A DNA stretch of 64,000 nt, taken from NCBI RefSeq assembly GCF_014640175.1, contig NZ_BMGL01000003.1, positions 67,070 through 131,069 on the forward strand. The letters run 5' to 3'. This stretch comes from Psychroflexus salis. GTDB taxonomy: Bacteria > Bacteroidota > Bacteroidia > Flavobacteriales > Flavobacteriaceae. Below, one piece after another: positions 1 through 64,000 of this stretch (the first letter of the stretch is position 1; each line of letters begins with the position of its first letter). Both the position numbers and the translations under genes were made by a program. The notes under the pieces were generated by a model, which saw only the letters and a program-made list of their open reading frames with translations, did no database searches and had not been told where the DNA came from.

Positions 1-504
1 GCATCCATTTTAAATGATATTGACTTCGAAATTGAGTTAATGCATAAAGATGAAGTGAATGTAGCTTACATTTTAAATCTTTTAGATCAAATCAATGATA
101 ATGATGATACTGAAGAGCAACAAAAGAAACGACAACAAGTTTCAGATTTGTTATCGGGTGATATCGACTTGCGAAGTAAAAAAGAACTCATAGAAAAATT
201 TATTGACGAACAATTAGTAGGCAATAAAGTGGCTAGTGTTCAAGATGCTTTTGATGCGTATTGGAGTAAAGAACAGCGAAAAGCTTTTTTTCAGTTATGT
301 GAAGAAGAAAATCTCAAACAAACTAAGGTAGAAAAAATAATAGAAGAAAAACTATTTGCTGATGAAGTTCCAGCATTACGTGAAAAAGTCCGCAAAGCCA
401 TGAAAGAAAAACAATCTATTTTAATTCGTAAAAAAAGCATTCCTAGAATAATAGACAAAATCAACAACTTCATCAATACTTTTATTGAAGGTATGGCAGC
501 TTAG
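1..504 (+). CDS. hsdR: Type I restriction enzyme subunit R, C-terminal end (partial)
   Basis: The reading frame is already open at base 1 and ends at a TAG at 502-504, so only the last 167 codons are present. The sequence matches the helical C-terminal domain of the HsdR motor/nuclease subunit, with the typical stretch DIDFEIEL followed by INVAYILNLL-like residues, then a charged helical tail. In the family this domain docks the motor subunit onto the HsdM/HsdS methyltransferase core; the nuclease and helicase domains would lie to the left of the window. An internal ATG at 40 is not a real start because conserved sequence continues upstream of it. The rest of the hsd locus cannot be seen. Family assignment is fairly sure; completeness of the gene is unknown. 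Confidence 0.8.
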   Translation, partial: ASILNDIDFEIELMHKDEVNVAYILNLLDQINDNDDTEEQQKKRQQVSDLLSGDIDLRSKKELIEKFIDEQLVGNKVASVQDAFDAYWSKEQRKAFFQLCEEENLKQTKVEKIIEEKLFADEVPALREKVRKAMKEKQSILIRKKSIPRIIDKINNFINTFIEGMAA

Positions 505-603
505 CGATTTTATTTTTAATAAAAATAGAACAAGTAAAAATCTGAAAAGTCAAACTTTTTGGTAGTATTAAAACACAGTTTGTGTCACAAATGTGTTACA
601 AGT

Positions 604-637
604 GTAAAAAAAAAAAGAGCTACATTTCTGCAACTCT
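604..637 (-). terminator. Intrinsic terminator downstream of tRNA-Arg
   Basis: Reading leftward, an 8-bp stem (637-630 with 623-616, including two G-T pairs) closes a six-base loop and runs into about 11 T residues. It lies 13 bases beyond the 3' end of the minus-strand tRNA-Arg. Confidence 0.6.
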
Positions 638-649
638 CTGATTATCAAG

Positions 650-723
650 TGATCGCGACAGGATTCGAACCTGTGACCGTCTGCTTAGAAGGCAGATGCT
701 CTATCCAACTGAGCTACGCGACC
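650..723 (-). tRNA. tRNA-Arg (anticodon TCT)
   Basis: The minus strand folds into a full cloverleaf. The 7-bp acceptor stem pairs GGTCGCG with CGCGATC (one G-T pair), the T-arm contains GGTTCGAATCC, and the anticodon loop is CTTCTAA, giving anticodon TCT (Arg, AGA/AGG codons). The discriminator base is A, and CCA is not encoded. A promoter lies upstream at 779-808 and a terminator follows at 604-637, so it looks like a single-gene unit. Confidence 0.95.
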
Positions 724-778
724 ATTTCACTATTTCAATAAGCAAAAAAAAACGAAATCAAGTTTTATTTTGCGGTTG

Positions 779-808
779 CAAATATACGTATAATTACAAG
801 TTTAGCAA
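779..808 (-). promoter_or_regulatory. Promoter of tRNA-Arg (TTG-N19-TATATTTG)
   Basis: On the minus strand TTG (808-806) is followed after 19 bases by TATATTTG (786-779), the Bacteroidota housekeeping -7 consensus TAnnTTTG. The same arrangement, with the same 19-base spacer, precedes the tRNA-Lys at 27797-27869. Confidence 0.65.
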
Positions 809-833
809 CTTTTCATTTAAGTTTTGTATAATA

Positions 834-864
834 AAAAAACCGCTTCAACATCGAAGCGGTTTTT
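834..864 (-). terminator. Terminator after the OmpA-family gene
   Basis: CCGCTTC (840-846) pairs with GAAGCGG (853-859) around a six-base loop, with A-runs on the left and T-runs on the right, so it could work in both directions. On the minus strand it lies 17 bases beyond the stop codon of the OmpA-family lipoprotein gene. Confidence 0.75.
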
Positions 865-880
865 ACTATAGTAATGTAGC

Positions 881-1726
881 TTAATTAGCGCCTTTCATTC
901 CATCTTCAATCATACCAAAGAACTGGTCTAATTTAGGTAGAACTACAATGCGTGTTCTTCTATTTTTAGCTTTACCATCGCGTGTTTCGTTAGATGCAAC
1001 GGGCAAATATTCACCACGTCCAGCAGCCGTCATTCGTTTTGGATCTACGTTAAATTCGTCTTGTAAAATGCGAACAACAGATGTAGCGCGTTTCACACTT
1101 AAATCCCAGTTATCTTCAATTACTTCTCTAGCAATAGGATCAGTATCTGTATGCCCTTCTACCATAAATTCGAAGTCTTTTTTATCGTTTACAACTTTAG
1201 CAACTTTCTCTAAAACTTTTCTAGCTTCTTTAGTAACGGTATATTGTCCGCTTCCAAATAATAATTTGTCAGAAATAGATACAAAAACAACACCTTTTTC
1301 AACCGAAATTTCAATGTCTTCGTCATTTACGTTATCCAATGCACCTTTAAGGCTAGTAACTAAAGCTAGTGTTACACTATCTTTTTTGTTAATCGCATCG
1401 CGCATGGTTTTTATTTGCAAGTCTTTTTCTTGCATGCTTTCTAAGGACTTTTGAAGATTTTCAGCTCCTTTTTTAGAAATGGTTGCCATTTCGCCTTGTG
1501 TATTTAATAAGGCATTGTTGGTTTTTTCTAAAACACTTATTTGTCGCTCGTAGCTGGTTTTCAAATTTGCTTTTTCATCTTCACAAACACTCAGCTTCAT
1601 ATTAGCTGATTTTAACTCGGTGCTTGTTTCTTGATACTTGTCTTCAAGTTCGCTGAATTTCTTTTTTGAAATACATGAACTCATCAATAGGGCAGCAATA
1701 CTTACTAATACAATCGTTTTCTTCAT
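881..1726 (-). CDS. OmpA-family outer-membrane lipoprotein with coiled coil
   Basis: The protein has 281 residues. It starts with a lipoprotein signal peptide ending LLMSSC, then a charged, heptad-rich region (about residues 20-110) likely to form a coiled coil, then a C-terminal OmpA peptidoglycan-binding domain. The OmpA part shows the family signature GHTDTDP, a helix with NWDLSVKRA, and NRRTRI. Such proteins are anchored in the outer membrane by lipid and grip peptidoglycan, helping to keep the envelope together. The ATG at 1726 was chosen over one 24 bases upstream because it places the positive KK pair directly before the hydrophobic signal core. A terminator follows directly. The partner or specific role is not visible. 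Confidence 0.85.
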   Translation of the reverse strand: MKKTIVLVSIAALLMSSCISKKKFSELEDKYQETSTELKSANMKLSVCEDEKANLKTSYERQISVLEKTNNALLNTQGEMATISKKGAENLQKSLESMQEKDLQIKTMRDAINKKDSVTLALVTSLKGALDNVNDEDIEISVEKGVVFVSISDKLLFGSGQYTVTKEARKVLEKVAKVVNDKKDFEFMVEGHTDTDPIAREVIEDNWDLSVKRATSVVRILQDEFNVDPKRMTAAGRGEYLPVASNETRDGKAKNRRTRIVVLPKLDQFFGMIEDGMKGAN

Positions 1727-1820
1727 TTTTATTGTAAATTTATTAGACACTGCAAATTTAAAGTCTTTTTGGCTACTTGCAACTGCTTAACACTACTTTA
1801 ATTAAATATTTTAAAGTTTT

Positions 1821-2525
1821 TTATTTTACTAGATAACTAGGTAGTTTAATAATAAATTTTGAACTTAGCACAATCTGGTCTAAATGCCCAGTCTCTGCTG
1901 TATTTGTATTTACGTAATGCAAGTGTAAATAGCTTCCTTTGTGGGTAAAAATTCCTTCATGATGCTTACTGTAAAAACCTAATAAACTTCCATTTTTGTT
2001 ATTTTTTGTGAATTTTACTTTGGCTTTTTTGTGCATTTCGTGGTTGTGGAGTTTTTCAGATGGATTTTTGTTGATGATGTGTGTTTGTATTTCATCAAAA
2101 TTTGCTTCAATTATAAATGGAAAAGCTTCATTTGTATTAATTCCTTTTTCTGATGCAATTTCTTCAATTGTTTTTTCTAATTCTTTCAAACTTTTTATGG
2201 GTTTTTCAATAAAAAAAGAATCCCACTTGCTAGGGTAGCTGTACACTAAAAATGAAGCACTTAAACTTTTAGGTTTGGTGTTTACAACTTTCTTATTTTG
2301 TATGGCACTAACATAAATTTCGCCGTTTAAAATGGTAATTTCACCTTGCAACTCTGCAACCGGCCCAAGTGCAAATAGGCTTTTTTGCACTAGGGTGTCT
2401 AGTTTAACTTTAGCGCTTAAATCAATCCCTTTCATTACATCCATGGCTTTACCAATGGTGTATACTTTTTGTGCGTTTACTGTGCTAAACAATATAAGTA
2501 AAAGGAGTACTAATATTTTTTTCAT
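1821..2525 (-). CDS. Secreted acetolactate-decarboxylase-like protein
   Basis: The 234-residue protein begins with a signal peptide ending VNAQ, so it is probably periplasmic or lipid-free secreted. The remainder resembles alpha-acetolactate decarboxylase (AlsD/BudA), which turns acetolactate into acetoin. It has a GEITILNGEIY segment matching the family's Glu-containing LDGE strand, and LLGFYS, YLHLHYVN and TGHLDQ matching the zinc-binding His-x-His and downstream His. The start at 2525 gives the clean signal peptide; the upstream in-frame extension has none. It is four bases downstream of the methyltransferase gene, and both probably share the promoter and GTAAC palindrome at 3142-3185. No acetolactate synthase is nearby, so the substrate is uncertain; the fold assignment is firmer than the activity. 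Confidence 0.65.
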   Translation of the reverse strand: MKKILVLLLLILFSTVNAQKVYTIGKAMDVMKGIDLSAKVKLDTLVQKSLFALGPVAELQGEITILNGEIYVSAIQNKKVVNTKPKSLSASFLVYSYPSKWDSFFIEKPIKSLKELEKTIEEIASEKGINTNEAFPFIIEANFDEIQTHIINKNPSEKLHNHEMHKKAKVKFTKNNKNGSLLGFYSKHHEGIFTHKGSYLHLHYVNTNTAETGHLDQIVLSSKFIIKLPSYLVK

Positions 2526-2529
2526 TTTA

Positions 2530-3129
2530 TTATTTTGTTGCAAATAAACGAATAATTTCAGCTTTTCCTTTATGGAAATTTCCTTCTTGTAATTCGATGA
2601 CTTCATGCTTTAGTGAAAGAATTTGTAAGGCTTTAAAATCCTGTTGAAGCATTGCTTCAGTGTACAACATTTCTTCATTTTTAGGACCACCAGAAGCTCT
2701 GTTATGATGAAGTTGTTTAACGTGAAATGCTTCTAAAATAAGAGTGCCGCCAGGCTTTAAACTCTTTATGATATTTTGGTGTAATACATGGCGTAAATCA
2801 GCTGGCGGGTGGGCAAAAATTAAAGCAGCGGCATCGTATGTGTTTTCACTAAAATCGTAATGGTGTAAATCCGATATTTCATAATTTACATTTACGTTTT
2901 TAATTTTTGCTAAAGATTCAGCTTTCTGTTTGGCAGCTTCAGAAAAATCGAATGCATCAACTTTCCAGCCTTGAGTTGAACAAAAAACCGCATTTCTTCC
3001 TTCTCCTTCAAAGGGAAGTAAAATTTTGCCAGGTTCTAATTCTTCAATTTTGTTTGCTAAAAACTCGTTTGGTTTTGTTCCGTAGGCAAATTCTTCAGCC
3101 TTATAACGTTCGTTCCAAAATTCTTTCAT
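2530..3129 (-). CDS. SAM-dependent methyltransferase (class I, TehB-like)
   Basis: This is a compact 199-residue class I methyltransferase. It opens with FWNERY and the motif YGTKPNEFL seen in TehB/thiopurine-methyltransferase-like proteins, then a glycine-rich SAM loop (LLPFEGEGRNAVF), an acidic end of strand 2 (DAFDFSE) and a later LKPGGTLILE strand. Substrates in this group include thiols, tellurite and small oxyanions; which applies cannot be read from sequence. The ATG at 3129 is preferred to the in-frame TTG 15 bases upstream because the predicted transcript starts near 3136. It heads a two-gene unit with the acetolactate-decarboxylase-like gene and carries the same operator as the sulfide genes, which hints at thiol or sulfur chemistry. 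Confidence 0.7.
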   Translation of the reverse strand: MKEFWNERYKAEEFAYGTKPNEFLANKIEELEPGKILLPFEGEGRNAVFCSTQGWKVDAFDFSEAAKQKAESLAKIKNVNVNYEISDLHHYDFSENTYDAAALIFAHPPADLRHVLHQNIIKSLKPGGTLILEAFHVKQLHHNRASGGPKNEEMLYTEAMLQQDFKALQILSLKHEVIELQEGNFHKGKAEIIRLFATK

Positions 3130-3141
3130 TAAATTTTCTTT

Positions 3142-3185
3142 CAAAACAAAACAAACTTCATCAGATATCCTGTAACTTTGGTTAC
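3142..3185 (-). promoter_or_regulatory. GTAAC-N4-GTTAC operator and promoter of the methyltransferase unit
   Basis: A perfect inverted repeat GTAAC-TTTG-GTTAC occupies 3172-3185. Reading leftward, TTGTTTTG begins 36 bases after the start of the repeat, matching TAnnTTTG in seven of eight positions. The 36-base offset is the same as at five other sites in this window. On the plus strand the same offset would fall inside the MuiA-like gene and shows no promoter, so the leftward gene is the likely target. Confidence 0.6.
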
Positions 3186-3197
3186 AAATTAAATGTT

Positions 3198-4802
3198 ATG
3201 CTAAAGCAAATTATTCTTGGTTTTTTATGCTTCCCACTTTTTTTGTTTGCTAATGAAAAAGAAATTGAATTAAAAACAAAAAAAGTAACTGTTTTTTTAT
3301 CTGGTGCTCAAATTACAGCTCATGCACAATTAAATTTACTAACCGGGAACAACACCTTGGTGTTTTCCGATGTATCACCCAATATAAATCCGAATAGTAT
3401 ACAGGTGAAGGGTTTAAACAAAGTGAGTGTTAATTCTATTCAATTTGATGTAACTTATTTAAAAGAACAGAAAATTTCTGCTGAGTTAGCTCAGTTAAAA
3501 GAAAAATTAGAAGTTTTAAAAGATAAGATAGCTGCCAAACAAAGCAGTATTGACGCCTTAGAAACCGAAGAATCGGTTTTGATGCAAAATAAAAAAATAG
3601 CTTCGACTGAAACCAATACAAGTTTAGCCAAGTTAAAAGATTATGCATCATACTACCGAGAACGAACGGAAGTGATTTACAATCAATTGTATAAAATTAA
3701 GAAAGAACGCGATCAATTTCAGGAAGAACTAAACAATGTTCAACGAGAAATACATAGTCTAGAAAGTAAAAACAGAACTTCTCGGGGCAAAATTAAACTT
3801 TTATTAAACAGTGAAGTTACGCAAAACACAAATTTAGAAATATCCTACTTAGTGCAAGATGCTGGCTGGTATCCAAACTACGAGTTACGTGCTGAAAATA
3901 TAAGTTCTCCCATAAATTTATTGTACCAAGCTAAAATTTTTCAAAATACAGGCGACGATTGGAATGATGTGGATGTTAAGCTATCTACAGCTGATCCGAG
4001 TTTGAATAACGTGAAACCAAACTTGTTTCCTTATTATTTGAATTTTAACAGTCTTGCTCCCTCACCACCAGCACCTGAGGTAATTGAAGTTGTTGAAGAT
4101 GAGTCAGTACTTATTCGAGGCATGAGCTCTACCGTAAGAAATTCGTCAAGTAAACTTTCTAATCTTAACGATGTAAAAAAAATGGAAAAACTAACCGTCA
4201 TGAATTTTAAACTCCCCAAAAAATACAGCATCAAATCTAACGACGAGCCATTAAAAGTCAAACTCGATCAACAAGATGTTGAAGCGGATTTTGAATATTA
4301 TTCAGCTCCAGTTTTAGATCCCAAAGTCTATTTAACAGCTACTTTAAAAAATTGGCAGTCCTTTGACTTACTCCCTGGTGAAGCTAGAATCTATTTTGAA
4401 GATACCTTTACAGGAACTATTTTTATGGACGCCAATGTAAATACCGAAGATTTTGTGGTTTCTTTAGGAAGCGACCAAAATATAGTGGTAGAACGCGAAC
4501 AGGTGAATAAACTACAAAGCAAATCTTTTTTTAGAAACAATTCAATTGTTGAAAAAGAATACGAAATCAGTATTAAAAATAACAAAAATGAAGCGGTGGA
4601 GGTGAAGCTAGAAGATCGAATCCCAATTTCACAAAACAGCGATATTAAAGTAAGCGATGAAGTGTATGAAGGAGCCGATTTAAATAAAGAAAAAGGTATT
4701 TTAACTTGGAATGTGGAACTGGAATCTAAATCTAAAGTGACTAAAAAATTTGCTTTTAAAGTTAGCTATCCAAAAGGTAAGCGCATTAATTTAGAGCGGT
4801 AG
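3198..4802 (+). CDS. MuiA-like protein (DUF4140/DUF4139, mucoidy inhibitor A family)
   Basis: The 534-residue protein has a signal peptide (LKQIILGFLCFPLFLFA), an N-terminal DUF4140-like beta domain (VTVFLSGAQITAHAQ), a long charged coiled coil around residues 80-200, and a C-terminal DUF4139 domain with the typical SYLVQDAGWYPNYELRAE stretch and ending YPKGKRINL. Family members are exported envelope proteins; one was named for inhibiting mucoidy, but the biochemical function is not established. The frame is open far upstream, but the ATG at 3198 gives the signal peptide. The gene is divergent from the methyltransferase gene. The 222 bases that follow, up to the clpB terminator, hold nothing I recognise. 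Confidence 0.8.
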   Translation: MLKQIILGFLCFPLFLFANEKEIELKTKKVTVFLSGAQITAHAQLNLLTGNNTLVFSDVSPNINPNSIQVKGLNKVSVNSIQFDVTYLKEQKISAELAQLKEKLEVLKDKIAAKQSSIDALETEESVLMQNKKIASTETNTSLAKLKDYASYYRERTEVIYNQLYKIKKERDQFQEELNNVQREIHSLESKNRTSRGKIKLLLNSEVTQNTNLEISYLVQDAGWYPNYELRAENISSPINLLYQAKIFQNTGDDWNDVDVKLSTADPSLNNVKPNLFPYYLNFNSLAPSPPAPEVIEVVEDESVLIRGMSSTVRNSSSKLSNLNDVKKMEKLTVMNFKLPKKYSIKSNDEPLKVKLDQQDVEADFEYYSAPVLDPKVYLTATLKNWQSFDLLPGEARIYFEDTFTGTIFMDANVNTEDFVVSLGSDQNIVVEREQVNKLQSKSFFRNNSIVEKEYEISIKNNKNEAVEVKLEDRIPISQNSDIKVSDEVYEGADLNKEKGILTWNVELESKSKVTKKFAFKVSYPKGKRINLER

Positions 4803-5024
4803 CAATTCGAAATAAATTTATGGATTGGCTTTTTACAACTAATATAATTTCAATTTTATAAGTCAGTTTTATCGGTATACTTACCCAAGATTGAAGGGAA
4901 GAAGTTGAATTGATAGTTGTTTCAAAAACAGGTTTTTAAATGTTGAATTAAATCTTGATTACACCAAGAGAGCAGACGACCTTTTTGCAGCTTAGGATTT
5001 TATTGAAGAACAAGCATTAGAGTT

Positions 5025-5067
5025 AAAAAAAAAATCGGCTTTACTTGTTGTAAAGTAAAGCCGATTT
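5025..5067 (-). terminator. Terminator of clpB
   Basis: A 15-bp near-perfect stem (5032-5046 with 5053-5067) closes a short loop. On the minus strand it ends in a T-run of about nine. It lies 26 bases beyond the clpB stop codon. Confidence 0.85.
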
Positions 5068-5092
5068 CCAAATCAAATTAACTAATCAAAAT

Positions 5093-7702
5093 TTATTTTT
5101 TATCCAAAGCAATTTCATTTTGGTTTCGAAAAACTAATTCACCATCAAACTGATCTAGTAAAATAATGCTTTCTGCACTTACTTTTTGCGCTAAAATTTC
5201 TTTAGAAAGCTGATTCAAAACTTCTCGTTGTATAGTTCGTTTTACAGGTCTTGCACCATATTGTGGATCGAAACCTAAGTTGGCCAAATGCGTAATGGCT
5301 TCTTCGGTCGCATCTAAGGTAATACCTTGTTTACTCAGCCTGTTTTTTAAAGCTTTCAATTGTATTTTAACAATGGCTTTAATATCCATTTGCGTGAGTG
5401 GCGTAAACATAACCACATCGTCAATCCGGTTTAAGAACTCTGGTCGAACGCTTTTTTTCAACAAACTTAAAACTTCATTTTTTGCTGCTTCGGTAGCCAT
5501 TTCAGCATCTTGTAAACTATCAAATTTTTCTTGAATAATGTGGCTCCCAATATTCGATGTCATTACAATAATGGTGTTCTTAAAATCGGCGACACGTCCT
5601 TTGTTGTCGGTTAGTCTGCCTTCGTCTAAAACTTGCAATAAAATATTGAAGGTATCGGGATGCGCTTTTTCAATTTCATCTAGCAAAACAACAGAGTACG
5701 GTCTTCTTCTAACGGCTTCAGTAAGTTGTCCGCCTTCATCGTAACCCACATATCCTGGAGGTGCGCCCACCAACCTAGAAACGGCATGCCGTTCTTGGTA
5801 TTCACTCATATCAATTCTAGTCATGGCATTTTCATCGTCAAACATAAATTCGGCTAAAGCTTTGGCCAGTTCCGTTTTACCAACACCTGTTGTTCCTAAA
5901 AATAAGAATGATCCTGTGGGTTTGTTTTGGTCTTGTAATCCAGCTCGGCTTCTGCGTACAGCATCGCTTACGGCAATAATTGCTTCGTCTTGTCCTACTA
6001 CACGTTTGTGTAATTGCTCTTCTAATTTTAGTAATTTTTCGCGTTCGGTTTGCAGCATTTTTGTAACTGGAATTCCAGTCCATTTGGCTACCACTTCAGC
6101 AATATCGTCGTAATTTACTTCTTCTTTAATCAAGTTATTTTCCCCTTTTTGTGCATCAACCGCTTCTTGATACGTAGCCAATTTTTCTTCTGCATCTTTA
6201 ATTTTCCCGTAGCGAATTTCTGCTACTTTTCCATAATCTCCATCGCGTTCAGCTCGTTCAGCTTCTAAACGAAAATTTTCAATATCGGTTTTGGCTTGCT
6301 GAATTTGGTCTACTACATCTTTTTCGTTTTTCCACTTGGCATTAAGTTCATTTCGCTCTTCTTTTAAATCGGCCAATTCTGAACGAAGCATTTTCAACTT
6401 ATCTTCATCTTTTTCGCGTTTAATGGCTTCAATTTCTATTTCTAATTGCATGATTTTTCTGTCTAATACATCCAACTCTTCTGGTTTAGAATTGATTTCC
6501 ATGCGCAATTTAGAAGCGGCTTCATCCATTAAATCGATGGCTTTGTCAGGTAAAAATCGATTGGTAATGTAGCGTTGAGAAAGCTCTACTGCACCGATGA
6601 TGGCATCATCCTTAATACGTACTTTATGGTGAGTCTCGTATTTTTCTTTAATTCCACGTAAAATCGAAATAGCTGCTTCGGTATCGGGCTCGTTCACCAT
6701 CACTTTTTGGAAACGACGCTCTAGAGCTTTGTCTTTTTCAAAGTATTTTTGAAATTCATCTAAGGTAGTAGCTCCGATGGCACGTAATTCTCCACGAGCT
6801 AAAGCGGGTTTTAAAATATTAGCTGCATCCATGGCACCTTCACCACCGCCAGCACCTACTAAAGTGTGAATTTCATCAATAAATAAAACAATATCGCCAT
6901 CGCTAGAAGTTACTTCTTTAATTACCGCTTTTAGGCGCTCTTCAAACTCACCTTTGTACTTGGCACCGGCGATTAATGCACCCATATCTAAGGCATAAAT
7001 CTTTTTCGATTTTAAGTTTTCAGGTATATCGCCAGCAATAATTCGATGTGCTAAACCTTCTGCAATAGCGGTTTTACCTGTTCCGGGCTCTCCGACTAAC
7101 ATGGGGTTGTTTTTGGTTCTTCTCGAAAGAATTTGTAATATTCTTCTAATTTCTTCATCACGACCAATTACAGGGTCTAATTTTCCTTCTTCGGCCATTT
7201 TATTCAAGTTGTTGGCGTATTTGTCTAGAGAATTATAAGTTTCTTCAGCACTTTGTGAAGTCACTTTATCGCCTTTTCGAAGTTCATCAATCGCTGCTTG
7301 AAGTCCTTTTTCGGTGGCTCCTTGATCTTTTAAAATTTGTGCAATCTTAGATTTACTCTTAAAGATAGCCAAGATTAAATGCTCAATAGACACATACTCA
7401 TCGCTTCCTTTTTTAGCAAGTAATGAAGCTTCATTTAAGGTTTTTCCAGCTTCTCTAGAAAGCATAATGTCTCCACCTTCTACTTTTGAAAAACTAGCTA
7501 AACTTTTGTCTACTATTTGTGTTAGTAAACTCGGATTAATATTTAGTTTTTTCAATAAATATGGAGTTACGTTTTCATCTACTATGGAAATGGCTTTAAA
7601 TAAATGCTCATTTTCAATTTGCTGATGCTGTAATTCTTGAGCAAGTTGCTGCGCTTGCTGTACAGCTTCTTGAGACTTTATGGTATAATTGTTAAAGTTC
7701 AT
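5093..7702 (-). CDS. clpB: ATP-dependent chaperone ClpB (disaggregase)
   Basis: The 869-residue protein is full length for ClpB. It carries the N-terminal Clp repeats (residues 1-145), AAA domain 1 with Walker A GEPGTGKTA and Walker B VLFIDEIH, the long coiled-coil middle domain (about 400-525) that distinguishes ClpB from ClpA/ClpC, and AAA domain 2 with GTTGVGKTELAKALA and LLDEIEKAH. With DnaK/DnaJ the hexamer threads aggregated proteins through its central pore after heat stress; it acts in the cytoplasm. It lacks the tripeptide loop used by ClpP partners. It appears monocistronic, with its own terminator and two copies of a 13-bp dyad upstream (7752-7796) that may be a stress operator. 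Confidence 0.97.
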   Translation of the reverse strand: MNFNNYTIKSQEAVQQAQQLAQELQHQQIENEHLFKAISIVDENVTPYLLKKLNINPSLLTQIVDKSLASFSKVEGGDIMLSREAGKTLNEASLLAKKGSDEYVSIEHLILAIFKSKSKIAQILKDQGATEKGLQAAIDELRKGDKVTSQSAEETYNSLDKYANNLNKMAEEGKLDPVIGRDEEIRRILQILSRRTKNNPMLVGEPGTGKTAIAEGLAHRIIAGDIPENLKSKKIYALDMGALIAGAKYKGEFEERLKAVIKEVTSSDGDIVLFIDEIHTLVGAGGGEGAMDAANILKPALARGELRAIGATTLDEFQKYFEKDKALERRFQKVMVNEPDTEAAISILRGIKEKYETHHKVRIKDDAIIGAVELSQRYITNRFLPDKAIDLMDEAASKLRMEINSKPEELDVLDRKIMQLEIEIEAIKREKDEDKLKMLRSELADLKEERNELNAKWKNEKDVVDQIQQAKTDIENFRLEAERAERDGDYGKVAEIRYGKIKDAEEKLATYQEAVDAQKGENNLIKEEVNYDDIAEVVAKWTGIPVTKMLQTEREKLLKLEEQLHKRVVGQDEAIIAVSDAVRRSRAGLQDQNKPTGSFLFLGTTGVGKTELAKALAEFMFDDENAMTRIDMSEYQERHAVSRLVGAPPGYVGYDEGGQLTEAVRRRPYSVVLLDEIEKAHPDTFNILLQVLDEGRLTDNKGRVADFKNTIIVMTSNIGSHIIQEKFDSLQDAEMATEAAKNEVLSLLKKSVRPEFLNRIDDVVMFTPLTQMDIKAIVKIQLKALKNRLSKQGITLDATEEAITHLANLGFDPQYGARPVKRTIQREVLNQLSKEILAQKVSAESIILLDQFDGELVFRNQNEIALDKK

Positions 7703-7751
7703 CTTTTCTTTTTACAATAGTATTAGCAACTAATATGCCGAGTAAAAAATG

Positions 7752-7796
7752 TGTCAAAATGACAATTAAATGGATTAAAATAATGTCAAAATGACA
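7752..7796 (-). promoter_or_regulatory. Paired 13-bp dyads upstream of clpB
   Basis: The perfect inverted repeat TGTCAAAATGACA occurs at 7752-7764 and again at 7784-7796. The centres are 32 bases apart, close to three helical turns, so two dimers would bind on one face. They lie 50 and 82 bases upstream of the clpB start. No HrcA/CIRCE element is visible. A stress-gene operator is an inference from position and symmetry. The gene-free stretch 7703-8119 otherwise holds only the hairpin at 7953-8013. Confidence 0.5.
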
Positions 7797-7952
7797 TTGT
7801 TATAAATGTTTTCTTGTATGTTTAATACAAACATTTCTAGTCTTCGCTTATTTCAACAAAGCTCAGCACAAGCAAGGGAAGAAGTTTGGATTGAGAATTA
7901 AGGACAAATAAACAAAACATCAGATTACAAACTCTCTATTATTATCTAACGA

Positions 7953-8013
7953 CCTTTTCTCTTTAGGCGATTTACTGCGTATAATCGAAGTGGAAATGCC
8001 TAAAAGGTAAAGG
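7953..8013 (+). other. Long imperfect hairpin before ytxJ
   Basis: TTTAGGC (7962-7968) pairs with GCCTAAA (7998-8004). After small bulges, CCTTTT (7953-7958) continues the helix with AAAGG (8009-8013). The loop is about 29 bases. It ends some 105 bases upstream of ytxJ and has no T-run fitting a terminator, so it could be leader structure or a decayed repeat. Confidence 0.3.
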
Positions 8014-8119
8014 GTGTTTTTATTCAAAAACTGAAACTCAAATCATTCTTGAATAAAACAAACATTTAAGATTTAAATGCTTATTAATTAATAAATTTGA
8101 ATCTTAATTCAACATATCA

Positions 8120-8527
8120 ATGGGGCTATTTAAAAATCTATTTTCAACTAAGAGCGAAACGAATGAGAATTCAAATCAATCAAATGCTACGAATTGGTTC
8201 AAACTAACAAAGGCAGATCAGCTTTCTAGTTTAAAACAGATTTCTAATAAAAAGTTAGTTGTTATTTTTAAACATTCTACCCGATGTGGAATTAGCCGTA
8301 TGGTGTGGAATCAATTTCAAGCTTCTGCTGATTTTCCAAAAGATGAAGTAGAATTGTTTTACTTGGATTTATTGTCTTATCGAGAAGTTTCTGATGCCAT
8401 AGCACAAGAATTTCAAGTGCTGCATCAATCGCCACAACTCATTATTTTAAAACACGAAGAAGTAGTACATCATGCATCGCATTCGGCTATTACGGTTTCT
8501 TCAATACATTCATTTTTAAATAATTAA
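8120..8527 (+). CDS. ytxJ: Bacillithiol-system redox protein YtxJ
   Basis: The protein has 135 residues and a thioredoxin-like fold of the YtxJ (DUF2847) family. The key motif FKHSTRCGIS carries one redox cysteine, Cys56; the family is a monothiol protein thought to act on bacillithiol mixed disulfides in Firmicutes and Bacteroidota. It is cytoplasmic with no signal sequence. The gene stands alone between the clpB upstream region and yifB, and a short hairpin overlaps its stop codon. Its presence suggests that this organism uses bacillithiol, relevant to persulfide handling elsewhere in the window. Confidence 0.85.
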   Translation: MGLFKNLFSTKSETNENSNQSNATNWFKLTKADQLSSLKQISNKKLVVIFKHSTRCGISRMVWNQFQASADFPKDEVELFYLDLLSYREVSDAIAQEFQVLHQSPQLIILKHEEVVHHASHSAITVSSIHSFLNN

Positions 8528-8541
8528 GCGATATTTCGCTT
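8526..8541 (+). terminator. Small hairpin at the ytxJ stop
   Basis: AAGCGA (8526-8531) pairs with TCGCTT (8536-8541) over a four-base loop and is followed by TCATTTTT. The stem takes in part of the TAA stop codon. A weak terminator is likely. Confidence 0.4.
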
Positions 8542-8593
8542 TCATTTTTAAAAAATAGTAGTAAATTAGTTTTGTAAACTAATTTTTCATCCT

Positions 8594-10132
8594 ATGCTCG
8601 TAAAAATCTACGGAAGCGCTGTTTTTGGGGTAGAAGCGCAAACCATTACCATTGAAGTTAATACCGCAAAAGGAATCGGTTACCATTTGGTAGGACTACC
8701 CGATAAAGCCATACAAGAAAGCAGTTTTCGTATTCAAGCTGCTTTAAAAAATACAGGCTATAATTTTCCTGGTAAGAAGATTACCATTAATATGGCACCA
8801 GCCGATTTACGCAAAGAAGGTTCGGCTTACGATTTGAGTTTAGCCATTGGCGTTTTAGCAGCTTCATCGCAAATTATTTCTGAAGATTTACACAAATACA
8901 TCATTATGGGCGAATTATCCTTAGATGGAAGTTTGCAGCCCATTAAAGGGGCTTTACCTATCGCCATCAAAGCGAAAGAAGAAGGTTTTGAAGGTTTTAT
9001 TTTACCTAAGCAAAATGAAAAAGAAGCAGCGATTGTCAATGGTTTGAAGGTGTATGGTGTTGAACATATCGAGCAAGTAATCCGCTTTTTTCATGAAGGA
9101 AAAAAACTGGAACAGTGCATTGTAGATACTCAACAAACCTTTTACGACTGCCTAAGTAAACCTGAATTTGATTTTGCCGACGTGAAAGGTCAAGAATCCA
9201 TTAAACGCTGTATGGAAATTGCTGCAGCTGGTGGACATAATATTATTATGATTGGTCCGCCAGGTTCTGGTAAAACCATGTTAGCGAAACGTTTACCGAG
9301 TATCTTGCCGCCCATGTCTTTACAAGAAGCTTTAGAAACCACTAAGATTCATTCTATTGTTGGACGGGTAAAAGAAAATCAAGGTTTAATTGCCGAACGC
9401 CCATTTAGAAGTCCTCACCACACTATTTCTGATGTAGCACTCGTTGGAGGCGGCAGCTATCCACAACCTGGAGAAATTTCTCTCTCGCACAATGGAGTTT
9501 TATTTTTAGATGAATTACCCGAATTTAAACGTACGGTTTTAGAAGTAATGCGCCAACCTTTAGAAGATCGCGAGGTAACCATTTCGAGAGCGCGATTTAC
9601 CATTACGTATCCGTCTAGTTTTATGTTGGTGGCGAGCATGAATCCGAGTCCTGGTGGTTATTTTAACGATCCCGATGCGCCGGTAAGTTCTTCACCAGCA
9701 GAAATGCAACGGTATTTGAGCAAGATTTCAGGCCCATTGCTCGACCGAATCGATATTCATATTGAAGTAACTCCAGTTCCATTTGATAAATTAAGTGAAG
9801 AACGCCGTGGCGAAAGTAGTGTCGACATTAGAAAGCGGGTAACGGAAGCCAGAAATATTCAAACGGAACGCTTTGCTGGGCTAGACAATATTCATTACAA
9901 CGCACAAATGGGAGTGAAGCAAATTAGAGCTTTTTGTGCATTAGATGAAACTTCTAAAACTTTATTGAAAACCGCCATGGAACGATTAAATCTTTCTGCT
10001 CGCGCTTACGACCGAATTTTAAAAGTAGCGCGCACCATAGCCGATTTAGAAAAACAAGAGCAAATTCAAGCTAACCACATTACAGAAGCCATACAATACC
10101 GTAGTTTAGATCGCGATGGTTGGTTAGGGTGA
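8594..10132 (+). CDS. YifB/ComM-family Mg chelatase-like AAA ATPase
   Basis: The 512-residue protein matches the YifB/ComM family end to end. It has the N-terminal Lon-protease-like (ChlI) domain with the conserved VEVNTAKGI and GLPDKAIQES, the AAA core with Walker A IGPPGSGKTML and Walker B LFLDELPEF, SASMNPSPGG-like sensor sequence, and a C-terminal ChlI lid domain. ComM is a helicase that promotes branch migration during integration of transformed DNA in Vibrio; in Bacteroidota the role is unproven. The start ATG is the first in frame and matches the usual MLVKIYGSAV opening. It is a single gene convergent with yidC. Confidence 0.93.
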   Translation: MLVKIYGSAVFGVEAQTITIEVNTAKGIGYHLVGLPDKAIQESSFRIQAALKNTGYNFPGKKITINMAPADLRKEGSAYDLSLAIGVLAASSQIISEDLHKYIIMGELSLDGSLQPIKGALPIAIKAKEEGFEGFILPKQNEKEAAIVNGLKVYGVEHIEQVIRFFHEGKKLEQCIVDTQQTFYDCLSKPEFDFADVKGQESIKRCMEIAAAGGHNIIMIGPPGSGKTMLAKRLPSILPPMSLQEALETTKIHSIVGRVKENQGLIAERPFRSPHHTISDVALVGGGSYPQPGEISLSHNGVLFLDELPEFKRTVLEVMRQPLEDREVTISRARFTITYPSSFMLVASMNPSPGGYFNDPDAPVSSSPAEMQRYLSKISGPLLDRIDIHIEVTPVPFDKLSEERRGESSVDIRKRVTEARNIQTERFAGLDNIHYNAQMGVKQIRAFCALDETSKTLLKTAMERLNLSARAYDRILKVARTIADLEKQEQIQANHITEAIQYRSLDRDGWLG

Positions 10133-10150
10133 TGTATTTTTAAATCTGCC

Positions 10151-10216
10151 ATTCCGCACTTAGATGCGGAATCTAAAAACATCAATGCAACCTGTCTTTC
10201 CGCACTTGATGCGGAA
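10151..10216. repeat. Two REP-like hairpins between convergent genes
   Basis: ATTCCGCA-6 nt-TGCGGAAT (10151-10172) and TTCCGCA-5 nt-TGCGGAA (10198-10216) are near copies of one palindrome lying 25 bases apart. They sit between yifB and yidC, which converge. They may terminate both transcripts, but the repeated identical arms suggest a dispersed palindromic repeat family. Confidence 0.6.
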
Positions 10217-10249
10217 TCTTAGGAATTTGACCTATAACTTAAATTAAAC

Positions 10250-12145
10250 TTACTTCTGATTTTTGCGCTTTTGCTCTTCAGCTTGTTCCATAATTTGCTG
10301 CATTTTTCGAGCAAATTTGCCTTTTTTCTTTGGCTTTTTCTTGTTCATTTCAATCTTAGCCAAGATTTTATCTTCGTCGATAATTACTTTTTTAATGACT
10401 AACATAATTCCAATGGTAATTAAATTAGAAACAAAATAGTATAATGAAAGTCCACTAGCGTAATTGTTGAAGAAAACCAACATTACCAATGGCGAAATGT
10501 ACATAATCACTTTCATATTCGGCATACCGGGTTGTTGCATCTGCTGCATGTTTTGACCTGTGGTCATTCGCATATAAAAGAAAATAGCTACAGATGCCAG
10601 AATTGGAAATAAACTTACATGATTTCCATATACCCAAGAAATTAAAGGAATATAGGTATCCCATTCAAAAATAACATCGTAACTCGATAAATCATCTGCC
10701 CATAAAAAGCCTTTTTGGCGCAAATCGAATGCACTGGGGAAGAATCTAAATAAGGCATAAAATACAGGGATTTGTAATAAAGCAGGAATACAACCACTTA
10801 ACGGACTCACGCCTGTTTTGCTGTACAGCTTCATGGTTTCCTGCTGTTTTTTCATGGCGTTGTCCTTGTATTTCTTATTCAACTCGTCAATTTCAGGACG
10901 CAAAACCTTCATTTTAGCTTGCGATAAATAGGACTTGTAAGTAACTGGCGAAAGCACAATTCGAACCACAATCGTCATTATAATAATCGCTAAACCATAA
11001 CTAGGTAAAACACCACTTAAAAACCCGAAAAATGGGATAAATAAATATTTATTAATCCAGCCAAAAATTCCCCAACCTAATGGAACGGCCATATCTAAAT
11101 CACGTTCGTAGATTTCTAAAATTTTAATATCGGTAGGTCCATAATACATGTTCATACCTTTGGTGAATTCTCCAGCTTCTAATTGAAGTGGCAATTCAGC
11201 TTTATAATTTTTAGTAAAAACGGTATCTACTTGTTCATCTTGAACTAAATTTTCAGAAATGAATTTACCTCTTGAAAAAGGCGAATCGGCTAATAAAATA
11301 GAACTAAAAAAGTGTTGTCGAAAAGCTACCCAATCAATGTTTTTTTCTTCTTCTTCGGTTTGCTCTCGTTGGTTGGTATAATCACTCGTATCATCATATT
11401 TAAAAATAATTTCCGAATATTGATTTTCATACGAAATACTTTTTGCAAAGCGATAAGCTTTTATTTGCCAAGTAAGTAAGGGTTCTTCAGCAGTATTTAA
11501 AATTTGATTTAAACCTCGCGAACGGATGTTGAAATCCATCATATAATCATTGGGTTTCAATCGGTACTCAAACGCCAAGTAATTTTGCTCAGTAGCTTTT
11601 AACTTCATTTGTAGCACTTGGTCTTCACCTTCTTGTGTAAGTTTAGGTTCAAAATACAAATCTTTGGTGGCTAGCTTTTTGCCATCTTTGGTATGTAAAT
11701 CGATGGAGAAGTTAGCATTACCATCTTTAATTAAATAAATGGGTTTACCGTTATAGGTTTCGTAATTCAGCACTTCAGCTTCAATAATTTGCCCACCGCG
11801 GTTACTTATTTTTAAGCGTAAAACATCGTTGCTAATTTCGGTAACTCCATCTTTATTCGATGCAGCCATTTCAGCGTAAGCAAATGCTCCAAGTTGTTGT
11901 TGCGCAATAATACGTGCAATAGAATCGTTCTGTAGCTCAGCAGGTTCTACACTTGTTTGCGTAGCTGCATTGGTTGTGGTGTTAGTAGTTGATGCTTCGG
12001 GTTTAGCTTCTTCAACTTGCTCGGTAGTGGTTTGTTTGGTTGCGCTTTCTTCATCTTGGTTCATGTATAACATCCAAAAAAGGATCAAACCTATTAGCAC
12101 AAAGCCAATTAATGAATTGACATCAAATTTTTTATTTTCTTCCAT
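10250..12145 (-). CDS. yidC: Membrane protein insertase YidC
   Basis: The 631-residue protein has an N-terminal membrane segment (residues 12-26), a low-complexity Thr/Glu-rich linker, a large periplasmic beta domain (about 90-350) and the conserved C-terminal insertase core. The core shows WGIFGWINKYLFIPFFGFL, the cytoplasmic coiled-coil loop (KMKVLRPEIDELNKKYKD), and SGCIPALLQIPVFYALF. It inserts membrane proteins alone or with SecYEG. The Lys-rich tail (KKPKKKGKFARKMQ) probably touches the ribosome. It is 108 bases downstream of pyrG on the same strand, an arrangement that suggests co-transcription. Confidence 0.97.
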   Translation of the reverse strand: MEENKKFDVNSLIGFVLIGLILFWMLYMNQDEESATKQTTTEQVEEAKPEASTTNTTTNAATQTSVEPAELQNDSIARIIAQQQLGAFAYAEMAASNKDGVTEISNDVLRLKISNRGGQIIEAEVLNYETYNGKPIYLIKDGNANFSIDLHTKDGKKLATKDLYFEPKLTQEGEDQVLQMKLKATEQNYLAFEYRLKPNDYMMDFNIRSRGLNQILNTAEEPLLTWQIKAYRFAKSISYENQYSEIIFKYDDTSDYTNQREQTEEEEKNIDWVAFRQHFFSSILLADSPFSRGKFISENLVQDEQVDTVFTKNYKAELPLQLEAGEFTKGMNMYYGPTDIKILEIYERDLDMAVPLGWGIFGWINKYLFIPFFGFLSGVLPSYGLAIIIMTIVVRIVLSPVTYKSYLSQAKMKVLRPEIDELNKKYKDNAMKKQQETMKLYSKTGVSPLSGCIPALLQIPVFYALFRFFPSAFDLRQKGFLWADDLSSYDVIFEWDTYIPLISWVYGNHVSLFPILASVAIFFYMRMTTGQNMQQMQQPGMPNMKVIMYISPLVMLVFFNNYASGLSLYYFVSNLITIGIMLVIKKVIIDEDKILAKIEMNKKKPKKKGKFARKMQQIMEQAEEQKRKNQK

Positions 12146-12253
12146 CCAGCTTAATTTGCTTGAAAAATTTTATAATTGATTTGCAAAAGTGGTTAAATTA
12201 TCTCAATTTTTGATTGAATTTACTTTAAAATTGCAAGTTTAGGAGATTAGCCT

Positions 12254-13951
<1,698 letters not shown>

Positions 13952-13972
13952 TTATTATTTTTTTGGGGCTTA

Positions 13973-14131
13973 CCACATTCCGACTTGGGTCGGACTGTGG
14001 TCGGGCTTTTCGTTGCAATGCTTCACCCCAAAAGCACAAAACTAAAAACTCCAGTTGGCTTCTAGCGTCGCCAGCTGGAGTTAAGTTTTGTAAGCTTTTG
14101 GGTCTGCAGGATTTTCACTACAATCCCTAAG
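13973..14131. repeat. Foldback repeat element, copy 1
   Basis: Within the gene-free stretch 13874-14343 lies a small hairpin (13973-14000) and then a long nested foldback. CCCAAAAGC (14027-14035) pairs with GCTTTTGGG (14094-14102), and AACTCCAG (14047-14054) pairs with CTGGAGTT (14075-14082). The flanks, GGGCTTTTCGTTGCAAT on the left and GCAGGATTTTCACTACAATC on the right, resemble the flanks of the element at 43820-43965. No coding sequence is seen. It looks like a non-autonomous dispersed repeat. Confidence 0.6.
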
Positions 14132-14178
14132 CCAGTCTTCAGTTAACAATTTACAGACAACGGTCAACAGACATCAGT

Positions 14179-14235
14179 CCTTTTTGTCTTTTTTTCTTTT
14201 TGTCTTTTTGTCTTTTTTTCCTTTTGTCTTGAATC
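14179..14235. repeat. Pyrimidine-rich low-complexity tract
   Basis: The plus strand has repeated TTTTTGTCT-like units with no purines other than G. It lies between the foldback element and the end of the rRNA methyltransferase gene. Slippage-prone; function unknown. Confidence 0.6.
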
Positions 14236-14343
14236 TTTTCTCTATTTTCTCAAATCTCAAATCCTTTCAGTCTAGTCTCTAGTTTTGTCTCTTGTCTCTA
14301 AGAGCACAGCGAAGTCATCTCTCTAAAACCCAAGCAAAAGCCT

Positions 14344-15555
14344 TTATTTCTTCAATAATTTGGCCATGTAAAATCCATCGTGACCAGTTTCACTAACTAA
14401 AACTTTTTCTTCTTTGGCCAGTTGAAAATCAGCACCATCTTCACTTGCTAAAAAGGCTTCTACTTGTTTTTCGTTTTCGATGGGTAAAATGGAGCACGTA
14501 GCATATACTAAAGTACCACCTTTTTTTACAATTTTGCTGTAGTCGCGAAGTAGGTCTTGTTGTTTGTTAGTAATTTCTTCAATAAAACTTGGTTTCAATT
14601 TCCATTTAGCATCAGGATTTCGGCGCAAAACACCTAATCCAGTACATGGAGCATCAATTAAAACTGCATCTGCAGACTCATGTAATTTTTTAATCACTTT
14701 AGTAGAGTCGATTAAACGGGTTTCGATATTATGAGCACCGGCGCGCTTTGCTCTTCGTTTTAATTCCTTTAGCTTTTGTGGAAAAATGTCTAAGGCAATT
14801 AATTGTCCTTTGTTTTCGGTAATGGCTGACAAATGCAAAGTTTTACCACCAGCGCCTGCACAAGTGTCTACTACCCGCATGCCTGCTTTGGGCGATAAGT
14901 ATTTACTCACTTTTTGAGAAGAAGCATCTTGAACTTCAAACCAGCCTTTTTCAAAACATTTGGTAGCAAATACATTAGCACGATTAGAGAGTTGTAATGC
15001 ATCTGGAAAACCATCTATAAACAAGGTGTCTATTCCTTCTTTTTCGAGCTCTAATTGCAATTTGGCTTTGTTGGTTTGTAGCGTATTTACTCTTAAAATA
15101 ACCGGTGCTTGTTGGTTTAAAGCAGCTAATTCTTTTTCCCAAACATCGCTCCCTAGCTGTTCTTCGCCAAGTTCATCTAACCAATCTGGAATGGACTCTC
15201 TGTATTTTCTTATTTTGCTTAACTCATCAAATTTTCCTTTTATTTTTCGAGTTGGGGTATCTTCAAATTGTTTCCACGCTGGAATTTCGATACCACGTAA
15301 GGTTGCCCAAACCGTGAAAAGCCTAAACAGATTTGTTCTAGAATAATGCTTATTTATATCGGCTATTTCACTATACAAGCGCTTCCATCTTACAATGTCG
15401 TAAGTGGTTTCTGCAATAAAACTTCGGTCTCTAGAGCCCCAACGCTCATCGCGTTTTAAGGTTTTAGAGATTTCTTTATCGGCGTAGGCTTCTTTATTAA
15501 AAATTGAGTCTAAGGTATCGATTACTGCAAATACCAAATTACGATGTAAACGCAT
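14344..15555 (-). CDS. RsmB/NOL1/NOP2/Sun-family RNA m5C methyltransferase
   Basis: The 403-residue protein has an N-terminal NusB-like helical region (1-120), then a PUA-like/RNA-binding part and the SAM-binding catalytic domain. It shows VVDTCAGAGGKTLHL for SAM binding, DAPCTGLGVLRRNPD with the conserved PCTG motif, and YATCSILPIENE with the catalytic Cys. Enzymes of this group methylate cytosine C5 in 16S rRNA, typically C967 for RsmB, in the cytoplasm. RsmF is the alternative; lack of a long C-terminal extension and the N-terminal region favour an RsmB-like protein. It is probably transcribed alone. Confidence 0.88.
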   Translation of the reverse strand: MRLHRNLVFAVIDTLDSIFNKEAYADKEISKTLKRDERWGSRDRSFIAETTYDIVRWKRLYSEIADINKHYSRTNLFRLFTVWATLRGIEIPAWKQFEDTPTRKIKGKFDELSKIRKYRESIPDWLDELGEEQLGSDVWEKELAALNQQAPVILRVNTLQTNKAKLQLELEKEGIDTLFIDGFPDALQLSNRANVFATKCFEKGWFEVQDASSQKVSKYLSPKAGMRVVDTCAGAGGKTLHLSAITENKGQLIALDIFPQKLKELKRRAKRAGAHNIETRLIDSTKVIKKLHESADAVLIDAPCTGLGVLRRNPDAKWKLKPSFIEEITNKQQDLLRDYSKIVKKGGTLVYATCSILPIENEKQVEAFLASEDGADFQLAKEEKVLVSETGHDGFYMAKLLKK

Positions 15556-15585
15556 AGTTTTGAATTAATTTGCAAAATTACGCAA

Positions 15586-16140
15586 TTACTTTGTAGTAGC
15601 TTCGCTAGAGCGATATTGTTTCAATAGTTTTTTGTTGAAATTGTATTCAGCATGTTTTAGCTGCATAATTTTTTTGGCAGAAATTACGCTACTTAAATCG
15701 TCCATAAAATTTAAACGGTTTTCCAGCCGCTGATTTAAATACAGTTTATATCGAGCAAGCAGCTGTGATGCTTCTTGGTCAGTGTAGGTGTCCACTTCTC
15801 GTAAACCTTCTTTTATAGTATTCCACTCTGTGTCTCCTAAATCTTGATAAATTCGATTATGTTTGTTGTAAATTGGCCAAAACTTTTCTGCTTCTTGAGT
15901 ACTTAAATTTAATTCTGATGTAAAATAAGCTACTTTAAGCGATTGAATTTTATCTTCACTTAAATCTTCTTGCGTGCTTTTAGTATGAGCATCTGCGTTG
16001 TTAGCATCTTTTTTTGATTCATTTGAGCTTTCAGTTTCAGGTTTAGCCGCATTTGACTGAGATTGATCTGCATTTGGATTGCATCCAATAAGCATCAATA
16101 TTGCAAATAATAAATGTAATGTAAGTTTCATTTTATTCAT
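15586..16140 (-). CDS. Lipoprotein, putative sensor of ECF-type sigma factor
   Basis: The protein has up to 184 residues, with a lipobox (MLIGC) followed by an Asn/Ser-rich linker. The C-terminal helical domain contains LNLSTQEAEKFWPIYNKHN, a motif shared with Spy/CpxP-like periplasmic proteins that in Flavobacteria are annotated as sensors of ECF sigma factors. The ATG at 16140 overlaps the upstream gene by 8 bases; a second ATG at 16131 is equally possible. It is the third gene of a sigma / membrane protein / lipoprotein operon and would sense an envelope signal. The signal itself is not evident. Confidence 0.65.
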   Translation of the reverse strand: MNKMKLTLHLLFAILMLIGCNPNADQSQSNAAKPETESSNESKKDANNADAHTKSTQEDLSEDKIQSLKVAYFTSELNLSTQEAEKFWPIYNKHNRIYQDLGDTEWNTIKEGLREVDTYTDQEASQLLARYKLYLNQRLENRLNFMDDLSSVISAKKIMQLKHAEYNFNKKLLKQYRSSEATTK

Positions 16141-16663
16141 CTAATAGTTCAATATCTTCTAATTCGTGATCTAGGTATCTTAATATAACATCTTGGTTGA
16201 TGCCTTGTAAATTACTTTCAGCAATGTCTAATTCGCTTTCAGTTATATACAAGTTTCTCATTTCTGAATACGGTAGAATATTATTTTCAATATAAATTTC
16301 AATATCAGATTCATTTAAACTTGAAAAGTTATTGCTTTTTGTATTTTGATTGGTGTTATTTACTTTTAAAATGCTATAACTTGTTATAATAATTAATAAA
16401 ATAGCAGCAATTCTAGCTACTTTATAATACCAAAGTGTTCGTATTTTAGTTTGGTTTTTGACTTCGGTTTGTTTTAAAATTTTATTTTCTACATCATCAA
16501 AATAAGCTTCAGGAATTTTAAACCCAGTAGCAGGAAGCTCTTTAATTTTATGGTTTGTATGTAAATCTAAGGTGTTTATTAGCCTAGCTTCGAAGTTCTC
16601 GAAATAGTGCTTTGGGGTTTTAAACCCACTAGGTTGTTTAGATTTTTTTTTATTCAATTCCAT
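16133..16663 (-). CDS. Putative anti-sigma factor (single-pass membrane protein)
   Basis: The 176-residue protein has two short repeats in its cytoplasmic N-terminal part (GFKTPKHYFENFE near residue 13 and GFKIPEAYFDDVE near residue 47). These are followed by one transmembrane helix (about residues 85-103, VARIAAILLIIITSYSIL) and an acidic periplasmic tail. It lies directly downstream of an ECF sigma gene and overlaps the lipoprotein gene, the usual place for a membrane anti-sigma factor. There is no classic zinc-finger anti-sigma motif. The function is inferred from topology and position. Confidence 0.6.
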   Translation of the reverse strand: MELNKKKSKQPSGFKTPKHYFENFEARLINTLDLHTNHKIKELPATGFKIPEAYFDDVENKILKQTEVKNQTKIRTLWYYKVARIAAILLIIITSYSILKVNNTNQNTKSNNFSSLNESDIEIYIENNILPYSEMRNLYITESELDIAESNLQGINQDVILRYLDHELEDIELLDE

Positions 16664-16693
16664 ATATTTAAGACCAGTTTTTTTTCAGATGGT

Positions 16694-17233
16694 TTAATTG
16701 TTTTTTAAGTAGTCTTCAATTTTATTTACCGCATGATGGTAATTCGATTTTAAGGCGCCAATACTGGTATTTAAAATTTCTGCCATTTCTCTATATTTCA
16801 TTTCCTGAAAATACTTCATGTTAAAAGTAATACGTTGTTTTTCGGGTAATGTTGCTATTGCTTTTTGAAGTTTCAATTGTATCTCATCTCCTTCAAAATA
16901 TACATCGCTTTCTAAATTATTGATAATGTAATCTTGAATTTCTTCGTTAGAAATTTTTAGTTTTTTTGCTTTTTTGTTTAAAAACGTAATGCTCTCGTTC
17001 GAAGCGATGCGGTACATCCAAGAATATAATTTGCTTTCGCCTTTAAATTTATCGATGTTTTTAAAAACTTTTATAAAAACATTTTGCAAAACATCGTCAG
17101 CATCTTCGTGTATTTTTACAAAATTACGGATATGCCAATACAAGCGAATCTTGTATTCTTTTACAAGTATAGCAAATGCTTCGTTTTTTTTAGCTGGATT
17201 TTGAAGTAGTTGTACTAGCTCTTCGTCTTGCAA
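16694..17233 (-). CDS. RNA polymerase ECF sigma factor
   Basis: The 179-residue protein contains only sigma regions 2 and 4, as in ECF (group 4) factors. Region 2 shows HEDADDVLQNVFIKVFKNI and SWMYRIASNESITFLNK, and region 4 shows LPEKQRITFNMKYFQEM and the helix-turn-helix GALKSNYHHAVNKIE. It redirects RNA polymerase to an unknown set of envelope-stress genes. It leads the three-gene unit down to 15586 and has a normal TAnnTTTG promoter of its own (17250-17277). It is a different subfamily from the FecI-like factor at 61726-62244. Confidence 0.92.
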   Translation of the reverse strand: MQDEELVQLLQNPAKKNEAFAILVKEYKIRLYWHIRNFVKIHEDADDVLQNVFIKVFKNIDKFKGESKLYSWMYRIASNESITFLNKKAKKLKISNEEIQDYIINNLESDVYFEGDEIQLKLQKAIATLPEKQRITFNMKYFQEMKYREMAEILNTSIGALKSNYHHAVNKIEDYLKNN

Positions 17234-17249
17234 TTGGGTTGATTTTTAG

Positions 17250-17277
17250 CAAAGCTAACTGAAAATTAAAGTTTCAA
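17250..17277 (-). promoter_or_regulatory. Promoter of the ECF sigma operon (TTG-N17-TAGCTTTG)
   Basis: On the minus strand TTG (17277-17275) is followed after 17 bases by TAGCTTTG (17257-17250). That puts the transcript start about 10 bases before the sigma-factor ATG at 17233, so the operon seems to be driven by the housekeeping sigma factor. Confidence 0.55.
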
Positions 17278-17325
17278 TTTAGTTTTAGGCTAATTTTTAG
17301 AAATTTCACTTCTAATAAACTGAAT

Positions 17326-17856
17326 TTACTTTTGTTTTGGGGGATATTTTTTTAAAATTTCCGTAACTATTTCATTAATTCGTTCTTCTTTTTTATCCAT
17401 TTCCATGCTTAAAATACCTTTACCTAAACCTTGCCAAACCAACTGGTTTTTGTTTCGATCTATTAAATCAATAAATAAAGAACCTTCTACGTTTTTGCTA
17501 ACGCTAGTCATGGGCATTCCCCATCCCCAACCCCAGCCAGGACCCCATCCCCAACCAAAATTATTTTGATAAATATTGATGTTTTCTTCAGCTTCAGTAA
17601 AAATATTGACTAAAACATCTGGATTTTCAGATTTAATCATTCCTTTAGCAGTTAATTCACGATCAATTGCACGTAAAATTCTACGTTTATCTAAATCAGA
17701 TATTTCAACTTCATCGATACCGGGTTTGTAAAAAGCAAAGGTTTTGTAATTGTCAAAACTTACTTCTTTGTCGTAGTCTACGGCTACGCTAACCGAAGAA
17801 CATCCGTGTAATGCTACGAATAAAATTAGTACGGGTATTAATTTAAGAACCTTCAT
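17326..17856 (-). CDS. DUF4136-domain lipoprotein
   Basis: The 176-residue protein has a lipoprotein signal with ALHGCSS, then the DUF4136 domain opening with VAVDYDKEVSFDNYKTFAFY. A glycine/tryptophan-rich loop (about residues 105-122, repeated GWGWGPGWG-like) precedes the last strands, as in many Flavobacteriaceae members. Function is unknown; family members are outer-membrane or periplasmic. It starts 5 bases after the hutU stop codon on the same strand and is probably co-transcribed with it, although no functional link is evident. Confidence 0.8.
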   Translation of the reverse strand: MKVLKLIPVLILFVALHGCSSVSVAVDYDKEVSFDNYKTFAFYKPGIDEVEISDLDKRRILRAIDRELTAKGMIKSENPDVLVNIFTEAEENINIYQNNFGWGWGPGWGWGWGMPMTSVSKNVEGSLFIDLIDRNKNQLVWQGLGKGILSMEMDKKEERINEIVTEILKKYPPKQK

Positions 17857-17861
17857 TGTAT

Positions 17862-19895
17862 TTAGTTTTTAAAAAGCGCATCGTCTACTAGATTGGGAAT
17901 CGTAACTTTTAAATTGGGCTCCATTTGCATAGCTCTTTTAATTGCAAAAATCGCTTCATCATTTCTTGCCCAAGATCGTCTTGCAATTCCATTATTTACA
18001 TCCCAATGTAACATAGCGTGCAACTTTCGATTTGCATTAGTACTACCATCAAGAAGCATACCAAATCCACCGTTTATTACTTCACCCCAGCCAACGCCAC
18101 CGCCATTGTGAATGCTTACCCAAGTAGCACCACGAAAGGAATCGCCAATTACATTTTGTATGGCCATATCTGCGGTGAATTTACTTCCATCGTAAATATT
18201 AGATGTTTCTCGATAAGGAGAATCTGTACCAGAAACATCGTGATGATCGCGCCCTAAAATTACTGGCCCAATTTCTCCTTTTTCAATTGCTTTATTGAAA
18301 GCAGCCGCAATTTTCATTCTGCCTTCTGCATCTGCATATAAAATTCGCGCTTGAGAACCGACTACTAACTTATTGGTTTGAGCACCTTTAATCCACTTAA
18401 TATTATCGGCCATTTGTTGCTGAATTTCAGCTGGAGCTTCAAGTTTTAAATCTTCTAAAACTTGGGTTGCGATGGCATCGGTTTTAGCTAAATCTGCTGG
18501 TTTTCCTGAAGCACAAACCCAACGGAAAGGACCAAAACCGTAATCGAAACACATCGGTCCCATAATGTCTTGTACATAACTTGGGTAGGCAAATGCTGCA
18601 TTGGAATTATTAAGTTGACCTGCATCAACCAAATTCCCATTTTCATCTTTAAACACTTTTGCGCCAGCTCGCGAAGCTTCTAGTAAAAAGGCATTTCCAT
18701 AATCGAAAAAATAAGTGCCTTTTTGGGTGTGTTTATTTACCGCTTCAACATGTCTTCGTAAGCTTTCCTGAACAACTGTTTTGAATTTTTCAGGTTTAGC
18801 AGACATCATTTTGTTAGCTTCTTCATAGGAATAACCAGCAGGATAATAACCACCAGCCCATGGATTATGCAAGGAAGTTTGATCACTTCCTAAATCAATA
18901 TGAATGCCGTCTTCGTCAAATTTTTCCCAAACATCAATTATATTTCCATCGTAAGCAATGGAAACTACTTCTTTATTGGCTTTGGCATGCTGAACGCGTT
19001 TTGATAATTCATTTACATCAGAAATTACTTCATCTACCCAACCTTGTTCATATCTAGTTTTTGTAGCTTTTGGATTTACTTCAGCACAAACGGAAACACA
19101 ACCCGCAATATTTCCAGCTTTGGGTTGAGCACCACTCATTCCGCCTAAACCTGCTGTTACAAATAAGCCACCTTCTGGACTTTTATTTATTTTTCGGAAG
19201 CCGTTTAAAACGGTAATCGTTGTGCCGTGTACAATTCCTTGCGGACCGATATACATATAACTTCCTGCCGTCATTTGTCCGTATTGTGAAACGCCTAGCG
19301 CATTGAATTTTTCCCAATCATTGGGTTGAGAATAATTAGGAATGACCATACCGTTGGTTACGACAACTCGTGGAGCGTTTTTATGCGAAGGAAATAAGCC
19401 CATAGGATGACCTGAATACATCACCAAAGTTTGTTCGTCTGTCATTTCAGCTAAGTATTGCATGGTCAATAAATATTGCGCCCAATTTTGAAAAACACCA
19501 CCATTGCCACCGTAAGTAATTAACTCATGTGGATGTTGAGCTACAGCTGGGTCTAAGTTATTTTGAATCATCAGCATTAGCGCTTTGGCTTCTAGACTTT
19601 TTCCAGGATAAGCTTCAATTGGCCGAGCATACATTTTATAATCAGGTTTAAAGCGATGCATGTAAATTCTTCCGAATCGATTTAATTCTTCTTTAAATTC
19701 AGGAAGTAATACGGCGTGATGTTTTTTGTCGAAATAACGCAGTGCATTACGAAGAGCAAGTTTTTGCTCGTCAGCGCTAAGAATTTTTTTGCGAATAGGA
19801 GCGTGGTTTACATTTGTATCGTATGTTTTTTTAGGTGGTAATTCGTTTGGTATTCCTTGTTGAATTTCGGCTTCAAAAGTTAAGGTAGTGTTCAT
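17862..19895 (-). CDS. hutU: Urocanate hydratase
   Basis: The 677-residue protein is clearly urocanase, the second enzyme of histidine degradation, converting urocanate to imidazolonepropionate with tightly bound NAD. Signatures include YGGNGGVFQNWAQYLLTM, LVMYSGHPMGLFPS, TAGSYMYIGPQGIVHGT, GPMCFDYGFGPFRWVCASG and NGGGVGWGEVINGGFGM. It is about 110 residues longer than the classical Pseudomonas/Bacillus enzyme; the extra length seems spread over the N-terminal and central parts and I do not take it for a fusion. No hutH, hutI or hutG is nearby, so the pathway genes are dispersed. It abuts the small DUF5522 gene with no gap. Confidence 0.96.
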   Translation of the reverse strand: MNTTLTFEAEIQQGIPNELPPKKTYDTNVNHAPIRKKILSADEQKLALRNALRYFDKKHHAVLLPEFKEELNRFGRIYMHRFKPDYKMYARPIEAYPGKSLEAKALMLMIQNNLDPAVAQHPHELITYGGNGGVFQNWAQYLLTMQYLAEMTDEQTLVMYSGHPMGLFPSHKNAPRVVVTNGMVIPNYSQPNDWEKFNALGVSQYGQMTAGSYMYIGPQGIVHGTTITVLNGFRKINKSPEGGLFVTAGLGGMSGAQPKAGNIAGCVSVCAEVNPKATKTRYEQGWVDEVISDVNELSKRVQHAKANKEVVSIAYDGNIIDVWEKFDEDGIHIDLGSDQTSLHNPWAGGYYPAGYSYEEANKMMSAKPEKFKTVVQESLRRHVEAVNKHTQKGTYFFDYGNAFLLEASRAGAKVFKDENGNLVDAGQLNNSNAAFAYPSYVQDIMGPMCFDYGFGPFRWVCASGKPADLAKTDAIATQVLEDLKLEAPAEIQQQMADNIKWIKGAQTNKLVVGSQARILYADAEGRMKIAAAFNKAIEKGEIGPVILGRDHHDVSGTDSPYRETSNIYDGSKFTADMAIQNVIGDSFRGATWVSIHNGGGVGWGEVINGGFGMLLDGSTNANRKLHAMLHWDVNNGIARRSWARNDEAIFAIKRAMQMEPNLKVTIPNLVDDALFKN

Positions 19896-20057
19896 CTATT
19901 CTGTTTTTTTATCAAATCCGTAAGGGCAATGTCGGCAACCGCTTTTACAGCAATAACCACGCTTTAAGTGATATTGTTCTGTAAAACATCGGTAGCCTTC
20001 TGGAGTTAAGTAATAATCTCCATCTTCTAACGGAATGTGTTTTTTCTTAAAAGTCAT
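19896..20057 (-). CDS. Small DUF5522 cysteine-rich protein
   Basis: The 53-residue protein has a tyrosine-rich N-terminal half and the conserved tail KRGYCCKSGCRHCPYGF, whose four cysteines could bind a metal. This is the DUF5522 family, widespread in Bacteroidota and also seen fused to other enzymes; no function is established. The ATG at 20057 matches the family's usual start; an in-frame ATG at 20093 would add 12 unconserved residues. Its stop codon directly abuts the hutU start, so the two are likely translated from one message. Confidence 0.75.
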   Translation of the reverse strand: MTFKKKHIPLEDGDYYLTPEGYRCFTEQYHLKRGYCCKSGCRHCPYGFDKKTE

Positions 20058-20282
20058 TTCACAAAAATAAGGATTCTTTAATCTTATGGTCATTAACTAG
20101 CTAAATTTTAGCAATTCTTCATTAGATTTCTTTAAAATTAATGTTTCATAATTTTATAAACTTAAAGCAACAAAATGAAAATCTTCTAATGCAAATTATT
20201 TAACAAATTATTTAGAAAAAAACTTGCGTTGATCCATAAATATAATTATTTTTAAAAAATTATTTAATTAGATATTATTAAA

Positions 20283-20314
20283 AACACCGCAACACCGCAA
20301 CACCGCAACACCGC
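20283..20314. repeat. Octanucleotide tandem repeat, four copies of AACACCGC
   Basis: Four perfect head-to-tail copies of AACACCGC lie immediately upstream of the decayed protease gene. The flanking reading frame stays open through the repeat. An 8-bp unit would change frame with each gain or loss, but no upstream ATG exists to make it a classical contingency locus. Confidence 0.85.
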
Positions 20315-20315
20315 A

Positions 20316-22076
20316 ATTAACAGATTTTCTTCAATTATTATCGTGCTAATATGTTGTATAATGAATACAACAAATCTATTTGTACAAAGCTCTAACCCTG
20401 TAATACATTACTATTATATTGAAGAAGCAAGCCGAGATTTGCTAAATCCTACTAAAATAATTGAAAATGCTAATGGTACTAAAACTTTAGAATTTAGAGA
20501 TAATTTTTTAGAAAACTTCTTTAACCAATTTACTATTTATCATTATGACAGAGAATTTAAGTGGTCTAGAAATACTGAATTACATAAATATTATCTTATT
20601 GGCGTTCACTCCCAACATATCCTTAATAATTTAAATTCTATTAATGAAATTGTTTTTGCTGAATATATTGGTACAGGAGAAGAATATCCATTAAATACAA
20701 TGAATTCTCCAAATCCTGATGATTATATAGATAATAATGATGTTATAAATGCTTGGGTGCCACTCCCAACCGAACCAAACGAAGGTTTTACAGTATTTAA
20801 TGTAAGACCTTATGAGCATTTAGAGTTGGTTAATGCTAAGAGGGCATGGAATATTACTACAGGTGATCCAACAATAGCAATTGGAATTAAAGACATAAAT
20901 TTTTATCTAGATCACCCTGATTTAGAAAATGAAGTTTTGCATCTGAAGTAACATCTGAAACTGGTATGCCAGGTTCAGGAAATTCTCACTGAAACAATGT
21001 AATGGGAGCAGCAGCGGCAGATACAAATAATAGTTTCGGTATAGTATCCATTGGTTATGATAGTTCTTTAATCCCTTTTTACAATACTAATTTTTTTCAT
21101 CATACGGCCGCACTTTATCTTGCTGAAAATTATGATGAAATTAAGGTTGTTAACATTAGTATGTCAGGTACTTCTTCATATGTTGCAGGGTTAGTATTTA
21201 AAACAGTTTGGGAAGATGAAGGTGTTACAATTGTCGCCGCAGCTGGTAATGGCTGGCAATCTAATTCAGATGGAGAAGCGTATTATTACCCTGCATCTTT
21301 TGAACATGTGATATCAGTAAGTAGTGTCGGAAGTCAAAACAAATATGGAACTGTTGATGAAAATAATAGAAGTTATGATTGGAAAGACGTGCACCAACTG
21401 CATGTAAACAATCCTAATTATACACACCAACATAATGATAAGGTAGATTTAGTTGCTCCTGGATATTCTGTAGCAACAACTACTGGGCATAATGGATATA
21501 GACTTTCTTATGGTACTTCATTTGCTTCTCCTATGGTTGCTGGAACAGTAGCTTTAATGTATGAAGTTTATCCAGGTATTACACCAGATGAAGTAAAACA
21601 AATTTTACAAAGTACAGCAGATGACATTTATCATATACCAGAAAATCAACCATATATAGGTGAGCTAGGAGCAGGAAGACTTAATGCTTATGCAGCTGTT
21701 TTAACTGCTAAATGTATATACGAAGACAATCCTAACCCTGATTTAGATTTAATGATGCAAAATTCTAAAGATGATTTTGGTGTAGAACCTAATACAGAAA
21801 CCGATGTAATTTGGAATAGTCCAGATATTTGGGTACGAAATCAACCAGATGGGCATTTATACATGGATGTTTTGTTTTTTAAGTAGAATTGTAAGTAGTG
21901 ATGATTTAATGACTACGCCAGAAGGAAACAATGCTGCATTAAATACTAGAAATAATAATAATATCGCATATAAGAATGAAACGGTGATTGATGTAAGCAA
22001 TTTAGCTAAAGGCATGTATTTGGTAAAAGTTAAAACAGAAGAAGGAAGTGCATCTAAGACGTTGATAAAAAACTAG
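20316..22076 (+). pseudogene. Decayed S8 (subtilisin-like) peptidase with T9SS sorting domain
   Basis: Pieces of a secreted subtilisin-family protease lie in order but in different frames. The first (to 20951) contains a signal-peptide-like stretch and the catalytic-Asp region (IGIKD...LDHPDLE). Frame is lost near 20938, where one T seems missing from a TTTT run. In the next piece the catalytic-His motif reads NSH-stop-NNVMG, a TGA (20989-20991) where the family has Gly. The third part (21002-21886) keeps VVAAAGN-like and GTSFASPMVAGT with the catalytic Ser. A last frame change near 21880 leads into a type A sorting domain ending KGMYLVKVKTEEGSASKTL. The probable original start (20316-20318) is ATT instead of ATG. 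The middle of a normal protein between the protease and the sorting domain is missing. It is not functional as it stands. Confidence 0.85.
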
Positions 22077-22098
22077 TAAATTATTTTTATCTAAATTA

Positions 22099-22133
22099 AA
22101 ACCCTGCAAGCGTTCTAAACGCTTGCAGGGTTT
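22099..22133 (+). terminator. Terminator after the protease remnant
   Basis: A perfect 15-bp stem, AAACCCTGCAAGCGT (22099-22113) with its complement (22119-22133), closes a 5-base loop. It runs on into T residues and lies 22 bases after the pseudogene's last stop codon. Confidence 0.9.
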
Positions 22134-22155
22134 TATATTAACATAATAAGTTTGT

Positions 22156-22163
22156 TACTTTTG
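22156..22163 (+). promoter_or_regulatory. Probable -7 element of the guaD operon
   Basis: TACTTTTG fits TAnnTTTG exactly and would start a transcript about 33 bases before the guaD ATG. No clear TTG partner was found at 16-19 bases. Confidence 0.4.
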
Positions 22164-22201
22164 TATAGCCAAATAAATATTTCAAATTCTTTATATCATT
22201 C

Positions 22202-23533
22202 ATGACAAATACTTCTTCTAAAGCAAAACACATTCGCGCATCCTTTTTTCATTTTTTTGAGGATCCAAACCTTGAGTCTGAAGCTCATCAATTTATTGAA
22301 GATGGAATTTTATCTGTTGAAAATGGAAAAGTAGAATCACTAGTTCCATTTGAAGCTTTTCAAATTGAAAATCCTGATGCCATTTTCGAAGATTACTCAG
22401 GTAAATTAATTATGCCCGGATTTGTAGATATGCACATTCATTACCCACAAACCGAAATGATTGCTGCTCACGGTGAAGAATTATTGCAGTGGTTAAACAC
22501 TTATACTTTTCCTACTGAAACTAAATTTAAAGACAAAAAGCATGCTCGTAAAATAGCTGATTTCTTTTTGAAGCAATTATTAAAAAATGGAACCACAACT
22601 GCATTGGTTTTTGGTACAGTCCACCCACAATCGGTTGAAGCTTTTTTTGAAGCTGCCGAAAAAATGAATTTACGCATGATTTGCGGAAAAGTAATGATGG
22701 ATCGCAATGCACCAGAAGAATTATTAGATACGGCAGAATCTAGCTATGAAGAATCTAAAAAATTGATTGAAAAATGGCATAAAAAAGAGCGTTTGCTCTA
22801 TGCTGTAACTCCGCGTTTTGCTATTACTTCGAGTCCAGAACAGCTTCAAAAAGCAGGCAAATTACTAAAGGAATTCTCCGACGTGTATTTGCACACGCAT
22901 TTGTCTGAGAACAAGTCTGAAATTGAATTTACCAAATCCTTATTTCCCGAATGTAAAAACTACTTAGATGTCTTTCAGCAAGCTAATTTGCTACAAAAAC
23001 GTTCAGTCTTTGCACACGGAATTCATTTAGAAGAAAACGAATGGAAACAACTGCAACAACACGACTGCAGTCTAGCCTTCTGTCCAACTTCCAATTTATT
23101 TTTGGGTAGTGGTTTGTTCAACTTACAAAAAGCCGAAGAACTCAACATAAAAGTAGGTTTAGGAACCGATGTTGGAGCAGGAACTAGTTTTAGTATTCTA
23201 CAAACTTTAAATGAAGCTTATAAAGTTACTCAATTGAGAAAAGCTTACGCTGAAAATCCATCAACTATAAAACCACTATCTGCGTTAAAGTCTTTTTACT
23301 TGGCCACTTTGGGTGGAGCTAAAGCGCTTCATTTAGATCATGTAATCGGTAATTTTGAAGAGGGAAAAGAAGCAGATTTTGTGGTTATTGATTGGAAAGC
23401 TACTGACTTACTAAAATTCAGAATAGAAAACAGCTCTACTTTTGAAGAGAAATTATTTGCTTTACAAATCATAGGAGATGATCGAGTAGTGGAAGCGACT
23501 TATATTTTAGGTGAAAAACAAAACTTGGACTAG
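22202..23533 (+). CDS. guaD: Guanine deaminase
   Basis: The 443-residue amidohydrolase converts guanine to xanthine plus ammonia in the cytoplasm. The metal-binding His-x-His is H78/H80 in MPGFVDMHIHYPQTEMI, followed by the family-typical GEELLQWLNTYTFPTE. Later signatures are HTHLSENKSE, FAHGIHL, FCPTSNLFLGSGLF and GLGTDVGAGTSFS with the catalytic Asp. It is of normal length. The next gene's GTG start shares one base with its stop codon, so these genes form an overlapping operon down to hemL at 26650. Confidence 0.95.
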   Translation: MTNTSSKAKHIRASFFHFFEDPNLESEAHQFIEDGILSVENGKVESLVPFEAFQIENPDAIFEDYSGKLIMPGFVDMHIHYPQTEMIAAHGEELLQWLNTYTFPTETKFKDKKHARKIADFFLKQLLKNGTTTALVFGTVHPQSVEAFFEAAEKMNLRMICGKVMMDRNAPEELLDTAESSYEESKKLIEKWHKKERLLYAVTPRFAITSSPEQLQKAGKLLKEFSDVYLHTHLSENKSEIEFTKSLFPECKNYLDVFQQANLLQKRSVFAHGIHLEENEWKQLQQHDCSLAFCPTSNLFLGSGLFNLQKAEELNIKVGLGTDVGAGTSFSILQTLNEAYKVTQLRKAYAENPSTIKPLSALKSFYLATLGGAKALHLDHVIGNFEEGKEADFVVIDWKATDLLKFRIENSSTFEEKLFALQIIGDDRVVEATYILGEKQNLD

Positions 23534-24477
23534 TGCAAGAACTTGATTTTTTCCATACAAAGATTCGTACTCGCCATCAGTTGGTATGCAAAGATGCTTC
23601 AACTGGAATAGAATTATGGATAAAGCGCGAAGACGAAATTCACCCAGTAGTTTCGGGTAATAAATTCAGAAAACTCAAATACAATCTGCTTCAAGCTCAA
23701 AAGGAAGGAAAAACCAAACTGCTCACTTTTGGTGGTGCTTATTCTAACCATATAGCAGCAACAGCAAAAGCTGCTCGTTTAAGTGGGTTACAAAGCATTG
23801 GTATAATTCGGGGAGACGAATTGGCAAAGAATTTTTCTACTGTTTTACAAGAAAATTCAACTTTGAAGTTTGCTCATCTAAACGGAATGCAGTTTTATTT
23901 TGAAACACGAGAAAACTACCAAAATAAATATGCTTCATCTCAGCTGGAAAAATATAAAAATTTATTTGGTGAAGTTTTTGTAATTCCTGAAGGTGGAACC
24001 AATGCCTTAGCCATTCAAGGTTGTAAAGAAATTCTTTCTAATGAAGATTCAAAATTCGATGTAATTTGTAGCTCAGCTGGAACTGGTGGTACAGTTGCTG
24101 GATTAATTGAAGCGGCTTCAAATCATCAAGAAGTAATTGCTTTTTCTGCTTTAAAAGGAAATTTTCTGAAAGATGAAATCAAGAAATGGACTTCAAAAAC
24201 CAATTGGCAGTTAAATACAGACTTTCATTTGGGAGGTTATGCAAAAGTTTCAGAAGAATTAATTCAGTTTATCAATTCGTTTTATACAACATATCAAATT
24301 CCATTAGATCCAATTTATACGGGTAAAATGTTGTTTGGTTTGTTTCAACTTATAAAATCGGGCTATTTTTCAGAAAATACTCGTATTTTAGCGATTCATA
24401 CAGGCGGACTACAAGGAGTAGAAAGTATGAATAAAAAGTTACAAAGTCAAAATAAAGAAATTATAACATTCAAGTGA
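23533..24477 (+). CDS. PLP-dependent D-cysteine desulfhydrase / ACC deaminase family enzyme
   Basis: The 314-residue protein is a fold-type II PLP enzyme. The PLP lysine is in SGNKFRKLKYN, followed by LTFGGAYSNHIAATA, and the phosphate-binding loop is SSAGTGGTVAG. Members deaminate 1-aminocyclopropane-1-carboxylate or release sulfide, pyruvate and ammonia from D-cysteine; bacterial representatives without plant association are usually desulfhydrases. The start is a GTG overlapping the guaD stop by one base, and the stop overlaps the next gene. If it is a desulfhydrase it would be an internal sulfide source, which fits the sulfide-detoxification genes elsewhere, but that is inference. Confidence 0.8.
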   Translation: MQELDFFHTKIRTRHQLVCKDASTGIELWIKREDEIHPVVSGNKFRKLKYNLLQAQKEGKTKLLTFGGAYSNHIAATAKAARLSGLQSIGIIRGDELAKNFSTVLQENSTLKFAHLNGMQFYFETRENYQNKYASSQLEKYKNLFGEVFVIPEGGTNALAIQGCKEILSNEDSKFDVICSSAGTGGTVAGLIEAASNHQEVIAFSALKGNFLKDEIKKWTSKTNWQLNTDFHLGGYAKVSEELIQFINSFYTTYQIPLDPIYTGKMLFGLFQLIKSGYFSENTRILAIHTGGLQGVESMNKKLQSQNKEIITFK

Positions 24478-25364
24478 AAATCAACACCATTTTTCAATTT
24501 TCAAAAGCTACTTTAATTGCATTAGTGCTTTTATTTTTGTTAGCATCATGTGGAACAAAACGAAAAGTAAGCACAACGAATTCATCAAAACCGAAATCTA
24601 CATCAACACAGGAGATAAAAAAATCAACACCTTCAACAACAGTTAGCAAAGTTGAAGTTGAAACTCCAACTAAAGTAAGTCCCAAAACCGTTGATAAAGA
24701 ACCTGTATTTAAAAATCCAGTTGAAGCCTATATTTGGCAATATTCGGATATTGCACAAGAAGAAATGCGTTTGTATGGAATTCCTGCAAGTATAACCATT
24801 GCACAAGGAATTTTAGAATCAGGATCTGGAAATGGAAATTTAACCAAACGTTCCAACAATCATTTTGGTATTAAATGTAATGGTTGGCAGGGTGAAAAAG
24901 TTTATCATGATGATGATGAATTGCAAGAATGTTTCAGAAAATATAAAGATCCTAAATATTCGTTTAGAGACCATTCGCTTTTTTTATATGAACGACCACG
25001 ATATGCTTTTTTATTCAATTATAAAATATCAGATTATAAAGCTTGGGCAAAGGGACTTCGAAGAGCAGGTTATGCAACCGACAGAAAATATCCAGATAAG
25101 TTAATCAGTTTAATTGAACGTTTTCATTTAGACGAATTAGATGCAGAAGTTATCAATGGAACACCACCACCACATTTTCCAAAACCTAAAAGCAAAGTAG
25201 ATTATACAACCAGTGTTTACTATGTAAAAGCTGGAGATACCTTATATAAAATTTCCACACAATTTAACCTTACGGTAGAAGAGTTAAAACAGCTTAATCA
25301 ATTAAAAAGCAATAATTTAACTATTGGTCAGAAATTGTATTTAAAACCCTTAAACAAAAAATGA
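24474..25364 (+). CDS. Glucosaminidase-LysM peptidoglycan hydrolase (lipoprotein)
   Basis: The 296-residue protein has a lipoprotein signal (LLFLLASCG), a Ser/Thr/Lys-rich linker, a glucosaminidase domain (about residues 85-225) and a C-terminal LysM domain (about 245-292). The glucosaminidase domain shows [18 protein letters not shown] with the catalytic Glu and NNHFGIKC. The LysM begins [13 protein letters not shown]. It should cleave the beta-1,4 link after GlcNAc in peptidoglycan and help wall remodelling or cell separation. The GTG start at 24474 overlaps the previous stop by four bases, and its own end overlaps hemL, so translation is probably coupled. Confidence 0.9.
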
Positions 25365-26650
25365 TTTACAAAAGAAGCAGTGCGTTATTCAACGAAGCTA
25401 AAAAATATATTCCAGGAGGTGTAAACTCGCCTGTTCGAGCATTTAATTCGGTAGGAGGAGAGCCTATTTTTGTAAAAAAAGCCAAAGGCGCCTATTTGTA
25501 TGACGAAGATGGAAACCGTTTAATTGATTATATTTCTTCTTGGGGTCCGATGATTTTAGGACATGCGCACCAACCTGTAATAGAAGCCGTAACCGAAAAA
25601 GCCAAAGACGGTACTTCTTTTGGAATTCCTACAGAATTAGAAACCAAAATAGCCAAATTAGCGGTAGAAATGGTTCCTGGTATCGATAAAATTCGTTTTG
25701 TAAATAGCGGGACAGAGGCTTGTATGAGTGCCGTTCGATTAGCGCGTGGCTTTACAGGAAAAGATAAAATTATCAAATTTGCTGGTTGTTACCATGGTCA
25801 TTCTGATTCATTTTTAATACAAGCAGGTAGTGGAGCGGTTACTTTTGGAGCTCCCAATAGTCCTGGCGTAACCAAAGGAACTGCAAAAGATACCTTACTA
25901 GCCAATTACAATGATTTAGCTGGAGTAAAAAAATTAATTGAAGCCAATAAAGGCGAATTAGCCTGTATTATCGTAGAACCCGTACCTGGAAATATGGGCT
26001 GTATAATTCCTAATAAAGGATTTTTAGAAGGCTTGCGAAAATTATGTAACGAACACGAAATTTTATTGGTTTTCGATGAAGTAATGACGGGTTTTCGATT
26101 AGCCCAAGGTGGTGTTCAGGAACGATTAGGTGTCTTGGCAGATATTGTAACTTTTGGAAAAGTTGTGGGTGGCGGTTTACCCGTTGGCGCTTTTGCAGCT
26201 CGAAAAGAAATTATGTCGCATTTAGCTCCTGAAGGACCGGTTTATCAGGCTGGAACTTTAAGTGGAAACCCTTTAGCCATGGCCGCAGGTTTCGCTATGC
26301 TAGATGAATTAAATAAACATCCAGAAATTTTTGAAGAACTTGAAAAAAAATGTATCTATTTACATAAAGGCTTAACAAATGTGCTTCAAAAACACGAAAT
26401 TCCACATAGCATTAATCGAATAGGTTCGATGCTTTCAGTTCATTTTGAAGAAGAACCAGTTGTCGATTTTAAAAGCGCAGCTAAGGCTAATAATGAAACC
26501 TTTAAAAAATATTTTCATGGCATGTTGAAACGTGGTGTTTATTTACCACCTAGTGCTTTTGAAAGTTATTTTTTGAATAATGCTTTGAGTTACGAAGATA
26601 TTGACTTTACGGTTTCAGCTTTAGAAGATTTAGCTCACGAATTGAAATAA
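25361..26650 (+). CDS. hemL: Glutamate-1-semialdehyde 2,1-aminomutase
   Basis: The 429-residue protein performs the last step of C5-pathway 5-aminolevulinate synthesis for heme. It shows [11 protein letters not shown] at the N-terminus, [16 protein letters not shown], the GCYHGHSD motif, and the PLP lysine in [16 protein letters not shown]. Length and motifs are normal for this class III aminotransferase relative. The ATG overlaps the preceding stop (ATGA). It ends 10 bases from the convergent lipoprotein gene at 26661. Confidence 0.97.
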
Positions 26651-26660
26651 AAAATTCGAG

Positions 26661-27224
26661 TTAGTCAGTTAAATTTGTTTTTGGCTTTCCAGTATAAAAC
26701 TTCTCATAAAGACGATCGTAAAAAATAATTTCTCGCTCTATTGTTTGGTTGTTGAAGCCAAAAATAAGAGCACTTTCGTTTTTACTGATGTCAAATATTA
26801 AGTTATCGTCGTTTCCCATAAAAATACGTTTGCCATTGTTCCATTGCAACCAAACTAATGGTGGCACACCTAAAGCTCCCCAAGTTTTATGTAAATAGAA
26901 ACCACCTTGTTTGTGCTTTCCTTTAACTTGCTTGATGTAGGTTTCTCCTGCATGTTTAAAGCTTATTTGCAGTGTTTTTTTGTCGATAAATTCCAATTGA
27001 ATGAAATTAACTCGCTGAGGTATATTCATTTCAAAAACTTCATCCAACGGAATTCCTTCAAAGCTATATGCACTTTCATATGGATTAATTTCGTAATATC
27101 CATTCATTAAATGCAATTGGTCTTTGTATAATGGAACCGCTTGGCTTGGAGTAGGAAGCTTTCCGCAAGAAGCTAGGCTAAAGATAATTAAAAAGAAAAA
27201 AGTGAGAAGTTTAAAGAGTTTCAT
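26661..27224 (-). CDS. Hypothetical lipoprotein
   Basis: The 187-residue protein starts with a lipoprotein signal peptide (FSLASCGK). The rest is beta-rich with no cysteine after the lipobox; it includes YYEINPYESAYSF and LGVPPLVWLQWNNGKRIFMG. I do not recognise the family. It probably sits on the inner face of the outer membrane or in the periplasm. It is convergent with hemL and followed upstream by the tRNA cluster, with no operon partner. Confidence 0.7.
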   Translation of the reverse strand: MKLFKLLTFFFLIIFSLASCGKLPTPSQAVPLYKDQLHLMNGYYEINPYESAYSFEGIPLDEVFEMNIPQRVNFIQLEFIDKKTLQISFKHAGETYIKQVKGKHKQGGFYLHKTWGALGVPPLVWLQWNNGKRIFMGNDDNLIFDISKNESALIFGFNNQTIEREIIFYDRLYEKFYTGKPKTNLTD

Positions 27225-27265
27225 AAAATTTTAAAACTCAAATATAAACTATTTTGTGAATAAAG

Positions 27266-27349
27266 TGCCCAGAGCGGGACTTGAACCCGCACGCCCTAAT
27301 GGACACATGGCCCTCAACCATGCCTGTCTACCAATTCCAGCACCTGGGC
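27266..27349 (-). tRNA. tRNA-Leu (anticodon GAG)
   Basis: An 84-base class II tRNA with a long variable arm is read on the minus strand. The acceptor stem pairs GCCCAGG with TCTGGGC (one G-T pair), and the anticodon stem CATGG/CCATG encloses TTGAGGG, giving anticodon GAG. The T-arm has GGTTCAAGTCC. It follows tRNA-Lys on the same strand, with a terminator-like hairpin between them. Confidence 0.95.
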
Positions 27350-27385
27350 ATATATTTCCCAGATACACTGGGGACTTATAACTAA

Positions 27386-27411
27386 AAACCCCCAATTATT
27401 AACGGGGGTTT
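27386..27411 (-). terminator. Terminator-like hairpin after tRNA-Lys
   Basis: AAACCCCC (27386-27393) pairs with GGGGGTTT (27404-27411); on the minus strand it is followed by T residues. It begins two bases beyond the tRNA-Lys 3' end. If it is fully active, tRNA-Leu needs its own promoter, and none is obvious. Confidence 0.6.
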
Positions 27412-27412
27412 G

Positions 27413-27485
27413 TGATCTGGCTGGGGCTCGAACCCAGGACCCTCTCCTTAAAAGGGAGATGCTCTACCAACTGAGCTACCAGATC
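27413..27485 (-). tRNA. tRNA-Lys (anticodon TTT), copy 1
   Basis: The cloverleaf has acceptor stem GATCTGG/CCAGATC, anticodon loop CTTTTAA (anticodon TTT) and T-arm GGGTTCGAGCC. It is identical over 73 bases to the copy at 27797-27869. No clear promoter lies directly upstream; a palindrome with an 8-bp stem (27498-27516) lies 12 bases before its 5' end. Confidence 0.95.
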
Positions 27486-27605
27486 TTGTAAATAAAAAAA
27501 GTTGATAATCAACTTTAGAACTTGTTTTTAATTTTATCAAGGCGTTTTTAAAATAAACAATCGGTTTTTATTTAGATAATCCCGATACTTTTAAAAAACC
27601 CATTA

Positions 27606-27812
27606 AAATCAGAACTTAAATTAGTGATCTGGCTGGGGCTTACTTCGACTTTACCTATCGGTTTCGCTCAGTATGAACTTCTCGCCCAGTTAAATCAGAA
27701 CTTAAATTAGTGATCTGGCTGGGGCTTACTTCGACTTCACCTACCGGTTTCGCTCAGTATGAACTTCTCGCCCAGTTAAATCAGAACTTAAATTAGTGAT
27801 CTGGCTGGGGCT
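27606..27812 (-). repeat. 86-bp tandem repeat containing the tRNA-Lys 3' end
   Basis: Two full 86-bp units (27606-27691 and 27692-27777) differ at only a few bases. A third unit begins at 27778 and runs into the intact tRNA-Lys. Each unit carries 16 bases of the tRNA-Lys 3' end (27625-27640, 27711-27726) joined to a segment with TTCGCTCAGTATGAAC, and ends CGCCCAG. The rest of the stretch 27486-27796 holds only a short palindrome (27498-27516), so no gene is present there. Confidence 0.85.
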
Positions 27813-27869
27813 CGAACCCAGGACCCTCTCCTTAAAAGGGAGATGCTCTACCAACTGAGCTACCAGATC
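27797..27869 (-). tRNA. tRNA-Lys (anticodon TTT), copy 2
   Basis: It is the same 73-base sequence as the copy at 27413-27485, with the same cloverleaf and anticodon TTT. A strong promoter lies directly upstream at 27897-27926. Its 3' end is the source of the fragments in the adjoining 86-bp repeats. Confidence 0.95.
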
Positions 27870-27896
27870 GGAAAAAGTATCCACTTTTTGCGGGTG

Positions 27897-27926
27897 CAAA
27901 TATAGTATGTATTTTTGTTTAATCAA
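27897..27926 (-). promoter_or_regulatory. Promoter of tRNA-Lys copy 2 (TTG-N19-TATATTTG)
   Basis: On the minus strand TTG (27926-27924) is followed after 19 bases by TATATTTG (27904-27897), about 28 bases before the tRNA 5' end. The arrangement equals that of tRNA-Arg. Confidence 0.65.
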
Positions 27927-27986
27927 GTAAAAAATGCTTTAAATTTGAAGTTTTTATAACTTGTTCTAATTTTAAAAAATAAAGTC

Positions 27987-28517
27987 TTGAAAACTGTTCT
28001 TTTAGGCTATATGTCGTCAGGAAAATCAAGTGTTGGTAAATTACTTGCCAAACAAATGCAATATGATTTTATCGACCTTGATCACTATATTTCTGAAAAC
28101 GAAGGAATGCCCATTTCTGAAATATTTAATTTAAAAGGCGAATTATACTTTAGAAAAAAGGAAAAAGAATACTTAGAAAAAATTTTACGATCTTCTACTA
28201 CAACTAATTTAGTTTTATCCTTAGGTGGAGGAACCCCATGCTACTATAATAACATGCGTTTAATTCTTGAGCAAACAGGTATTAATTCTGTTTATTTAAA
28301 AGTTAACATAGAAACTTTATTGCAAAGACTCTGGAAAGAAAAAGAACACAGACCATTAATTGCACATTATAAAGACAAAGAAGGTTTAGAAGAGTTTATT
28401 AGAAAACATTTGTTCGAACGTCAGTTTTATTATTTAAAAGCACAACATGTTATCGATGTTTCTAAGCTTAGTTTTAATCAAATTGTAGAGAATATTCAAC
28501 TAAAAATAAATAACTAA
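27987..28517 (+). CDS. aroK: Shikimate kinase
   Basis: The 176-residue protein phosphorylates shikimate in aromatic amino acid synthesis. It has the P-loop GYMSSGKSSVGK, the shikimate-binding DLDHYISE with the conserved DxD, LSLGGGTPC, and a lid region with EHRPLI. The start is a TTG at 27987; no in-frame ATG upstream would retain the family N-terminus (KTVLLGYM). Its last base overlaps the ATG of the DUF4197 gene, so both are in one operon. Confidence 0.93.
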   Translation: MKTVLLGYMSSGKSSVGKLLAKQMQYDFIDLDHYISENEGMPISEIFNLKGELYFRKKEKEYLEKILRSSTTTNLVLSLGGGTPCYYNNMRLILEQTGINSVYLKVNIETLLQRLWKEKEHRPLIAHYKDKEGLEEFIRKHLFERQFYYLKAQHVIDVSKLSFNQIVENIQLKINN

Positions 28518-29221
28518 TGAAAAGAATTGTATTTATAATGGCTGTGCTTTTTGCCAGTTCTTGTGCAGAATTGCAGCAAATAGCCGATGAGGCTATGCAA
28601 AATCAAAATGTACTATCTAATGCCGATATATCAACTGGATTAAAGCAAGCTTTAAGTCAAGGTGTAGAAGATGGAGTTCAAAATCTTGCAAAAGAAAATG
28701 GCTTTTTAGCTAACGATTTAGTAAAAATAATGCTTCCTGAAGAGTTAACAAAACTCGAAAACACTTTAAGACGCGTTGGTTTAGGTAGCTTAGCAGACGA
28801 AGGTGTAAAAATGTTAAATAGGGCAGCAGAAGACGCTGTAGCCGAAGCTACTCCAGTATTTTTAAATGCTATTCAAAATTTAACTATAAACGATGCTAAA
28901 AATATTTTAATGGGAACTGATGTGGCTGCTACCAATTACCTAAAAGCACAAACCCAAAACGAATTATACCAACGTTTCCAACCCATTATTGAAAACAGTT
29001 TTACCGAAGTTGGAGCAGATCAAGTTTGGGCAAATCTTATTAATCGCTATAATCAAATTCCTTTAACACAAAATGTAAATCCAAATTTAACCGATTATGT
29101 TACTCAAGAAGCGCTAAAAGGTGTTTTTGTAATGGTAGAAATCGAAGAAAAACAAATTAGAGAACGTATCGGTATGCGAAAAACAGAACTGATGAAAAAA
29201 GTATTTGCTTTACAAGATTAA
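28517..29221 (+). CDS. DUF4197-family lipoprotein
   Basis: The 234-residue protein has a lipobox (LFASSCAE) and a helical DUF4197 domain, with DISTGLKQALSQGVEDGV near residue 38 and repeated TPVFLNAIQNLTINDAKNIL-like segments. Function is unknown; members are exported helical proteins common in Bacteroidota and Proteobacteria. It overlaps aroK by one base and converges tightly with the hydrolase gene at 29224, with only two bases between the stop codons. Confidence 0.85.
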   Translation: MKRIVFIMAVLFASSCAELQQIADEAMQNQNVLSNADISTGLKQALSQGVEDGVQNLAKENGFLANDLVKIMLPEELTKLENTLRRVGLGSLADEGVKMLNRAAEDAVAEATPVFLNAIQNLTINDAKNILMGTDVAATNYLKAQTQNELYQRFQPIIENSFTEVGADQVWANLINRYNQIPLTQNVNPNLTDYVTQEALKGVFVMVEIEEKQIRERIGMRKTELMKKVFALQD

Positions 29222-29223
29222 AG

Positions 29224-30006
29224 CTAAACTACAGATTTAATAAACTGTATACTCATCTTGTTGAAGTCGATTGGGCGTTCAACATTAACAACGTGACCGC
29301 AATTTTTAATAATTTGTAAGCTTGCTTTTTTATGGTCTTCCACAATTTTTTTTATAGAAGGCAAAAACAAATGATCTTGTTCTCCCATTACATATAAAGA
29401 AGGAATATTTATATCTTTTTGCCTAAATAACTTAAGTAAAGGTTTAATTTCTGAAGTTAATTTAAACCACTTAATAAATTCCTTTTGGTATAATTTTTTA
29501 GCTTCATTTACAAATAGTAATCTCGATTTTTTATGATTTTTTCTCGGCATTATAATAAATGCAAATAATTTATAAAGCATCATGTAAGGAATTACCGATT
29601 TAAAAATATTGCCTACGCGCATTAAAAATCGAGAACGAATATTCATTTTCATAATGGCTCCACCCATAATCATACTTTTTACTCGCTCTGGGTGTTTTTC
29701 TGCTAAATTTCGAATTAAAATTGTGCCTAAAGAAATACCCACAAAATGAGATTTTTCGATTTTTTCAACATCCAAAACTTCTAAAATATCGTTCGTAATT
29801 ATATCAAAGGTATAATCATCTTTAAAACTATCTGCTAATTTTGGTTTGGAGTTACCATGACCTCGTAAATCTAGCAATAAAACATTAAATTCTTTTTTAT
29901 AAGCACGAATTTGCTTGTACCATATACTAGAACTTCCACCAGCACCGTGCACAAAAGTAACCCAGGTTTTTGAAGATGAATGAATGTAGGTTTGATAACT
30001 AAGCAA
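29224..30006 (-). CDS. Alpha/beta-fold hydrolase
   Basis: The 260-residue protein has the alpha/beta hydrolase layout: an oxyanion region VHGAGGSSSIWYKQ, the strand LLLDLRGHGNSKP, the nucleophile elbow FVGISLGTILIRN with Ser in GISLG, and the catalytic His in IKNCGHVVNVERP. No signal peptide is present, so it is cytoplasmic. The substrate cannot be told from sequence. It is divergent from fixH with 180 bases between them. Confidence 0.85.
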   Translation of the reverse strand: MLSYQTYIHSSSKTWVTFVHGAGGSSSIWYKQIRAYKKEFNVLLLDLRGHGNSKPKLADSFKDDYTFDIITNDILEVLDVEKIEKSHFVGISLGTILIRNLAEKHPERVKSMIMGGAIMKMNIRSRFLMRVGNIFKSVIPYMMLYKLFAFIIMPRKNHKKSRLLFVNEAKKLYQKEFIKWFKLTSEIKPLLKLFRQKDINIPSLYVMGEQDHLFLPSIKKIVEDHKKASLQIIKNCGHVVNVERPIDFNKMSIQFIKSVV

Positions 30007-30122
30007 AGTAATATTTTTTACAAAAATCGGATAATTAAGCTTAGTTTCTTGGTTTTTACCTTAAAATTTAGAAATTCATCCTGACTTAATTTTTTCTCAC
30101 AGCAGTTTGTTTTGTTTTATAA

Positions 30123-30166
30123 CTGATTTTCATCATAGTTTTCATTTTATGTAAAACCTATTTTTG
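30123..30166 (+). promoter_or_regulatory. FNR-like box and promoter of the fixH unit
   Basis: CTGAT-TTTC-ATCAT (30123-30136) differs from the canonical FNR site TTGAT-N4-ATCAA by one base in each half. TATTTTTG, a perfect TAnnTTTG, begins exactly 36 bases after the start of the box (30159-30166). The predicted transcript starts about 15 bases before the fixH ATG. The 36-base geometry is the same as for the GTAAC palindromes of this window. Confidence 0.6.
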
Positions 30167-30186
30167 TTCGATAAAACTAAATTGAT

Positions 30187-30630
30187 ATGAAATTAAATTG
30201 GGGTACTTCTATTGTTTTGGCCATGTGTTGTTTTATTGGCTTTATTATGTTTTTTGTAGTACAGATGCTATCATCAAGTAACGAACAAGATTTAGTAACG
30301 GAAAATTATTACCATAAAGAATTATTGGTTCAAGATGAAATTGATAAAGTAAATAACAGTGCTCATTTAATTGGCGATTTTAAGCTTGAAAAAACAAAAG
30401 ATGGGCTATTAATTTATTTTCCATCTTCAATTGAAGCCGATAAAGTTGAAGGAGAAGTTTTAATGTATCGACCATCAGATAAGCAAAAGGATTTTCGTTT
30501 TCCAATTCAATTAAAAAATCATCAACTCTTAATTCCAATTCAATTTTTAGAACAAGGCAGATGGAATGTAATGATAGATTTTAAGGTAGATGAACAATCT
30601 TTTGCATATAAAAAAGAAATGACTTGGTAA
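30187..30630 (+). CDS. fixH: FixH/CcoH-family cbb3 oxidase accessory protein
   Basis: The 147-residue protein has one N-terminal transmembrane helix (about residues 8-30), then a periplasmic domain containing DLVTENYYHKELLVQDEID, a signature of Bacteroidota FixH proteins. FixH/CcoH is required for assembly or stability of cytochrome cbb3 oxidase, and in rhizobia it is part of the fixGHIS cluster. The ATG of the next gene shares one base with its stop (TAATG). An FNR-like box upstream fits low-oxygen control. The oxidase genes ccoNOP are not in the window. Confidence 0.85.
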   Translation: MKLNWGTSIVLAMCCFIGFIMFFVVQMLSSSNEQDLVTENYYHKELLVQDEIDKVNNSAHLIGDFKLEKTKDGLLIYFPSSIEADKVEGEVLMYRPSDKQKDFRFPIQLKNHQLLIPIQFLEQGRWNVMIDFKVDEQSFAYKKEMTW

Positions 30631-31331
30631 TGTTGTGGTCTGCTTTTATATTGGGTTTACTAGGTAGTTTGCACTGCGTAGGCATGTGTGGTCCTATTGC
30701 ATTTATGCTGCCCGTTGGTAAAAGTAACTCGCTTCAAAAATTTTTTCAAGTTAGCTTATATCATACAGGTAGGTTGCTAGCATATGTATCGATTGGTTTG
30801 GTATTTGGTATAATCGGGCATAGTTTTGCTACTTTTGGAGTGCAACAACAGCTTTCTATTGCCATTGGCATACTAATGATTTTGCTAGTGGTTTTGCCTC
30901 AAAAACAGTTACAACCTTTCAAAATTACACAACCTATTTATCGATTAGTCGGTAAAGTAAAAACAGAATTAGGTTTAGCATTTAAAAAAAAATCTTATTT
31001 CAACTTTTTTCAACTTGGTTTTTTAAACGGATTATTGCCTTGTGGTTTGGTATATATGGCTGTTTTTGCTTCAGTAGCAACAGCTAATTTATCCAATAGC
31101 ATTTTTTATATGCTGCTTTTTGGACTCGGAACAGTTCCTATGATGACGGGTGTAATTTACTTTAAAGGTTTTATTCAGCAAGCAACTCGGTTTAATTTTA
31201 AAAAAGTAATTCCTTATGCGGTTGTTATTATAGGAATTTTATTCATATTACGCGGTATGGGATTAGGTATTCCGTATGTTTCTCCTAAGCCAGCTGTAGA
31301 AGAAGTTTCTTCATCGATGGAGTGTCATTAA
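30630..31331 (+). CDS. SafE/UreH-type membrane protein (cbb3-associated)
   Basis: The 233-residue protein has six predicted transmembrane helices and two paired family motifs, LLGSLHCVGMCGPIAFML near the N-terminus and NGLLPCGLVYMAVFA in the second half. This is the UreH-domain (TauE/SafE annotation) group related to CcdA/DsbD-type transporters. Next to fixH it is generally linked to cbb3 oxidase assembly or copper/redox handling in the inner membrane. The ATG at 30630 overlaps the fixH stop by one base and was chosen over an upstream in-frame TTG. The C-terminus ends in Ser-Met-Glu-Cys-His, a possible metal ligand. Confidence 0.8.
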   Translation: MLWSAFILGLLGSLHCVGMCGPIAFMLPVGKSNSLQKFFQVSLYHTGRLLAYVSIGLVFGIIGHSFATFGVQQQLSIAIGILMILLVVLPQKQLQPFKITQPIYRLVGKVKTELGLAFKKKSYFNFFQLGFLNGLLPCGLVYMAVFASVATANLSNSIFYMLLFGLGTVPMMTGVIYFKGFIQQATRFNFKKVIPYAVVIIGILFILRGMGLGIPYVSPKPAVEEVSSSMECH

Positions 31332-31404
31332 GTTTTTCTGAATTTCTTCATCTTTTTTTATATACATCCTTTTATATGCTTTATTTTTGCTGAAACCTTC
31401 AGGC

Positions 31405-32427
31405 ATGTACAAAACATTTTTACGACCTCTATTATTTAAATTTGATCCTGAAAAAGTGCATCACTTTAGCTTTTCAAGTTTACAAAAAGCTTCTAAAATC
31501 CCTGGTTATAAAAGTTTTGCAAAAGCTAATTTTCAATTAAACAATGCAAAATTAGAGCGTGAAGTTTTCGGTTTAAAATTCAAAAATCCTGTTGGTTTAG
31601 CAGCAGGTTTCGATAAAGATGCCAAATTATTCAAAGAACTTTCTCTACTTGGTTTCGGTTTTATTGAAATAGGTACTTTAACACCAAAACCACAAGATGG
31701 TAATCCTAAAAAGAGACTTTTTCGATTAAAAGAAGACCAAGCCATTATTAACCGAATGGGTTTTAATAATGAAGGAGTAGACGCAGCAGTACAACGCCTT
31801 CAGTCTAATCCAAATGTGTTAATTGGTGGCAATATTGGTAAAAACAAGATTACTCCGAACGAAAATGCCTTCGATGATTACCAAATTTGTTTTGAAAAAT
31901 TGTTTCCTGTGGTAGATTATTTTGTGGTAAATGTAAGTTCTCCAAACACTCCCAACTTACGAGATTTACAGGAAAAAGAACCTTTAACCAATTTGCTATT
32001 GAAGCTTCAAAAATTAAATAACGAAAAACCAAAACAAAAACCGATACTATTAAAAATTGCACCAGATTTAAGCAATGCTCAGTTAGATGATATTATTGAG
32101 ATTGTTGAAACAACAAATATTGCAGGCGTAATTGCAACGAACACTACAATTGAAAGAGAAAATTTAGAATCTGAACATAAAACAGAAACCGGCGGATTAA
32201 GTGGTAAACCCTTAACAAAACGCTCAACCGAAGTGATCGCCTATTTGCATGAAAAAGGAAAAGCAAAATTTCCGATTATTGGAGTAGGTGGAATTCTTTC
32301 GCCTGAAGATGCCATCGAAAAATTAAAAGCTGGTGCAAGTTTAATTCAACTATACACAGGCTTTGTTTACGAAGGCCCGAGTTTAATTAAAAAAATAAAT
32401 CGGGCTATTCTTAAAGAAATGCATTGA
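31405..32427 (+). CDS. pyrD: Dihydroorotate dehydrogenase (quinone), class 2
   Basis: The 340-residue flavoprotein oxidises dihydroorotate to orotate and passes electrons to quinone at the inner membrane. It has the N-terminal membrane-binding helix segment typical of class 2 ([20 protein letters not shown]), then [13 protein letters not shown], the active-site [14 protein letters not shown] with catalytic Ser, and [20 protein letters not shown] near the C-terminal FMN site. The ATG at 31405 matches the family; an in-frame TTG lies 18 bases upstream. Its stop overlaps the next gene by one base (TGATG). Confidence 0.96.
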
Positions 32428-33038
32428 TGCCAGCTGAAATCATTTCGTTTTTAATTGCATCTATTGCACTGACAATCTCGCCAGGTCCAGATATTATTTA
32501 TGTTTTGGTGCAAAGCATGTCGACTAACAAAAAAGATGGTATAGCGGTTAGTTTGGGCTTGGTAAGCGGAATTATAGTACATACCAGTTTGGTTGCTTTT
32601 GGTGTTTCTGCCATTATTAAAACTAATGAAAATTTATTTTTAATTATTAAAGTAGGCGGAGCTACATACTTGTTGTACTTAGCCTTCAAACTCTGGTCGG
32701 CTAAACAAGAATTTAATTTATCACAGAAATCTAATGTAAGTGGCTTTAAAAAAATGTTTTCTCGTGGGTTCTTTATGAATGTACTTAACCCTAAAGTAAC
32801 AATTTTCTTCCTAGCATTTTTCCCAAGTTTTATTTGGAATCCTGACAAAGATTTAATTTTTCAATTTTATGCATTAGGATTATTATTTATGCTACAAGCC
32901 TTCATTATTTTTGGAATTGTTGCTTTTTTAGCCGAAAAAATAACTCGTTTTTTAAATAAAAATAAGCAAACTCAATTGTTTTTTACATATGTACAGATTT
33001 TTGTTTTCATTGGAATTGCGATTTTAATTTTCGTTTAA
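32427..33038 (+). CDS. LysE-family translocator
   Basis: The 203-residue membrane protein has six predicted transmembrane helices and the LysE/RhtB family opening SPGPDIIYVLVQSMS followed by GLVSGIIVHT. The central motif FSRGFFMNVLNPKVTIFFLAF is also typical. Members export amino acids such as lysine, homoserine or threonine; the substrate is not predictable here. It overlaps the pyrD stop by one base, so it is probably translated in a coupled manner, without an obvious metabolic link. Confidence 0.9.
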   Translation: MPAEIISFLIASIALTISPGPDIIYVLVQSMSTNKKDGIAVSLGLVSGIIVHTSLVAFGVSAIIKTNENLFLIIKVGGATYLLYLAFKLWSAKQEFNLSQKSNVSGFKKMFSRGFFMNVLNPKVTIFFLAFFPSFIWNPDKDLIFQFYALGLLFMLQAFIIFGIVAFLAEKITRFLNKNKQTQLFFTYVQIFVFIGIAILIFV

Positions 33039-33060
33039 ATTTAAAATAAAAGACATTCTT

Positions 33061-33088
33061 TTGCGAAAATGATAAAATTGTATATTTG
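33061..33088 (+). promoter_or_regulatory. Promoter of the HMG-CoA lyase gene (TTG-N17-TATATTTG)
   Basis: TTG (33061-33063) is followed after 17 bases by TATATTTG (33081-33088), only four bases before the ATG at 33093. The transcript would be nearly leaderless. Confidence 0.5.
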
Positions 33089-33092
33089 AAGC

Positions 33093-33956
33093 ATGGAGAA
33101 AGTGAAAATAATTGAATGTCCTAGAGATGCCATGCAAGGCATTAAGACTTTTATACCTAGTCACGAAAAATTAAGCTATTTACAAGCTTTGCTTAATTGT
33201 GGGTTCGAAACTTTAGATTTTGGTAGCTTTGTTTCTCCCAAAGCTATTCCACAAATGCAAGACACAGCTCATGTTTTAGCTCAATTAGACTTGTCTAAAA
33301 CCAACACTAAATTATTGGCTATTGTTGCAAATATACGCGGTGCAGAAGATGCTTGCCAGTTTAACGAAATTGATTATTTGGGGTATCCATTTTCAATCTC
33401 AGAAAACTTTCAAATGCGTAATACGCATAAAACTATTGCAGAATCTATTGAAGTTTTAAAATCTATTTTAAACTTAGCAAACAAGCATAATAAAAAGGTA
33501 GTGGCCTATCTTTCTATGGGTTTTGGAAATCCGTATGGCGATCCTTGGAATGTAGAAATAGTTTCTCAATGGACTGAGAGATTAGCTAAATTGGGAGTTG
33601 AAATTTTATCTTTATCCGATACCGTTGGCACATCTAAAGCAGAAAGCATTTCCTATTTATTTCAAAATTTAATTCCAGCTTTTCCTAACATAGAATTTGG
33701 AGCTCATTTGCATACGACTCCTAAGAATTGGCACGAAAAAGTAGATGCTGCTTTTCAAAACGGATGCCGTAGATTCGATGGAGCTATACAAGGATTTGGT
33801 GGTTGCCCAATGGCCAAAGATGAACTAACTGGAAATATGCCTACTGAAAAATTAGTTTCTTATTTTAATCAACATAAAGCCGAAACGCTGATTAAAATGG
33901 GCAGTTTTGAATCTGCATACAACCAAGCTTCAAAATTATTTACTAAGTATCTATAA
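33093..33956 (+). CDS. Hydroxymethylglutaryl-CoA lyase
   Basis: The 287-residue TIM-barrel enzyme cleaves HMG-CoA to acetyl-CoA and acetoacetate, the last step of leucine degradation. It has ECPRDAMQGIKTFIP with the catalytic Arg-Asp pair, LSLSDTVGTSKAES, the metal-site HLHTTP, and the signature FGGCPMAKDELTGN with the catalytic Cys. It appears to be transcribed alone from a short-leader promoter. No other leucine-degradation genes are adjacent. Confidence 0.93.
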   Translation: MEKVKIIECPRDAMQGIKTFIPSHEKLSYLQALLNCGFETLDFGSFVSPKAIPQMQDTAHVLAQLDLSKTNTKLLAIVANIRGAEDACQFNEIDYLGYPFSISENFQMRNTHKTIAESIEVLKSILNLANKHNKKVVAYLSMGFGNPYGDPWNVEIVSQWTERLAKLGVEILSLSDTVGTSKAESISYLFQNLIPAFPNIEFGAHLHTTPKNWHEKVDAAFQNGCRRFDGAIQGFGGCPMAKDELTGNMPTEKLVSYFNQHKAETLIKMGSFESAYNQASKLFTKYL

Positions 33957-34129
33957 GATTTTTTCTTTCGACTTATAATAATGGAAAAGAACTTCGCTTA
34001 AAATATGGTAATTTTAGCTATTGTTTCTTGTTTATAAAGAACATTAAACCCAAATTGTCGAAAAAAAGCAACAAGGTATTTTCGGCTAAATCATCAAAAT
34101 AAAAACTTCTCATTTAGCTATCAAATGCT

Positions 34130-34137
34130 TACTTTTG
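34130..34137 (+). promoter_or_regulatory. Probable -7 element of ffh
   Basis: TACTTTTG matches TAnnTTTG and lies 20 bases before the ffh ATG. No convincing TTG was found at standard spacing. Confidence 0.4.
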
Positions 34138-34156
34138 CAATAAATTTAGAAAGATT

Positions 34157-35485
34157 ATGTTCGATAGTTTAAGCGATAAATTAGATAAAGCCTTACACAT
34201 ATTAAAAGGTCACGGCCAAATAACAGAAGTAAACGTTGCCGAAACATTAAAAGAAGTAAGACGTGCTTTGGTTGATGCCGATGTCAATTTTAAAATTGCT
34301 AAAGATTTTACCAATACCGTAAAAGAAAAAGCACTGGGCCAAGATGTTTTAAAAAGTCTGAAGCCAAGTCAGTTAATGGTAAAAATTGTAAAAGATGAAT
34401 TAACCGATTTAATGGGTGGCGATGCCGAAGGAGTAAATTTATCTGGTAATCCGAGTATAATTTTAATGTCAGGTTTACAAGGTAGTGGTAAAACTACATT
34501 TTCGGGTAAACTTGCAAATTTTTTAAAAAATAAAAAAACTAAAAAACCTTTGTTGGTTGCCTGTGATGTGTATCGACCAGCTGCAATAGATCAATTGCAT
34601 GTGGTTGGTGAACAAATTGGAGTTGAAGTTTTTTCAAATAAAGAAGAAAAAAATCCTGTAAAAATTGCAGAATCAGCCATTGCTCATGCTAAAGCAAATG
34701 GACTTAACGTAGTTATTATTGATACCGCTGGTCGATTAGCAGTAGATGAACAGATGATGAATGAAATATCAGATATTCATCAAGCAATCGAACCACAAGA
34801 AACCTTGTTTGTAGTTGATGCTATGACGGGTCAAGATGCCGTAAATACAGCAAAAGCTTTTAACGATCGCTTAAATTTCGACGGAGTTATCTTAACTAAA
34901 TTAGATGGAGATACGCGTGGTGGTGCAGCAATTTCTATAAAATCGGTTGTAAACAAACCTATTAAGTTTATTGGTACTGGAGAAAAAATGGAAGCGATAG
35001 ATGTATTCTATCCTAACCGTATGGCAGACCGTATCTTAGGAATGGGAGACGTGGTTTCTTTAGTAGAACGCGCACAGGAGCAATACGACGAGGAAGAAGC
35101 TAGACGCTTACAAAAAAAGATTGCCAAAAATAAATTCGGTTTTGATGACTTTTTGAAGCAAATTCAACAAGTTAAAAAAATGGGAAATATGAAAGATTTG
35201 ATGGGCATGATTCCTGGAGCAGGTAAGATGATGAAAAATGTAGATATTGACGATGATGCTTTCAAGCATATTGAAGCAATTATTTATTCCATGACGCCAA
35301 AAGAACGTGAAAATCCTACATTAATTAATTCTTCAAGAAAACGAAGAATCGGTAAAGGTTCGGGTACTTCAGTTCAAGAAGTAAATCAATTATTGAAGCA
35401 GTTTACTCAAATGAGCAAAATGATGAAAATGATGCAAGGCGGAGGTGGTAAACAGATGATGCAAATGATGAAGAATATGCGTTAA
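34157..35485 (+). CDS. ffh: Signal recognition particle protein Ffh
   Basis: The 442-residue SRP54 homologue has the N-terminal four-helix domain (1-85), the GTPase G domain with GLQGSGKTTFSGKLA, DVYRPAAIDQL, IDTAGRLAVDEQ, TKLDGDTRGGAA and GTGEKMEAIDVF, and a methionine-rich M domain (about 300-442) that binds 4.5S RNA and signal peptides. It is full length. With FtsY it delivers nascent membrane proteins to SecYEG/YidC. folD follows after 31 bases and may be co-transcribed. Confidence 0.98.
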   Translation: MFDSLSDKLDKALHILKGHGQITEVNVAETLKEVRRALVDADVNFKIAKDFTNTVKEKALGQDVLKSLKPSQLMVKIVKDELTDLMGGDAEGVNLSGNPSIILMSGLQGSGKTTFSGKLANFLKNKKTKKPLLVACDVYRPAAIDQLHVVGEQIGVEVFSNKEEKNPVKIAESAIAHAKANGLNVVIIDTAGRLAVDEQMMNEISDIHQAIEPQETLFVVDAMTGQDAVNTAKAFNDRLNFDGVILTKLDGDTRGGAAISIKSVVNKPIKFIGTGEKMEAIDVFYPNRMADRILGMGDVVSLVERAQEQYDEEEARRLQKKIAKNKFGFDDFLKQIQQVKKMGNMKDLMGMIPGAGKMMKNVDIDDDAFKHIEAIIYSMTPKERENPTLINSSRKRRIGKGSGTSVQEVNQLLKQFTQMSKMMKMMQGGGGKQMMQMMKNMR

Positions 35486-35516
35486 CACTAAATAACTCAA
35501 CTTAAACACACAACAA

Positions 35517-36407
35517 ATGACAATTTTAGACGGTAAAAAACTCAGCAACACCATTAAAGATGAAATTAAAGCTGAAGTTGATAAAATGAAGCAAAAAGGG
35601 GAAAAAGTTCCTCATTTAGCAGCTGTTTTAGTCGGTAATGATGGTGCTAGCTTAACTTATGTGAATAGCAAAGTTCGATCGTGTGAACGAGTTGGATTCG
35701 AATCAACTTTACTAAGGTTACCTTCTACAATAAGCGAATTAGAATTACTAGATAAAATTGATGAGCTAAATAGCAATCAAGACATCGATGGCTTTATTGT
35801 TCAATTGCCATTACCTAAGCAGATTGATACGCAAAAAGTAATTATGCGTATTGACCCTGATAAAGACGTAGATGGTTTCCACCCTACTAATTTTGGTAAG
35901 ATGGCTCTAGATATGACTACTTTTATTCCAGCAACACCTTTTGGAATTTTAGAATTGTTAGAACGCTACGATGTACAAACCAAAGGAAAACATACGGTAG
36001 TTATTGGTCGGAGTCATATTGTAGGAAGACCCATGAGTATTTTAATGGGGAGAAAAGGTTTTCCTGGAAATTCAACAGTAACTTTAACGCATAGCCATAC
36101 TAAAAATATTACTCAAATTACCAGTCAAGCAGATATTATTATTACTGCCTTAGGTGTTCCCAACTATTTAAAAGCAGAAATGGTAAAAGACGATGTTGTA
36201 ATTATTGATGTAGGTATAACACGCGTTCCAGACGAAGATAGTCCAAAAGGTTACCGAATAACTGGAGATGTAGATTTTGAAAAAGTTAAAGAAAAGGCTT
36301 CGTATATTACACCTGTACCTGGTGGAGTAGGACCGATGACCATTTCAATGCTTCTAAAAAATACATTGTTGGCAAGAGAATTGCACCGTAAACGTAAAAA
36401 TTTATAG
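35517..36407 (+). CDS. folD: Bifunctional methylenetetrahydrofolate dehydrogenase/cyclohydrolase
   Basis: The 296-residue protein interconverts 5,10-methylene- and 10-formyl-tetrahydrofolate with NADP. It contains the catalytic YVNSKVRSCERVG (conserved Tyr and Lys), GFIVQLPLPKQID, PDKDVDGFHP, the nucleotide-binding VVIGRSHIVGRPMS, and PVPGGVGPMTISMLL near the C-terminus. Length and motifs are standard. It lies downstream of ffh, a common pairing in Flavobacteriaceae. Confidence 0.97.
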   Translation: MTILDGKKLSNTIKDEIKAEVDKMKQKGEKVPHLAAVLVGNDGASLTYVNSKVRSCERVGFESTLLRLPSTISELELLDKIDELNSNQDIDGFIVQLPLPKQIDTQKVIMRIDPDKDVDGFHPTNFGKMALDMTTFIPATPFGILELLERYDVQTKGKHTVVIGRSHIVGRPMSILMGRKGFPGNSTVTLTHSHTKNITQITSQADIIITALGVPNYLKAEMVKDDVVIIDVGITRVPDEDSPKGYRITGDVDFEKVKEKASYITPVPGGVGPMTISMLLKNTLLARELHRKRKNL

Positions 36408-36519
36408 CCTTTCTTTTGTTATATAGGTTTTTGATTTATAGGAATTTATAAAAATATCTATGCTTAGTAAGTAGCTCTTTATTTAACATTTAATTTTTAT
36501 TCAATAAATTTAAGTAATT

Positions 36520-36563
36520 GTAACCCAAGTTACTTTCAATAATCTATAATGAGCTTAGTTTTG
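36520..36563 (+). promoter_or_regulatory. GTAAC-N4-GTTAC operator and promoter of tauE-cstB unit
   Basis: The perfect repeat GTAAC-CCAA-GTTAC (36520-36533) is followed by TAGTTTTG (36556-36563), an exact TAnnTTTG beginning 36 bases after the start of the repeat. That places the operator centre at about -42 from the predicted transcript start, the class II activator position. It is one of six such sites in the window. Confidence 0.75.
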
Positions 36564-36573
36564 CCAAAACTAA

Positions 36574-37386
36574 ATGCAATTTATGGAGATTATAGAAATA
36601 CTAGGATACGTTGGCGCTTTAATTATAGGCGTTGTTTTAGGATTAATAGGTGGCGGCGGTTCCATTCTTACAGTGCCTATTTTAGTCTATATGTTTGGAG
36701 TTAATCCTGTATTGGCAACAGCATATTCTTTGTTTATTGTTGGTTTATCTGCTCTTTTTGGCGCTATAAGAAATATTCAAAAAAAATTAGTCGATTTTAA
36801 AACGGCTATTGTATTCGCTATCCCTGCTTTTATTGCAGTGTATTCTACCCGAATGTATTTAGTTCCTGCAATACCAGAAAGTTTATTTTTTATAGGAGAC
36901 TTCGAAGTGACAAAAAACATTGCAATCATGGCATTTTTTGCTCTTATTATGTTGCTTGCTTCTGTTTCGATGATACGTGATAAGAAGAAAACACAAGAAA
37001 AACCTGAAGAAAAAATTAGCTACAACTTTCCGCTAATTATAGTAGAAGGTGTTGTAGTAGGAGTAATCACTGGAATAGTTGGAGCAGGTGGTGGATTTTT
37101 AATTATTCCAGCCTTAGTTCTGTTAGCTAAATTGCCTATGAAAAAAGCAGTAGCCACATCTTTATTAATAATTTCTGTGAAATCATTAATCGGCTTTCTT
37201 GGGGATGTACAAAATTACGAGATAGATTGGTTTTTCTTAGGCATCTTTACCGCATTAGCAGCAGTTGGAATATTTTTAGGAATTTGGTTAAACAAATATA
37301 TCGACGGAGAAAAGTTGAAAAAAGGATTTGGTTGGTTTTTGGTAGTCATGGGTATTTTCATTTTCTATAACTTGTTAAATGAATAA
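36574..37386 (+). CDS. tauE: TauE/SafE-family sulfite exporter
   Basis: The 270-residue integral membrane protein has about eight transmembrane helices and the two DUF81/TSUP signatures: GLIGGGGSILTVPILVY near the N-terminus and GIVGAGGGFLIIPALVLL near residue 175. Members export sulfite or sulfoacetate, or move thiosulfate. It is followed 57 bases later by the CstB-like gene, as tauE goes with cstB and sqr in the Staphylococcus aureus cst operon, so export of sulfite or thiosulfate made by persulfide oxidation is the likely role. The ATG at 36583 is an alternative start giving a longer leader. Confidence 0.85.
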   Translation: MQFMEIIEILGYVGALIIGVVLGLIGGGGSILTVPILVYMFGVNPVLATAYSLFIVGLSALFGAIRNIQKKLVDFKTAIVFAIPAFIAVYSTRMYLVPAIPESLFFIGDFEVTKNIAIMAFFALIMLLASVSMIRDKKKTQEKPEEKISYNFPLIIVEGVVVGVITGIVGAGGGFLIIPALVLLAKLPMKKAVATSLLIISVKSLIGFLGDVQNYEIDWFFLGIFTALAAVGIFLGIWLNKYIDGEKLKKGFGWFLVVMGIFIFYNLLNE

Positions 37387-37443
37387 TCTAATTAAAGATA
37401 CCAAGCAACAAAAACCTATACATTAATATTAAAAAATAAAATT

Positions 37444-38853
37444 ATGAAAATTGAACAAATTTATACAGGATGTTTAGCTCAAGGAGCTTATTTTATAGAA
37501 AGTAATGGAGAAGTTGCCATTATTGATCCCTTAAGAGAAGTGCAATCTTATATAGATCAAGCTAACAAAGAAAACGCAACTATTAAATATATATTTGAAA
37601 CACATTTTCACGCTGATTTTGTAAGTGGGCATATTACACTTGCTGAAAAAACTGGAGCAAAAATAATTTACGGTCCTAACGCAAAAACTGCATTTGATGC
37701 TTATATAGCTAAAGATGAAGAAATTTTTAAATTAGGTAATCTACAAATTAAAGTACTGCATACTCCAGGTCATACCATGGAAAGTACAAGTTATTTATTG
37801 CTTGATGAACAAGGTAAAGAACATGCCTTATTTACTGGCGATACCTTGTTTTTAGGAGATGTAGGAAGACCAGATTTAGCGCAAAAAGCTGCAGACATGA
37901 CGCAAGAGCAACTAGCTGGAACTTTATACGATAGTTTGCGTAACAAAATAATGCCTCTGCCTAATAGTATAACCATTTATCCTGGACACGGAGCTGGTTC
38001 TGCTTGCGGTAAAAACATGATGAAGGAAACCGTAGATACGCTAGGTAACCAAAAACAAATGAATTACGCCTTAAGAGAAGATATGACTAAAGATGAATTC
38101 ATTAAAGAAGTTACTGATGGTTTATTACCACCACCACAGTATTTTCCGCTTAATGTAAAAATGAATAAAGAAGGTTATGAATCCATCGATACCGTCTTAA
38201 ATCGAGGTTTAAAAGCGTTAAATCCATCAGAATTTGAAGCTGCTGCTAATGAAACTGGTGCTTTGGTTTTAGACGTAAGAAATGAAACAGATTTTGCAAA
38301 AGGCCATATTCCTAGTTCTGTTTTTATAGGATTAGATGGTAATTTTGCACCCTGGGTAGGTACTTTAATTGCTGATGTAAAACAGCCAATTCTTGTTGTT
38401 GCGCCAGAAGGAAGAGAAGAAGAAACAGTAACACGATTATCGCGAGTTGGGTTTGATCAAACATTAGGTGTTTTAAAAGGAAGTTTTGAAGCTTGGAAAA
38501 AAGCATCAAAAGAATATGATCGTGTAAATTCTATAACTTCAGAAAAATTTAAAAACATTTATGAAACTAACGAAATCCCCGTATTTGATGTACGAAAGGA
38601 AACAGAATATTTATCCGAACGTCTCCTAAATGCAGAAAATACTCCACTCGATTTTTTAAACGAACATTTGGCTGAATTTCCTAAAACCAAAAATTTTTAT
38701 TTGCATTGTGCAGGCGGTTATCGTTCTATGATTGCTGCTTCAATGCTCAAAAAAAGGGGAATACATAATTTAACGAATATTGAAGGTGGTTTCGATAAAA
38801 TAAAAGAATTAGGTATGCAGGTAACCGATTACGTTTGTCCGTCTACTTTATAA
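37444..38853 (+). CDS. CstB-like persulfide dioxygenase with two rhodanese domains
   Basis: The 469-residue protein is a metallo-beta-lactamase-fold persulfide dioxygenase (1-255) fused to two rhodanese domains. The iron site is in THFHADFVSGH (H54, H56, D58), with H110 in HTPGH, D133 in TGDTLF and H182. The first rhodanese (about 260-355) has no cysteine in its active loop (VVAPEGREEE) and is probably structural. The second (about 365-469) has HCAGGYRS with catalytic Cys422. S. aureus CstB has this order, and oxidises low-molecular-weight persulfides to sulfite and thiosulfate. It probably acts on bacillithiol persulfide here. It is co-transcribed with tauE and ends at a strong terminator. 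Confidence 0.88.
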   Translation: MKIEQIYTGCLAQGAYFIESNGEVAIIDPLREVQSYIDQANKENATIKYIFETHFHADFVSGHITLAEKTGAKIIYGPNAKTAFDAYIAKDEEIFKLGNLQIKVLHTPGHTMESTSYLLLDEQGKEHALFTGDTLFLGDVGRPDLAQKAADMTQEQLAGTLYDSLRNKIMPLPNSITIYPGHGAGSACGKNMMKETVDTLGNQKQMNYALREDMTKDEFIKEVTDGLLPPPQYFPLNVKMNKEGYESIDTVLNRGLKALNPSEFEAAANETGALVLDVRNETDFAKGHIPSSVFIGLDGNFAPWVGTLIADVKQPILVVAPEGREEETVTRLSRVGFDQTLGVLKGSFEAWKKASKEYDRVNSITSEKFKNIYETNEIPVFDVRKETEYLSERLLNAENTPLDFLNEHLAEFPKTKNFYLHCAGGYRSMIAASMLKKRGIHNLTNIEGGFDKIKELGMQVTDYVCPSTL

Positions 38854-38879
38854 ATTGTTGATTGTAGTTTAAGTTTGTA

Positions 38880-38913
38880 AGAAGCTGTCTAATAAGATGG
38901 CTTCTTTTTTTTT
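38880..38913 (+). terminator. Terminator of the tauE-cstB unit
   Basis: AGAAGCTGTCT (38880-38890) pairs with AGATGGCTTCT (38895-38905), including G-T pairs, around an AATA loop. It is followed by eight T residues. Confidence 0.85.
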
Positions 38914-38930
38914 ATAAAATTGTGTCAAAA

Positions 38931-38974
38931 GTAACTATAGTTACATAAGTAACTATAATAAAAACTTATCTTTG
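38931..38974 (+). promoter_or_regulatory. GTAAC-N4-GTTAC operator and promoter of the peroxiredoxin gene
   Basis: GTAAC-TATA-GTTAC (38931-38944) is fully palindromic over 14 bases. TATCTTTG (38967-38974), an exact TAnnTTTG, starts 36 bases after the beginning of the repeat. A second half-site, GTAACTATA, repeats at 38949-38957 inside the spacer and might modify binding. Confidence 0.75.
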
Positions 38975-38999
38975 TTTGAAATAATAAAAGTTTTTAATT

Positions 39000-39671
39000 A
39001 TGGAAAATAATGTAAGTTTACAAGAAAAAGAAGTGTTTACAATGCCAAAAATTGGAGATAAAGCACCAGATTTTAATGCAGTAACCACACAAGGAAACAT
39101 TCAATTATCAGATTTTGCAAAAGATAAATGGATTGTTATGTTTTCTCACCCAGCAGATTTTACACCGGTTTGTACGACAGAAATGAGTGGTTTTGCTGAA
39201 AGAAAAGCTGAGTTTGAAGCACTAAATACAGAGTTACTTGGTTTAAGTATCGATTCTATTCATTCTCATATTGGTTGGGTAGATAGTGTAAAGCAAAACA
39301 CGGGGGTTTATATGGATTTCCCAATTATTGCCGATATCGATATGAAAGTATCTAAGTTATACGGAATGCTTCAACCTAACGAAAGTGAAACAGCTGCAGT
39401 TAGAGCGGTTTTCTTTATTGACCCGAATAAAAAAATAAGATTAATCATGTACTACCCCTTAAATATAGGTAGAAACATGGATGAAATTTTAAGAGCCTTA
39501 GAGGCTTTACAGTTTTCAGATAAAAATGGCGTTGCTTGTCCATTAGATTGGAAAAAAGGAGATAAAGCTATTGTACCACCACCAAAAAATTTGAAAGATT
39601 ACGAAGCTAGAATTAAAGATGATACTGTAGAAAAAACTACATGGTACTTAGCCAAAAAACAAATTGACTAA
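39000..39671 (+). CDS. Peroxiredoxin, Prx6/1-Cys type
   Basis: The 223-residue protein belongs to the Prx6-like group with a long C-terminal arm. The peroxidatic cysteine is C58 in SHPADFTPVCTTE, and a second cysteine, C180, lies in VACPLDWKKGD. The active-site Thr and a conserved Arg (VRAVFFIDP region) are present. It reduces peroxides and possibly persulfides with a thiol donor in the cytoplasm. A second possible start is the ATG at 39042, beginning MPKIGDKAPDF. The gene has its own operator-linked promoter and terminator. Its place in the sulfide regulon suggests protection against peroxide or reactive sulfur formed during sulfide oxidation. Confidence 0.9.
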   Translation: MENNVSLQEKEVFTMPKIGDKAPDFNAVTTQGNIQLSDFAKDKWIVMFSHPADFTPVCTTEMSGFAERKAEFEALNTELLGLSIDSIHSHIGWVDSVKQNTGVYMDFPIIADIDMKVSKLYGMLQPNESETAAVRAVFFIDPNKKIRLIMYYPLNIGRNMDEILRALEALQFSDKNGVACPLDWKKGDKAIVPPPKNLKDYEARIKDDTVEKTTWYLAKKQID

Positions 39672-39695
39672 TTCTAAATTTAATCATATTTGTAA

Positions 39696-39729
39696 AAAAA
39701 ACCGTTTCTGTAAAATGAAACGGTTTTTT
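39696..39729 (+). terminator. Terminator of the peroxiredoxin gene
   Basis: A 13-bp perfect stem (39696-39708 with 39717-39729) ends in a T-run, 25 bases beyond the stop codon. The open frame that crosses it is not coding. Confidence 0.85.
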
Positions 39730-39736
39730 ACTTTAG

Positions 39737-39780
39737 GTAACTTATGTTACCTATATACCGTTTTAGTTTTCATAATTTTA
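39737..39780 (+). promoter_or_regulatory. GTAAC-N4-GTTAC operator and promoter of the diheme/carbonic anhydrase unit
   Basis: GTAAC-TTAT-GTTAC (39737-39750) is extended by one more pair (G and C) on each side. TAATTTTA (39773-39780) starts 36 bases after the beginning of the repeat and matches TAnnTTTG in seven of eight positions. The predicted start is about 10 bases before the ATG at 39796. Confidence 0.7.
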
Positions 39781-39795
39781 TGCAAAATATTTTTG

Positions 39796-40788
39796 ATGAA
39801 ATACGTTTATTTATTTACTCTGGTGATTAGTATGTTGGCTTGCAATTCAGACAAAAAGAAAAACAATTATACTAAAATAGATTCGGAAGACCCTCAAGTT
39901 GAATTGGCTAAAGCAGCAAAGCTAAACATGGAAAACAAATGTTACCTGTGCCATAACCCAACATCTTCAGAACAAAATAGAATTGGACCGCCAATGGCTG
40001 CTATAAAGGCAAGGTATCTTAAAGATGCTTCCAGTAAAGAACACTTTATTCAAGCTATTTGGAACTTTGTAGAACAGCCCACTAAGCAAAAAGCTAAACT
40101 TAAAGGAGCGGTTAAACGTTTTGGAGTAATGCCTTATCAAAAATACAACCAAGAAGAAATAGAAGCTATTGCAGCCTATATTTTTAGTTATAACATCGAG
40201 GAACCCGATTGGTTCAAAGCGCATTGGAAAGAAAAGCACGGAGAAAAATTTAGCCAAAAGGGCAAAAAACTTTCTAACCAAGCAATTAACGACAAAGATT
40301 ATACAGCAATAGGCATGAAGTATGCTAAAACTACCAAAGCCCAACTTGGTAAAAATTTAATGGGAGCAATACAAAATAATGGAGTTTTGCATGCATTAGA
40401 GTTCTGCAATGTTCAAGCCATGCCTATAACCGATTCAATGGCTCAGGTACATCAGGCACAAATTAAACGAGTTTCAGATAAAAATAGAAACCCATTAAAT
40501 GCTGCAAATTCTTCAGAATTAAAACACATTAAATTTTTTAAAAGTCAAATTGCTGAAGCTAAAGAACCAAAACCTATTATAGAAGAGAATTCGAGTTCGA
40601 TTAATTTCTATTATCCGATTCTTACAAACGATATGTGTTTAAAATGCCATGGAAAACCAAATGAAGATATTGCACAAAAAAACTACAATAAGATATTAAA
40701 ACTCTATCCAAATGATAAAGCTATTGGATATGATATAAATGAAGTTCGCGGTATTTGGAGTATTGAATTTGAAAAAAATGAAAAATAG
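39796..40788 (+). CDS. Diheme c-type cytochrome lipoprotein with DUF3365 (Tll0287-like) domain
   Basis: The 330-residue lipoprotein (lipobox MLACN) has two heme c motifs. The first, CYLCH (C49/C52/H53), is in a cytochrome c domain with a likely axial Met in GVMPYQ near residue 112. The second, CLKCH (C281/C284/H285), is in a C-terminal DUF3365 domain with LEFCNVQAMPITDSMAQ and VSDKNRNPLNAAN. DUF3365/Tll0287-like domains are heme-bound and structurally like sensor domains. It should lie in the periplasm on a membrane and carry electrons or sense a ligand. The ATG at 39796 gives the lipoprotein signal and fits the operator-linked promoter. It overlaps the carbonic anhydrase gene by 11 bases. 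Confidence 0.85.
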   Translation: MKYVYLFTLVISMLACNSDKKKNNYTKIDSEDPQVELAKAAKLNMENKCYLCHNPTSSEQNRIGPPMAAIKARYLKDASSKEHFIQAIWNFVEQPTKQKAKLKGAVKRFGVMPYQKYNQEEIEAIAAYIFSYNIEEPDWFKAHWKEKHGEKFSQKGKKLSNQAINDKDYTAIGMKYAKTTKAQLGKNLMGAIQNNGVLHALEFCNVQAMPITDSMAQVHQAQIKRVSDKNRNPLNAANSSELKHIKFFKSQIAEAKEPKPIIEENSSSINFYYPILTNDMCLKCHGKPNEDIAQKNYNKILKLYPNDKAIGYDINEVRGIWSIEFEKNEK

Positions 40789-41599
40789 TAAGTACGTATT
40801 TTTAAGTTTTAGTATTGTTTTAATTTTGAGTTGTAATTCTAACCAAAACAAACGAACAGAACAAGGCATTGTTGAAAGAGAAGACAATGATCTACAGCCC
40901 GAAAACATACAAAAACACACCGATTGGTCGTATACAGGCGAGACTGGTCCTGAACACTGGGCAGAATTAGAAGAAAATTCGGTTTGTTCAGGAAATTTTC
41001 AATCGCCTGTAAACATTGTAAAGTACAAAACAGATACTAGTTTAAAACCAATCGATTTTTATTATGCCAAAGAAACAATTTTACATGATGTGGTTAATAA
41101 TGGCCATACCATACAATACGATTTCGAAGCGGGAGATTATTTAGTTTTTAAAAACCAAAACTTTCATCTTAAACAATTTCACTTTCACGAACCTGCAGAA
41201 CACACAATTGATGGAGTTCGGTTTCCATTAGCAATACATCTTGTTCATCAAAATAATAATGGGAATTTTTTGGTAATTGAAATACTAGTAAAAGAAGGAA
41301 AAGCAAGTAAAACATTCGATTTTTTAGAAAGTTTTTTACCTATTGCAAAAGGCGAAACAAAACTTGTTAATGAAGCATTTGATATGAATTTAAATTTGCC
41401 CCAAAACAAAGCTTACTATACTTATGTTGGTTCTTTAACTACTCCACCTTGTACTGAAGGAGTACGATGGATTATTTTTAAGGAATCAATTAGCATATCT
41501 TTAGAGCAAGTTGAACTTTTAAAATATTTAATGCCTATCAATAATTATCGAGAAGAGCAACCGCATCATGGCAGAGCTATATTGCAAACTGCTTTTTAA
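40778..41599 (+). CDS. Alpha-type carbonic anhydrase (lipoprotein)
   Basis: The 273-residue protein has a lipobox (LILSCNS), then a complete alpha-carbonic anhydrase domain. It shows GPEHWAELEENSVCSGNFQS-like opening with the family's GxxQSP, zinc ligands in QFHFHEPAEH (His-x-His and the later His), LHLVHQ-like sequence, and YVGSLTTPPCTEGVRW near the end. It hydrates CO2 in the periplasm. The ATG at 40778 overlaps the cytochrome gene by 11 bases, so the two are translated from one message. A link between CO2/bicarbonate or proton balance and sulfide oxidation at the cell surface is possible but unproven. Confidence 0.92.
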   Translation: MKNSKYVFLSFSIVLILSCNSNQNKRTEQGIVEREDNDLQPENIQKHTDWSYTGETGPEHWAELEENSVCSGNFQSPVNIVKYKTDTSLKPIDFYYAKETILHDVVNNGHTIQYDFEAGDYLVFKNQNFHLKQFHFHEPAEHTIDGVRFPLAIHLVHQNNNGNFLVIEILVKEGKASKTFDFLESFLPIAKGETKLVNEAFDMNLNLPQNKAYYTYVGSLTTPPCTEGVRWIIFKESISISLEQVELLKYLMPINNYREEQPHHGRAILQTAF

Positions 41600-41669
41600 T
41601 CTCAATAATTCATTAAGTTAAAGCTAAATAATTACATTCATCAGTTTTTAATTTTATAACACATTATAT

Positions 41670-42353
41670 ATGAAAAAACTAGGTTTAATTGGTGGCACAT
41701 CTTGGCACTCTACAGTAGAATATTATAAAAATATAAACCAAAAAATAAGCGAAAAGATAGGACTTTCTTCAAATCCAGAATTAATTCTCTATTCAATAAA
41801 TATCGATGTAATGCGCAAGCAAGTGCTCAAAGATATTCATCAAAAATACTTAGAAGTAGCTACTAAACTTCAACAAGCTGGAGCAGAAGCTATTTTAATT
41901 TGCGCAAATACACCACATATGGCTGTAGCATATGTTCAGCCTAAAATAGCTATTCCTTTTTTACATATAGCAGATGCCACTGCAGAAGAAGCAAAAAAAA
42001 TGGGATATAATAAATTAGCTCTATTAGGTAATAAACCCACAATAACTAAATCTTTTTTAAAAGATAGATTAGCCCAAAAACACAATTTAAAAATCATAAT
42101 TCCAACAGAAGATGCCATACAACAATCGCATCATTTTGTGTCAACTCAACTAACACAAGGAAAATTTACAGAAGAAGCAAGAGATTTTTACAAACAACAA
42201 ATACAAGATTTTAAATCTCAAAATGTCGATGCTGTTATTTTAGGCTGTACTGAGCTTCCAATTCTTTTAAAAGATGAAGATACAGAACTCCCAATGCTAC
42301 ATACTACAGATTTGCATATTCAGAAAGCAGTAGATTTTATTTTAAGTGAATAG
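41670..42353 (+). CDS. Aspartate/glutamate racemase family protein
   Basis: The 227-residue protein has the family fold with two catalytic cysteines, in ILICANTPHM and VILGCTELPIL, and the opening KKLGLIGGTSWHSTVEYY typical of YgeA-like amino acid racemases. It should interconvert L- and D-aspartate or -glutamate, or act on a broader range of amino acids, without PLP. It sits between the carbonic anhydrase and sqr genes on the same strand, but it has no GTAAC palindrome. Membership of the sulfide regulon is doubtful. Confidence 0.85.
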   Translation: MKKLGLIGGTSWHSTVEYYKNINQKISEKIGLSSNPELILYSINIDVMRKQVLKDIHQKYLEVATKLQQAGAEAILICANTPHMAVAYVQPKIAIPFLHIADATAEEAKKMGYNKLALLGNKPTITKSFLKDRLAQKHNLKIIIPTEDAIQQSHHFVSTQLTQGKFTEEARDFYKQQIQDFKSQNVDAVILGCTELPILLKDEDTELPMLHTTDLHIQKAVDFILSE

Positions 42354-42446
42354 ATTGTATAATTAGCATAATAATGGCTATAATTTTTATTAGTTCGCAT
42401 AAATAGCTTCAACAAATTATAAATTCAGTAGTTTTTATAGCTCAAT

Positions 42447-42490
42447 GTAACAATAGTTACAAAAGTTAAGCAAATCTTAATATATATTTG
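42447..42490 (+). promoter_or_regulatory. GTAAC-N4-GTTAC operator and promoter of sqr
   Basis: GTAAC-AATA-GTTAC (42447-42460) is extended by a T and an A on its outer sides. TATATTTG (42483-42490), an exact TAnnTTTG, starts 36 bases after the beginning of the repeat and 24 bases before the sqr ATG. Confidence 0.75.
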
Positions 42491-42513
42491 GAAACATTCA
42501 AAAATTTATTGAA

Positions 42514-43770
42514 ATGAAATCGAATTATCAAGTGCTCATTATTGGAGCTGGTACAGCAGGAATTATGACTGCCGCTCAGTTGCTAAAAAAAGACCCTAAA
42601 TTAAGTGTAGGTATTATTGACCCAAAAGATACACATTACTATCAACCAGCTTGGACATTAGTTGGAGCAGGAACTTACGATTACGATAGCACAGGAAAGC
42701 CTATAAAAGAATTAATTCCGAAAGGTGCAGATTGGATACAAGATTACGCACAAAGCATAAATGCAGAGCAGAACACAGTGTCTACAAAATCTAATGGAGA
42801 TTATACCTACGAATATTTAGTAGTAGCACCAGGTTTAGTTATGGCACCAGAATTAATTGAAGGTTTACCCGAAGCTTTAGATAAAGGTGTTGTTTGTAGT
42901 AATTATACAGATCCTAAACACACTTGGGAAGTTATCAAAAACTTTAAAAGTGGGAACGCCATATTTACCCAACCTACAACTCCTATAAAATGCGGTGGTG
43001 CGCCCCAAAAAATTGCTTATTTGGCAGCAGATTATTTCAAGAAAAACAATATCGATGCACGTGTAGTTTTTGCCACACCTGGGTCTGTATTATTTGGCGT
43101 AAGAGAAATTAGAGACACATTAACCAAAGTAGTAGAACGATACGGAATGCATTTTAAGCCTTTTTATGCACCACAAAAAATTGATACTAAAAATAAAATT
43201 ATAACTTTTAATTACGTTGGAGACGACGAAAACCAATGTGTAACCAACGAAAGTAAAGAAATTGGAGAAAAAATTTCTGGTATTACCAATATAGAAGTTC
43301 CTTTCGATATGTTGCATTTAGCACCGCCGCAAGCTGCACCTAAGTTTATAAAAGAATCTAATTTAGTGAACGAAGAAGGTTGGTTAGATGTAAATATAAA
43401 CTCTTTACAACACAATACATACCCTAATATTTTTGGTTTAGGAGACGTTGCTGCACTACCAACAGCAAAAACAGGTGCTGCCATAAGAAAACAAGTTCCT
43501 GTTGTTGTAGAAAATTTATTTTTTATGATAAATAATAAACCTGCAACCAATAAAAGCTACAAAGGCTACTCGTCTTGTCCATTGGTAACTGGATATGGAA
43601 AAATGGCTTTAGCCGAATTCGATTATGAAGGTAATTTTACACCAGACCCTAAATTAAAGCAAATGCTTGTTTTTAATTCTGCTAAAGAACATTGGAGATT
43701 GTGGATGCTAAAAAAATACGGACTTCCTTATTTATATTGGAATAAAATGATGCGTGGAGAAAACGTTTAA
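42514..43770 (+). CDS. sqr: Sulfide:quinone oxidoreductase
   Basis: The 418-residue flavoprotein has the FAD-binding GAGTAGIMTAAQ at the N-terminus, the SQR-specific HYYQPAWTLVGAG (residues 41-53), IKCGGAPQKIAY with Cys160, and YSSCPLVTGYGK with Cys355. These two cysteines carry the sulfur bridge near FAD in SQRs. A third, Cys128 (GVVCSNYTDP), lies where type I enzymes have one, although the overall sequence is closer to type II/mitochondrial-like SQR. It oxidises sulfide at the cytoplasmic face of the membrane, hands electrons to quinone and gives persulfide, the substrate for the CstB-like enzyme. It has its own operator-linked promoter. Confidence 0.92.
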   Translation: MKSNYQVLIIGAGTAGIMTAAQLLKKDPKLSVGIIDPKDTHYYQPAWTLVGAGTYDYDSTGKPIKELIPKGADWIQDYAQSINAEQNTVSTKSNGDYTYEYLVVAPGLVMAPELIEGLPEALDKGVVCSNYTDPKHTWEVIKNFKSGNAIFTQPTTPIKCGGAPQKIAYLAADYFKKNNIDARVVFATPGSVLFGVREIRDTLTKVVERYGMHFKPFYAPQKIDTKNKIITFNYVGDDENQCVTNESKEIGEKISGITNIEVPFDMLHLAPPQAAPKFIKESNLVNEEGWLDVNINSLQHNTYPNIFGLGDVAALPTAKTGAAIRKQVPVVVENLFFMINNKPATNKSYKGYSSCPLVTGYGKMALAEFDYEGNFTPDPKLKQMLVFNSAKEHWRLWMLKKYGLPYLYWNKMMRGENV

Positions 43771-43819
43771 AATTCGTACTTTAATTCATTTAAAAAGCAG
43801 TACTAATTGAATTTTTGTT

Positions 43820-43965
43820 GTGGGTCTTTTTCCCGCTATCATTCCAAATACGCAGCTCATAAGCAAAAAAAGCTAATTACAAAAGGAGCTTGCCTGCTCG
43901 CTCTTTTGTAAAGGCTTTTTTAAGCTTATTAGCTTTGCGGGTTTTTCATTCTATCGGGGACAGGG
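43820..43965. repeat. Foldback repeat element, copy 2
   Basis: A nested inverted repeat of nearly 90 bases runs from 43851 (CGCAGCT) to 43939 (AGCTTTGCG). Inside it ATAAGC pairs with GCTTAT, an A-run plus GC with GCTTTTTT, and ACAAAAG with CTTTTGT. The flanks, GGTCTTTTTCCCGCTATC and GCGGGTTTTTCATTCTATC, resemble those of the element at 13973-14131, while the hairpin cores differ. The gene-free stretch 43771-44192 holds nothing else that I recognise. Confidence 0.6.
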
Positions 43966-44192
43966 GCAGACTTTTTCAGATTAAACCTTGGTCACTATAA
44001 CTTACTAACTTAAAATAAAGCAAATTCAACCTAAGGTATCTTTATAGACTTTCAATTAAAAACTAACTTTTAGTCTATTGGTATTAGCACATTATTCCGC
44101 CCTTATTCTTTCTGATTTATTGTATAAATTTATACTAATAGAAACTTAGTTTGGTACTAAACAAGATTTGCATTCATGATTTTTAGAAAGTA

Positions 44193-44825
44193 TTAATCCC
44201 AATCTCCACCTAAAACACGGTATAAATTTACATAAGCATTAAGTAGTGCTCTTCGTATTTCTGTATAATTGAGTTCAGATTCAAAAGCCTGACGCTGCGA
44301 TTCGAGTAATTCTAAGTAACTAGTTACTCCTTTATCATAACGTTCGGTAGATAAATACTGCGCATTTAATGAAGCTTCCAAACGGTCTTGTCTAGCATTC
44401 ATTTGTGCTTTTAAGGTTTTAATTTCGATTAAGGCATCTTCAACCGATCTAAATGCATTTAAGACAGTTCGTTCGTAGGAGAGGAGAGCCTGTTTAGTTT
44501 TACTTTCTTCAATATTAAGTTGCCTTTGTAAACGGCCAAAATTGAACAATGGGCCTAAAACAGAGCCACCTACATTCCAAGCCAACGGTCCATCAGTAAG
44601 TGTTGATAATTCATTAGAAGCTCCACCCAATAAGCCTGTTAAACTAATATTTGGAAACATATTTACCAACGCAGATCCAGTTAGGGCATTTTGTGCAATT
44701 AAGTTTTTTTCAGCTGCCAGAACATCTGGTCTTCTTAAAAGTAAATTACTAGGCAAACTAACAGCAATAGTAAACTTGTATCGATATCTAATAATTTTGT
44801 CTCGGGTACAATATTATTATTAACA
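44193..44825 (-). pseudogene. Truncated NodT-family efflux outer-membrane protein
   Basis: The intact frame (187 codons from 44756) matches only the C-terminal part of an RND outer-membrane factor, from the conserved LPSNLLLRRPDVLAAE to LYRVLGGDWD. Just upstream, in another frame, the preceding conserved segment NNIVPETKLLDIDTSL can be read on the minus strand; a single missing base near 44770 breaks the frame. Before that the sequence runs directly into the terminator of the RND pump gene, so about the first 250 residues are gone. It is a decayed remnant of a second outer-membrane factor, now unlikely to be made. Confidence 0.8.
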
Positions 44826-44858
44826 AAAAAGCCTGTTGTTTTTTTAACAACAGGCTTT
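44825..44858 (-). terminator. Terminator of the RND efflux operon
   Basis: A perfect 13-bp stem (44828-44840 with 44846-44858) closes a five-base loop. On the minus strand it runs into six T residues, 24 bases after the pump gene's stop codon. Confidence 0.85.
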
Positions 44859-44881
44859 AAACAATTTTCTTATCAATTTAT

Positions 44882-47800
44882 TTAGCCATTTTTAGCATAT
44901 TTTTTTTTCATTACCACATAATAGACCAAAGGAACAACCAATAATGTTAAAAAAGTAGAAACAATGGTTCCTCCCATAAGTGAAAGCGCTAGGCCTTGAA
45001 AAATTGGATCGAATAAAATTGCAACAGCTCCAATTACTACTGTTCCTGCTGTAAGTAATATAGGAGTTGTTCGTACTGCTCCAGCTTCAATAATAGCTTG
45101 CTTAAAAGCAATGCCATCGTTCAGTCGTATTTCAATAAAGTCGATGAGCAAAACCGAGTTTCGTACCATAATTCCTGCTAGAGCAATCATACCTATAAAA
45201 GATGTAGCGGTAAAAAAGGCGTCAAAAATCCAATGTGCTAAAATAATTCCAACTAACGAAAGTGGAATGGCAATCATCATTACAATAGGAGAGCGGAAGC
45301 TTTGGAACCAACCTACAATTAGCATATAAATAATAAAGATTACACCGATAAATGCTATCCCTAAATCGCGAAATACTTCTAAAGTAATTTGCCATTCGCC
45401 ATCCCATTTTACTTTGTAATTATCCGTATCTACTGGAATTTCTGTATATAACTCTTCTATAGAGTAGCCTTCGGGTAAATAAATATCTTTTAAGTATTTT
45501 TCCATACCTAAAATAGCATAAACAGGACTTTCTAAATCTCCAGCCATTTCTGCAGTTACATATACTACAGGTCGTTTGTTTTTTCTGAAAATACTTTTCT
45601 CTATAGGTTGTTCAACAACTTTTACCAAATCGCCAATTTCTACTGGGTTGCCCTTAGCTGAAATTACTTTAAATTTCAATAACTCATCTAAATTAGCTTT
45701 GTCTTTATTTTTAGTTTTATATATAATGTTTACAGTTTGGTTAGCGTTTTCTCTGTAAGCTTGTGCTATGGCGTGTTCACCTAGGCTTAATTGCATAGCT
45801 TTAACCAACTGTGCTGGAACGATGCCTTCTAAGCTAGCTCGTTCTCTATCAACTTGAAAATGTAATTCTTTTTGTTCAGCTTCAACTCTCCAATCAATAT
45901 CTACTACATCTTGAGTTTCGCTAAGAATTTTTTTAATATTTCTAGCAATATTAATTTGTTCGTTATAATTTGGGCCGTAAACTTCAGCTACAATTGTAGA
46001 TAAAACTGGTGGTCCAGGCGGTACTTCAACAATTTTTATATTTGCTCCATATGGATTGCCAATTTTTTGGACATCTTCTCTAAACGATTTGGCAATATCA
46101 TGACTCTGCTCGCTTCGCTCGTCTTTATGCGTAATATTAACCTGTATATCGGCCATTCGTGGCTCATTACGTAAATCGTAATGCCTTACTAAGCCATTAA
46201 ATGTTATTGGAGAAGCTGTACCTACATAGCTTTGGTAATTTACAACTTCTGGTCTACTTTTTACATACTCAATAATTTCTTGAGTTACTGCATTGGTACG
46301 TTCTAAGGTTGTTCCTTCAGGCAGGTCGATAACAATTTGAAACTCATTTTTATTATCAAATGGCAGCATTTTTACTAAAACAGACTGGTTTAAAAACAAG
46401 ACTATAGATGCTAGTAATAACAAGGTTATTCCTCCAATAAAACCCCAGCGTTTTGTTCTGCTTTCTAGCATCGGACGTTGGATTTTATTATACAGCTTAT
46501 AGATTTTAGTTTGTTGTAAATCTTTATCTTCTTCTGCTGCAGACTCGTTTTCTATTTCTTCAAAATCATCGGTATTTTCATCTTCGCCTTCAACTAATTG
46601 TTTACCATCGGCTTTTAAAAAATAGTAAGCTAGGTAAGGTACAATAGTTAATGCTATAAATAACGATAAAATCATAGTAATAGAAGCACCAATTGGCATA
46701 GGACTCATGTAAGGCCCCATTAAACCGCTTACAAATGCCATTGGAAGCACTGAAGCTATAACAATAAAAGCAGCTAAAATAGTGGGGTTACCTACTTCAT
46801 TAATGGCATAGATTGCTGCTTTTCGCAAACTCATTTTCTTCATTTTAAAATGCCGATGCATATTTTCGGTAATAATAATGGAGTCGTCTACAACAATACC
46901 GGTAATAAAAATTAAAGCAAAAAGCGTAATTCGGTTTAAGGTATAATCGAATAAATAATAACTCAACATGGTTAATGCAAAAGTAATTGGCACTGAAATA
47001 AATACCACCAAACCACCACGCCAACCCATAGAAAGCATAACAACTATGGTAACAGCTAGTATAGCACTAAGTAAGTTGAATAATAAGTCGGACACTTTAT
47101 CGGATGCCGTTTCTCCATAATTTCGGGTAACTTCCATTTGCACATCTTCTGGAATAATGTATTTTTCCCAGCGTTCTTTTTGATTTACAACTGCTTCTGC
47201 CACTTGCATAGCATCAGCGCCTTTTCTTTTGGCTACAGAAATAGTAACAGCTGAATAAGTTGATGGTATTTCATTTTTTAATTTGGATGCAGCACCATAT
47301 CCAAAGCTTACATAATTTTTGGCAGATTCAGGTCCTTCTGAAACATGAGCTATTTGATGTAAATAAATGGGTTGTTGTTGATGTGTTCCAACAATTAATT
47401 CATTTAAATCTGTTGGTCTAGAAATGTAATTACCTGTAGATATTTTAATCTCTTCGTCACTTTTTTGAATATTTCCACTGGAAGATTGCATGTGGTTGGC
47501 CTGAATCATTTCAGTTACTTTTAATATATCTAACCCATAATTAGCCATTTCCTGATGGTCCAATTCAATTTGAAGCGCTTTACTTCTTCCACCTATATTT
47601 TTTGTGGTTGAAACATTTTCTACTTTTTCAATTTCAACAATTAGTTCGTTGGCCATTTGATGCAGTTGGTAATCGTCGTAATTTTCGCTAAAAAGTGTAA
47701 TACCCAAAACAGGCACATCGTCTATAGAACGTGTTTTTATAAGTGGTTGTGTAACTCCTTTGGGCATCATGTCCATGTGCTTCATAATTTCGTTATGAAG

Positions 47801-48145
47801 CTTTACATACGAACGCTCTATGTCTTCGCCTACATAAAATTGTACGATTACCATTCCTTGTTCTTTCATAGAAGTAGAATACACATATTCTACACCTTGA
47901 ATATTTGAAATTATTCGCTCTAATGGAACGATAACTCTGTTTTCTACTTCTTTTGGGCTGGCTCCCGGATAACCAACAAAGATATCTGCCATGGGCACAT
48001 CAATTTGTGGTTCTTCTTCTCTAGGAATTAATAAAGTAGCATATATTCCTACTCCCATAAAAACCACCATTAATAAAACTGTGATTTTTGAAGTTAAAAA
48101 AGCATTAGCTAATTTTCCTGCTATACCGTTTTTCATTTTTTTCAT
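44882..48145 (-). CDS. RND efflux pump, inner-membrane permease
   Basis: The 1087-residue permease of the AcrB/MdtB type has twelve predicted transmembrane helices in two repeats. It opens with the typical LIPREEEPQIDVPMADIFVGYPGASPKEVE-like region, has acidic residues in helix 4 (FALIFITGIVVDDSIIITEN) used for proton transfer, and ends with FLTLLVVPLVYY. An acidic insertion (about residues 525-560) lies in the central loop. It drives export of drugs or toxic organics by proton antiport. It is the last gene of an OMF-adaptor-permease operon headed by the GTAAC palindrome at 50872-50885. The ATG at 48136 is an alternative start. Confidence 0.93.
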   Translation of the reverse strand: MKKMKNGIAGKLANAFLTSKITVLLMVVFMGVGIYATLLIPREEEPQIDVPMADIFVGYPGASPKEVENRVIVPLERIISNIQGVEYVYSTSMKEQGMVIVQFYVGEDIERSYVKLHNEIMKHMDMMPKGVTQPLIKTRSIDDVPVLGITLFSENYDDYQLHQMANELIVEIEKVENVSTTKNIGGRSKALQIELDHQEMANYGLDILKVTEMIQANHMQSSSGNIQKSDEEIKISTGNYISRPTDLNELIVGTHQQQPIYLHQIAHVSEGPESAKNYVSFGYGAASKLKNEIPSTYSAVTISVAKRKGADAMQVAEAVVNQKERWEKYIIPEDVQMEVTRNYGETASDKVSDLLFNLLSAILAVTIVVMLSMGWRGGLVVFISVPITFALTMLSYYLFDYTLNRITLFALIFITGIVVDDSIIITENMHRHFKMKKMSLRKAAIYAINEVGNPTILAAFIVIASVLPMAFVSGLMGPYMSPMPIGASITMILSLFIALTIVPYLAYYFLKADGKQLVEGEDENTDDFEEIENESAAEEDKDLQQTKIYKLYNKIQRPMLESRTKRWGFIGGITLLLLASIVLFLNQSVLVKMLPFDNKNEFQIVIDLPEGTTLERTNAVTQEIIEYVKSRPEVVNYQSYVGTASPITFNGLVRHYDLRNEPRMADIQVNITHKDERSEQSHDIAKSFREDVQKIGNPYGANIKIVEVPPGPPVLSTIVAEVYGPNYNEQINIARNIKKILSETQDVVDIDWRVEAEQKELHFQVDRERASLEGIVPAQLVKAMQLSLGEHAIAQAYRENANQTVNIIYKTKNKDKANLDELLKFKVISAKGNPVEIGDLVKVVEQPIEKSIFRKNKRPVVYVTAEMAGDLESPVYAILGMEKYLKDIYLPEGYSIEELYTEIPVDTDNYKVKWDGEWQITLEVFRDLGIAFIGVIFIIYMLIVGWFQSFRSPIVMMIAIPLSLVGIILAHWIFDAFFTATSFIGMIALAGIMVRNSVLLIDFIEIRLNDGIAFKQAIIEAGAVRTTPILLTAGTVVIGAVAILFDPIFQGLALSLMGGTIVSTFLTLLVVPLVYYVVMKKKYAKNG

Positions 48146-48318
48146 TTTTTAATAGTTCTAAGTACTAAGAATTAAATATCTTTTTGTGAATTGTTTTTAC
48201 CAAGTACATTCTTTACAACTGAAAAAAGTGTTTAAATAAATTATTTCAGTCTTATCAATTTTGTCTTTAAAACTTAAAATTCCTTCAACCTTAAACTTGA
48301 TCACTGCAGCTTCATTAT

Positions 48319-49389
48319 TTAGTACGAAATATTTATTCCATTATATAATTTAGATTCTCCCAAAATAATAATTTGTTCGTCGGCTGCTAATCCACTTAAA
48401 ATCTCAATGTGTTCATTAACTACACCACCTACTCGTACCCAACGCAATAGGGCTGTGTTCTGTTGACTTACTACATATAATCCTTTTAATTCTCCTCTTC
48501 TAATTATACTGTTTTTAGGTACAAAAATTCCTTTACGAAGTTGGTCTGTTTTTAGCGATAAACTAGCATTCATACCAGCAAACAAAGTTTCATTGTTTGT
48601 ATTAGTTATGCTTGCTTTCACTTTATATTGTCCTCCTGTTGAGGTAGAAGAAGAGCTTACTTCACTTATAAGTGCAGTTAATTTTCTATCCGCATCATCT
48701 AAACGCACTACAGCCGAATCTCCCTGTTGAAAATTATCAATATCGCGTTCTGAAACTAAAACTTCTATTTCAAAACCAGACTTTCCTTCCAATTGAAGCA
48801 TAGCTTGTTGTGGGTTAGCTAAATCTCCTTTTTGAACATTTTTAGCTGTAATTACCCCATTAAAAGGAGCTTTAATTTGGTAATATTTCATTTCAGAATT
48901 TACTTCTTGCAATTGTTGTAATGCCGCTTGTTTTTGCGCTTTAACAGAGACCAATTGGAGTTCTATGTTTTCTAATTCTTTTGCAGAAATACTTTGCTTT
49001 TCGTATAAATTTTGATAACGTTTTACATCGCGTTGTGTATTGTTTAGTTGCGCATTAATTTGCTGAATTTGTGCTTCAACTTGTGCTTTTTTAGCTTGTA
49101 AATCAGTATTATTTAAGCGAATAAGTAAATCGCCTTGTCGTACTTGGTCGCCTGTTTTTACATATACTTCTTCAACAAAACTCGAACCGCGTGTGCGTAT
49201 ACTCGTAGATTCTGCAGCTTTAATTTTTCCTTTAAAACTTAAGGTTTTAGCAACTTGTGTGCTAGGTTTGCTAAGTTTTACTTGAACACTAGGTACTTCA
49301 TTAACTTGTTGTTCTTCTTTGCTTCCACAGCTTATGAGCAGACCAGAAGTAAAAATTAGTATTCCGAATGTATAGATTATTTTATTCAT
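48319..49389 (-). CDS. RND efflux periplasmic adaptor (HlyD/AcrA family)
   Basis: The 356-residue lipoprotein (lipobox LLISCGS) has the membrane-fusion-protein layout: a lipoyl half (SFVEEVYVKTGDQVRQGDLL), an alpha-helical hairpin rich in Gln/Lys (about residues 85-160), the second lipoyl half (APFNGVITAKNVQKGDLAN) and beta-barrel domains. It bridges the permease and the outer-membrane channel. The ATG at 49389 gives the lipoprotein signal; an in-frame ATG 33 bases upstream does not. The gap to the permease gene is 173 bases, larger than usual, but no terminator is visible in it. Confidence 0.9.
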   Translation of the reverse strand: MNKIIYTFGILIFTSGLLISCGSKEEQQVNEVPSVQVKLSKPSTQVAKTLSFKGKIKAAESTSIRTRGSSFVEEVYVKTGDQVRQGDLLIRLNNTDLQAKKAQVEAQIQQINAQLNNTQRDVKRYQNLYEKQSISAKELENIELQLVSVKAQKQAALQQLQEVNSEMKYYQIKAPFNGVITAKNVQKGDLANPQQAMLQLEGKSGFEIEVLVSERDIDNFQQGDSAVVRLDDADRKLTALISEVSSSSTSTGGQYKVKASITNTNNETLFAGMNASLSLKTDQLRKGIFVPKNSIIRRGELKGLYVVSQQNTALLRWVRVGGVVNEHIEILSGLAADEQIIILGESKLYNGINISY

Positions 49390-49520
49390 TTTAAATGGTA
49401 TTAAGTATTGAGTATAAGGCAATTTATTTTATTAATATTTTTTGAGCATCCTTGCTTACTGCTCCTTGTTACTTTGTAATTCATATTTTAACCGCAATAG
49501 GCAAACGAAACAAAGCTACT

Positions 49521-50822
49521 TTAGTTGGTATTTCCTAAAAATTGAACTTGTAATTGTGCTAAATTAAATTGAAAAATAGATTGATTGTAAAGTAACTCTT
49601 GGTTAGCTAACCGAACTTCTGCGTTAAGTAAATCGGTTGCTCTTTCAAGTCCTTCGTCAAATCTGTTTTTTCTAATTTGAAATGCTTCTAGTGCTTGCTC
49701 TAATGAAAGTTGATTTCTATTCATTAAATTTTCTGCTTCTTCGAGTTTACGCTTTGCTTTTTGTAATTCAACTTTAGCTGAAGCTTTGTAGTCTTCGGCT
49801 TCTATTTTAGCTTGTTGAAGTTGAGCTTTCATTTTTTGGTTCTTAGCTACTCGGCTTCCACCTTCAAATAAATTCCAATTTAATGAGGCTCCAACAAAAA
49901 AATTATCAGCTCCTGTACCTAATAAATCTTCATCAAAATACTGTACATTCCCAAAAGCATTTAGCGTTGGCAAGTACATCTTTCCAGCTGACTGCTTCAT
50001 TTTTTTGTATGCATCTACACTTAAATCCATAGCTAGTATATCCTTTCTTTCTTCCAGTTTTTCTGTTAGATCATTAAGCTTTAAATGTACCTGTAGTTTG
50101 TCTGCAGGTGCTAGTAAGCTTCCTTCATCATTCATCATATAATACATATAATCTGAAATAGATTGAAGTTCGTTTTTAGCTATACTTAGTGCATTTTCTA
50201 CTTCATTAAGTCTAACTTTTGCACTCAGCACATCAGATTTTACTAGTAAACCTTCCGTATAAAAATCTTCTATACTTTTTAAATTCTCTTCAGCGGTGAG
50301 TTTAGATTTTTCTAAAACTACAAGGCTTTTATATGCCAGTTGTAATTGCATGTACAAACGCTCGGCTTGCAAAAACAAAGCATCTTTTTTAAAGGTATTT
50401 TGTTCTAATTGAGCATCGGCTCTATCTTTTAAAGCTGAACGCATAACTAACTTATCTAAATTAATCAAGGGTTGTTCTACTTGAAAAGTGCTTACAAAGT
50501 TTGTAATGGCCGAAGGATTATTTAGGTTATCTATGGCAAAGTCACTTTCTGAAAATATACCTTGGTTTAATAAAGTACCAAACGCCATAACAGGATTATC
50601 TGTTCGGTAGGCGGTATGCGATGCACTTAACTGCGGAAGAAATGCCGCGTTGGTTTCACGGTATTCTGCCTTCATTTGCAAATATTCTTGTTCGTTGGCT
50701 TGTAATTTTCTGTTGTTTTGCTCTACCTTACTTTTAAACTCATCTAAACCAATTGTTTTTTGTGAAAAGCCCAAAGTGGTAAACAGCAAGAACAAGATTG
50801 TTTTTATTAAATAATGTTTCAT
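49521..50822 (-). CDS. TolC-family outer-membrane efflux channel
   Basis: The 433-residue protein has a signal peptide ending GFSQ, then two repeats of long amphipathic helices and short strands, as in TolC. The typical N-terminal NRKLQANEQEYLQMKAEY and LNWNLFEGGSRVAKNQKMKAQ are present. It forms a trimeric outer-membrane channel. It is the first gene of the efflux operon and intact, unlike the NodT-type remnant at 44193-44825, so the operon has its own working channel. Its promoter carries the GTAAC palindrome. Confidence 0.93.
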   Translation of the reverse strand: MKHYLIKTILFLLFTTLGFSQKTIGLDEFKSKVEQNNRKLQANEQEYLQMKAEYRETNAAFLPQLSASHTAYRTDNPVMAFGTLLNQGIFSESDFAIDNLNNPSAITNFVSTFQVEQPLINLDKLVMRSALKDRADAQLEQNTFKKDALFLQAERLYMQLQLAYKSLVVLEKSKLTAEENLKSIEDFYTEGLLVKSDVLSAKVRLNEVENALSIAKNELQSISDYMYYMMNDEGSLLAPADKLQVHLKLNDLTEKLEERKDILAMDLSVDAYKKMKQSAGKMYLPTLNAFGNVQYFDEDLLGTGADNFFVGASLNWNLFEGGSRVAKNQKMKAQLQQAKIEAEDYKASAKVELQKAKRKLEEAENLMNRNQLSLEQALEAFQIRKNRFDEGLERATDLLNAEVRLANQELLYNQSIFQFNLAQLQVQFLGNTN

Positions 50823-50841
50823 ATCACGTTAATTTATAATG

Positions 50842-50885
50842 CAAATTTAAAATGATAGAACAGACTTATAGGTAACATTTGTTAC
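50842..50885 (-). promoter_or_regulatory. GTAAC-N4-GTTAC operator and promoter of the efflux operon
   Basis: GTAAC-ATTT-GTTAC occupies 50872-50885. On the minus strand TAAATTTG (50849-50842), an exact TAnnTTTG, begins 36 bases after the start of the repeat and about 20 bases before the TolC-family ATG at 50822. Confidence 0.75.
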
Positions 50886-51244
50886 TACCCTTTTTGAAAT
50901 GTTAAAAAAATTGATTTTTATCAATTTTTTGTAAATGCTTATATCGAATAATCACTTCCATGTTTGTACTACATATTTGAAAGTTTTATTATTCAATTTG
51001 TAGTAAAATGGCTTTGAACTTTTAATGAATAATAGTTTTTTTAAAAAAAATATCTGTAAGAGTTTATGTAAATTAACAACTTGCTAAATAGCTTAAGGTA
51101 TAAATCAATTTATTTTGCTTTAAATGTAGTTTAATGTCAACTTTTTATAGGGTATTTTAATTATTGTATGAAGTAATAAACTTTAACCAAATTTAGCTTT
51201 AATACTTGTGTTTTTGTAAGTTTGTGTTAACTTATAGTTTATTT
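50886..51244. other. AT-rich intergenic stretch
   Basis: The 359 bases between the efflux operon's operator and the CRTAC1 gene are very AT-rich. TAGGGTA occurs at 51148-51154, but no matching second element follows at the spacing seen in the ECF-type promoters. No gene, RNA or clear terminator was recognised. Confidence 0.5.
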
Positions 51245-54200
51245 ATGCGTTTTATTAACACAACATTTGCTTTTTTAATTCTAATCGGATGCACTCCAGA
51301 TGCTATTAAGAAAGAAAAACCATATTTTTTATTGAACGAGCTTCAAACAGAACAAACAGGAATAGATTTTCAAAATTTAGTATTTGAAGATGAAGAACAC
51401 AGCATTATCAATTACATTTATTATTACAATGGGGCAGGAGTTGCCACAGGAGATATAAATGGAGATGGCTTACCCGATTTGTTTTTTGTAGCCAATTCGG
51501 GAGAAAATAAGTTATATGTAAATGAAGGGAATTTTAAATTTAAGGATGTTTCAGAACAAGCTCAAATAACAGGCAATTCGAGTTGGCAAACTGGAGTTAG
51601 TATGGTAGATATTAATCAAGACGGATTGTTGGATATTTATGTTTGTGCGGTTTCAGGCTTATTAGATTTTAAAGGGCACAATGAATTATACATCAATAAC
51701 GGCGATGGTACATTCACAGAAAGTGCAAAAGCCTATGGCTTAGCCATTGAAGCTTATTCTACACAAGCTTATTTTTTCGATTATGATAAGGATGGCGATT
51801 TAGATGTGTATATTGTTAATCATGCAGTACACACCAATTTATCGCATGGTAAAGCAAGCCTAAGAGAAAAACGTGTTGACTTTGTAGGCGATATGCTTTT
51901 AAGAAACGACGATGGTTATTTTAATGATGTATCTGAAGAAGCCAATATTTACGGTGGAATAAATGGCTATGGACTTAGCGCAACTTTAGCTGATTTTAAT
52001 AATGATGGCTGGGACGATATTTATGTTTGTAACGATTTTCATGAAGACGATTATTACTACATCAACAATCAAGATGGAACTTTTACCGAAAGCTTAAATG
52101 AATCTTTTTCTACCATAAGTAGGTTTTCTATGGGAAGCGATGCTGCCGATATTAATGGCGATGGCTTTCAAGATTTAATAAGCTTAGATATGTTACCAGA
52201 AGAAGAATACTTATTAAAATCTACCGAAGGTGATGACGCAATGTTTAATATGCAAGCGCATTTAAAAAAAATGGGGTATAAAGACCAATATTCTAGAAAT
52301 ATGCTTCAAATTAACAGAAATGGTGAATTTTTTACCGAAGAAGCACTTTTACAAGAAATAGCTGATACCGATTGGAGTTGGGCTGCATTATTTGCGGATT
52401 TTAATAATGATATGCACCAAGATTTATTTATTTCAAATGGAATTTACAGAAGACCCAATAGCTTAGATTTTAAAAAATACGTTTCTAGCGCATTTAGAGG
52501 AAAATCTGAAGCTGAAGGTTTAAAATGGTTATATAATTCCATTGATAAAATGCCAAGTGGAAACGTGGCTAATAAAATATATAAAGGTAATTCGGTTAAT
52601 TTTTTAGATAAAACAGGAAACTGGATTAGCAATCAACCCAAACTTTCTAACGGAGCTGTTTATGTAGATTTAGATTTGGATGGCGATTTAGATTTGGTAA
52701 CTAATAACTTTAATGAAACAGCTTCAGTTTATGAAAATACTTCAACTGAAAGTGGTAATTATTTAGATTTAAAACTGAATTACCTTTCTTCAAATCGAAA
52801 TGCAATTGGTGCAAAAGCTATGGTTTATAGCCAAGAAAAAACTCAGTTAAAACAATTGTTCACTGCTAGAGGCTTTTTATCATCGGTTGAAGCAAAATTA
52901 CATTTTGGATTGGGCAATACAACGGCAGATTCTTTACAAATTATTTGGCCTAATAACGAAAGGCAGGTTGTACTTAATCCAGAGCTAAATACCACTTTAG
53001 AAATTGATTACAAATCAACTGGAGAAATGTATGCATCTACTGATGAAAAAAGAGATACTAATTTAATCTTCAAAGAAACCAATGCAATTGCATATACTCA
53101 TCAAGAAGATGATTACAACGATTTTGCTGAAGAAAAATTAATTCCTTATAAAGTTTCTACTTTAGGGCCAGCTTTAGCAATTGGCGATATTACAGCAAAT
53201 GGTTTTGTTGATGTGTTAATTGGGAATGCAGCAGGTAAACCTGCCGAGTTGTATTTAAATTCAGGGACCAAGTTTACCAAATCGAATCAGTATGTTTTTA
53301 CTGAAGATTCACATTTTGAAGATAATGCGGCTGTATTTATAGATATTGATCAAGATGGAGATTTAGATTTATATCTTGCTTCTGGAGCAAATAAAAATGC
53401 AAGGTATTTAGCCGATCGCTTATATATAAACCATCAAGGTGTTTTCGATAAAACTGAAAACTTAATACCCGAAAACTCAGCCATTACATCAAGCCTTATT
53501 GCTTATGATTATGACCAGGATGGAGATGATGATTTGTTTGTTGGCAATTATGCTACTCAAGGAAACTTTGGTGAAACTCCAATATCTTACATCTTAATAA
53601 ACCATGGAGATGGAAGTTTTTCAAAAGATCCCAATTTTAAATTGCAATCTAGAGTAACTGATGCTAAATGGATAGATTTAAATTCTGATGGAATTAAAGA
53701 TTTAGTTGTTACTACCGAATGGGATCGGCCTTATTTGTTTTTGAATAACCAAGGGCAATTAACAGCTGTCGAAATACCAGAGCAATTAAATGGTTTATGG
53801 CAAACATTAGCTTTTTTTGATGTAGATACAGATGGTCAAAAAGATATAGTTCTTGGTAATTATGGCTTAAACACTAAGTTTAATTTAAATTTTGATGATT
53901 CTTTACTTATGTATCATTCAGATTTTGATAATAACGGAGTTGAAGAAACGGTATTGGCTTATAACCACAATGGAAGTTATTATCCTTTAAACACCAAAGA
54001 CGAATTAGCTGGACAAATGAATGTTATTAGTAAACGATTTAAAGACCACAACAGCATGGCAGGTCAATTGGTAGAAGATGTGCTTACCAAAGAAGCTATA
54101 CAAAAAGCTAAAGTTTACCGAGTTGATGTCTTAGCTTCTGGTTACTTAAAAAATAATAATGGCACTTTTAGCAGTTTTATTCCTTTGGATAAAGAATTTC

Positions 54201-54481
54201 AATTAGCACCTATAAATACTATTTCAGAAATTAAGTTAAACTCTACTAATCAACTCCTTTTTGGTGGAAATTCTTACAAAATGAATACCTATCATGGTGC
54301 TTACAATTCGTTGAAAGGTTTGTTGTTAAAAAATGATAAAGAATTTGATTTGCTATCTGAGTTTGGCCTTAAGCCACTTCATGAACAAGTAAAACACTTA
54401 CAGGTTATACCCATGAAAAATGAAAACATTTTATTGATATTAAGTAACAATCAAGCATTAAAAACGTATTCTTTTAAATAA
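51245..54481 (+). CDS. CRTAC1-family VCBS/FG-GAP-repeat lipoprotein with ASPIC/UnbV domain
   Basis: The 1078-residue protein has a lipobox (LILIGC) and two blocks of beta-propeller-type VCBS/FG-GAP repeats, each with calcium-binding Asp loops such as DINGDGLPDLFF, DYDKDGDLDVYI, DFNNDGWDDIYV, DIDQDGDLDLYL and DYDQDGDDDLFV. Between the blocks (about 510-580) is an ASPIC/UnbV domain (NAIGAKAMVYS, RGFLSSVEAKLHFGLG). Such proteins are surface-exposed in Bacteroidota, often beside polymer-uptake genes; the ligand is unknown. The ATG at 51245 gives the lipoprotein signal. Its stop overlaps the haloperoxidase ATG by one base, so the pair is co-translated. Confidence 0.9.
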   Translation: MRFINTTFAFLILIGCTPDAIKKEKPYFLLNELQTEQTGIDFQNLVFEDEEHSIINYIYYYNGAGVATGDINGDGLPDLFFVANSGENKLYVNEGNFKFKDVSEQAQITGNSSWQTGVSMVDINQDGLLDIYVCAVSGLLDFKGHNELYINNGDGTFTESAKAYGLAIEAYSTQAYFFDYDKDGDLDVYIVNHAVHTNLSHGKASLREKRVDFVGDMLLRNDDGYFNDVSEEANIYGGINGYGLSATLADFNNDGWDDIYVCNDFHEDDYYYINNQDGTFTESLNESFSTISRFSMGSDAADINGDGFQDLISLDMLPEEEYLLKSTEGDDAMFNMQAHLKKMGYKDQYSRNMLQINRNGEFFTEEALLQEIADTDWSWAALFADFNNDMHQDLFISNGIYRRPNSLDFKKYVSSAFRGKSEAEGLKWLYNSIDKMPSGNVANKIYKGNSVNFLDKTGNWISNQPKLSNGAVYVDLDLDGDLDLVTNNFNETASVYENTSTESGNYLDLKLNYLSSNRNAIGAKAMVYSQEKTQLKQLFTARGFLSSVEAKLHFGLGNTTADSLQIIWPNNERQVVLNPELNTTLEIDYKSTGEMYASTDEKRDTNLIFKETNAIAYTHQEDDYNDFAEEKLIPYKVSTLGPALAIGDITANGFVDVLIGNAAGKPAELYLNSGTKFTKSNQYVFTEDSHFEDNAAVFIDIDQDGDLDLYLASGANKNARYLADRLYINHQGVFDKTENLIPENSAITSSLIAYDYDQDGDDDLFVGNYATQGNFGETPISYILINHGDGSFSKDPNFKLQSRVTDAKWIDLNSDGIKDLVVTTEWDRPYLFLNNQGQLTAVEIPEQLNGLWQTLAFFDVDTDGQKDIVLGNYGLNTKFNLNFDDSLLMYHSDFDNNGVEETVLAYNHNGSYYPLNTKDELAGQMNVISKRFKDHNSMAGQLVEDVLTKEAIQKAKVYRVDVLASGYLKNNNGTFSSFIPLDKEFQLAPINTISEIKLNSTNQLLFGGNSYKMNTYHGAYNSLKGLLLKNDKEFDLLSEFGLKPLHEQVKHLQVIPMKNENILLILSNNQALKTYSFK

Positions 54482-55830
54482 TGAAATTGCATAGAATTAC
54501 ATATTTCTTATTCACTTTGTGTTTGTTGGCTTGTAACAAAGAAAAACAACCTATTTCAGTTGAAAGGTCTGATTATCATGCTGCGATGGATGTTTTAACG
54601 GAAGTTATGATTCATGATATTTTCTCTCCTCCTGTAGCTAGTCGAATATATGTTTATCCAAATATTGCAGCTTACGAAACTTTAAATTCAAACCCTAAAA
54701 ATTCAACTTACCATTCTTTAACAGGACAGCTTACTAATTTTGAAGCTTTGCATCTTGTCCCTAACTCAAGCGAAGTAAATTATAATTTAGCCGCTTTAAT
54801 TGCCTATTTAGATGTTGCAAAAGAGTTGGTTTTTTCGGGTGAAATGATTTTACACTACAGAGACAGCCTTTACACAAATTGGGAAAAAATAAATAAGAGC
54901 GAATTTGAATATTCAAAGGACTATGGATTAGAAGTTTCTAAACAGGTAATCGATTGGATGCAAAAAGATGCTTATGCTGAAACCCGAACTATGCAGGATT
55001 ACAATATCTTTAATAATACACCAAGTGCATGGAAACCTACACCGCCAGCTTATATGAAAGGCATTGAGCCTAATTGGAATAAACTTAGACCATTTACTTT
55101 AGATTCGGCTAGTCAATTTCAACCGCAAGCCCATCCCGAATTTTCAATGAAACTTGAAAGCTTATTTTATAAAGAATTAATATCAGTTTACAACGAAGTA
55201 AATAGAATAAGAGAACATGGCAATGAAAGTGAAGAAATTGCTATTGCCCGCTTTTGGGATTGTAACCCATTTGTAAGTGTTAATAAAGGTCATTTTATGT
55301 TTGCTGAAAAAAAAATAACACCAGGGGCACATTGGGTTGGCATCTGTAAAATTGCTGCAAACTTAACAGAAGCTGATTTGCGAAAAACTGTATTTGCACA
55401 TACCAAAACTAGCATAGCAATTGCCGATGCTTTTATTAGCTGTTGGGACGAAAAATATAGAAGTAATTTAGTGCGACCAGAAACTTTAATAGTAGAATTT
55501 ATAGATCCGGATTGGACACCGATTTTACAAACACCACCTTTTCCTGAATATACTAGTGGTCATTCAGTTGTATCTTCGGCTGCAGCAGAAGTTTTAACAG
55601 ATATTTTTGGCGATAAATTCACTTTTCTAGATAATACAGAATTGCCTTATGGTTTACCCGTAAGAGAATTTGAATCTTTTGAACATGCTGCAAGCGAAGC
55701 AGCGATTAGCCGAATGTATGGCGGAATTCATTATCAATCTGCAGTTTATGAAGGGAAGATTCAAGGTGTTGCCATTGGGAAATGGGTAAACAATCAACTT
55801 GAGTTTATTAAAAAAAATAATCATCTATAA
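54481..55830 (+). CDS. Vanadium-dependent haloperoxidase-family lipoprotein
   Basis: The 449-residue protein has a lipobox (CLLACNK) and a C-terminal PAP2/vanadium haloperoxidase core. The vanadate pocket can be seen: K325 in KYRSNLVRPET with R333, S359-G360-H361 in PEYTSGHSVV, R411 in ISRMYGG and H417 in GIHY, the expected axial ligand. Family members oxidise halides with H2O2, but many bacterial ones may be phosphatases. It overlaps the CRTAC1 gene by one base, a frequent pairing in Bacteroidota. Location is the periplasm or outside face of the outer membrane. Confidence 0.87.
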   Translation: MKLHRITYFLFTLCLLACNKEKQPISVERSDYHAAMDVLTEVMIHDIFSPPVASRIYVYPNIAAYETLNSNPKNSTYHSLTGQLTNFEALHLVPNSSEVNYNLAALIAYLDVAKELVFSGEMILHYRDSLYTNWEKINKSEFEYSKDYGLEVSKQVIDWMQKDAYAETRTMQDYNIFNNTPSAWKPTPPAYMKGIEPNWNKLRPFTLDSASQFQPQAHPEFSMKLESLFYKELISVYNEVNRIREHGNESEEIAIARFWDCNPFVSVNKGHFMFAEKKITPGAHWVGICKIAANLTEADLRKTVFAHTKTSIAIADAFISCWDEKYRSNLVRPETLIVEFIDPDWTPILQTPPFPEYTSGHSVVSSAAAEVLTDIFGDKFTFLDNTELPYGLPVREFESFEHAASEAAISRMYGGIHYQSAVYEGKIQGVAIGKWVNNQLEFIKKNNHL

Positions 55831-55948
55831 ATCCAATATTTTCTTTACAATTTGGATTAAATACTTTCTTTATCCAAATCTTTTTATTGTAAGAATTACA
55901 TAAAATTAACTTTAATTATAAGTTTAAGTTTTAAAAATATTGATAATC

Positions 55949-55979
55949 AAAAAAAGATTTAAAATTATAATCTTTTTTC
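55949..55979 (+). terminator. Weak terminator-like hairpin after the haloperoxidase gene
   Basis: AAAAAAGATT (55950-55959) pairs with AATCTTTTTT (55969-55978). It is entirely A/T-rich apart from one G-C pair. The surrounding gene-free stretch 55831-56151 is strongly AT-rich and otherwise contains only the promoter at 56097-56125. Confidence 0.4.
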
Positions 55980-56096
55980 TTTTTATAGCAATCTAAGCAG
56001 AATTCGTAATTGTATTCAAAACAATATTAGATTTTATTAAGTTGTAGTTATGTTATTAATTACAAACAGTTTTCTAAATAAAATATTAAAAATAAG

Positions 56097-56125
56097 GTAG
56101 GGTAGTTCTTTTAAAAATTGTTATA
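56097..56125 (+). promoter_or_regulatory. ECF-type promoter of the glycosyltransferase pair
   Basis: GTAGGGTA (56097-56104) is followed after 15 bases by GTTATA (56120-56125), 26 bases before the ATG at 56152. The two elements and the 23-base start-to-start distance match three other sites around the FecI-type sigma gene (62263-62291, 62294-62322, 63458-63486). No TAnnTTTG housekeeping element is evident. Confidence 0.65.
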
Positions 56126-56151
56126 AAAAAGTAACTAAAACTATTTTAAAT

Positions 56152-56889
56152 ATGCATTTGGCAATTGTAATTCCTTGTTATAATGAAGCTGATCGTTTTC
56201 CTTTTAGTTTATATAAAGATTTTTTAATAAAAGATGCATTAAAAGAAGCTTTACTAGTATTTGTAAATGATGGTTCAAAAGATAGAACTTTTAAAATATT
56301 AAAAAATTTACAAAGCCAATTTGCAAAACAAGTTGAACTTATTAATTTACCTACAAACCAAGGAAAAGGCAATGCCGTAAGAGCAGGAGTTTTACATGTT
56401 TTACACACAAAAGATAAAGTTAATAAAATTGCTTTTTTAGATGCTGATTTAGCAACATCATTAGATGAATGTTTAGAACTAAGTAAAAAAGTTAAGAATG
56501 ATATATTATTAGTATTTGGCTCAAGAATTAAGAAATTAGATAATGAAATTAATAGAAAACTATACAGGCATTTGCTTGGAAGAGTTATTGCTACTGCTAT
56601 TTCTCATTCTTTAGAGCTGAGCGTTTACGATACGCAATGCGGTTGTAAGGTTTTTTCAAAGGCTACTGCTCAAATCGTTTTTAAAGATACTTTTATATCT
56701 AAATGGTTATTTGATGTAGAGATATTTTTTAAACTTAAAGAAAAATATTCAATAGCTCTTATAAAGAAGAATATTAAAGAAATTCCTTTAAAACGATGGG
56801 CAGACTGTAGTGGCTCAAAAATAAGTATTACTTACTCTTTAAAAGTTTGGTATGATTTACACAAAATAAAAAAACAGTATGCAAAATGA
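56152..56889 (+). CDS. Family 2 glycosyltransferase (dolichyl-phosphate glucosyltransferase-like)
   Basis: The 245-residue protein is a GT-A fold family 2 transferase with the opening VIPCYNEADRFP, VNDGSKDRT, GKGNAVRAGV, and a metal-binding LDADLATS. The form DADLAT, the later TQCGCKVF and WLFDVEIFFK point to the dolichyl/undecaprenyl-phosphate beta-glucosyltransferase branch. It lacks C-terminal transmembrane helices. It would load a sugar onto a polyprenyl phosphate carrier at the cytoplasmic face. It overlaps the GT39/ArnT-like gene by four bases, whose product would use that lipid-linked sugar. Confidence 0.88.
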   Translation: MHLAIVIPCYNEADRFPFSLYKDFLIKDALKEALLVFVNDGSKDRTFKILKNLQSQFAKQVELINLPTNQGKGNAVRAGVLHVLHTKDKVNKIAFLDADLATSLDECLELSKKVKNDILLVFGSRIKKLDNEINRKLYRHLLGRVIATAISHSLELSVYDTQCGCKVFSKATAQIVFKDTFISKWLFDVEIFFKLKEKYSIALIKKNIKEIPLKRWADCSGSKISITYSLKVWYDLHKIKKQYAK

Positions 56890-58298
56890 ATAAATTCTTG
56901 AAAAAAAATCAATACTCCATAACCATAATTATTATTATAGTTATACGATTATTTTTAAATGCCATACTTCCATTAATGGATAAAACTGAAGCACGCTATG
57001 CAGAAATTGCAAGAATTATGTTTGAAACAGGTAATTGGATAATTCCACAGATTGATTATGGTGTTCCATTTTGGGCTAAGCCACCTTTATCTATATGGCT
57101 AAATGCACTTAGTTTTCATGTATTTGGTGTTAACGAATTTGCTGTTCGTTTTCCTTCATTTTTGTTGAGTTTATTGATATGGCTAGTGCTCTCAAAACTA
57201 ATTTATTCAAAAAACGAAAAACTAATTTTAGGATTAGTTTTGTTTACTTTACCTCAATTTTTGTTACACGCAGGTGTAGTTTCAACAGATATGACCTTAT
57301 TATTTTCTATATGTTTAGTAATGGTTGGGTTTTATAAACAAATTACCTTTTCTAAAAAAACATATTGGGGTTTTTTAATTTTTATAGGTTTTGGCTTAGG
57401 TTTGTTAGCAAAAGGTCCCATTGTTTTTGTACTCACATTACCAGTTTTATTTCTCTGGGTGTTGTGGTTCAACCAATGGAAATCACTTTGGAAAAAAATA
57501 CCAATTTTAAGTGGTATTTTAATTACATTTTTGATAGCAGTTCCTTGGTATTATTTAGCTGAAAAAGCTACTCCAGGCTTTATAGATTACTTTATTGTAG
57601 GTGAACATTTAAAGCGATTTGTAGACGCTAGTTGGGACGGAGATAAATATGGTTTTGCAAAACAACAACCTATGGGCATTATTTGGTTATTTTTAATTTT
57701 ATTTAGTCTACCTTGGATAGCTTTTTTGTTGTTCAGAAGTTTGAAAAGGTTTAAATTAAAAACAATTATAAAACGTGTTTCTTCTAAAAAATATGTGTTG
57801 TATTTAGTACTTTGGTTGGTGTGGACACCTTTGTTCTTTACTTCTTCAAAAAGCTTGATTCATACATATATGTTGCCTTGCACATTACCTTTAGCTCTTC
57901 TAGTTGTTCACTTCTGGAAATACTTTTCAAAATCCAAAACAAATATCAGTATAGCCTTTTCACTTCCTTTGTTAGCATTTTTATTAGGTATAGTGGCATT
58001 AAACTTCAGTTTATTTAAAACTTATGCAAATTCTGATAAGTACTTGGTTAAAAATAATATAGATAAAAAGCTCTTTTATTTACAAGAGAAAACTTACTCT
58101 AGCCAATTTTATAGCCAAGGAAATATTAACGTCATTTCTGCTAATGACTTTAAAACTAAAAATTATCCAGATGAAGACTTTTTATTGTTGGTTAGAAAAA
58201 AAATATTGAAGAGACAAAAGAACTTAGATCTTTCAAATTTTCAAAAAATAGAAGAATCGAATCAATCGGTTTTATATAAGTTTATTACTCATAATTAA
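56886..58298 (+). CDS. ArnT-like (GT39/PMT-type) membrane glycosyltransferase
   Basis: The 470-residue protein has about eleven transmembrane helices. The first external loop carries LMDKTEARYAEIARIM, equivalent to the conserved DE(T)RYAE catalytic loop of ArnT, followed by GNWIIPQIDYGVPFWAKPPL and HVFGVNEFAVRFPS. Members transfer sugars from undecaprenyl phosphate to lipid A or other envelope targets on the periplasmic side. It is coupled by a four-base overlap to the GT2 gene. Its stop overlaps the end of the convergent TonB-receptor gene. Both genes appear to be in the ECF-sigma regulon. Confidence 0.88.
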   Translation: MNKFLKKNQYSITIIIIIVIRLFLNAILPLMDKTEARYAEIARIMFETGNWIIPQIDYGVPFWAKPPLSIWLNALSFHVFGVNEFAVRFPSFLLSLLIWLVLSKLIYSKNEKLILGLVLFTLPQFLLHAGVVSTDMTLLFSICLVMVGFYKQITFSKKTYWGFLIFIGFGLGLLAKGPIVFVLTLPVLFLWVLWFNQWKSLWKKIPILSGILITFLIAVPWYYLAEKATPGFIDYFIVGEHLKRFVDASWDGDKYGFAKQQPMGIIWLFLILFSLPWIAFLLFRSLKRFKLKTIIKRVSSKKYVLYLVLWLVWTPLFFTSSKSLIHTYMLPCTLPLALLVVHFWKYFSKSKTNISIAFSLPLLAFLLGIVALNFSLFKTYANSDKYLVKNNIDKKLFYLQEKTYSSQFYSQGNINVISANDFKTKNYPDEDFLLLVRKKILKRQKNLDLSNFQKIEESNQSVLYKFITHN

Positions 58299-60808
58299 AA
58301 ATAAAAAGTAGCAAAAAAATTAGGAGTAAAACCTAAATTGGTTAACCTTCTAGTCAATATGATTGTGGATGTATTGTCTAATTCATAAAATTCATTTAAA
58401 GCAGTTCTTCTATTAAAAACATTCATTACACTTGCCCCAAATTTTAAATTTGATTTTTTTAAATTCATATTATAATCAACCGAAGCATTTACCTGAAAAT
58501 AAGTGGGTAAATTTTCTTGATTTGGCATATTATACTGAATTTGCGGGTTTACATCTATATTTACAATTGGGTTGTTTTCATTTACAGTTGTAAAAGGTCT
58601 GCCAGTATGAAAACGGCCTGCCATAGAAATCGAAAATTGCTTGTATTGGTAGCTAATTCCTGTTGCATTAGCGAAACTTAATTCAAAATTATTCGGAAAA
58701 ACTGAGGGTGAAAAATTTCTAAAATTATAATCGTTTTTACTCAAAGAAAAATTGGTCCATAACCGAATTTGTTTCCATTTTTTTTGAAGTAAACTTTCCC
58801 ATCCATACGTAGTATAGGATCCTAAAATATTTGCGAATTCTAATTGATTTTGAAATCCTTGACTTTTAGAATTAAATCCTTCTACCATTTTGTAATATAC
58901 TTGCGACTGTAGCAGCCAACCTCGATCTGAATACTGCCAACCTAATTCTATTTGTTGGCTTTTAGCCAACTGAAAATCATCCTTGTTATTTAAAGACCAT
59001 CTTCGTTGATCTACTCCAAAAAAATCTTGCTGTTGTTCGATTAATTGGCTTATACTTTGGTGTTTTTGCTCTCCAAGCAACAAAAGTTGGTGTTGGTTAT
59101 TGAGTTGATATATTATATTTAATCTCGGTTCAAAAACCACTTCATCTATTCTACTGTAATAATTTGTACGTAAGCCAATTTGGTTCTGGAGCTTATTACC
59201 AAAGCTTTTTTGCTTCCATTCAGCAAATAAAGAATGGATTTGTACTACTTTTTTATCCAATTGAAAAATAGAAGGAAATACTACTCGATTTTGGTTAGTT
59301 ACCCCAATCTCTTGAAAATCATAACCAATTAATAAACTTTGTTTTTCTGAAAATTGTAATTGGTGTAGGTAACTTATTTTAAAATCGATAATTTCATTCT
59401 TTTGCTCTATAGATTGACTTGAAATTATTGAAGAATTAAAGCCTTCTAGGTTATAAAATGATCCTGAAATTTGTATTTCACTTTTGTTTTTCTTATTCCA
59501 ATTTCTTTCCCAATTAAGCATGGCTAAATAACTTTCTTGACTTAATAAGTTTGCTGCTCGCTCGTTGGTAGTTCGATTTACTTCATCAAAATCCAATTGG
59601 TTTTGAAAACCTAACAATCCAGCCCTTAATACATCTTTTTCTGTTGCTTTGTACTGTACATTTACCGATAAGTCTTGAAAAAAGAAATCTACATCGCTTG
59701 TTTTAATGTCTTCTTGAATTGTATTTACAACATCAGTATTCTGAAAAACCCGTTCAGAAAACTGAAGGTAAGTAGGTGATGTAAGTTCGTTAGTAAAAGA
59801 AACTCGCATTGCTGCATCAATCTTCCATTTGTTATTTATTTGTTGGCTTGTTGCTATGCTAGTGCCTAACATATTTGCATGAATTGTATTTGAATTTTTT
59901 GCATCAAATTCACTAAAAGTTTTAATATCCATAACAGAAGATAGACCTTCATTGTACTTGGCAGAACTTCCATTTTTATAAACCTTAATTTCGTTAGGAG
60001 CAAACGAATTTAAAGCAGAAATCATTCCAAAAAAATGTCCTGTTTGATACATTCTAACGCCATTCCATAAGATTAAGTTTTGATCGTGCGTGCCCCCACG
60101 CGTATTAATTTCGGCTATGCTTTCGGTTGTGCTTAAAATTCCAGGGATGTATTGTAAACTATGAAAAGCATCAGGTTGTACAAGTCCAGGAAGGCTTTCC
60201 ATTTGGTTTGGTTTAATGCTAATGGCCAAGTCGTTTTCTATACGTATTCCAGTTGTTAAGTAATCGGTTATAATTACTTCTTTTAGTTTTTCAACTGGCA
60301 TTATAAGTACTTTTTGGCAGGTAGCACTTTTTGGTAAAGGAGAAAAGTCTTCAACTAGGGTGTACTTAAAATCTTGCAAACTTAAATGGGTAATTTTTGC
60401 ATTATCTGTTATAAATACTTTGCCATATTGATTGCTTTGGTAGCTTTCCTGATGGTTGACTAAAAATTGAAGTTGGGGAAGTGATTGGTTTGAGCTAAAA
60501 TCGATAAATTCTAAACAGTAACTATACTTTTGTAAACTTAGGTTGTAATAATTAGCTCTGTAATTTTCGTATTTTAAATTAGTATGCAAATAAATTTGAT
60601 GCAAAATGGACGAAAGATCATCTTTTTCATTCAACGTAAATGAAACTTGAATTTGCTTAACTTCTTCGGGTAAATAATTAAAATTTACCTTGTATTTGCT
60701 TTCCACATACTGCAGTAGCTCAATTCCATTTTTAAATTGAGTTTGCGAAAAGCTCAGTAAGCTAAACAAACTTAAAGCTAAAAAGATGTTTAATTTATTG
60801 CATTTCAT
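58295..60808 (-). CDS. TonB-dependent receptor with N-terminal STN signalling domain
   Basis: The 837-residue protein has a signal peptide (LLSFSQ), an N-terminal STN-like domain (about 25-95, VESKYKVNFNYLPEEV), a plug domain (about 190-330; SLPGLVQPDAFHSLQYIPGI, EINTRGGTHDQNLILWNG) and a 22-strand beta barrel ending in aromatic residues (FFATFYF). The STN domain allows signalling to the anti-sigma factor. The substrate is not evident; no SusD-like partner is present. The ATG at 60808 overlaps the FecR-like gene by 14 bases. It is the third gene of a sigma-FecR-receptor operon. Confidence 0.93.
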   Translation of the reverse strand: MKCNKLNIFLALSLFSLLSFSQTQFKNGIELLQYVESKYKVNFNYLPEEVKQIQVSFTLNEKDDLSSILHQIYLHTNLKYENYRANYYNLSLQKYSYCLEFIDFSSNQSLPQLQFLVNHQESYQSNQYGKVFITDNAKITHLSLQDFKYTLVEDFSPLPKSATCQKVLIMPVEKLKEVIITDYLTTGIRIENDLAISIKPNQMESLPGLVQPDAFHSLQYIPGILSTTESIAEINTRGGTHDQNLILWNGVRMYQTGHFFGMISALNSFAPNEIKVYKNGSSAKYNEGLSSVMDIKTFSEFDAKNSNTIHANMLGTSIATSQQINNKWKIDAAMRVSFTNELTSPTYLQFSERVFQNTDVVNTIQEDIKTSDVDFFFQDLSVNVQYKATEKDVLRAGLLGFQNQLDFDEVNRTTNERAANLLSQESYLAMLNWERNWNKKNKSEIQISGSFYNLEGFNSSIISSQSIEQKNEIIDFKISYLHQLQFSEKQSLLIGYDFQEIGVTNQNRVVFPSIFQLDKKVVQIHSLFAEWKQKSFGNKLQNQIGLRTNYYSRIDEVVFEPRLNIIYQLNNQHQLLLLGEQKHQSISQLIEQQQDFFGVDQRRWSLNNKDDFQLAKSQQIELGWQYSDRGWLLQSQVYYKMVEGFNSKSQGFQNQLEFANILGSYTTYGWESLLQKKWKQIRLWTNFSLSKNDYNFRNFSPSVFPNNFELSFANATGISYQYKQFSISMAGRFHTGRPFTTVNENNPIVNIDVNPQIQYNMPNQENLPTYFQVNASVDYNMNLKKSNLKFGASVMNVFNRRTALNEFYELDNTSTIILTRRLTNLGFTPNFFATFYF

Positions 60809-61685
60809 TATCAACAAAAATATAATTATTCTTGTTGATTTGTTTGATATCTATAGAATAAGTTGAAGCAATTACAGAAAGACTTTCTTGTAAATTATTA
60901 AAAACTAAAGTTCCCGTAAATGCAGAAGGATTTTGCAAAGTAGAATAATCAACTTCTATAGAAAACTGTTCTGAAATTAAGCTTATTAAATCCTGTAAAG
61001 CTATAGCATTAAACTTAACTTCATCATTTATCCATATGGGTTGATTGTAATTAAAGTTTTTTTGATTAATTTTCTTATTTACCAAATCAATCTCAACCGA
61101 TTTATTGGGTTGTAACACTTTTTTTTGATTATCGAAATACACAGCAACTTCACCTTCAAAACACATTACCTTAAAATTTGTCGAGTCACTTTCTACACTA
61201 AACTTAGTACCAAGTACTTCTATTTTTCCGTGTTGTGTGTTTACAGTAAATTTTTTGCCTTTTTCAACTTCAAAAAAAGCTTTACCACGGAGTTCGACTA
61301 CACGATTTAAAAACCAAAAGTAAGAATTATAACTTAGGCTTGCTTTGCCCTGTATATGTACGTTAGATTGATCGGGTAAAATTATATTACTAAGACTATT
61401 TTTAGTATTGATGGAAGAATTACCCATAAAAAAAAGGCTGGAGCCAATACCTAGAATTAAAGCAATACTAGCTGCAACCTTTATGTATATCGATAAATTG
61501 CTTTTATTTTTTTTAGCTGAATTAATGCGTTGCTTAACTTTTTCTTTATTGTAGCTAGGAGTTTGCAAATCTGCACTATAATCTTTTATTTTTTTAAACA
61601 AAGCAAGGTCGGGTATGTTTTTCGCTTCATCTTCACTTAATTGCCCGTTTATCCATTTTGATAATTGTAATTTTTCTTTCATCAT
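60795..61685 (-). CDS. FecR-family anti-sigma factor
   Basis: The 296-residue protein has a cytoplasmic N-terminal region, one transmembrane helix (about residues 67-88, IKVAASIALILGIGSSLFFM), the FecR periplasmic domain with FFEVEKGKKFTVNTQHGKIEVLGTKF-type sequence, and a DUF4974-like C-terminal domain resembling an STN fold. It would bind the STN domain of the receptor and control the FecI-like sigma factor across the inner membrane. Gene order sigma - FecR - receptor is the classical cell-surface signalling arrangement. Confidence 0.92.
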   Translation of the reverse strand: MMKEKLQLSKWINGQLSEDEAKNIPDLALFKKIKDYSADLQTPSYNKEKVKQRINSAKKNKSNLSIYIKVAASIALILGIGSSLFFMGNSSINTKNSLSNIILPDQSNVHIQGKASLSYNSYFWFLNRVVELRGKAFFEVEKGKKFTVNTQHGKIEVLGTKFSVESDSTNFKVMCFEGEVAVYFDNQKKVLQPNKSVEIDLVNKKINQKNFNYNQPIWINDEVKFNAIALQDLISLISEQFSIEVDYSTLQNPSAFTGTLVFNNLQESLSVIASTYSIDIKQINKNNYIFVDNEMQ

Positions 61686-61725
61686 TCAATATTTTTTAAT
61701 TTAAGAACTTCAAATGAGTTGGTGT

Positions 61726-62244
61726 CTAAATTTCTTTAATGTGTTTTCGTAAATGTTGTAATGCTAAACTCATTCTTTTTTCAACAGCCTTAAGGCCAAT
61801 GTTTTCAATTTGTGCAATCTCTTTATAGCTTTTCCCATTAATTCTATGCAGCAAAAAAACACTTCGTTGCTTCGGATTTAGATTTTCGATGGCGCTTAAT
61901 AATCGCTTTTTAAATTCTTTCTCTTCTAATAAAAATTCTGGAGATTGGTTATTTTCGTTAGTTTTACTGTACTGATTTTTATACTTTAATTTCACTTTTT
62001 GGTGGTGATGCTTGTTAATTAACCAATTGTTAGAAACGGTGTATAAAAAAGACTTGGCCTTTGCATAAGGTACATCTTTGCACTTTTTCCATAATTTAAT
62101 AAAACTTTCTTGTACCACTTCTTCTGCCCATTCCACATTGCCAAATTTGTAATAAAAATGATGAAATATCGGTTCTGCATATTCTTCATACACTTTATTG
62201 TAAATACGTTCTTCGCAAACTTCTGTAACTAAATCTCGATTCAT
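61726..62244 (-). CDS. FecI-type ECF sigma factor
   Basis: The 172-residue protein has sigma region 2 (WAEEVVQESFIKLWKKC, AKSFLYTVSNNWLINK) and region 4 (LNPKQRSVFLLHRINGKSY and KEIAQIENIGLKAVEKRMS). It belongs to the FecI-like group of Bacteroidota. It is the first gene of its operon. The upstream region carries the motif GTAGGGTA-N15-GTTTTA that also occurs before three other genes nearby, so autoregulation is likely. Confidence 0.93.
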   Translation of the reverse strand: MNRDLVTEVCEERIYNKVYEEYAEPIFHHFYYKFGNVEWAEEVVQESFIKLWKKCKDVPYAKAKSFLYTVSNNWLINKHHHQKVKLKYKNQYSKTNENNQSPEFLLEEKEFKKRLLSAIENLNPKQRSVFLLHRINGKSYKEIAQIENIGLKAVEKRMSLALQHLRKHIKEI

Positions 62245-62262
62245 ATTCTGCTAGCTTATTTG

Positions 62263-62291
62263 TAAAACAGTTGAACTATATTTTACCCTAC
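62263..62291 (-). promoter_or_regulatory. ECF-type promoter of the sigma-FecR-receptor operon
   Basis: On the minus strand GTAGGGTA (62291-62284) is followed after 15 bases by GTTTTA (62268-62263), 19 bases before the sigma ATG. Its first element forms a perfect inverted repeat ACCCTA-CTTT-TAGGGT (62285-62300) with that of the divergent promoter. Confidence 0.65.
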
Positions 62292-62293
62292 TT

Positions 62294-62322
62294 TTAGGGT
62301 TATTGCTTTTTCAACTGTTATA
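62294..62322 (+). promoter_or_regulatory. ECF-type promoter of the repeat lipoprotein gene
   Basis: TTAGGGTT (62294-62301) is followed after 15 bases by GTTATA (62317-62322). The 23-base distance is the same as at the other three sites. A TACCTTTG at 62361-62368 could be an additional housekeeping element for the same gene. Confidence 0.6.
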
Positions 62323-62424
62323 TGTAAAATAATTACTTATTAAAACCTTTGAAAATTATCTACCTTTGCTACCAATTAGCTTTCTAAGATGTTTTTCATG
62401 TAAAATGAATATACAATTGTACTT

Positions 62425-63453
62425 ATGAAACAAAAATACTTGATTTTTTCAGCTTTTATCATCTTTTTAATTTTAGGATGCCAAAATGATGATTTTGAAT
62501 TTGATTATGATAGTACGACAACTATATCTTCATCTAGTTTATTAGGTTCTTTTTTACAGCGAAGTTTACAAAATGAAACAACAAAAGATAACTTCATTGA
62601 TGCTAGTAGTGCTGTAAAAATCGAATTTCCATACACTATTCAAATTAATAACCAAAGTTTTAACTTGATTGAAGAAGATGATTATCAGTCTGTTATTAAT
62701 TATTTAGAAAATGAAAACTTGACTTTTTATGGGGTAGATTTTTCATTTCCGTTGGAAGTTTCTCTGGTAAATTTCGAAAAAATCACTCTTCAAAATTTCA
62801 ATGAATTTGAAGCCTTAATAGCTAATTCTACTGAAAGTTCAGAAATTAATTGCATACATTTTACATATCCTATTGAACTAAATTCATTTAGTTCTTCCGA
62901 TGAAAACAGCACAACCCGTATTGTTAATAATCAAGCACAATTTTATAATTTCTTGCAATTTTTAAGAGAACAAAATGGTTTTTTTCAATTTACATATCCT
63001 TTAAAATTAAATATAAATGGACAAAATACCGAAATTAATTCTGTTGCCGATTTAGAAAATACCTTTAATGCATTAGCAAACCAATGTTTTGAACCAAATC
63101 TATATGTTCCATCTACACCTGTTAGTCAACTTGATGAATTTTTAATGGATGAAAGTTTTTTTGTTTTCAATTTATTTGAAGACGGTGAAGACGAAACAGA
63201 CGAAGTAGACCAATTTAGGTTTACTTTTAATGCAGATGCTACAATCTTGGTTCTAAATACGGAAAATCAAACTAACTCAAATGGAACTTGGCAAATAGAA
63301 GAACACACTAACCAAATTAAGCTCGTTTTAAGTTTTGAAGATGCTGCACTTGAAGAATTAATCGAAGATTGGGTAGTAGAAGAGTTTGGTAATAACAACC
63401 AAATTAGCCTTAGCGATGACCAAGATCAATTAATTTTTGAAAAACTTGAATAA
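62425..63453 (+). CDS. Lipoprotein with four internal 'FxYP' beta repeats
   Basis: The 342-residue protein has a lipobox (LILGC, Cys20) and an acidic, Asn-rich mature part. Four related segments occur at about residues 68, 106, 146 and 189 (FPYTIQIN, FSFPLEVS, FTYPIELN, FTYPLKLN), each followed by Ile/Leu and about 25 helical residues ending in a Leu/Phe pair. A separate C-terminal acidic domain (about 235-342, FRFTFNADATILVLNTEN) has lipocalin-like alternating strands. I do not recognise a named function. It is divergent from the FecI-like sigma gene and shares its promoter motif, so it is probably a surface or periplasmic partner of the TonB receptor. Confidence 0.75.
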   Translation: MKQKYLIFSAFIIFLILGCQNDDFEFDYDSTTTISSSSLLGSFLQRSLQNETTKDNFIDASSAVKIEFPYTIQINNQSFNLIEEDDYQSVINYLENENLTFYGVDFSFPLEVSLVNFEKITLQNFNEFEALIANSTESSEINCIHFTYPIELNSFSSSDENSTTRIVNNQAQFYNFLQFLREQNGFFQFTYPLKLNINGQNTEINSVADLENTFNALANQCFEPNLYVPSTPVSQLDEFLMDESFFVFNLFEDGEDETDEVDQFRFTFNADATILVLNTENQTNSNGTWQIEEHTNQIKLVLSFEDAALEELIEDWVVEEFGNNNQISLSDDQDQLIFEKLE

Positions 63454-63457
63454 AAAA

Positions 63458-63486
63458 GTAGGGTAGCCTAACTTTAAAATGTTTTA
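63458..63486 (+). promoter_or_regulatory. ECF-type promoter of the PepSY-like lipoprotein gene
   Basis: GTAGGGTA (63458-63465) begins four bases after the preceding stop codon and is followed after 15 bases by GTTTTA (63481-63486), 26 bases before the ATG at 63512. It matches the 56097 site in elements, spacing and distance to the start codon. Confidence 0.65.
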
Positions 63487-63511
63487 CTAATAAATTTAAA
63501 AACAACTAAAA

Positions 63512-64000
63512 ATGAAATTTTTAAAAAAGATTACTGGAATTTTAATCGTCGCAAGTTTATTTTCATGTTCATCGAACGATGATGCATCTCAGAACAATGT
63601 TAATTACGATACATCTGAAATAGCAATTAAGGTTTCTGCGATTACCAATTCAAACACATCAGATAGACCACAAGCCAAAAATGCTAATTTACAAATCGAT
63701 GAATTTTGGGTGAATATTTCTAGAATTGAATTTGAATTTGCAGATGGATTTGGACAAGGAATATCTTCACCAAATATAGACGATGACCATATTGCATTTA
63801 ATGCTCTACCCCAAGAAATACAAAATTATGTAACTGAAAATTACCCAAACGATGCTTTTTGTAAAGCAGAAATGGAAGATGACGACGAAGATCCTTATTT
63901 GTACGAAGTAGAATTGCAAAGTGGTACAGAGCTATATTTTACCGAAAACTTTGAGTTATTTGCTGTAGATTTTGATGACGACGGTTGTGATTTAAACGAT
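63512..64000 (+). CDS. Lipoprotein with PepSY-like domain (partial, runs off the window)
   Basis: The frame is open from an ATG at 63512 to the window end (163 codons). A lipobox (SLFSCSS) is followed by a beta-rich part (LQIDEFWVNISRIEFEF) and then ALPQEIQNYVTENYPNDAF and YEVELQSGTELYF. That combination is typical of the PepSY-like putative-inhibitor domains common in Bacteroidota periplasmic proteins. The middle is rich in Asp and Glu. It has an ECF-type promoter of its own, and is probably part of the same regulon as the TonB receptor. The C-terminus is not visible. Confidence 0.75.
   Translation, partial: MKFLKKITGILIVASLFSCSSNDDASQNNVNYDTSEIAIKVSAITNSNTSDRPQAKNANLQIDEFWVNISRIEFEFADGFGQGISSPNIDDDHIAFNALPQEIQNYVTENYPNDAFCKAEMEDDDEDPYLYEVELQSGTELYFTENFELFAVDFDDDGCDLND

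Follow-up and report, generated by a model that had tools for sequence, protein, structure and literature searches.

What controls the sulfide-oxidation genes of Psychroflexus salis, and does a single regulator act at the palindrome repeated in front of them? A 64-kb stretch of the genome, referred to here as the window, contained six exact copies of GTAAC-N4-GTTAC, starting at 3172, 36520, 38931, 39737, 42447 and 50872, and no seventh exact copy was found within it. These are the six perfect palindromes of the preliminary description, and all were recovered. The chance level was a mean of 0.02 sites over 100 dinucleotide shuffles of the window, with six sites in 0/100 shuffles. Allowing one mismatch gave one extra site in the window, at 9767. 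Two sites faced the minus strand, those before the methyltransferase (3172) and the TolC-MFP-RND efflux operon (50872). The predicted operators, each an exact palindrome, were:

3172..3185, minus strand, operator before a SAM methyltransferase (TehB/TPMT-like; target by Pfam)
36520..36533, plus strand, operator of the tauE-cstB operon
38931..38944, plus strand, operator of the peroxiredoxin gene
39737..39750, plus strand, operator of the cytochrome c lipoprotein gene
42447..42460, plus strand, operator of sqr
50872..50885, minus strand, operator of the TolC-MFP-RND efflux operon

Site 3172 also lies inside a 632-codon plus-strand stop-to-stop frame, and the likely ATG of that gene comes after the site.

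The genes under these sites had been described as a sulfide and persulfide pathway of sulfide:quinone oxidoreductase (SQR), a CstB-like enzyme, TauE and a peroxiredoxin. Pfam, PDB and NCBIfam matches upheld these identities. The predicted products were:

2530..3129, minus strand, SAM-dependent methyltransferase, TehB/TPMT-like (Pfam)
36574..37386, plus strand, TauE/SafE sulfite exporter family (PF01925, 4e-46)
37444..38853, plus strand, CstB-like persulfide dioxygenase with two rhodanese stretches (Pfam; PDB 3r2u, E 2.8e-60, residues 3-453 of 469)
39000..39671, plus strand, peroxiredoxin with AhpC-TSA and 1-Cys-Prx C-terminal domains (NCBIfam PRK13189 above cut-off; Pfam)
39796..40788, plus strand, cytochrome c and Tll0287-like protein, N-terminus resembling a lipoprotein signal (Pfam)
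40778..41599, plus strand, carbonic anhydrase (PF00194, 4.5e-42)
42514..43770, plus strand, sulfide:quinone oxidoreductase, nearest solved relatives mitochondrial SQOR (PDB 6mp5, E 8e-91)
44882..48145, minus strand, RND efflux pump, ACR_tran (Pfam)
48319..49422, minus strand, HlyD-type membrane fusion protein of the efflux operon (Pfam)
49521..50822, minus strand, TolC-type outer membrane efflux protein (Pfam)

The carbonic anhydrase gene overlaps the cytochrome c gene and probably shares its transcript. Relatives of the TolC gene in other genomes were also preceded by the operator. In the relative L091 a TPMT gene adjoins sqr and an operator.

A sigma-A -7 box (TAnnTTTG) had been described 36 bases after each palindrome start. 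This was confirmed at 6/6 window sites on the strand of the downstream gene, the box being exact at four and matching 5/6 fixed bases at 39737 and 3172:

36556..36563, plus strand, TAGTTTTG, exact, tauE promoter, predicted -12 to -5 (register from the accessible part of PMC9723704)
38967-38974, plus strand, TATCTTTG, exact, peroxiredoxin promoter (site 38931)
39773-39780, plus strand, TAATTTTA, 5/6 bases, cytochrome c gene promoter (site 39737)
42483-42490, plus strand, TATATTTG, exact, sqr promoter (site 42447)
50849-50842, minus strand, TAAATTTG, exact, efflux operon promoter (site 50872)
3149-3142, minus strand, TTGTTTTG, 5/6 bases, methyltransferase promoter (site 3172)

In the flavobacterium with mapped starts covered by the accessible part of PMC9723704, the -7 box occupies -12 to -5. 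With that borrowed register the operator centre would therefore lie at -41.5, the class II position, in agreement with the dyad near -42 described earlier.

The palindrome was very probably the operator of one 216-aa Crp/Fnr activator acting at class II promoters, with a regulon that oxidises and exports reduced sulfur. Comparative evidence backs the earlier proposal that a class II operator of the Crp/Fnr type ties a sulfide and persulfide oxidation system into one regulon, and a candidate protein is named. Genome-wide, the exact palindrome occurred 14 times in 2.87 Mb, with 6/14 copies in the window, and the reversed-pattern control gave 5 matches in the same 2.87 Mb. Ten of the 14 sites were upstream of genes and 7/10 of these preceded sulfur or redox genes by our own labels. 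The remaining four, at C1:62697, C9:58526, C9:97747 and C19:4762, were inside long open frames (455 to >877 codons) and were about as numerous as the control. The in-gene site C9:58526 carries a 5/6 box at +36, which was attributed to chance.

The candidate regulator is likely the 216-aa Crp/Fnr protein encoded at C10:72496-73146, outside the window. Its C-terminal Crp-type HTH scored 27.9 bits with PF13545 (cut-off 27). The cNMP-binding-like barrel was borderline by sequence, PF00027 giving 28.4 bits in the genome search and 26.4 bits in hmmscan, where the cut-off is 27.5. The Cellulophaga baltica orthologue, modelled at pLDDT 85.6, matched Crp-family structures, with a predicted N-terminal barrel and a long dimer helix (112-156) as in the Crp/Fnr superfamily. 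The recognition helix is SRVVISR, and by alignment its R-V pair is common to NtcA. One other HTH_Crp_2 protein is encoded in the genome, on C11, with receiver, cNMP and HTH domains. The 80 site-rich loci contained only four relatives of it, 0/4 with an upstream site, and it is disfavoured as the operator binder. The own crp gene lies apart from the sulfur cluster; in relatives the gene lies within the same cluster. No exact operator was found within 300 bases upstream of the own gene, and imperfect copies near it within that distance had two mismatches at 272 bases and three at 60 bases.

The best 80 loci found by alignment of the 216-aa protein alone were then compared. They contained 222 sites with the N4 spacer and 0-4 at each other spacer from 0 to 12. 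Only 1/222 sites was deep inside an ORF, 22/222 had a start more than 250 bp away or absent, and 4/80 loci were without any site. Exact TAnnTTTG began at +36 in 92/229 site-gene pairs, with 3 at +35, 2 at +37 and a further 12 at assorted positions from +14 to +89. A box of at least 5/6 bases was present at +36 in 174/229 pairs. TTTG was absent around -33 in 171/174 of these promoters, and the operator itself leaves scant room there.

Targets in the 80 loci were expressed as site-gene pairs over genes of that label, a gene with two sites being counted twice. The commonest labelled targets were the persulfide dioxygenase-rhodanese (CstB-like, 42/67), the sulfite exporter (TauE, 35/42) and YeeE (16/21). 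Other sulfur labels were SQR 9/10, SulP 9/27 and sulfite-oxidase-like 9/8, and peroxiredoxin (10/16) and fatty-acid-hydroxylase-like genes (10/21) were also represented. Unlabelled targets made up 34/229 pairs. Sites were conserved before sqr, cstB, tauE, yeeE and peroxiredoxin genes in relatives, as the preliminary description required of orthologues. The regulon is broader than first listed, taking in sulfate permease, the sulfite-oxidase-like enzyme and cytochrome bd in relatives, and efflux, thioredoxin and methyltransferase genes in the own genome. No thioredoxin (0/13) or TPMT (0/17) gene had a direct upstream site in the 80 loci; both are targets in the own genome. Only 13/85 crp-labelled genes carried a site, and autoregulation was rejected as a general rule.

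The search for a co-occurring Crp/Fnr gene pointed to the same protein. In 64/80 loci the crp gene had a site no more than 500 bp away. Site density reached 1012 sites/Mb over the first downstream kb and was 83-156/Mb at 8-10 kb downstream; for the 67 loci with crp at its standard place, one typical value served as the gene end. No sites were found 6 to 10 kb upstream of crp in the 80 loci. Across 199 genomes of the family a hit was defined as the palindrome with TAnnTTTG 12-32 bases on, and 320 hits were obtained compared to 56 for the reversed control. Hits were present in 133/156 genomes with a strong protein match (E <1e-45, a line drawn by us), 3/20 with a weak match and 1/23 with no match (strong against none, Fisher 1e-14, uncorrected for relatedness and genome size). 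The 23/156 strong-match genomes lacking palindrome and box included G174 of the same genus, which retains one operator, before HMA-cstB, with a 5/6 box. Within the genus 24/25 genomes had hits, and 39/45 exact-spacing sites examined preceded a labelled target.

Residues C82, C88 and C89 of the regulator were present in 31/31 relatives and in 80/80 relatives of at least 50% identity, the conservation expected of a thiol or persulfide sensor. The three cysteines occupy the place of effector binding in Crp, and the cAMP-binding cassette segment aligns with sequence of the GDTCAMTLTCC/GDTCAMTLSCC type. C88 and C89 are lost in more distant relatives (e.g. L225; 15 of CGG type), some of which keep the operator. 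Among blocks of the model, confidence was lowest (62) in the cysteine loop, residues 71-80, and cysteine geometry was therefore left unread. From their conservation, the most likely role of the cysteines is the sensing of sulfane sulfur or of thiol oxidation.

Helix and half-site were compared in 40 regions of our own selection from among the matches listed, including some same-family paralogues. GTAAC sites occurred in 11/22 R-V loci compared to 1/18 R-E loci (Fisher 0.004), and GTGAC sites in 0/22 compared to 3/18 (Fisher 0.08), both uncorrected for relatedness and genome size. In the 80 loci GTGAC sites occurred in eight, all with an R-V protein, so a V-to-E switch is not clean. GTGAC-N4-GTCAC preceded cstB in 6/80 loci, so the half-site is not absolute. 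The comparison is suggestive only of a V-to-E specificity switch.

Crp-family regulators are among the nearest known systems. Class II Crp/Fnr promoters carry the operator at -41.5, and Crp/Fnr half-sites are TGTGA or TTGAT. The candidate resembles Crp (cAMP) and Fnr in its two-domain fold, HTH_Crp_2 and predicted operator position, and differs in its GTAAC half-site. It scored 47 bits against the cAMP-CRP equivalog cut-off of 266, and the cassette is altered. NtcA, the cyanobacterial nitrogen regulator, recognises a GTA-N8-TAC-type site by class II activation, and each GTAAC-N4-GTTAC site contains this consensus. The candidate shares the Crp fold and the R-V pair with NtcA. With the NtcA equivalog TIGR03697 it scored 35.4 bits, below the cut-off of 244.95; the regulon is another one and the effector region has three cysteines. 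The closest solved sequence was PDB 3dv8, a putative Crp/Fnr protein of Eubacterium rectale (E 5e-13; 1e-20 with a profile). Cysteines of 3dv8 align with C82 and C88; isoleucine takes the C89 position and the helix is R-E rather than R-V.

CstR, SqrR, BigR and FisR also control sqr, cstB/PDO or related genes, and none is a Crp/Fnr protein. FisR is sigma-54 dependent and OxyR is of the LysR family. CstR belongs to the CsoR family, SqrR and BigR are ArsR-type repressors, and CstR and SqrR sense reactive sulfur by cysteine pairs (PMC9774590, accessible part). For OxyR of E. coli, an activator, sensing of sulfane sulfur has been reported (PMC6831875, accessible part). The candidate would likewise be an activator, with a different operator and fold. 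The earlier statement that a CstR-like gene is absent was true genome-wide for the CsoR/CstR family PF02583 (0 matches), and CstR-type control was rejected on this basis. No published description of this regulator or of flavobacterial sulfide-oxidation control was present among the matches listed, judged by title and abstract start.

In the proposed mechanism, a dimer of the regulator would occupy -48 to -35, centred at -41.5, through the helix SRVVISR. Standing in for the -33 box, it would touch RNA polymerase in the manner of class II activators, and sigma-A would start from TAnnTTTG at -12 to -5. By their families, SQR would produce persulfide and the CstB-like enzymes would convert it to sulfite, with TauE exporting sulfite and YeeE moving sulfur compounds. 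The peroxiredoxin, thioredoxin, cytochrome c, methyltransferase and efflux genes may handle side products. The three invariant cysteines, at the cAMP-type effector site, would serve as the sensor for sulfane sulfur or for oxidation of thiols.

In Crp/Fnr systems, an operator centred at -41.5 in a constant register is the layout of an activator, and repressor sites usually wander. The same protein at the same operator could instead be a repressor blocking the -33 region and freed by persulfide. The operator does overlap that region, and CstR, SqrR and BigR are all repressors (PMC9774590, accessible part). Exact boxes numbered 92 at +36 and only 5 at +35 or +37, which speaks for a fixed register, and there is almost no -33 box to block (TTTG in 3/174), making repression improbable. 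Binding by another factor, either the second Crp-type protein on C11 or an unrelated dimeric regulator, would make the linkage incidental. Two HTH_Crp_2 proteins are indeed present and the survey covered Crp-type regulators. Against this, the 222 sites in the loci selected with the 216-aa protein peak beside its gene, 22/23 genomes without the protein also lack site and box, and its helix has the R-V pair of NtcA, whose GTA-N8-TAC site contains this operator. This reading is very improbable.

Chance palindromes or a mobile repeat have a negligible probability. The five control matches imply that a few of the 14 genomic sites are expected by chance, and four are in genes. The shuffle statistics, spacer specificity, intergenic placement and fixed register across many genera oppose it, and such an origin of the promoter sites was rejected on the shuffles and the 80-locus spacer and register data. 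The signal leaves more room for doubt. General redox, peroxide, nitric oxide or electrophile stress, with the sulfur genes part of a thiol-stress regulon, is a less favoured but real contender, as the operator precedes peroxiredoxin, thioredoxin, methyltransferase and RND efflux genes in the own genome. The top labelled targets of the 80 loci are nonetheless sulfur genes (CstB-like 42, TauE 35, YeeE 16 pairs). Somewhat more plausible, and still tentative, is a Bacteroidota activator-type persulfide sensor that would be new to the list of known ones. In this Crp/Fnr protein C-x5-CC would replace the cyclic-nucleotide cassette, and it would drive the whole sulfide-to-sulfite/sulfate route via a rigid class II promoter, with the half-site partly tracking the helix (R-V/GTAAC, R-E/GTGAC).

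Flavobacteria rank with the chief consumers of marine organic matter. The proposed activator probably switches on sulfide detoxification and oxidation genes in a large, mostly marine bacterial group. Now that a candidate protein, the exact operator sequence and a constant promoter register are available, flavobacterial sulfide-oxidation control becomes directly testable, and they provide a search pattern that can mark sulfur genes in one genome after another. Should the cysteines prove to sense persulfide, a Crp/Fnr-type activator would join sensors whose best-studied members are repressors (PMC9774590, accessible part), with OxyR as an activator already reported (PMC6831875, accessible part).

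The preliminary description had listed six perfect GTAAC-N4-GTTAC palindromes, each followed at a fixed distance by a TAnnTTTG element. A pattern scan found all six exactly where claimed and no further exact copy in the window. The -7 box (TAnnTTTG, six fixed bases) began 36 bases after the palindrome start (+36) at 6/6 sites, on the strand of a following gene, with two sites oriented to the minus strand. The whole genome (2.87 Mb, 38 contigs) contained 14 exact palindromes versus 5 of the reversed control. The genome-wide scan that had been proposed placed 10 of the 14 upstream of genes (bare positions in the window, others by contig):

3172, before a methyltransferase gene
36520, before tauE-cstB
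38931, before a peroxiredoxin gene
39737, before a cytochrome c lipoprotein gene
42447, before sqr
50872, before TolC-MFP-RND genes
C1:185510, before a YeeE-type pair
C5:45179, before a fatty-acid hydroxylase-like gene, box starting at +35
C6:184570, before an HMA protein gene and then a second CstB-like enzyme gene
C12:59175, before a thioredoxin gene

The box at +36 was exact in six of these ten and matched at 5/6 bases in three. The other four sites lay within open frames of 455 to >877 codons. One of them was also followed at +36 by a box matching 5/6 bases, a measure of what chance alone can yield. An extra GTAAC close behind the 38931 operator (38946-38960, TAAGTAACTATA) is possibly a second weak half-site. 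The second CstB-like enzyme (L019:3628-5258) is encoded downstream of a heavy-metal-associated domain protein and has its own operator.

Two HTH_Crp_2 proteins are encoded in the genome. One, on contig C11, is a receiver-cNMP-HTH fusion whose gene (L021:2206-5349) adjoins PAS histidine kinase-like and universal-stress-like genes, as labelled by eye. The other is a plain Crp/Fnr protein of 216 aa (C10:72496-73146); its recognition helix reads HTSRVVISRLL, and it contains the segment GETCSMTLNCC. Orthologues of this candidate regulator were first compared in 20 regions of up to 20 kb from 20 family genomes. The exact site was present in 20/20 regions. Looking for a Crp/Fnr gene that accompanies the motif had been proposed; in these regions the regulator gene is clustered with a subset of tauE, cstB, sqr, prx, yeeE and related genes, and operators are interspersed between the genes. 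Three regions (L100, L101, L106) had one site only, and in L101 the yeeE pair was the only such neighbour.

The pattern palindrome-N12-32-TAnnTTTG was searched in 199 family genomes and gave 320 matches versus 56 for the reversed pattern. It occurred in 133/156 genomes with a strong regulator match (E below 1e-45, a line of our choosing), 3/20 with a weaker match and 1/23 with none; these counts are uncorrected for genome size and relatedness, and genomes that lack the regulator are often small. The sole pattern-bearing genome without a regulator is 73% complete. One genome with a weaker match (G195) had 28 palindrome copies (control 4), of which just 2 were followed by a -7 box at a distance of 12-32 bases. 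Among 40 relatives the pattern was found in 24/25 same-genus genomes, own included, and 3/15 others of the order. Conservation within the genus was borne out in 46 selected loci of those matched: 45 distinct sites kept the 22-base gap exactly; a gene of a labelled target type follows 39 of them and an unlabelled gene 5, and 1 has no start within 300 bp. Across the phylum the pattern occurred in 20/148 genomes and a protein match at E 0.001 in 70/148, with weaker matches outside the class. Four genomes of one family outside the class (f21) kept the R-V pair of the recognition helix and a GTAAC site, located in front of yeeE in some of them and of sqr in one other.

Named genomes were scanned with an alignment of the regulator and 13 relatives, and the best 80 loci of 586 relatives among candidate stretches were kept. 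Genera included Tamlana, Cellulophaga, Maribacter, Kordia, Aequorivita, Psychroflexus and Aquimarina, presumably mostly Flavobacteriaceae, with some unplaced metagenome bins. These loci held 222 exact sites, spread over 76/80. Identical half-sites at spacers of 0-3 and 5-12 gave 0-4 matches each, five other same-composition palindromes 0-2 and the reversed palindrome 6. One site of 222 lay deep in an ORF and 22 had no start within 250 bp. An exact box stood at +36 in 92/229 site-gene pairs, at +35 in 3, at +37 in 2 and elsewhere in 12; at least 5/6 box bases were present at +36 in 174/229. Site density peaked at 1012 per Mb in the first kb downstream of the regulator gene and was zero 6 to 10 kb upstream. 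Downstream, at a distance of 8-10 kb, where the gene cluster continues, it was still 83-156 per Mb.

Linkage, co-occurrence and helix type suggest that the regulator binds the operator. The main points against are the genomes with the regulator but without site-plus-box, the unlinked position of the own crp gene, the missing autoregulation (a site before 13/85 crp genes in the 80 loci) and GTGAC-N4-GTCAC variant sites. These variants were seen in L140, L153, L154, L155, L156, L164, L172 and L187; 6/8 precede cstB, and those six have at least 5/6 box bases at +36.

Cysteines C82, C88 and C89 were invariant (31/31, and 80/80 relatives at at least 50% identity). They align to the cAMP-CRP segment that holds the nucleotide. 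The cysteines and the gene set point to a regulator that would sense persulfide. Six relatives of 36-41% identity in the same 80 loci, 1-7 kb from the regulator gene (L141, L158, L187, L189, L197, L204), kept only C82 and had an R-E helix, SREVISR (SREGISR in L141). CGG was found in 15 R-V relatives from distant regions. Relatives in L261, L266, L273 and L274 kept C82 but had GG in place of C88/C89; their helix was of the R-V type, thioredoxin genes lay close by, and the locus contained a GTAAC site. The nearest solved proteins were 3dv8, then NtcA. For the Cellulophaga baltica orthologue, a structure model (mean pLDDT 85.6) matched Crp-family entries, among them NtcA-DNA (9gui); its weakest part was the cysteine loop. 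A search of literature lying largely outside subscription journals, judged by titles and opening lines of abstracts together with passages of PMC7315123, PMC9774590 and PMC9723704, turned up no description of this regulon. PMC7315123 reports that in Acinetobacter a Crp-like protein, one close to E. coli Crp, becomes persulfidated.

TAnnTTTG lies at -12 to -5 in a flavobacterium with mapped starts (PMC9723704), so the operator is predicted to span -48 to -35, centred at -41.5. This register suggests that the regulator acts as an activator. A base profile of the 174 promoters with at least 5/6 box bases showed additional preferences, for T at -49 (88%), -51 (67%) and -34 (63%) and for G at -33 (62%). 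TTTG occurred in the -33 region of only 3/174, an absence partly built in because the invariant GTTAC fills most of that region.

Targets were labelled by best BLAST match to reference proteins from the own genome and the first 20 regions.

Site-gene pairs / genes of that label in the 80 loci
CstB-like (persulfide dioxygenase-rhodanese), 42/67
TauE, 35/42
YeeE, 16/21
crp, 13/85
Single-domain rhodanese, 11/45
Peroxiredoxin (Prx), 10/16
Fatty-acid-hydroxylase-like, 10/21
Sulfide:quinone oxidoreductase (SQR), 9/10
SulP, 9/27
Sulfite-oxidase-like, 9/8
DUF983, 8/14
TolC, 6/5
Cytochrome bd subunit I, 5/15
HMA, 5/21
Cytochrome c, 5/28

Unlabelled genes took 34 of the 229 pairs. In these loci no site stood directly upstream of DUF6691, the second gene of the YeeE pair (0/22), TPMT (0/17), thioredoxin (0/13), Usp or RND/MFP genes. 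The nearest solved structures to the own SQR were mitochondrial SQOR, and the own CstB-like protein matched 3r2u, which we take to be Staphylococcus CstB, across residues 3-453. The relatives' regulon adds a sulfite-oxidase-like molybdopterin enzyme, a sulfate permease and cytochrome bd, which could complete a sulfide-to-sulfate route in these relatives.
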